From positions 1-26,326 of the IMG/VR virus record IMGVR_UViG_3300030390_001164: a DNA stretch of 26,326 nt; one strand, given 5' to 3'. This document shows, one piece after another, positions 1 through 26,326 of this stretch. The translations under genes and the position numbers were made by a program. The number at the start of each line of letters is the position of its first letter. The first letter of the stretch is position 1. The DNA comes from a virus. The notes below the pieces were generated by a model. That model had not been told where the DNA came from, made no database searches, and was given only the letters and a program-made list of their open reading frames with translations.

Positions 1-19
1 AATAAGGGCAATTTTCCAT
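1..19 (-). CDS. Possible first codons of a further gene, cut by the left edge
   Basis: Four bases after the TGA of the 40-aa gene an ATG (19-17) with an AAATT leader starts a frame reading Met-Glu-Asn-Cys-Pro-Tyr to the window edge. Only six codons are visible, so this is a guess from spacing and start context. Confidence 0.3.
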
Positions 20-23
20 AATT

Positions 24-146
24 TCATTTTTTTCTACGTTTGTCGTGATTAAATCCTCTTTTCTTTAAAGCTAGATGTTCTTTCTTTGTCTCAGCAATTA
101 AAACTTTTCCTTCTTTGCTGTACATTTTATGTATTTTAAAAGCCAT
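24..146 (-). CDS. Small basic protein, 40 aa
   Basis: An ATG at 146, four bases after the stop of the giant gene, opens a 40-codon frame that ends in TGA. The product starts MAFKIHKMYSKEGKVLIAET and ends GFNHDKRRKK. It has 14 Lys/Arg against 4 Asp/Glu, so it is strongly basic and could bind nucleic acid or membranes, but no domain is recognisable. Support for a real gene: it fills the gap with the same tight spacing as its neighbours, its start context (AAAATTATGGC) matches theirs, and another ATG with the same context follows its stop. It is short, so comparison with related genomes would decide. Confidence 0.55.
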   Translation of the reverse strand: MAFKIHKMYSKEGKVLIAETKKEHLALKKRGFNHDKRRKK

Positions 147-150
147 AATT

Positions 151-3100
151 TTATTTTTTATCTTGTAATTCTAATATTTTTTTAGCTCTGTCTTTCTCGT
201 ATTTTAAAGCTTTTATTTGTTTATCCGTTAAACCAAGTTCTGATAATGTTTTAACCTGCTCTGGCTTTCTTTGTTTCATAATAACCTCATATCTTTTTAT
301 GTAAACAATTTGTTCAGGTGTTTTACCTTCGTATTTTTTAGCTTCTTTTATTCTAGCTGCTTCTTCTCTTTTTAACTTAGCTCTTTCTTTTGCAGCTGTA
401 GCTCTGTCTTGTTTTGCTTCAATTTTTATTTCATCAAACTCTTCTATTTTTGCACCAACATCCCAAGCTCTATAACCTAAAGCTAAAGCTATTCTTTGCA
501 GTGTAGAGTTTCTTTGATCCATCATTTCTGATAAAGCTAAAAATTCATTCATAGCTCTTTCCAATGGTATGTTTGTTAATGCTTCTGTTGTTGAAGCTAT
601 AACATTATACTTAGGACTTAATACAACTCTGCCTTTATATGTAACATCCCAACCCATTTTTTCTATTTGATCTGATTGAAAGTCTTCTGTTTTTAAAGCA
701 TTTGATATTTTTCTAAGTTTTGAACCTATAGGTGGTGAAAGATTTAATGCTTCTAATATTACGTTTGCATTTTCTTTTCCAAAAGCACTTTTATCTTTTT
801 CTCTATAATAAGTATTAATAGTATTTTTAAGTGTTGCTACAATTGCTCCATAAACACCAGATCCTCTTAGTAAAGTATCTGTCATACTATTAAGTATTCT
901 ACTTTGTTTTAAGTCTTTTCTTCTTTGCACATCTTCATCTTCATCATCCTCATCCATACCTATAAATATAGCATTTTGTAAAGCTGCAAATATTAATCCT
1001 TGAATAGCACCGTAATAAACCATTTTAGACATGTTAGTTTTTTGATCACCTCTAACGTTTATAAAGTCTCTACTAGCTTTTTTAAATAACCTAGTAACTT
1101 GAGCTGGTGTGTTTTGAAATGCTAAAATTAATCTACCTAATATACCTGCTTGTTGCTGAGATATAAACATAGGATCTGCTGATTGCTGACTAACCTCTGA
1201 TGTTTCAGAAAAATCTTCAAAAGCTTTTTTAGAAGCCTCTTCCTCTGTTAATCCATCTTTTTTATAAGTGTTTAATCTGTTTCTATAAAACGTAGCACCA
1301 CCTGATGCAATAGCAAAACTATCCGCAAGTTGTGTAGGTGTAAAACCTATTTTAAGTAAATACGAAATCATTGCTTGTGCTTTGTTTGTAGCACCTCTAA
1401 CTGCATTAGCTATTTCTGCTTCGTTAACATCGCTTCTTAAACCTGCTCTTCTTTGTTTTAACTTAGGTGAGTTCCATAAAAATGCAAAATCTTTTATAAA
1501 CTGAGGAAAGTTTGCAAAAGCCATAGCTGCCTTTACAGGGTTATTATCACTCCAATTTAAGAAATTTACAGAAGATATGGTTTGTAACAATGCTGATTTT
1601 CTGTTAAAAAACATTATAGCACCAATAGAATTGTTAGTCCAGTTTAAAAAAGCGTTAGTAAGTTTATCTGCACCTGATGGCCTGTTTGTTCCGGTTCGCA
1701 TACGATACAAAGAATCTTCCATTGCGGATCGCCAGTTGCTACCTAAGGATGCTTCTAGCTTGTTTAAATTTTCTTTAGAAAATATAGCATCAGCGTTTGC
1801 ATTAAACTCTTCTAAGTACTGTTGTCTACCTACGTTGTTTGTAAAATTATTTAAATCAGATAATATACTTTGCACATCCCAATATGGATCTGGCTTGGCC
1901 CAATTTTTTTGTTTACTTACAAGCAACGCGCCTTCGCCAAACAAACTTAATTCAGGGTTTTTGTCTACAAAATCATTTAATTTTTTAGCATCACGTTTAG
2001 ATATACCAGGTATTTCATAACCTGCTTTTGTCCATAAACTAACTCTTATAGCTTGATCTTGTGTAAAATCTGTACCAGGAACTATTTTACCTAAATTCTT
2101 TTTAACGTTAGGAAACTTTTTAAGCAAAGCTTTATAGTCTTGTTTAAGCGTTTGCCTGTATACATCTATGCTAGCAACACCTTTTTGATACGGATCAATT
2201 AAATTCTTTTTAACCCATGCCATTTGTTGTTCACCTAAAGTTCCTCTAGTATAAAGATCATACATTAAACCTTGAAAGTCTTCCATAGATGGTGGAACAA
2301 ACGGTCTAAACTTACCTTTTTTAGCTCCACGTCTTTTAGCAACAATGTCTGAAAATACTTTTTTAGCATCAACACCTAATGTTTGCTCTATAATTTTATT
2401 AAATTGTGTATTTAATATTTTAGGATTAGTTGGCTTTGAAGCTTTAATTTTACTTTTTCTACCTTTATCAAGAACATTTTGTACTTCTATATGCGTAGTA
2501 ACTATGTCCATAGCTTGTATAGCTAATTGTTCTGCAATAGTGTTTCCTGTACCAATCATTTCATAAGAACTGAAATCAATACCACCATCAACAGAAGCAA
2601 CATCTTCATTATTATACCTTATCCAAGTTGTTAAGTTTTTCATAGTAAAAAACTCCTTAGGCATTTTTGCTATGTAATTAAACCAAGATGCTTTTAACTT
2701 ATTATCATCTAATTTTCTTAATTGTCCTTGAAAATAATTATCTTCAATAAAGCTAAAATTTTCTTTAACAGAATCATTGTCTGCTATATAAAACATTAAT
2801 TTTGCAATGTTGTTAGCTGGCATACTATGTTCTTCAACAAATAAATTACCTTTTCGTTGAGCTATTAAAGAAAAGAATTTTATAGGTGCCATTCTTCTAA
2901 TAATACCTCTACTCATGCTACTTGTAGCACCTAAAAATCCAGCCCACATTGCTCTTGCTTCAGGATCGTTTTTCATTGTTTTTGCCATAACATTAGCAAA
3001 ATCTTTAAGAAAAGGCATTTTTAATTTTTCGTTTGCTTTAAATTCTTTTGAATTAAAATGATTTCTTAATTGACTTGGAGACATCTCGGCATATTTACCT

Positions 3101-6100
3101 CTACTGTAATCAAAGTTTACAGGAGCAACAGGTGCTTTGTCATTAAAAAACTTAGAAGCTTCATCCTTTTTTTGTTTATCTGATTTGGGTGTTCCGTCAT
3201 CATTTAAAATATCTATACCTAAAGCTTCATATACATCATCTAAAGTTCCAAACATACTTCTAGGTCCTCCAGCTAATAACGAAGCCTCTAAAATACTTGG
3301 ATTTAACTCAGGTGCTATTTTTTTTATCCATTTACTTCTAAGATCTAAAAACTTGTCATCTTTAACAAATATAGTATCTTCACTTATGTACATAGACATC
3401 AACTCCTCATTAGTCGCTTTGTCATCTATAAAATATTCTCCAAAGGCATAAAACTCTCCATTTATAGTTTTTCCTTTTTTATCTTTAACAATATCAAAAT
3501 ACTTACCTGAATTAGCTCTAGTAGCTATACTTTGATCACTGCTAGGGTATTCTCGTTTTTCAAGTGTAACTCCTGCCTTTCTAAGTATTTTATTTAAATT
3601 AACTTTTCTTAATGCTTCACTAAAAGTCTGTAATTGAGTATTTAAAAGCTTACTAGGCATGTTACTAAAAACTAAATCACTAGTACCTCTTTTTAAATTA
3701 ACTCTTGCTGCAGCTGCAACTGGAGTTGTAATTTCTCCTTTAGCTTCTTTTTTATCTAAAACAGCACTAAGAGATCTGTTAGCCATTTGTTCAGCCACAC
3801 CTTTTAATAAAGCTTTTATAACTTGAGACTCTGAAGCTCTAGGAACATAATTGGGATCAACCTTACCGTCTTTAGTACCAATAGAAGCTTCGTAAACTTT
3901 ATTATTAAATTCTTTAGGTGTTCTTACATAGTTATTCCCTACTCTTTTAGGTGGATTGAAAAATATTTTTTGAATATTTCTACCTAAGTTCAAGGTTTCT
4001 CCACCAACTGTTGTTTGTTTTGGTTTTTTTGTTTTTGAATCCTCAATTATATTACCATCTCTAAGTATATTAACTTTTTGTGTTTTCTTAGAAGATTGAC
4101 CTAAAACTACATTTTTAATAAAAGGTCTTGCTGCTAACAATAATCTTTGAGCTTTTAGAGAATCTGGTTTATCTAAGTTTTGATTAGGATTTTGTAATTT
4201 TTTAACATCTATACCAACAATATCAGCAAGTATACCATAAGGTGTTACCGCCATTAATTCTTTGTTAGTTAAATTATCTTTAGTTATATCAATGTTTTTT
4301 TGTTTAGCTAAACTTTGTATTTCATTTTGAAAGTCTTTTGAAACCGTTTCAACATCAATATCAGGATTTGCTTTTTTAGCAAAATTCATTACATTAATAA
4401 TAGGAGTTACATCTGGTGTAGAATTTGTATTGGTATTAGAACCTGGATCTGCTATTTGCCTTGTGCTTGAATCAATAGAGGTAGTAGAGACTTTCTTTTT
4501 ATTTTTAATCTGTATATCTCCTGCAGCAAGTTCTATTATAGATTTACCAGTTACGTTTTTACCTGTTAACCAACCAAAAAAGCTTTCATTTAATGCTGGA
4601 TTAAATTCACTCATTGCTTTGTCAGATATTCTTTTTTTAACATCCTCAACATATGTTTCATTACCTTGCATATCTAAATAAGCTTGACTAACACCTGGTA
4701 ATTTTATTATAGAACCATCTAACGTAGGAGTTAATTCTATTAACATTTGTAAATTTCTTTTTTCTGGACTGTTTTTAAAATCTTCTTTACTGTTAAACTT
4801 TTTTGTACCGTCTTCGTTTGTTAGTTTAGTTGAGTAAGCATCTTCTCCTATAATAAATTTGCTATCAAATTGACTTTTTAAATCACCTGGAACTGGAACT
4901 AATGAAGGTTTTATTGGTCCTTTTTGTTCTTTTTCTGTATCAGCTGTACTAACTCTAGTAGAAACGTCTGCTTGTTTTTCTACAAAATTAGATAAAAAGT
5001 TATACATGTCATTACCACTGTTAAACGGATTTAATATTTCAGAAGCACCACCTGGATTCATCATGCTAAACATACCGTTTAAAAATTCTTTCATACCAGC
5101 AAGCCCAGCAAAATCACTTTGTTTTATATTACCTAAAACAATTGACTCACCAAAAATAGTTAATATTTCTTCATAATTAAGTTCACCATCTTTTTTATAA
5201 CTATCTATTCTATCTTTTATTTCTTTTGCCTGTTCTTGTGTTAACTGTTCTTTGTTAACCTTATCGTCTATTATATCAATCAAGCCAAGAGAAGCAATTT
5301 CAGCTTTTTTATTTAATGCTGGACTTTTACCAAATATATTTTTCTTAGCTATTTGTAAATGTATTAATTCATGTAATGGAGCTATGGCTGCAACAAGAGC
5401 ATCACTTGTAGTTCCATTTTGTAAGCCTCTAAAAATATTTCCTTTATTTATATAAACATTTCCATCAGGCAACACTCCAGCGTATGATTTTTCAATTTCT
5501 TCTACAGTTAAAGGTTCAATTTTATTTCCTTCTTTATCTACTTTGTCTTTATTTCTTTCGTTATATTCAGTAATAAAATTTTGTAAATTTTCACCAGTAT
5601 TGTCGGCTTCTATAGAAGTAGTTGTTCCACTAAATTGATGTTTTAATATATCATTAGCTGCTTCAAAAACTTTAATTCTTCCCGCGGCAACAACAGCAGA
5701 TACCTTTATACCTGTTCCGCTTCCTAAACCTTCTACATCAACATTAGCATTACCTGCTTCAATGTCTAGCGTTTGCCATTTTTGGTACTCTTTAAACGCT
5801 TTTGATTGTAGCAACTCACCTTGTTGTTCTCTTAAATCATTTATTTCTTTTTCAAACTGTTCTACTTGTTGTTGAAAACCTTCTAATCCAAACGCAGGAT
5901 CATTTATGAACTCAACATATGCAGCTTCTTTTGTTTTTAATTTACCACCTAAATCTATAAGATTGTCTCTTTCTAATTGAGACATCTTAGTCCACTTTTG
6001 CATTGACAAAAACTCATTGATAGAACCCATTTGAAACAAATTTTTTCTTTCATTTTTTTTGTCTTTTAATTCTTGCTTAGTAAATGAACCTGGTTTTTCT

Positions 6101-8571
6101 AATTCAAGCTCTAAATCGGTTTGTATATCATACAGTCTTCCAAATATTTTTTCTGTTTCTTTTCTATCTTTGCTAGTTGTTATTTCTTGCTTTAATGTAT
6201 TCCATATGTTTGTAACTTTAGATGGACCTTGAAGCAAAAGACTAGTGTATGCTATATTAGCCGCAAAGTCTTTATCTAAACCAGTAAAAACAGATATTTT
6301 ATTTTTTCTACCAAAATTATCTAATGCAACATGAGAAATATTAGTAACACTTTCCTCAACTAATTCTGTTGCTACTCCTTTTAATGTAGATCTTGCACCA
6401 TATAAACCTTTTTGCCATAAACTTAATTTACCAGCTCTTTCTGCTACAGTTCTAGCCGCATTAAAATCATTCATGTATCTCAATGTACCTAACTTTTCGG
6501 CATACATTTCTACAAAACCATAACCAATAGAATTAAATATTCTAAAAGCTCTTGAATTGTTTTTAGAATCTGTAAACTCATCTAGCTGCCCAAGAAGATT
6601 TTGTCTTTCTGTAAAAGGAAGACTTTTATCTTTTAATAATTCTTCTATTTTTAAAATTTGTTTATCAGCAATACTTCTAGTAAATTCTGAACTACCTAAT
6701 TGCCCACCAGCAGAACTAGTAAAAAATAAACCCATAGTAGTTCTTTGTGCTGTAAGTGCATTAGCTTTAGTTATATCGCTAGCAACTAACTTTGCTGTTC
6801 TACCTTTTAATTTAAATTTAGTAAGATTTTTAATAGCTCCACTTGAAATAAGTTTTGCAACTTTACCTGGCCCAAGTACTGCAGATATAGTTAAAGCAGC
6901 GTCAGCAGTCCAACTTTTAAACATTGTTCCTGCACTAAAAAAGAAATCATCATCATTTTTAACTTCATCAATAGTAGGTGGTTTAACAAATTCTCCTTGT
7001 CTATCTTGCATCAACTTATAATAATCCATACCCGCTGTTCTAATTAAATCAGCGGTTTCTTTATCTTGAAAAAGTTCATAACCTAAAGCAGCACCTTGAG
7101 TTAGCAATGTATAAGGGGCCAGTATATAATCTCTTTCTATATTAGCAAAAGTCTTATCTATCAAATTGTGATTAAGTTGCGCAGCACCCATAATAGCTGC
7201 AAAGTCATCAAACTTTAAAGCTTTTTCTTTTAATATTTTTGCGGTTTTATTAAGCTGATCATTTCTAAGGTTTATAGCTATAACTTCTTCGTTAAAACCT
7301 CTACCGTTAAAATCATCAATTAATCCATTAATTTTTTCATTAAATACGTTTAGTTGTTCATTTGCAATATTAGAATCATACTCTAAACCTAAACCTTCTA
7401 TTAAAGATTTGTTTTCATCAGAATAAAAATCTAAATAATTTTTTCTTTCTAAAACAGCTTCATCTATTTTTTTATTTAAAGCCCCAGATCTTTTATTTAA
7501 ATTATTTGCGTCTTTTTCTACTTGAAGCCTTGCATTGTCATAAACTTTTAACGCGGTTCCTAAGTCATTACTTATAGATTCAGGTGTTTGATAAACTTGA
7601 TAACCCGCTGCTTTAAGCTGCTTTGGAGTTGCATTACGCATTTTTCTTATTTCATCCGCCGCATAACCTGGTTCATTACTAAAGCCTCCACCAACTTTAG
7701 CGTTTTCCTTTGCTTTTTCTATGTTTTCAACTAATATTTTTTGATTAGGATAAAAGACAGAACTACTTTCATCTCCTTCATAAAACCAAGCTTCAACTCC
7801 TCTTATTATTTCTTGATAATTAAGTTCTTTGTTTTTATTAAGTCCTAAACCAGATATGTTATTATCTCTTCTAAATTCTCCTATAATACTATCAGCTCGT
7901 CTTTGTTTGAATTTATTTAATCCTTTGTTTATTAATATTTCATTTGCTTTAATTTCTTCTTCATCAAAAGTTTCTGGATCTAATAAACTTGCTTCTGTAA
8001 CTTTTAAAGGATCAAAATCTGCAGCTTTATATATTTCATAAACTTTATCTCCAACATTATTTCTTAATTCTGTTTCAGTTTTTAAATCTAATAAATCATT
8101 AAATTGTTTTCTAGCTTCATCTTTTACTAAAGTATCTCTATTTTGTTTATTAGAGAATTGATCTGAGTTTTCAATATTTAACTCTATTTCTTTATATTCT
8201 TTAAAAAGCTCAATATTTTTATCTCTTATTCCACCTATAGTACCTTTTTTAAATTGAGAATATTTCTCATCTATTGAAACATTTTCACCATCTTTTATGT
8301 CAAACATGTTGGCAGATACTTGATTCCAACTATTCTCTGTATTTCTAGTAGTAACCTCATCAACTAGTATAGTTCCTAGTTTTATAGCAAAAGCATCGCG
8401 AGAAAGACTATTTTTATTAACATTACCTTCTACTGAAACACTTGATAATATTTCAGGTTTTGCCCCTAAGTCTTCTACTCCAGCTGCTTTAGCTGTATCG
8501 CTTGCTTCTTTTGCTAAACAATCTTTATATGCTTGAGATTCTTTGTCTTTTATTTCTTCACAATTTGCCAT
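151..8571 (-). CDS. Giant internal virion (ejection/cargo) protein with HExxH metalloprotease motif, 2806 aa
   Basis: This one gene covers about a third of the window. The N-terminal ~550 residues are charged and helical. Hydrophobic patches follow near 560-600 (LTISAVLGPGKVAKLISSGA). A GVATELVEESVTNISHVAL segment lies near residue 727. A zincin-type motif, APLHELIHLQIAKK, has HELIH at residues 1067-1071 (DNA 5359-5373); candidate third ligands are E1134, E1135 or E1142. The centre (about 1270-2000) is mixed, with FFGWLTGKN and RRMAPIKFFS. The C-terminal third has SIGAIMFFNRKSALLQTI, then a hydrophobic helix YGAIQGLIFAALQNAIFIGM (about 2518-2537) before an acidic DEDDEDED run, and ends in a basic coiled coil. 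Size, location and mosaic make-up resemble T7 gp16-type ejection proteins or the 'polyvalent' phage proteins injected into the host. No lysozyme/transglycosylase or RNA-polymerase motif was seen. Confidence 0.78.
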   Translation of the reverse strand: MANCEEIKDKESQAYKDCLAKEASDTAKAAGVEDLGAKPEILSSVSVEGNVNKNSLSRDAFAIKLGTILVDEVTTRNTENSWNQVSANMFDIKDGENVSIDEKYSQFKKGTIGGIRDKNIELFKEYKEIELNIENSDQFSNKQNRDTLVKDEARKQFNDLLDLKTETELRNNVGDKVYEIYKAADFDPLKVTEASLLDPETFDEEEIKANEILINKGLNKFKQRRADSIIGEFRRDNNISGLGLNKNKELNYQEIIRGVEAWFYEGDESSSVFYPNQKILVENIEKAKENAKVGGGFSNEPGYAADEIRKMRNATPKQLKAAGYQVYQTPESISNDLGTALKVYDNARLQVEKDANNLNKRSGALNKKIDEAVLERKNYLDFYSDENKSLIEGLGLEYDSNIANEQLNVFNEKINGLIDDFNGRGFNEEVIAINLRNDQLNKTAKILKEKALKFDDFAAIMGAAQLNHNLIDKTFANIERDYILAPYTLLTQGAALGYELFQDKETADLIRTAGMDYYKLMQDRQGEFVKPPTIDEVKNDDDFFFSAGTMFKSWTADAALTISAVLGPGKVAKLISSGAIKNLTKFKLKGRTAKLVASDITKANALTAQRTTMGLFFTSSAGGQLGSSEFTRSIADKQILKIEELLKDKSLPFTERQNLLGQLDEFTDSKNNSRAFRIFNSIGYGFVEMYAEKLGTLRYMNDFNAARTVAERAGKLSLWQKGLYGARSTLKGVATELVEESVTNISHVALDNFGRKNKISVFTGLDKDFAANIAYTSLLLQGPSKVTNIWNTLKQEITTSKDRKETEKIFGRLYDIQTDLELELEKPGSFTKQELKDKKNERKNLFQMGSINEFLSMQKWTKMSQLERDNLIDLGGKLKTKEAAYVEFINDPAFGLEGFQQQVEQFEKEINDLREQQGELLQSKAFKEYQKWQTLDIEAGNANVDVEGLGSGTGIKVSAVVAAGRIKVFEAANDILKHQFSGTTTSIEADNTGENLQNFITEYNERNKDKVDKEGNKIEPLTVEEIEKSYAGVLPDGNVYINKGNIFRGLQNGTTSDALVAAIAPLHELIHLQIAKKNIFGKSPALNKKAEIASLGLIDIIDDKVNKEQLTQEQAKEIKDRIDSYKKDGELNYEEILTIFGESIVLGNIKQSDFAGLAGMKEFLNGMFSMMNPGGASEILNPFNSGNDMYNFLSNFVEKQADVSTRVSTADTEKEQKGPIKPSLVPVPGDLKSQFDSKFIIGEDAYSTKLTNEDGTKKFNSKEDFKNSPEKRNLQMLIELTPTLDGSIIKLPGVSQAYLDMQGNETYVEDVKKRISDKAMSEFNPALNESFFGWLTGKNVTGKSIIELAAGDIQIKNKKKVSTTSIDSSTRQIADPGSNTNTNSTPDVTPIINVMNFAKKANPDIDVETVSKDFQNEIQSLAKQKNIDITKDNLTNKELMAVTPYGILADIVGIDVKKLQNPNQNLDKPDSLKAQRLLLAARPFIKNVVLGQSSKKTQKVNILRDGNIIEDSKTKKPKQTTVGGETLNLGRNIQKIFFNPPKRVGNNYVRTPKEFNNKVYEASIGTKDGKVDPNYVPRASESQVIKALLKGVAEQMANRSLSAVLDKKEAKGEITTPVAAAARVNLKRGTSDLVFSNMPSKLLNTQLQTFSEALRKVNLNKILRKAGVTLEKREYPSSDQSIATRANSGKYFDIVKDKKGKTINGEFYAFGEYFIDDKATNEELMSMYISEDTIFVKDDKFLDLRSKWIKKIAPELNPSILEASLLAGGPRSMFGTLDDVYEALGIDILNDDGTPKSDKQKKDEASKFFNDKAPVAPVNFDYSRGKYAEMSPSQLRNHFNSKEFKANEKLKMPFLKDFANVMAKTMKNDPEARAMWAGFLGATSSMSRGIIRRMAPIKFFSLIAQRKGNLFVEEHSMPANNIAKLMFYIADNDSVKENFSFIEDNYFQGQLRKLDDNKLKASWFNYIAKMPKEFFTMKNLTTWIRYNNEDVASVDGGIDFSSYEMIGTGNTIAEQLAIQAMDIVTTHIEVQNVLDKGRKSKIKASKPTNPKILNTQFNKIIEQTLGVDAKKVFSDIVAKRRGAKKGKFRPFVPPSMEDFQGLMYDLYTRGTLGEQQMAWVKKNLIDPYQKGVASIDVYRQTLKQDYKALLKKFPNVKKNLGKIVPGTDFTQDQAIRVSLWTKAGYEIPGISKRDAKKLNDFVDKNPELSLFGEGALLVSKQKNWAKPDPYWDVQSILSDLNNFTNNVGRQQYLEEFNANADAIFSKENLNKLEASLGSNWRSAMEDSLYRMRTGTNRPSGADKLTNAFLNWTNNSIGAIMFFNRKSALLQTISSVNFLNWSDNNPVKAAMAFANFPQFIKDFAFLWNSPKLKQRRAGLRSDVNEAEIANAVRGATNKAQAMISYLLKIGFTPTQLADSFAIASGGATFYRNRLNTYKKDGLTEEEASKKAFEDFSETSEVSQQSADPMFISQQQAGILGRLILAFQNTPAQVTRLFKKASRDFINVRGDQKTNMSKMVYYGAIQGLIFAALQNAIFIGMDEDDEDEDVQRRKDLKQSRILNSMTDTLLRGSGVYGAIVATLKNTINTYYREKDKSAFGKENANVILEALNLSPPIGSKLRKISNALKTEDFQSDQIEKMGWDVTYKGRVVLSPKYNVIASTTEALTNIPLERAMNEFLALSEMMDQRNSTLQRIALALGYRAWDVGAKIEEFDEIKIEAKQDRATAAKERAKLKREEAARIKEAKKYEGKTPEQIVYIKRYEVIMKQRKPEQVKTLSELGLTDKQIKALKYEKDRAKKILELQDKK

Positions 8572-8580
8572 AAATTAAAT

Positions 8581-9678
8581 TTAAGATACTGCTTGTTGTT
8601 CTTCTTGTAATTGTTCTTGACCTTCAGCTTGTTCTTCAGCTACAACCTCTTCTTGTGCAACTGGTTCTTCAGCTTTTTTTCTAGGAACACCTATAGGCAT
8701 TTCATCGTTTATTTCTTTTTCTAAAAACCATTTAGTATAGTCTTCTTTAAATCTTTTCTTTTCATTATCTCTTAATGCTTTAGATGGTTTTAAATAATGA
8801 TTTGTAACTTCTGCTAAAATATTATTATTAAAAGCAATAGCAGGATCAGAAGACTCTTGCATTTCTAAAATACCATTTGATATTTTTTCCATTTCTAATT
8901 TAAAAACACCATTAGAAGCAATAGATTCTTTGTCTATACCTACAAAGTCTTGAACTAAGCCTCCGTTTAATGGTTTTTCATAAAGATCTAAACTACCATC
9001 TTCTTTTGTTTTTTGATACGTTTTTGTAACACCACCTGTTAATACAGTTTCTTCTCCACCCATTTTTTGTTGTTCAAACATTTCAGGATTAGATTTTTTA
9101 AACCCATTGTTTTTATCATTGACATCAGGAATACTAACAAATATATCCTGTGTTTCAGAAAGTTTATTTAATTTGCTAATATAAATTCTTTCTACAAAAT
9201 CACCATCTTTATTATAAATATCCCAAGCTAATTTTCTAATATCATTATCTTTAGCTATAATTTTTACAATACCAGGAAGATCTTCATTTATTATATTTAT
9301 AGCTTTATATCTACTATATGGTGTACCCATTATATCTAAACCACCTTGTATTCCAGATTTCATAACAGACTCCATCCATACATCAGCATTGGAAGCTAAA
9401 TTTTCTAAACCTTCTCTTACAACTTCCACGCTATTAGCAATGTCTTCTGCGTACTGTCTGTCAGCGCTAGGATTTGTGCTAGTTCCATTATCTAAAGCCA
9501 ATTGAATGTCTGCAAATATTTTTATATAAGGATAATATAATTCATTATAATTAACTGGAGGAACTACAGTTTCTTCATAGCCTAATTGATATGACATAGT
9601 AGACTGCAATTCTTCAATCTCAAATTGACATTCTTCTATTAATCTTTTGTTTTCTAGTAGTTTTTCTTTTAATGCCAT
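8581..9678 (-). CDS. Unidentified virion-associated protein, 365 aa, acidic C-terminal tail
   Basis: I cannot assign a family. The first 35 residues are a charged helix (KEKLLENKRLIEECQFEIEE). Residues 40-110 look helical, with YNELYYPYIKIFADIQLALD. Residues 110-200 are mixed, including GIQGGLDIMGTPYSRYKAIN and IVKIIAKDNDIRKLAWDIYN. The C-terminal 40 residues are almost wholly Glu, Gln, Ala and Val, a low-complexity acidic tail. No membrane segment or enzyme motif is visible. It lies 9 bases upstream of the giant internal-protein gene and 10 bases after the 244-aa gene, so it is co-transcribed with probable ejection proteins. It could be an internal virion protein, a chaperone for the giant protein, or a tail component. 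Only the coding call is firm. Confidence 0.8.
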   Translation of the reverse strand: MALKEKLLENKRLIEECQFEIEELQSTMSYQLGYEETVVPPVNYNELYYPYIKIFADIQLALDNGTSTNPSADRQYAEDIANSVEVVREGLENLASNADVWMESVMKSGIQGGLDIMGTPYSRYKAINIINEDLPGIVKIIAKDNDIRKLAWDIYNKDGDFVERIYISKLNKLSETQDIFVSIPDVNDKNNGFKKSNPEMFEQQKMGGEETVLTGGVTKTYQKTKEDGSLDLYEKPLNGGLVQDFVGIDKESIASNGVFKLEMEKISNGILEMQESSDPAIAFNNNILAEVTNHYLKPSKALRDNEKKRFKEDYTKWFLEKEINDEMPIGVPRKKAEEPVAQEEVVAEEQAEGQEQLQEEQQAVS

Positions 9679-9688
9679 AATTTATAAT

Positions 9689-10423
9689 TTACATGCCTAA
9701 TGTTTTTAGTATACCACCTAAAGCACTTGACTCGGCTTGGTTAACCATTTCTTCTGTTTTCCATTCTCTATCACTAGCTGCATTTCTTTGTCTTCTTAAA
9801 TCATTTAACTTATCTTGATCTCTTCTTTCTTGAGCTTCAAATTCATAAGATAAACCTTTTGCTTCAGCTGTTTGCATTCTTCTTCCTTCTCCAATTTGTA
9901 CACCTTGTACCCTAGCTTGTTCAGCGTTTTGTAATCTTTCTAGTTGTTGTTGACCTGAAGCTTTCATTTTTTCATTAGCCGCTTCTTGTTTTTCTATACC
10001 AGCTGCAATACCTTTTTTACTTCTTAAAGCAGCTTGAGCTAAAGCAGTTGCTCCACCTGCACCTGCACCTGTAGCTCTAATAGTGTCTAGTGTATTTGCT
10101 AAAGCTATATCAGCTTCTTCAGCCTGCATTTTAGCAGCGCCTGTAGCAACGCTTAAGTTTGCAAATGGATTTGAAAGATTACCGCTAAGGTCTTTAGCTA
10201 ATGAACTAAGATCTTTAGCATTAGCATAAGGATTTATAACAGGTTGTCTATTGTTTTCTATAGTTTTTATACCGCTTGTTGCTATTCTTTTTTCTGTTCG
10301 CGCTTTTCTTCTTAATCTATATGCGTTTCTTTTAGCTTTATTACCACGCAATATAGTGCCAAGCAAACTTCCATAAATAAGATTAGGATCAGAGTTTAAT
10401 AATATGTTTAATATTTCTTCCAT
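9689..10423 (-). CDS. Probable small internal virion (ejection) protein, 244 aa
   Basis: The protein begins with a moderately hydrophobic segment (ILNILLNSDPNLIYGSLLGT, about 4-23) and a strongly basic stretch (KAKRNAYRLRRKARTEKR, about 29-46). An Ala/Gly-rich part follows (GAGAGGATALAQAALRSKKG, about 118-137). The rest is charged, Gln/Ala/Glu/Arg-rich helix likely to form coiled coils (ERLQNAEQARVQG). A small, Ala/Gln-rich, helical protein encoded after the nozzle genes and before very large helical proteins is the usual place for T7 gp14/P22 gp7-type ejection proteins, which leave the virion with the DNA and help form a channel in the cell envelope. There is no signal peptide cleavage site and no catalytic motif. 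The function is inferred from composition and order. Confidence 0.6.
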   Translation of the reverse strand: MEEILNILLNSDPNLIYGSLLGTILRGNKAKRNAYRLRRKARTEKRIATSGIKTIENNRQPVINPYANAKDLSSLAKDLSGNLSNPFANLSVATGAAKMQAEEADIALANTLDTIRATGAGAGGATALAQAALRSKKGIAAGIEKQEAANEKMKASGQQQLERLQNAEQARVQGVQIGEGRRMQTAEAKGLSYEFEAQERRDQDKLNDLRRQRNAASDREWKTEEMVNQAESSALGGILKTLGM

Positions 10424-10428
10424 TTGTT

Positions 10429-12048
10429 TTAGTATGATGATTCCACAATATCAGATGATACTGAAAATAGTTCTTTTTTTGTGCTGTTACTTCCTTTATT
10501 GTCAAGCTTCATTTTAATAGTTGCAAAAAATCCTTTTATACCTGATACATCTGCTCCAAACAAAACTTCTCCAGAAGTAGCAACAGAATTATTTACTAAA
10601 TTAGCAAAGTATTTGTTTTCTTTTCTTTTAAAATTGTTTACAAAAATATTAGCTTGTAAAGCTTGTAAATCAGCAAACGATGTTGTAGCTTTAGTTATTG
10701 GAAATGATACATCTCCTGAGCTAGCTTTTACACCATAAGGAACATCAACACCATTTATTGTTTGGCTTCCACCTAATAATTCCCAACCAGTTGCCCCTTC
10801 ATAATTAATAGTTTTAAAGTTTTTAACAAGTGAAGGTTGTGCATTTAATATTAAAGTAACATACGAATCTGATATTATATTGTAAAATTTTCCATAGTTT
10901 CCAGGTTGATTATGTCTCCACAAACTTCCTTTATTAAAACTATAAAAACTACTATTTAAGCTAACCATATAAGTAGGTCTGTAGCTGAAAAAACTAGTCC
11001 AACCTCTTACGTCTTCATCAAATGATAAAGTGCTATAACTAGACGGTGGATCATTGACAACGCCTAAAGTTTGTATAGATACTACATAGTTTTTAGTATG
11101 TATATCATAAGCTCCTACAACTCTAATATTAGTTTTAGTTAGTTCATCTCTAAAAAAGTCATGCATACCATAACTAGATATTTCAGTTATACCATCCATA
11201 GATAATCTACATATACAATTTCTTTTTCTATCTGCAAAATATTTTCTATAACCATAAACAGCAAAGCTATATGGATCTTTTGATATTCCATACTCACCAG
11301 CATAAGCAACAACAGCACCAATTACTAACCTACCTGATGTAGTAAGTGCAGCTCCTTCAGCGGTATATATAGCATCTTTATCTATTAATGCTTTACTTAC
11401 TTTGTCTTCTTGAAATATAATTAAATTAGTATCTTCAGCATATAATCTTTGTATAGAACCTTGTGCAGGATCAAGAGATCTTGTTATGCTTGAACCTACA
11501 GAAAACTGGTTTGTGTTGTTAACACCTGTTCTTGAATTAAATATACCAGAATATATTATTGAACTAATTCTATGTTGTTGTGCAAACGTATCTTCAACTA
11601 AATAAGCTTTAACACCAAAATCAACTGATGTATTATTATATCCTCCTCTTATTCTAGCTTCTTCTATATACCAGTCTTGACTTGGTGTAGCTGTACTTGA
11701 ATCATAATCCTGAGGTATATTATCAAAATTAATTATTGAACCAAAAGTAATGTTAGGTGTTCCAGTTACGGCTGGATTAGGCGCTGCTGCAACAACAAAA
11801 GATGTATCACTTATTCTTGATGTTATATAACTAGAATAATTTATTGTATCACCCGCACCACTAGTATATGTAAAAGTAATTTCTTGGCCTACATTCATTT
11901 GAACAGCGGTAAGGGCGGATCCTATTACAAAAGTAGTTGTACTATTAGAAACATATGCGCTTGTTGAATTTGGAGCAACATCTGTAATAGTCTTGATTTT
12001 TTTTAACCAGAATGTGTTAAAGTAATTTACTTCAATTGTTGCTGCCAT
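10429..12048 (-). CDS. Tail hub/nozzle beta-propeller-type protein, 539 aa
   Basis: It follows the 1476-aa gene after 32 bases. Residues 1-20 (YFNTFWLKKI) are followed by a Thr/Ser/Val-rich insert (about 25-105). The main body starts at DWYIEEARIRGGYNNTSVDF (125-144). Typical repeated beta-strand segments follow: TNLIIFQEDKVSKALIDKD, GEYGISKDPYSFAVYGYRKY (251-270), and CRLSMDGITEISSYGMHDFF (280-299). Next comes LSFDEDVRGWTSFFSYRPTY (341-360), an F-x-E-x-x-x-G-W-T-S-F pattern common in T7 gp12/P22 gp10-like nozzles. The C-terminus is a small Ser/Lys-rich beta region. The two genes together seem to contain what single nozzle proteins hold in relatives. It would form part of the DNA exit channel below the connector. 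The stop is TAA, 5 bases before the next ATG. Confidence 0.72.
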   Translation of the reverse strand: MAATIEVNYFNTFWLKKIKTITDVAPNSTSAYVSNSTTTFVIGSALTAVQMNVGQEITFTYTSGAGDTINYSSYITSRISDTSFVVAAAPNPAVTGTPNITFGSIINFDNIPQDYDSSTATPSQDWYIEEARIRGGYNNTSVDFGVKAYLVEDTFAQQHRISSIIYSGIFNSRTGVNNTNQFSVGSSITRSLDPAQGSIQRLYAEDTNLIIFQEDKVSKALIDKDAIYTAEGAALTTSGRLVIGAVVAYAGEYGISKDPYSFAVYGYRKYFADRKRNCICRLSMDGITEISSYGMHDFFRDELTKTNIRVVGAYDIHTKNYVVSIQTLGVVNDPPSSYSTLSFDEDVRGWTSFFSYRPTYMVSLNSSFYSFNKGSLWRHNQPGNYGKFYNIISDSYVTLILNAQPSLVKNFKTINYEGATGWELLGGSQTINGVDVPYGVKASSGDVSFPITKATTSFADLQALQANIFVNNFKRKENKYFANLVNNSVATSGEVLFGADVSGIKGFFATIKMKLDNKGSNSTKKELFSVSSDIVESSY

Positions 12049-12080
12049 AATTTATTATCACTTATTTTTAAACATTATTA

Positions 12081-15000
12081 CTATGATATAGATCTTGGAA
12101 AACCATAAAAAGTGTTACAAGCTTGCACAAAGTTTTGTGACCAAAGGCTTGGCTCATAAACTTTAGCATTTGTTGCTACAAATCTTGATGAAAAGATAAA
12201 TTTAGTATCACCACCTGTTGTTCCGTGGTAAGGTGACGAACCATGTGTTATAAAGGCTCTATAATTACTTACACCACTTCCAGCATCTGCAAATGTAATA
12301 GTAGACGTAAGAGCGCTGGTGCTGTAAAATTGAGTTACATATTTACCGTAAGGCACGTGAGAATATCCATATGTTGTGCTACTTACAAACGAAGGGCAAA
12401 AGAAATTATTTCCTCCATTAGCTGCTGTACCTATTTTATATTGATATGATTGAACAACTCCAGCGGCCGAAGGATTTGTTGTAGGAGCAAAATCTACTCC
12501 GTTTTCAATTACACAAGTACTATAGTATAAGTCATTAGAATTAACCCATGCAGCTAAAGCATTTACTTGAGCTGGTGCCGTGCTGTTGTCTGCGTCTGCA
12601 GCAACAATAAGATATTCACCCGTTTGATTATATGCTAAAACAAACTGCTTGTAATATGTTCCAACACCTCCAGGTCCAGCCGTAGCATTTGTACTTACTG
12701 GCATTTTTAAACCTTTTCCACCGTTAGCAGTGTTGTCAAATGTAATATTATTTAAATCAACTATAGCCGTCCAGTTAGAACTGCTATTTGCTCTATGATA
12801 TACTCTCCAGTAAACTTCACCCACAAGTCCAGAAGAAGGAGTGCCCGATGTATAAGTCATGTCAGCGTTTAAAGATAGTGATAAAGTTCCTTTTGTTAAA
12901 GCGCTACCTAGTTTAAATATTGTATTAGTTTCAGAAGCATCACCAGTTTGTGCTGTGCTTGGAATTGCAACAGCGGTTGATCCGTTAAAAAAATCACTAG
13001 CACTTAAAGTGTTATCAGATAAATACCAAACACCTGTAATACCAGACGAAGCATTAAACTTAGTTCTTAAAGCTTTTTGAGCAGCAGCAGGAGCAACCAT
13101 ATCAATAGGTCCAGTTTGACAACCAGATCTTATACTTGTATTAGCTTGTATTGGCCCTACATTTATTATTTGGTTTTTATTAGGACTAGTTGATAAACTT
13201 CCTGTGCCAGCGTTACCACTAGCATCAACAGCATCTTCTACTTTTAAAACTAAAGTGTGAGAACCTGAGGGCGCGTTGTTTGTTGGTGTTTGAGAAATAT
13301 TACCATTGTTAGGATTTATTTGAAAAGCAGGTGAACCATTTCCACCAGTTGGATTACCTGAAACAATAGACCATTTTAAACCTAACAACTTATCAGCTGC
13401 AGATCCAGAGCTACCGTTTACGGCTGTAGTATTTTGGCCAGGCATACCACTAGGAGAACCACCTTCCTCATCAACAGTTATACTTATTGTCGGTAAAGGG
13501 TTTTGAGTAAAAGTTGGTATTGCATTTTCTAATTTAACGTTTGCTATTGTTAACGTTGGAGTTGCACCTGGTGCTAAACTAGAAGAAAGTGATAATATTT
13601 CTATAAAAAAGCTGTAAACATCTTGTGAATCACTATCGTTTATAAATGTTTCTGTATTTTTTAATTGTATTGTATATGATTTTGTTGTACTATTTTGAAC
13701 TATTTTAAATAAAGTATCAGGCGGGTTAGTTTGTCCAAAATCTATTTGGTTTTGAATCAATCCAGTTGCTACAGATGTATAGTATGCACTAATTATTTTT
13801 GTTGGATGTGATGCGTTAAACGGTACGCCTTCGTTTGATACAGGAAAAAAAGGATCAGTTAGTGAATGACCAGCAACATCACTTTCTATAAATTGAAAAT
13901 TATCAGCTGTAAAAGCAACAGGTGCGTCGGAGCCAGTAGCTTCATCAGCATTTAAATCTGCAATTAAACCTACAGTATTTGTTTCCCAAAATATATCTAA
14001 AAGTGAATCATCAGGATCAGTTTCATATATAGCTAAAAAGGGTTCCATAGTACCCGTTAATACACCTATTTGTTTAGACGTAGATAATCTTCCTATTAAA
14101 GGTTTTGTGTCTAATTGATATAGATTAGCTATGCCTGTGGCATTTAAATTAGATATATTCATGTTTGAATCATCAGACGTAGCTATGCTTACTGCTGTGT
14201 CTGTTAATATACCTGGGAAAAATTGTACATTTGTAGTTGCTGAATTGTTTTGAACTCTACCGTGTAGTTGAACAGAACTTCTAAACTGTCTTTGTTGATC
14301 AGAAACTTCGTTTAAATCTCTAGGAACTTTATTTATATTATCATTAATTAAAACAATATTAGCTGTTTTGTTGTTTTCGTTTAAAGGAAAAGCAATATCA
14401 CCTGCATCTATATCAGGATAACCATTTAATATACCAGGCAAATATACATTGTAATAATCTTGCTCTGTTTGTTTTACAACTATTTTGTAAGAATACCAAC
14501 CTATAGGATTTATATCATATGAAAATTTTATATCTGCTGATGAACCAAGAAGAGTATTATTTGAATAGCTAGAGTTTACTCTACCATCTGTAGGCACAGT
14601 ATATACAGCACCACTGTTTGTTACAGTACCAACTTTAACGTAATCTATATATTCACCTCTTAAGTAGTCTCCTTCTGTAGGTACAGTCACATTAGATGGC
14701 GTGTTAGAATTATCAAGAGTAAATTGATATTGCGTATCTGAAATAACTGTTGGAGCACTTGTTATTGCAAAACCCGTAGAATTAGTTGGGATTGCATAAA
14801 GCCCAGGTTTACCTTCGGTAAAATTAGGATATTCTGTTGTTGTGCTTGTTATAGGTTCTGTAACTGAAATCTGTAATGTATCTCCAAGCCAAGATTTTAT
14901 ATCTGATTCAACACTATTGTAAGGAGAAAATAAAGTTGAACCTAAGTTAGGTTGTGTTTTTCTTACTGAAGATAAAATAACAGGTGATGTTCTACCATAT

Positions 15001-16511
15001 TTATCAGAAAGAACAAAACCAACTTGATAATTTCTATTTTGTTTTAACGAGTGGTTAGGATATTCAACCCAGCTATTATTATTTTTTCCACCTTTATCTA
15101 CAACTTGAACATCATATTGAATTGATTCAGGTGCTGTATATGCGTTTCTAAAATTACCATACATAATTCTATTACCTGCAGTTTCCTGACTTAAAGCTCT
15201 TACTGGTACAACATCATATACTCTAGTTGTTTGATCTGATGGTAAAGTTTTGTATGGTTTACGTGACTGATAGTTATAACTAAAAATATTATTAGTGGTA
15301 TCAGCTGTTATATTACTATTGCTTAAGTTTTCTAGCACTTTTATTGAAGCACCATCAGATTCTTTATATAAAATGTCAATAGAAGATATTTTATAAACAC
15401 TACTTAATTGGTTTATTAAACAAGGTAAAGTTATTAACAACTCTATGTTATTAACATTGTTTTCCATCCAATCCAATATGGTACTCCTATACGCATCGTC
15501 TTCGTTGCCGTTAATAAAATAACCTTTTTGTTTAGGTATATATGCGATTTGTGTAAACGGAGCCATTAAAGAATATTCTCCATCATCAAATCTATATCTA
15601 TAGCTAAACCTAACAAACTTACTCTCTAGATAATCAGGATCTCCAGGCCAAGTAGCGTCTGAAGATTTATTGGTCATTGTAGATATAAGAAATGTAAATA
15701 TATCACCAGCAACAGGAGCTGTAATAGCTTTAGACAAGGTAACTGTTGTTATTTCATTAGGCGCAGAACCACTTTTAACAGCACTTAAAACCGTTATATA
15801 ATCAGAACTAGCTACTTTTACTGTTCCTGTAGAGTTAGTACTCATTAACGACATGCCGGGTAATATGTTATCGTTCTTGCTAACAACAAAAGTTGTTGTA
15901 GTAGGTGCTGGGCTAGCTAATACCGTTCCACTAGCTTTTTTAAATAAATTAATAGGCAGGTAAGGATTGTATTTAGCAACACTTAATTGATCTTCATTAG
16001 TGTAGTAATTTGATAATCCACTGTCTGGACTTATGTTTACTTTTCTAGGAGAGTTTCTATTATCAGTAAAGAACAATAAATTTTCTATTAAACTTACTTG
16101 TATTGGATTTGTTGTAGAAAAATTTAAAAATACATTATCAACTATAACATCCGCATAAGTAGCTCCAGGAGTAAACGCATAAATAATACATCTTTTATTA
16201 GAAGGAGTTGTAGTTGGTAAAGTATCTGGATTTGCGTCTGTATAATTAGTAGAAAATATATATAGTTTACCCGTATACTCATCTGACAAATATCCAATAA
16301 CAACCATGTCATTAGGTAAGGTAGGTGTTATTAAACCTGTAGCAGTCATAAGCGTATTACCTAAAACGTTTTCTACTGAACCTATGTCATCTTCCTCAGA
16401 CTTACCAACAGATATATTCTGCGCATCTCTATACTCGCCGTTAGGAACCAACCTATCGTCCAAGTCTTTATTCATCTTGGACTTTAGAAAACTATTCTTT
16501 ATTTCTGCCAT
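12081..16511 (-). CDS. Large tail-nozzle/stabilization-type protein with cadherin-like domain, 1476 aa
   Basis: The N-terminus (KSKMNKDLDDRLVPNGEYRD, then AQNISVGKSEEDD and SVENVLGN) matches the opening of P22 gp10/crAss-like stabilization proteins, which form the short-tail nozzle. A conserved-looking block is FVRFSYRYRFDDGEYSLMAP (299-318), preceded by an apparent inserted Thr/Ser-rich module (about 196-274) that contains ILPGMSLMS. Further beta-rich sequence runs to about 850, including SLLDIFWETNTVGLIADLN. Residues about 995-1118 look cadherin-like, with AFQINPNNGNISQTPTNN and HTLVLKVEDAVDASG. Residues 1119-1476 form a separate Gly/Ser/Asn/Tyr-rich domain with four Cys, possibly an adhesin or receptor-binding part. 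No signal peptide or membrane helix is seen. It probably works with the next gene's product at the tail tip. The nozzle call is fair; the adhesin role is inference. Confidence 0.72.
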   Translation of the reverse strand: MAEIKNSFLKSKMNKDLDDRLVPNGEYRDAQNISVGKSEEDDIGSVENVLGNTLMTATGLITPTLPNDMVVIGYLSDEYTGKLYIFSTNYTDANPDTLPTTTPSNKRCIIYAFTPGATYADVIVDNVFLNFSTTNPIQVSLIENLLFFTDNRNSPRKVNISPDSGLSNYYTNEDQLSVAKYNPYLPINLFKKASGTVLASPAPTTTTFVVSKNDNILPGMSLMSTNSTGTVKVASSDYITVLSAVKSGSAPNEITTVTLSKAITAPVAGDIFTFLISTMTNKSSDATWPGDPDYLESKFVRFSYRYRFDDGEYSLMAPFTQIAYIPKQKGYFINGNEDDAYRSTILDWMENNVNNIELLITLPCLINQLSSVYKISSIDILYKESDGASIKVLENLSNSNITADTTNNIFSYNYQSRKPYKTLPSDQTTRVYDVVPVRALSQETAGNRIMYGNFRNAYTAPESIQYDVQVVDKGGKNNNSWVEYPNHSLKQNRNYQVGFVLSDKYGRTSPVILSSVRKTQPNLGSTLFSPYNSVESDIKSWLGDTLQISVTEPITSTTTEYPNFTEGKPGLYAIPTNSTGFAITSAPTVISDTQYQFTLDNSNTPSNVTVPTEGDYLRGEYIDYVKVGTVTNSGAVYTVPTDGRVNSSYSNNTLLGSSADIKFSYDINPIGWYSYKIVVKQTEQDYYNVYLPGILNGYPDIDAGDIAFPLNENNKTANIVLINDNINKVPRDLNEVSDQQRQFRSSVQLHGRVQNNSATTNVQFFPGILTDTAVSIATSDDSNMNISNLNATGIANLYQLDTKPLIGRLSTSKQIGVLTGTMEPFLAIYETDPDDSLLDIFWETNTVGLIADLNADEATGSDAPVAFTADNFQFIESDVAGHSLTDPFFPVSNEGVPFNASHPTKIISAYYTSVATGLIQNQIDFGQTNPPDTLFKIVQNSTTKSYTIQLKNTETFINDSDSQDVYSFFIEILSLSSSLAPGATPTLTIANVKLENAIPTFTQNPLPTISITVDEEGGSPSGMPGQNTTAVNGSSGSAADKLLGLKWSIVSGNPTGGNGSPAFQINPNNGNISQTPTNNAPSGSHTLVLKVEDAVDASGNAGTGSLSTSPNKNQIINVGPIQANTSIRSGCQTGPIDMVAPAAAQKALRTKFNASSGITGVWYLSDNTLSASDFFNGSTAVAIPSTAQTGDASETNTIFKLGSALTKGTLSLSLNADMTYTSGTPSSGLVGEVYWRVYHRANSSSNWTAIVDLNNITFDNTANGGKGLKMPVSTNATAGPGGVGTYYKQFVLAYNQTGEYLIVAADADNSTAPAQVNALAAWVNSNDLYYSTCVIENGVDFAPTTNPSAAGVVQSYQYKIGTAANGGNNFFCPSFVSSTTYGYSHVPYGKYVTQFYSTSALTSTITFADAGSGVSNYRAFITHGSSPYHGTTGGDTKFIFSSRFVATNAKVYEPSLWSQNFVQACNTFYGFPRSIS

Positions 16512-16514
16512 GTA

Positions 16515-18413
16515 TTAAAATTTAAGCCACTTAGATTTACCTCTCATAACTTGAATTATTTGATCAAGTTTTATGTTAGATAATCTTATTTTAGCATTTC
16601 TTAGTTTAGCGCTTCTTTCTTGTTTAAATCTTCTAACAATATATTCTTGTACATTAGCTGAAACACTTAGTATAGCGTGTATAATGTGAGAATATAAAGC
16701 TTCTTCTGCCATTTTTGGTATACGCGTATCCATTTCATATGCGTTACCATCTGAAATATACTCAATAAGAACTATTTTATTTTTTAAATTGTTTGTAAAA
16801 GTAAACATACCTTTTCTTTCATCAATAGTAAACCACCCGTTTCTTTGGCTTAGTTCAGGATTCATACCATATCTTTGACCTAGCCAAGTTGTGTAACCAT
16901 CTCCCCACATTGTTCTATATATATCAGCCACTTCACTTCCTTGATTAGACATTAAAGCTCCACTAATTCTAGCTGGATCAGTTCCAGCCCATCTTTCATT
17001 TATAACAGATGTTCCTTCAATATTCTCTTCAATACTATCTTGCGTTGGCACACCTTTATTATCTTGAACAGGCATCTCATAAGGATTGCTTGTTAATGTA
17101 TTTGCTGGAAATATAGTATGTTGTACGCCTAGTTCATCTATCCAAGATAATCTAACATAATTAACAAAATCTTGAGGAATTATAATAGATAAATTAGGTG
17201 GTATACTTACTTCTTGTGATTTAATACTTTGTAATGTATCATAACTAAACTCTTGTAAGCCACGTTTAGCGTGAAACACAACATCAGATTTCTTTACGCT
17301 AGGTATAAGTTTACCTGCACCTACGTATGCAATTAAAAAATTATCTATAATGTCATGCAAAGTTGTATAACCATAACTACCATTGTTATCGTGCATGGTA
17401 TCCTCATTTAATTGTATTTTTAAATAAGTTCCAGCCGCTAAAAACACATTAACAGTAACTATGTTATTTATAGCTGTAAAAGGGCTAGCATTGCTAAACG
17501 TTAAAATTTCAGCGTCAACAACTGTAGCGTTTTTATTAAGAGTTATTTCTTGTTTAAAAAAGGTATAAGCTCCGTTGCTATCAGCTCTTTGCGTCATTAC
17601 TTTACTTAATACTATAACGCTTCTACCTCCAGTACTTGTATTGCTCACAACTATAGTACCACTTGATATATATGGTCCGCTCACACCCATACCAGCAACT
17701 ATATTAGCATTGTACGCACTTAATGTAAGAGTTGTAGTACCTGTAATTGCTGGTTGAAACCTAATAAGCATACCAATAGTTGTTCCATTTTGAAGCTTAT
17801 TCCAGTTTACAGTTGTTACGCCAGCATTGGTGCTTACGCTTGTAACACGAGTTGGAGGATCATATGTAGTCCATGTGTCGGGAGGTAAAGGATCGTCAAC
17901 TACAGCATTAGAGCCTAAAGCTAATATATTACTTGTAATATTTGTGGTCATTATAACACTATACTCATCTAATATAGAAGCAATATTACCTGTAACAAAC
18001 GGAACATAAGCATTTCCACTTATTGAAGCTCCAGGATTTATCGTAGAAAGAACAGTTGTTCCAGCATCCACACCAACACCTGTGACTACCATGCCAGTTT
18101 GTATGTCTTGATTGTATGCGGTTAAATCTACTGTTGTACTTGCTAAACCAGTAGCATTTACAACCGTGCCTTTTTCGCTTGATAAAGCTGGTGTAAGCTC
18201 TGTCCACACGTTTGCGTCAGGGCTTGTAAATATTTTAAAGTTATTTTTATTATAATTACCTGTAAGAGGATCAGAACCTCCAAAAACTAATTCAGTGTCA
18301 AAGGTAGATGTAAAAGTTTTACCTTCACCTGTACTATCTATATAAAACTGCTGAGCTCCAGCGTAATATTGTCTATTAGTTTCGGTTATTAAACCACCAT
18401 TAGGTCTTGACAT
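16515..18413 (-). CDS. Probable tail adaptor/connector protein, 632 aa, with duplicated beta module
   Basis: Three parts are visible. Residues 1-90 have aromatic-rich segments (NRQYYAGAQQFYID). Residues 90-330 are Thr/Ser/Val/Gly-rich, with two related copies of a small module: TVDLTAYNQDIQTGMVV (from 94) and TLTLSAYNANIVAGMGV (from 228). From about 350 to the end the chain is different: HDIIDNFLIAYVGAGKLI, HAKRGLQEFSYDTLQSIKSQ, then IPQDFVNYVRLSWIDELG, and a strongly basic helical end (RFKQERSAKLRNAKIRLSN). The C-terminal part has the feel of a T7 gp11/P22 gp4-type adaptor that docks below the portal, with the variable beta region as surface decoration. The stop lies 3 bases before the next ATG. 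The adaptor role is inferred; structural status is well supported by context. Confidence 0.65.
   Translation of the reverse strand: MSRPNGGLITETNRQYYAGAQQFYIDSTGEGKTFTSTFDTELVFGGSDPLTGNYNKNNFKIFTSPDANVWTELTPALSSEKGTVVNATGLASTTVDLTAYNQDIQTGMVVTGVGVDAGTTVLSTINPGASISGNAYVPFVTGNIASILDEYSVIMTTNITSNILALGSNAVVDDPLPPDTWTTYDPPTRVTSVSTNAGVTTVNWNKLQNGTTIGMLIRFQPAITGTTTLTLSAYNANIVAGMGVSGPYISSGTIVVSNTSTGGRSVIVLSKVMTQRADSNGAYTFFKQEITLNKNATVVDAEILTFSNASPFTAINNIVTVNVFLAAGTYLKIQLNEDTMHDNNGSYGYTTLHDIIDNFLIAYVGAGKLIPSVKKSDVVFHAKRGLQEFSYDTLQSIKSQEVSIPPNLSIIIPQDFVNYVRLSWIDELGVQHTIFPANTLTSNPYEMPVQDNKGVPTQDSIEENIEGTSVINERWAGTDPARISGALMSNQGSEVADIYRTMWGDGYTTWLGQRYGMNPELSQRNGWFTIDERKGMFTFTNNLKNKIVLIEYISDGNAYEMDTRIPKMAEEALYSHIIHAILSVSANVQEYIVRRFKQERSAKLRNAKIRLSNIKLDQIIQVMRGKSKWLKF
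17643..17732 (-). repeat. Beta module copy B inside the 632-aa gene (residues 228-257)
   Basis: This is the second copy of the module, LSAYNANIVAGMGVSGPYIS followed by SGTIVVS. The protein similarity is clear but the DNA is diverged, so the duplication is old or the copies arrived separately. Confidence 0.6.
18045..18131 (-). repeat. Beta module copy A inside the 632-aa gene (residues 95-123)
   Basis: It encodes a segment of pattern L-T-A-Y-N-x-x-I-x-x-G-M-x-V-x-G and then a GT(T/I)V segment. It aligns without gaps to copy B (17643-17732), sharing AYN, I, GM, V, G, GT, V and S at the same spacing. Confidence 0.6.
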
Positions 18414-18419
18414 GTTTTA

Positions 18420-19346
18420 TTATCTTTGTTGGTTATTGTTTTCTTGTTGCACTTGCTGATCTGCAATTTGTACTATCTCCATACTTTTAACTACAACACC
18501 TGCATATAATAATATTTTCAATATTAATTCGGTTTGATCAGCATCATGTATCTCAAAGTTAACTGAAGTTGAAGAATTATATGTATATGAACCACCTGAC
18601 CCAAGAATAAAATTCCATATAGGTGCTAAAGGTTTTCTTATATAATCTACGTTTATTCCACTTACTATGCTAGTTGGGTAAACAGTTATTTGTTTATTTT
18701 CGTATATATAAATAGGATTTCTAGTACTAGGTTTAGTTAGATTAGAGCTTAACAAATGATAAAGATTACTTCTTCCAACTCTTTCAAGTTCTTGAATTGG
18801 TAAAGCGCCTGCTTGATAAGTAACAGTACCTAATCTATAAAAATCATTTGAATCAATAACTGTAAAAATAGTAAACACTGACGCTGGTGCGCTTGTTAAA
18901 GTTATAACATTATTAGTTATACTAAAAGCCGTGGAAGGTTGTAGCACACCATCAAAATAAACCTGAATAGTACCGTTAGATAATTGATTAGATGTTAGTG
19001 TAGCGTATGTATAAGCTTGTTGATTGATTATAGTGCTTATTGACTCTGAAGATTGAGTTACACCAGATTCTTTAGGTAAAGAAAAAGAAGGAGCATTATA
19101 AACAGCTGCTCCTGAAGTTTTAAATATAGATATTTTTTCGTCTAAATTCATTATTTTATCAGAATAATCGACGTCTGCTTGTGGTCTACGTAACTGTTGA
19201 TTAAGACTATCAAAATATGTTTCAAATATTTCTAATTGAACTTGAGCACCTATTTTATTAAACTCAACAGGTGTCATATAACCTCTCTGCTCTTTATTTA
19301 GTATTAATAAAACGGTTTGATATACAGTATTTACGTTTATTGCCAT
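18420..19346 (-). CDS. Probable head-tail connector or neck protein, 308 aa
   Basis: The gene follows the second hairpin and precedes the 632-aa gene by 6 bases. The N-terminal 75 residues are helical, with KEQRGYMTPVEFNKIGAQVQ and LEIFETYFDSLNQQLRRPQ (about 18-55). This kind of start occurs in small structural proteins near the portal in marine podovirus-like genomes as I remember them. The middle (80-170) is Ser/Thr-rich beta. The later part contains YENKQITVYPTSIVSGINVD and LILKILLYAGVVVKSMEIVQ (about 210-300), and the end is Gln/Asn-rich. No enzyme motif, signal peptide or membrane helix stands out. Position after capsid and before the nozzle candidate suggests a ring protein that joins portal and tail. 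The role is inferred from order. I cannot exclude a minor head protein. Confidence 0.6.
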   Translation of the reverse strand: MAINVNTVYQTVLLILNKEQRGYMTPVEFNKIGAQVQLEIFETYFDSLNQQLRRPQADVDYSDKIMNLDEKISIFKTSGAAVYNAPSFSLPKESGVTQSSESISTIINQQAYTYATLTSNQLSNGTIQVYFDGVLQPSTAFSITNNVITLTSAPASVFTIFTVIDSNDFYRLGTVTYQAGALPIQELERVGRSNLYHLLSSNLTKPSTRNPIYIYENKQITVYPTSIVSGINVDYIRKPLAPIWNFILGSGGSYTYNSSTSVNFEIHDADQTELILKILLYAGVVVKSMEIVQIADQQVQQENNNQQR

Positions 19347-19364
19347 TTTAATATTTTATGTTAA

Positions 19365-19400
19365 TAGTGAGTGGGCCACATTTTAAGTGACCCTTCACTA
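19365..19400 (-). terminator. Stable hairpin after the 254-aa gene (possible terminator or mRNA-processing site)
   Basis: In the minus-strand transcript UAGUGA pairs with UCACUA at the base. After a small internal mismatch, GGGUCAC pairs with GUGGCCC (one G-U pair), closing a UUAAAAU loop. Downstream is UUAACAUAAAAUAUUAAA, U/A-rich but without a clean U-run. The hairpin fills the 69-base gap between the 254-aa stop and the 308-aa ATG. It may be a weak terminator, or may protect upstream RNA from 3' exonucleases. Confidence 0.58.
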
Positions 19401-19407
19401 TATTATA

Positions 19408-19425
19408 GTTACATACTATTGTAAC
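19408..19425 (-). repeat. 6-bp inverted repeat enclosing the stop codon of the 254-aa gene
   Basis: GTTACA (19408-19413) and TGTAAC (19420-19425) form a perfect inverted repeat around a 6-base loop that contains the TAG stop. A second, stronger hairpin lies 7 bases farther downstream. Alone the stem is short and could be chance. Confidence 0.4.
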
Positions 19426-20180
19426 TTTTTCTGAATAGTTTTAAAAACATCAACGCCTTCATCTGTTTTAAACCAAGCAGCTAAAGCTGAGTATGGATTT
19501 TCTTCAAAAGGTATTGTTAGTAATTTTCTATCATTTGATCCCCAATGAAAAGCTCTTTGATCTTGAGATAATTTAATTATTGATTGCTCAACAGCTTTAA
19601 TACCTACGTTTCTTAAACCTACATTGTCGTCATTAGCTATTGATATGAAATTTGCTGGGTTTTGTTTTGCCATTAGCATAACATCTCTTTTAATTTCTTT
19701 AGAAGTCATACTAGAAACGCTACTTCCTTTTTCTACTCTAAGTATAGCTTCTGCATGATCAATATCTAAATTCTTAGCAGCATTCATTGCTTCTAATTGA
19801 TAATCCATTTGATCTAATTGATCTTCTGCTTGTTTTTGAGGTAATAATTCATGAAATTTTATACCTGCATATGGATGATATAATGATAGTAATTTTTGTA
19901 AATTTATTTTTTGTTTAGGAATAGTTAATAATCCGTTTTCAAAAACGATATGACCTAATGTGCATTCACCTTTTTGTTCGTCTACAAATGGTGAGTTTTG
20001 ATTAGTTGCATATCTTAATTCTCTTTGCTCTCCTGTTTCTTCATCAAACCATAGCAAAGGATACCTTGAGCTATGTTTAGATTGAAGTGTAAAAGTAAGA
20101 GGTGAATGTGGTCCAGATAATTTATATGATCTAGTTTTAATCTCCCATTTAGGGGCTTGTATTTCTTTTGTTTTTGACAT
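19416..20180 (-). CDS. Unidentified 254-aa protein of the head gene cluster
   Basis: I do not recognise this protein. It begins with a basic, Ser/Thr-rich region, then a probable beta region (about 15-85) with SPLTFTLQSKHSSRYPLLWF and an acidic turn, DEETGEQRE. Residues 85-180 look helical, including KQAEDQLDQMDYQLEAMNAA (about 115-134). A final mixed domain carries AFHWGSNDRKLLTIPFEENP (about 208-227). There is no signal peptide, membrane segment or recognisable catalytic motif. It is the only gene in the window with a hairpin on both sides, so it may be expressed at its own level. Its place between capsid and connector genes suggests a head-completion, decoration or assembly role, but that is inference only. 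The stop is TAG and sits in the loop of a small inverted repeat at 19408-19425. Confidence 0.75.
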   Translation of the reverse strand: MSKTKEIQAPKWEIKTRSYKLSGPHSPLTFTLQSKHSSRYPLLWFDEETGEQRELRYATNQNSPFVDEQKGECTLGHIVFENGLLTIPKQKINLQKLLSLYHPYAGIKFHELLPQKQAEDQLDQMDYQLEAMNAAKNLDIDHAEAILRVEKGSSVSSMTSKEIKRDVMLMAKQNPANFISIANDDNVGLRNVGIKAVEQSIIKLSQDQRAFHWGSNDRKLLTIPFEENPYSALAAWFKTDEGVDVFKTIQKKLQ

Positions 20181-20210
20181 GATATAATATAATATAATTA
20201 ATAAAAATAA
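20181..20210 (-). promoter_or_regulatory. AT-rich leader with TATATTATATTAT repeat before the 254-aa gene
   Basis: Between the terminator-like hairpin and the ATG at 20180 lies an AT-rich leader. On the minus strand it reads TTTTTATTAATT followed by TATATTATATTATAT-type repeats. The TTTTTATTAA block and the tandem ATATT units match the leader of the scaffold gene (22963-22991). Since it follows a terminator, it could contain the promoter that restarts transcription, or be a shared translation leader. No consensus -33/-7 pair is clear. Confidence 0.35.
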
Positions 20211-20255
20211 AGGTTGGGGTGCCTTTTTGAGCTTGTGCTTTTTGACACCCCTAAC
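20201..20255 (-). terminator. Terminator-like hairpin downstream of the major capsid gene
   Basis: In the minus-strand transcript, GGGGUGUC (20244-20251) can pair with GGCACCCC (20216-20223). The outer GUU/AAC pairs extend the stem past one bulged A. The A-rich loop contains a small inner AGC-ACAA-GCU stem. Immediately downstream is CCUUUAUUUUUAUU, a U-rich tract. Stem plus U-tract is the form of an intrinsic terminator. It sits 15 bases after the capsid stop and before the 254-aa gene, so it should end or attenuate capsid transcripts. Confidence 0.72.
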
Positions 20256-20269
20256 TCTTTATAGTAATC

Positions 20270-21796
20270 TTAAGCTTGGAACAATACGAAATTGTTAGCA
20301 GCTTGAGTCACAAGACATCTTTCAGATAAAAAGTGAACCTCCATAGCATCTAAATCAGAAGTGTAAGCACCTCCAACAGATCCAGTGATCCAGTTTTTGT
20401 ATCGTCTGTCATCAGCTTGTGAAGCTCTGTATCTTACGTGCAAGAATGGTCTTCTAATGTTTGTACCTAATACTTGGTCATAAACAGTTGAAGTTCCAGC
20501 AGGTATTAATACACCATCAATTCCAGGAGTACCAATAGCACCTCTTGTAGAAGCGTCATTTAAGTATTTCCAGCTAGTTTTGTAGAAGTCATAAGAACCT
20601 CTTCTGAAACCAGAGAAACCTAGGTTTAATGCCATTTGCTCAGAGTTTTCAAATAAACCATAAGCAGTACCACCAGCGAAACCGCTAGAGATTTGAGATA
20701 GCATATCGTCAAAACCTAAATCAGTAGCTCTGTTTAAGAAAAGCATGTTTTCTTCAATAGCTCCTTGAGTATCTAAGTTTTTAAGAATCTGATCAAAATC
20801 AGAAATACCAGTTCCAGCAGCAAAGCCAGACATAATATTACCTCTTGCTTGAATAGCAGCAAATAAACCTTCAGTACCGTGAGCATTTACCGGAGTAAAT
20901 CCTGGTACGTTACCTTTATTAGCTTGGAACATACCATCAGCAGCAGCACCGTCAATACCATTGATTGCAGCTTTTTCACCTTCAATCATTGTCATCTCTA
21001 AGTAGTCATCAAATCTTAATCTTGTTTCAGACTCAGACTTTAGATACCATAAGTATCCTGATGTACCATCTTCAGTAGCAACTTCTACCCATCCAATTTG
21101 TGCAGTGTCAGAACCAGAAATTTGGTATCTGTCTTTTATAATAATTGGTGTGTTGTGAAATTGAGTGAATTGTGGTTGCGCAGACTTGTTAGGGTTACCA
21201 ACAGTTCCTTTTGCAAATACTGAACCATATACAAACATTTTGATAGGGTTAACTCCTGCAGCACCAACACCTAATGTAGCTAAAGTAGTTTCTTGAAAAG
21301 CCAAGCAAGTTACTTCAGTAGCATTAGCGATAGCACCAGCACCAGCATCTGCAACTACAGCTGAAACAACAGCTTTTATAGTTACACCCGTGTTAGTGTT
21401 CATCAATACAACAGTGTCGTTTTGATTAACAACTCCTATAACTTGGTTTAAACCAGTTCCAGGATTAGTGTTAGAAGATGAAGGCACAGTAACAACACCG
21501 TTACCAGCATCAGCTCCACTTTTTATAAAACATCCATCATATGCAATATGTAATCTGTTTTGTTCAGACCAAACAACTTGGTCAGATGTCATAGGCATTT
21601 CAGCGCCTACCATTCTTAAAAATCCAGATAAAGTTCTGTTACCATATCTTTCAACCTCAGCTTCGTATACTTCTGGTAAGTATTGTTGCGCGAAGTTACC
21701 GCCAGCGGCATCAGTAAAACTTAGGTAGTTTGACTGAAGAGCCTGTTGTGTTAACGAAGGTAATATACCTCCATAAATTGGAGCAATTTGTCCCAT
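20270..21796 (-). CDS. Major capsid protein, 508 aa
   Basis: This is the fourth gene of the packaging-head cluster, straight after the scaffold candidate, and is the expected HK97-fold shell subunit. The N-terminal arm (1-35) is followed by YLPEVYEAEVERYGNRT (about 39-55), a long helix as in E-loop/N-arm regions of many podoviral capsid proteins. Residues 95-190 are a Gly/Ala/Thr/Val-rich beta region, probably a surface insertion. Then come KDRYQISGSD, a helix with ETRLRFDDYLEMTMIEGEKA, and a C-terminal part with FLHVRYRASQADDRRYKNWI. The DNA is noticeably richer in G+C than its neighbours (one sampled line at 20341 is 25 of 60 bases, versus 19 of 60 at 6061), as expected of a highly expressed gene. 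A terminator-like hairpin follows the stop. The catalytic crosslinking residues of HK97 were not identified. Confidence 0.85.
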   Translation of the reverse strand: MGQIAPIYGGILPSLTQQALQSNYLSFTDAAGGNFAQQYLPEVYEAEVERYGNRTLSGFLRMVGAEMPMTSDQVVWSEQNRLHIAYDGCFIKSGADAGNGVVTVPSSSNTNPGTGLNQVIGVVNQNDTVVLMNTNTGVTIKAVVSAVVADAGAGAIANATEVTCLAFQETTLATLGVGAAGVNPIKMFVYGSVFAKGTVGNPNKSAQPQFTQFHNTPIIIKDRYQISGSDTAQIGWVEVATEDGTSGYLWYLKSESETRLRFDDYLEMTMIEGEKAAINGIDGAAADGMFQANKGNVPGFTPVNAHGTEGLFAAIQARGNIMSGFAAGTGISDFDQILKNLDTQGAIEENMLFLNRATDLGFDDMLSQISSGFAGGTAYGLFENSEQMALNLGFSGFRRGSYDFYKTSWKYLNDASTRGAIGTPGIDGVLIPAGTSTVYDQVLGTNIRRPFLHVRYRASQADDRRYKNWITGSVGGAYTSDLDAMEVHFLSERCLVTQAANNFVLFQA

Positions 21797-21813
21797 AATT
21801 ATAAATTGTGTTT

Positions 21814-22962
21814 TTAGTTAAAGTTTTTTGTTTTAATTTTAAGTTTTGAAGAATCAAGACCACTAACAGCTTTAACTTTATAACCTCCAACAAAAACATC
21901 ACTTGGAGCAGTTGCTCTAGGTTCATTATTAATGTTTTTAGTTTTTGCAGCAACATCTCTTATAGCATCAGTTTTTCCTTGATCATAAAAGTGTTGTGCA
22001 ATAGTATCAGCATTTTCAGCGGCATACATAGCTTTGTGATAACCTTTAACATCTCTTACACTACCATCGTCCGATAAGAACTTCTTAATCGTATTGGTAA
22101 TATTTGATTGTTTTTCTGCAACTTCATTTGGGTTTTTAACACCGTACCTAAATTTCTTTTCTCCTATTTTGAAATCAAAACCTTTGAATTCATTAGTAAA
22201 ATAGTTTTTAGTTTCAGATTTAAAATCCTCATGTTGTTGAGAAGCTATGTCTTGCTCTTCACTATAGCGATTGAAAAAATCCGTTGCCTTTTGTTGGTCT
22301 TGAGTAACGCCCGGTCTCAACTTGATCTCGTCGTAATACTTACTCTTTAAACCTTCTAAATGGTTTTTGGCTTTTGCAATCTCTTCTTTATAGGCGAGTT
22401 TAGTTTTTCTAACCACTCGCTCTTCATCAATCTCTTCATCAAAAGAAAAATTGTCTTCTATTAAAAAATCAATTTCTTCTGAATCAAGATGAGATTTCGT
22501 TTGTTTATAATACTCTCTTAATAAAGTATCATTGTCTACATTAGAATAATCAGCATTTAATCTTACATAATCTTCTAATGTACCTCCTGTTTCTTTCATA
22601 AAGTCTACGACTTTTTCGATGTTTTCAGGTAGTGAAGCTACTTCTCTTATTTCTTCAGGAGTAGGTGGAATTATTTTTTTATCCATCTTTTCTCCTATTT
22701 CTATAACTTCTTCTTCTTGTTCTTCTACCTTTTTATCTTCAACAGGTTCTTCAATTACTTCTTCAATAATTGGTTTTGTTTCTTCAACTTCAGTTTTTTC
22801 GTTAACTGGTTCTTCAATGTTAACCTTTGTAACTTCTTCAACTTTAGTTTCTTCTTGTTTTAATTTAGACAAATCTACTTTAATAGTTTCATCTTGCTTA
22901 AATTTTTTAGGTGTAGTTTTTTTGATTTTAAACTCACCCTCTTGTTTAGGTTGTTCAGACAT
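21814..22962 (-). CDS. Probable head scaffolding protein, 382 aa
   Basis: The gene lies between portal and major capsid genes, where tailed phages usually encode the scaffold or scaffold-protease. The protein is very hydrophilic and has no predicted membrane segment. Residues 1-40 are Lys-rich, and 38-95 are dominated by Glu, Val and Lys (for example EEVIEEPVEDKKVEEQEEEV), likely extended or coiled. Residues 105-350 look helical and charged, with SHLDSEEIDFLIEDNFSFDE near 157-176. The C-terminus is basic (KLKIKTKNFN), the kind of helix-tail that often contacts capsid subunits. I see no protease motif, so a fused maturation protease is not supported. A scaffold would fill the procapsid and be released or degraded before packaging. 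Identification rests on position and composition. An alternative is a minor capsid protein. Confidence 0.68.
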   Translation of the reverse strand: MSEQPKQEGEFKIKKTTPKKFKQDETIKVDLSKLKQEETKVEEVTKVNIEEPVNEKTEVEETKPIIEEVIEEPVEDKKVEEQEEEVIEIGEKMDKKIIPPTPEEIREVASLPENIEKVVDFMKETGGTLEDYVRLNADYSNVDNDTLLREYYKQTKSHLDSEEIDFLIEDNFSFDEEIDEERVVRKTKLAYKEEIAKAKNHLEGLKSKYYDEIKLRPGVTQDQQKATDFFNRYSEEQDIASQQHEDFKSETKNYFTNEFKGFDFKIGEKKFRYGVKNPNEVAEKQSNITNTIKKFLSDDGSVRDVKGYHKAMYAAENADTIAQHFYDQGKTDAIRDVAAKTKNINNEPRATAPSDVFVGGYKVKAVSGLDSSKLKIKTKNFN

Positions 22963-22991
22963 AATATAATATAATAAAAATTAATAAAAAA
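22963..22991 (-). promoter_or_regulatory. AT-only leader with ATATTATATTAT repeat before the scaffold gene
   Basis: The 29-base gap between portal and scaffold genes is composed only of A and T. On the minus strand it reads a TTTTTATTAA block, then repeated TATTA units ending right at the ATG. A very similar leader precedes the 254-aa gene at 20181-20210. It could act as an unstructured ribosome-loading region or as part of a promoter. I find no flavobacterial TAnnTTTG -7 element, so the function is unproven. Confidence 0.35.
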
Positions 22992-25379
22992 TTAAGACAC
23001 AAACTGTTCAATATCTATTCCACCTTGTTTTTGTTCAAAGTTTGTAGGTAAAGAATCGTTTTGTCTTTGGCTAATCATTTCTGATTGCTGTGTTGCTTGT
23101 ATTTTTGTTCTTTGATCTTTACGATCTTCTATTTCTTTTTCTTTTTGTTTAGTAACGTCAATATCCATTTTCTTTAACTTGACGTCATACTCAAACTCTT
23201 GAGCCATAAGCTCTCTTTTAATTTCAGCTTCAGCTTGCATTCTTTGTATTTCAAATTGAGATTTTGATTGTTCAATTTGACTTTGTGTTTCTGCTAAAGC
23301 TTGTTGTTTTTCAACTTCTTGCATGGCAGCAGCTTCGGTAGCTTGCTGATTAGCTTGAGATTGAGACTCAATAACTTGTTGTTGCTGAGCTTGATCTTGC
23401 TCTTGTTTTTTAACTCTTTTGTATTTTAAAACTTGATTTGCTAATGTAAGGTTTTTAATCTCTCTAATGTCAATAGCATCTTCAAGATATATTTGACCTT
23501 GTTGTAAAGCCATTTGTATATTTTGCTCAAGCATTGCTTTTTCTTCTTCTTCAGGTTCTAAATCTAAATAGATACCAAAATCATATAAATGTAATTTTTG
23601 TATTTCTTCTAAAGTAGCTACATTAAATTTACCTATAGTTCCTAGTAGCGCAGCGTTTGTTAAATCAAACTGTAACATGTCTGCTACTCTTAAAGATATA
23701 TTTTCACAAGTTCTAAGTGTTAAATATAAACTAGATGTTAGTATGTGTTTTGTGGCAGTGTTTGAAGCGTTTGCTGCCATTTTTTGTAAACCAACTAACG
23801 AATCTTTTTCAGGTGCCGAACCATCTCTAGCTTCGTTAAGACCAGTAACATCTCTTATCATTTGTAAATAATACTGATAAGTATTAATTAATGATTGTAT
23901 TTTACCATTAGCACTAGAAGTTTGTAATTCTTGTATTGGCACTTTACCTCTATTAGGATCTCCATCTTGTGTTAAGCTTCTACCAACTATACTACCAGTT
24001 TGAAAATACATGTTCAAAGCCTCTTGTGGATTATAGTTTGTTCCATTACCTAAATCAACCTCAGCTAAACCATCAACATCTACAAACACACCGTCTGGAA
24101 CCATTCTAGCTATTACCTGTTGCAGTTTAAGTGATGCAAGCTGTATCATATCAGCAAAACCTGTAATACGTCCTACAAGTGAATCTATACGCCCTTGATA
24201 CATATGAGGTGCTACTATGTTGTAGTTCATATTTACCTTTGTAAGATCACTTTCAGGTCTTGTCATATTTTCCGAAAGCTTCCAGTCTAACATCATTTCT
24301 AATCCCATAACTTTAGCACCTGTAAATAAAACTTCTATGCTTCTTGATACTCTGTCAAAATTATCACTAGGTGGTGGATTAAATGTATCTGGTTTTTCTA
24401 GTATTTTTTCTAGTCCTTGTTCTGTATATTTTACTTTAAAAACTTGATCAATATAAGTTTTATATTCAAAATATAAAATTTGAATCATATCATTATCAGA
24501 ATTAGGTCCTCTTAAATAACCTTGTCTTCCTGGATATTTAGCAATACGAGATAATTCTTCGTCTGTAATGTTTGGAAATTCTTTTTTTAATTCTGGTAAC
24601 GTAATAGACTTTACTTCTCCTACGTAATATAAATCTTGAAAATTAGGATCGTTAGTATATGAATAAACTAGATTTGAAGGATTTACATAGTCTATAACAA
24701 CACCTTCAGATTTATTAAAATTAGTTTTGCAAGCTCCAATACCTATTGTAACAATATCTTCTACTACTCTTTTATTGATTAAATCATATTTATTAAAAGC
24801 AAGTATACTATTTATAACTTCTTCTTCAGCTATTTCAACAGATTGTTTATAGCTTAATTGCATATGAACCTCTAACTCTTCTTTATTTTTAGGAAGATTA
24901 TCAGGATCTAATGAGTGATATAAATTAACACCAATATTTTGTTTAATACTATCGAGTAATGGTTTAGCCATTGTATCTCTCATTATAGAATTAGCATATG
25001 ATGTTCTTTGTTTTTGAGAGTATGGATCTTGAGCAAAAGCTTTTATCTCATAATCTTTTGATGCTATACCATTAACTACTATATCTATAAACTTAGGTAT
25101 AATAGGTACTGGCTTCCAGTCTAAATTTAAATAAGATAAATCACCATTAATAGATAATTCATCTTTGTATTTTTGTATAGGTTGCTCTGCTCGAGCGTAT
25201 AATCTAAGTCTATTAAAATTTTGATAACCAGTCATCCATCGACTGCTGTTTATTCTACCACCCCTAAACCATTCATTTTCAATAGCTTGACCTACCTGTA
25301 AACCGTATTCCCAACTTCGCTTTTCCGCCTCAGGTACCACCTGACTAGGGAAAGAACTATTACTAGTTGTTTTAATCAT
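22992..25379 (-). CDS. Portal protein, 795 aa, with long Gln-rich coiled-coil C-terminus
   Basis: This gene follows TerL with no gap and precedes the scaffold and capsid genes, the classic portal position. The protein would form the dodecameric ring at the capsid vertex through which DNA passes. The N-terminal half holds WKPVPIIPKFIDIVVNGI (about residues 87-104), a segment I associate with large crAss-like and related portals. The centre (about 380-560) is mixed helix and strand and contains DVTGLNEARDGS. Near residue 613 begins a helical region with LEQNIQMALQQGQIYLEDA. From about 660 to 770 it is a highly charged, Gln/Glu/Lys-rich predicted coiled coil with a QQQQ run. Portals of this lineage are long (700-900 aa), so the length fits. 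The ATG at 25379 is the first one available after the TerL stop. No Shine-Dalgarno is seen; the leader is A/T-rich. I am confident of the portal call and less sure of the lineage. Confidence 0.88.
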   Translation of the reverse strand: MIKTTSNSSFPSQVVPEAEKRSWEYGLQVGQAIENEWFRGGRINSSRWMTGYQNFNRLRLYARAEQPIQKYKDELSINGDLSYLNLDWKPVPIIPKFIDIVVNGIASKDYEIKAFAQDPYSQKQRTSYANSIMRDTMAKPLLDSIKQNIGVNLYHSLDPDNLPKNKEELEVHMQLSYKQSVEIAEEEVINSILAFNKYDLINKRVVEDIVTIGIGACKTNFNKSEGVVIDYVNPSNLVYSYTNDPNFQDLYYVGEVKSITLPELKKEFPNITDEELSRIAKYPGRQGYLRGPNSDNDMIQILYFEYKTYIDQVFKVKYTEQGLEKILEKPDTFNPPPSDNFDRVSRSIEVLFTGAKVMGLEMMLDWKLSENMTRPESDLTKVNMNYNIVAPHMYQGRIDSLVGRITGFADMIQLASLKLQQVIARMVPDGVFVDVDGLAEVDLGNGTNYNPQEALNMYFQTGSIVGRSLTQDGDPNRGKVPIQELQTSSANGKIQSLINTYQYYLQMIRDVTGLNEARDGSAPEKDSLVGLQKMAANASNTATKHILTSSLYLTLRTCENISLRVADMLQFDLTNAALLGTIGKFNVATLEEIQKLHLYDFGIYLDLEPEEEEKAMLEQNIQMALQQGQIYLEDAIDIREIKNLTLANQVLKYKRVKKQEQDQAQQQQVIESQSQANQQATEAAAMQEVEKQQALAETQSQIEQSKSQFEIQRMQAEAEIKRELMAQEFEYDVKLKKMDIDVTKQKEKEIEDRKDQRTKIQATQQSEMISQRQNDSLPTNFEQKQGGIDIEQFVS

Positions 25380-26326
25380 CTAATTAATTATTTTTGAATT
25401 AATACCTTTGTTGTCATATTTAGAAAAATTTAAATTAATTTTTTCTTTTTTAATTTCAGCAACAGGTCTGTATTTATTTTTGTTACAAGCCATTATAGCT
25501 AAGCCAGAACTTATTGAAGCATCGTGTTTAGTTCTGTTATTTATATCAAACGCCGCCCAGTCTTCTAATGTTTTTTGTAAATACATAGTGCCATATTGTT
25601 CATTGTTGTAACCTACAAAACTTTCAATATAAGCTTCAATAGCAGCTGCGTGTGCTTGTTTAACATCTTCACTAGAGTTAGGTATACCACCTACTTCTTT
25701 TTCAGCAACAGATAATTTAAAAGCTGTTTTATCTGGTCTATTCATAGAGTAAGCTCTATATCCTCTACGTTTTAAATAATATAACAATCTTGGTTTGTTA
25801 TTTTCTGCAAGAAGAGGCATACCATAAAAAACTAATGCCATTAAAACATCTTCAAAGAATATTTCAGCAGTTGGTGGTCTAGATATATATTCTAAAAAGA
25901 ATAAATTAACAGGAGCATCATCCATACTAAATTTAGTTAAACCGTGTAATGCACCTTTTGATCCTCTACCATCTACTGTACCTGATATATCATAACTGTC
26001 ACAACCAAAAGCTCCCATGTGTTCATTAGCTGGGTATTTAATACCATTTTTTATAATGTGTCTATTTTGCTGATGTACTTCAGGAACCCAAGTTATAAAA
26101 AATCTTCCTTGTTTGCTTGGAATAAACATTACGCTTGAATCTTTAATCCCGTTTTCCCATTGAAAATTACCTTGAGTAACTACGTTTGAATGTTTTAAAT
26201 CTTCGTTATAATCTATTTGTTCGTAAATCTTAGTTAAATTAAATAAAGATTGTTTTGTTTCATCTCTGAAAGCGTGTTTTTCTGTACGTGGAAACTGTCT
26301 ATATAATTCATTAAGTGCATCAGGAT
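25380..26326 (-). CDS. Large terminase subunit (TerL), C-terminal part, cut by the window edge
   Basis: The frame stays open from the right window edge to a TAG stop, giving 314 visible residues. The ATG at 26129 is internal, because 65 in-frame codons without a stop lie upstream of it. Those codons include FPRTEKHAF, which matches the FPxTxxxAF segment that links the ATPase and nuclease halves of phage large terminases. The visible part is therefore mainly the RNase H-fold nuclease that cuts concatemeric DNA during packaging. Probable metal-binding acidic residues are Asp in GCDSYD (codon near 25998), Glu in LLAENNK (near 25803) and Asp in KHDAS (near 25521), spaced as in TerL nucleases. The ATPase domain with Walker motifs must lie outside the window. 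The TAG stop directly abuts the portal ATG (TAGATG), which suggests translational coupling. The family call is strong; the exact catalytic residues are inferred. Confidence 0.88.
   Translation of the reverse strand, partial: PDALNELYRQFPRTEKHAFRDETKQSLFNLTKIYEQIDYNEDLKHSNVVTQGNFQWENGIKDSSVMFIPSKQGRFFITWVPEVHQQNRHIIKNGIKYPANEHMGAFGCDSYDISGTVDGRGSKGALHGLTKFSMDDAPVNLFFLEYISRPPTAEIFFEDVLMALVFYGMPLLAENNKPRLLYYLKRRGYRAYSMNRPDKTAFKLSVAEKEVGGIPNSSEDVKQAHAAAIEAYIESFVGYNNEQYGTMYLQKTLEDWAAFDINNRTKHDASISSGLAIMACNKNKYRPVAEIKKEKINLNFSKYDNKGINSKIIN

What the first reader, a model, noticed from the sequence alone, without database searches (positions are those of the whole stretch)
5359..5373. HELIH metalloprotease motif buried in a 2806-aa probable internal virion protein
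APLHELIHLQ fits the active-site helix of zincin metallopeptidases and is preceded by a G-x-V-Y-I-N-K-type strand as in many such domains. A protease inside a protein that is probably packaged and injected could mature capsid or ejection proteins, open the host envelope, or attack a host target. The sequence shows the motif; the delivery role is inferred from gene order and size.
Basis: partly seen in the sequence, partly recalled or inferred. Interest (0 to 1): 0.68.

Follow-up and report, generated by a model that had tools for sequence, protein, structure and literature searches.

The report
Zinc protease inside phage ejection protein
A very large protein that this marine phage probably packs in its particle and injects into the bacterium contains a zinc-protease domain, and about a hundred related phages all keep one in the same place; protein-cutting domains of this kind in injected phage proteins were already known, but this widespread group seems not to have been described.

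Summary
It is not chance: the protein has 8 histidines, and 0.0016 HExxH motifs would be expected.

In a 40-sequence alignment of the region (one close relative at 74% identity, the rest 14-23%), the only invariant columns are H1067, E1068, H1071 and E1135: the zinc ligands and catalytic base of a gluzincin. AlphaFold2 on it (pLDDT 75) gives the zincin order: helix, three strands, HExxH helix, Glu helix. Fold searches matched no solved zincin, so the fold rests on conservation and secondary structure.

All 95 distinct full-length relatives (IMG/VR) carry HExxH, against about 1.4 expected in total. The protein is last in a conserved three-gene cassette after the tail 'muzzle'. It and the first cassette protein are homologous to Cellulophaga phage gp101 and gp99, found in phi40:1 virions by MS/MS. 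That supports a giant ejection protein.

Most likely role (inferred): processing itself or partner ejection proteins. A host-directed effector is the main rival. Zincins in injected 'polyvalent' proteins and N4 vRNAP are known; this is an undescribed family of a known kind.

The parts
151..8571 (-). Giant cargo/ejection protein, 2806 aa, last gene of the structural cassette
   Evidence: ORF. Syntenic giants in phi38:1, phi40:1, elemo, MW202828 and Panino. N-terminal region homologous to phi38:1 gp101.
4972..5727 (-). Zincin-like metallopeptidase domain, residues about 949-1200
   Evidence: A6 alignment; AlphaFold2 model pLDDT 75.3, pTM 0.65
5446..5457 (-). Third (edge) beta strand, residues 1039-1042, within DGNVYINK
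   Evidence: DSSP of model; 'IxINK' in the A6 consensus
5341..5409 (-). Active-site helix, residues 1055-1077
   Evidence: model helix 107-129
5359..5373 (-). HELIH: H1067 and H1071 predicted zinc ligands, E1068 predicted general base
   Evidence: invariant in 40 of 40 aligned sequences
5167..5169 (-). E1135, predicted third zinc ligand, on helix 1133-1145
   Evidence: invariant in 40 of 40; model helix 185-197
6412..6843 (-). N-terminal conserved region, approx. residues 577-720, shared with phi38:1 gp101 residues 390-532
   Evidence: HMM made without phi38:1, E 2e-11; no shuffled control listed. The limits in the window protein are approximate.
457..2412 (-). C-terminal conserved domain, residues 2054-2705, with one hydrophobic segment (2521-2539)
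   Evidence: iterated HMM, 116 of 127 proteins; hydropathy; A4 alignment
8581..9678 (-). Second cassette protein, 365 aa, position of phi40:1 gp100
   Evidence: gene order; sequence homology found only to L001
9689..10423 (-). First cassette protein, 244 aa, homologous to phi38:1 gp99 and elemo gp20
   Evidence: jackhmmer: 71 relatives in the same position, phi38:1 gp99 2e-20, elemo gp20 1e-18
10429..12048 (-). Crassvirus muzzle-like protein, C-terminal part
   Evidence: PF25729 E 3.1e-7, above cut-off; phrog_14478
12081..16511 (-). Muzzle-like protein, N-terminal part, on a separate gene
   Evidence: phrog_14478 positions 1-184
22992..25379 (-). Portal protein
   Evidence: phrog_6547 E 8e-145

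Best explanation
The gene encodes the giant ejection (cargo) protein of a short-tailed, crAss-like phage probably infecting Bacteroidota. Shown by sequence: residues about 949-1200 are a zincin metallopeptidase domain with ligands H1067, H1071 and E1135 and base E1068. The domain sits between an N-terminal region shared with another virion giant and a C-terminal 650-aa domain conserved in all close relatives. Inferred: the protein is packaged, leaves through the tail ahead of or with the DNA together with the two preceding gene products, and refolds in the host envelope or cytoplasm. There the zincin cuts the giant itself (or its partner ejection proteins), separating the N-terminal ejection half from the downstream cargo and C-terminal half. 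The step not shown is the cleavage and its target.
For: Motif far above chance. Only H, E, H and E invariant over 40 sequences. Zincin element order in the model. hhalign of A6 against six other zincin groups of these marine giants gives 94-100% probability, and 95.5% for elemo gp18; controls reach at most 3.1%. Present in 95 of 95 full-length relatives, so it is retained as a core part. Purifying selection, dN/dS about 0.19 in the domain. Virion evidence: phi40:1 gp99, gp100 and gp101 by MS/MS, with homology to gp101 and gp99. Three-gene order (about 225 aa, about 430 aa, giant) in 59 of 75 loci, like T7 gp14-16 and N4 gp52-51-50. Iyer et al. 2017 (PMC5512222) propose autoprocessing for such domains and report that P1 DdrB is processed before packaging.
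Against: No cleavage product is known. N4 vRNAP, the best-studied giant with such a domain, is packaged unprocessed (PMC5512222). phi38:1 gp101 and Panino's giant have no HExxH, so the wider family can do without it. No conserved cleavage site was identified. Foldseek and VIA-align found no known zincin, and ligand geometry could not be measured.
Confidence: 0.5

Rival explanations
1. The zincin is a host-directed effector: after injection it cleaves a host protein (defence, transcription or envelope), like the effector role proposed for some polyvalent-protein metallopeptidases.
For: The domain lies in the fast-evolving half of the protein and occurs in several diverged types at the same place. 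In L002 the N-terminal part, zincin included, is replaced by a diverged version while the C-terminus stays 90-100% identical over most of its length, as expected of arms-race exchange. Some relatives carry other candidate effector domains (AAA_33/zeta-toxin-like kinase). PMC5512222 lists this option.
Against: Retention in 95 of 95 relatives, nearly always as a single copy, is more than expected of an accessory effector. No host substrate is known.
Confidence: 0.3
2. The zincin acts during assembly, as a maturation protease for capsid, scaffold or ejection proteins inside the particle.
For: It is probably packaged. P1 DdrB is processed before packaging (PMC5512222).
Against: The giant is the last gene of the structural cassette and probably present in few copies (inference). 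No processing of capsid proteins is documented for these phages in what was read here.
Confidence: 0.12
3. The fold is kept for structure only: a zincin-like domain that binds zinc or nothing and does not cut.
For: N4 vRNAP is packaged full length although its HExxH domain is conserved (PMC12633501 describes the C1 domain without showing activity).
Against: The catalytic base E1068 is as invariant as the ligands over 40 sequences; a purely structural zinc site would not need it.
Confidence: 0.08

Closest known systems
Zincin-like metallopeptidase (MPTase) domains of phage polyvalent proteins (Iyer et al. 2017, PMC5512222)
   Same: HExxH helix, Glu on a later helix, three strands and an N-terminal helix; embedded in a giant injected protein. 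Relatives of the window protein also carry the form with an Asp three residues after HExxH that is described there (for example L060, L122, L126).
   Different: No Pfam, PHROGs or NCBIfam model matches the window domain significantly. The family here is from marine, flavophage/crAss-like podoviruses and is universal and nearly always single-copy in the close relatives.
Phage N4 virion RNA polymerase gp50, C1 domain (residues 2124-2375)
   Same: Largest ejection protein, last of three genes. HExxH domain with H2228, E2229, H2232 and invariant E2310 over 7 Schitoviridae sequences, followed by a large C-terminal domain.
   Different: The window protein has no recognisable RNA polymerase domain. 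Profile comparison of the zincins gives only 60% over the strand-plus-motif region.
Cellulophaga phage phi38:1 / phi40:1 gp99-gp100-gp101
   Same: Same gene order. gp101 shares the N-terminal region, gp99 is homologous to the 244-aa protein. All three are in phi40:1 virions by MS/MS.
   Different: gp101 is 1691 aa, has no HExxH and no detectable C-terminal domain of this kind.
Crassvirus phicrAss001 cargo proteins gp45-gp46 and RNAP-associated proteins (PMC10172136)
   Same: Cargo genes follow the muzzle gene; proteins are stored in capsid and tail and are thought to be ejected partly unfolded.
   Different: No protease is mentioned in that paper; homology of the cargo proteins was not tested here.

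Membership tests
Zincin metallopeptidase (gluzincin type) | HExxH on a helix | tested here: met
   H1067-E1068-H1071 invariant in 40 of 40; model helix 107-129
Zincin metallopeptidase (gluzincin type) | Third acidic zinc ligand on a downstream helix | tested here: met
   E1135 invariant in 40 of 40, on model helix 185-197; ligand distances could not be measured
Zincin metallopeptidase (gluzincin type) | Three strands with an N-terminal helix before the active-site helix | tested here: met
   secondary-structure order H11-31, E36-39, E83-85, E91-94, H107-129 in a pLDDT 75 model; pairing of the strands into one sheet not inspected
Zincin metallopeptidase (gluzincin type) | Overall fold matches a solved zincin | tested here: inconclusive
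   no significant Foldseek match; best VIA-align Z 5.2, an unrelated helical protein
Zincin metallopeptidase (gluzincin type) | Zinc binding and proteolysis | not testable with these tools
   needs bench work
Polyvalent protein (Iyer et al. 2017) | Several enzymatic or effector domains in one delivered polypeptide | tested here: inconclusive
   only the zincin is recognised in the window protein (one search finds no Pfam domain at all); relatives add AAA_33/zeta-toxin-like kinase domains
Polyvalent protein (Iyer et al. 2017) | Delivered into the host with the virion | tested here: inconclusive
   virion presence supported by homology to MS/MS-detected phi40:1 gp101 and gp99; injection itself not shown
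Polyvalent protein (Iyer et al. 2017) | Large-polyvalent-protein-associated (LPD) domains | tested here: inconclusive
   no LPD Pfam match for the whole protein or the C-terminal alignment
N4-type virion RNA polymerase | Single-subunit RNA polymerase domain | tested here: inconclusive
   no Pfam match in the whole protein at E 0.1; no fold prediction of the remaining regions
N4-type virion RNA polymerase | Homologous zincin (C1) domain | tested here: inconclusive
   hhalign 60% over 34 columns, strand plus HExxH in register; single-sequence controls at most 3%
crAss-like podovirus structural cassette | Muzzle, portal and terminase of that type | tested here: met
   PF25729 above cut-off; phrog_6547 portal, phrog_6681 terminase; membership of a named order was not tested by phylogeny

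The most novel reading that the evidence does not exclude
The zincin is a dedicated protease of the DNA ejectosome: after the genome has passed, it cuts the giant and its partner proteins, releasing cargo and dismantling or sealing the channel. That would answer how short-tailed phages avoid leaving a permanent hole in the host envelope.
Probability: 0.15. Interest if true: 0.75.

Novelty: new member of a known kind. Interest (0 to 1): 0.45.

Why it matters
Giant ejection proteins are essential but poorly understood. Here about a hundred marine phages keep one protease domain in the same place while almost everything around the four catalytic residues changes. That argues for a conserved proteolytic step in phage entry or cargo release. 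It also defines a family that current profile libraries miss, with a cultured relative (Flavobacterium elemo phages) in which the step can be tested.

Tried and rejected
Chance motif: rejected. First AlphaFold2 job on residues 1000-1290 with 6 sequences: poor (pLDDT 46), probably because the construct lacked the N-terminal helix and first strand and the alignment was shallow; its fold search was meaningless. Foldseek against PDB and BFVD and VIA-align on the better model gave no significant zincin match; the top viral hit, an LPD-domain protein at E 0.13, is not significant. Profile of A6 against PDB sequences: nothing relevant. Pfam, PHROGs and NCBIfam on the domain: only scattered weak hits, among them two to Peptidase_M78 at E 0.012 at best. 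Direct search for the window zincin in bacterial genomes: none. The zincins of the Gundel and Manatee Spring giants could not be linked to the window's by profile (15% and 8%). Three apparent exceptions without HExxH (L089, L097, L137) are C-terminal fragments whose upstream ORF carries the motif. Phylogenetic placement of the phage, and structure prediction of the rest of the protein, were not done.

Full report
Observation. The minus-strand ORF 151-8571 encodes 2806 aa. HELIH is residues 1067-1071, exactly window 5359-5373. The protein has 8 histidines; composition predicts 0.0016 HExxH motifs, and 7 of 5000 shuffles contain one. So the motif is real and improbable by chance.

What the phage is. 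The window is a 26.3-kb virus record. It carries, all on the minus strand, the end of a terminase (phrog_6681), portal (phrog_6547), a head protein (phrog_13704), further virion proteins, and a crassvirus-muzzle-like protein spread over two genes (PF25729 above its cut-off in the second), followed by genes for 244, 365 and 2806 aa. The portal's relatives are phages of Bacteroidota: Flavobacterium elemo, Maribacter Panino, Cellulophaga phi38:1, Tenacibaculum Gundel; Calle (phi38:1 group) and Gundel are podoviral by microscopy (PMC8776804). In phi38:1, phi40:1, elemo, MW202828 and Panino a giant gene stands in the same place.

Virion location. In phi40:1, gp99, gp100 and gp101 are annotated from experimental MS/MS proteomics; phi40:1 gp101 is 99.9% identical to phi38:1 gp101. 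An HMM built from the N-terminal region of the window protein and five relatives, without phi38:1, hits phi38:1 gp101 residues 390-532 at E 2e-11, and no shuffled control was listed. The 244-aa protein is homologous to phi38:1 gp99 and elemo gp20 and to the protein two genes upstream of the giant in 71 relatives. The order of about 225 aa, about 430 aa, giant holds in 59 of 75 loci. T7 (gp14, gp15, gp16) and N4 (gp52, gp51, gp50) have three ejection proteins in a comparable arrangement (N4 genes; PMC12633501). Presence in the virion is therefore well supported for the family; injection is inferred.

The domain. Scans with C-terminal pieces brought in about 110 further loci with giant proteins from IMG/VR contigs. 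Window residues 949-1231 aligned with the zincin region of 39 of them share, in all 40, only H1067, E1068, H1071 and E1135; one close relative is 74% identical to the window, the others 14-23%. A six-sequence alignment had already picked out the same four residues and three others. AlphaFold2 on the 40-sequence alignment (pLDDT 75.3, pTM 0.65) gives helix 959-979, strands 984-987, 1031-1033 and 1039-1042, the HELIH helix 1055-1077 and the Glu helix 1133-1145. This is the order given for polyvalent-protein zincins by Iyer et al. (PMC5512222). The claim rests on conservation and element order.

Distribution. Of 95 distinct giants longer than 1500 aa and complete at the 5' end, all have HExxH (94 exactly one); composition predicts 1.36 over the whole set. 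Three shorter ORFs without it are C-terminal fragments; the upstream ORF has it. The motif lies a median 1191 aa before the C-terminal domain. Several zincin types occupy the slot, among them one with an Asp three residues after HExxH, as Iyer et al. describe for phages. Profile comparison unites the types: A6 against six other groups of these giants 94-100%, against elemo gp18 95.5%, with 40 control segments at most 3.1%. The Gundel and Manatee Spring zincins were not linked (15% and 8%). Against seven N4-type vRNAP zincins the value is 60% over 34 columns, suggestive only. phi38:1 and Panino giants lack HExxH, so the wider family can do without it.

Evolution. Between the window and L001 the domain has dN/dS about 0.19 (0.124/0.658). 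L002 shares the first 24 residues and the C-terminal third (mostly 90-100% identical beyond residue 2100) but has a diverged N-terminal part with another zincin. Exchange of the N-terminal part between close relatives is the simplest reading. Some relatives insert an AAA_33/zeta-toxin-like kinase domain between zincin and C-terminal domain.

Mechanism. Retention in every close relative, a single copy, an invariant catalytic Glu and a place between an N-terminal region shared with another virion giant and a conserved C-terminal domain are best explained by a proteolytic step in the work of the protein itself: cutting the giant or its partners during or after ejection. This is an inference (about 0.5). 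A host-directed effector (0.3) fits the fast evolution and exchange; assembly protease (0.12) and a structural role (0.08) are less likely. Iyer et al. already list autoprocessing, processing in the head, and host-directed action as options, and note that N4 vRNAP is packaged unprocessed while P1 DdrB is processed. The N4 authors point out that the ejectosome must be regulated or dismantled after DNA entry (PMC12633501); a protease built into the giant is a candidate for that, which is the novel reading offered here without direct evidence.

Novelty. Zincins in injected phage giants are known; membership in that kind is well supported. The family itself has no significant Pfam, PHROGs or NCBIfam match, and searches of the held papers found no description of it; subscription papers were not covered. 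It is a new, large family of a known kind.

Noticed in passing
10429-12048 and 12081-16511: The muzzle-like protein seems split over two genes: the 1476-aa protein matches the start and the 539-aa protein the later part of phrog_14478. L001 has two genes of the same sizes; phi38:1 has one gene of 1324 aa.
   Followed up: partly
L002 2-8053 versus window 151-8571: The N-terminal 1300-1600 residues of the giant are replaced by a diverged version with another zincin, between conserved ends.
   Followed up: yes
L041, L044, L068, L081, region between zincin and C-terminal domain: P-loop kinase domain (AAA_33/zeta-toxin family, E 1e-8 to 1e-12) inserted. In some other relatives a HAD-phosphatase-like sequence stands just before the C-terminal domain (seen by eye); the window seems to keep only a remnant.
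   Followed up: partly
L097 7505-7507: In-frame TGA between the zincin half and the C-terminal half of the giant, with an ATG a few codons later: a natural gene split, a recoded stop or a sequencing error.
   Followed up: partly
L001 about 17250-17446: Sequence unrelated to the window at the contig end, inside the C-terminal domain; it may be a small inserted domain or an assembly artefact.
   Followed up: no
MW202828.1 741-12320 (L007): A 3859-aa giant with two HExxH motifs, annotated as 'reticulocyte binding/rhoptry protein', which is almost certainly a wrong name.
   Followed up: partly
NC_055854.1 48851-59935 (L008): Flavobacterium elemo phage gp18, 3694 aa, carries a zincin linked to this family (profile 95.5%), in a cultured phage-host pair; it also has a DUF3293 domain.
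   Followed up: partly
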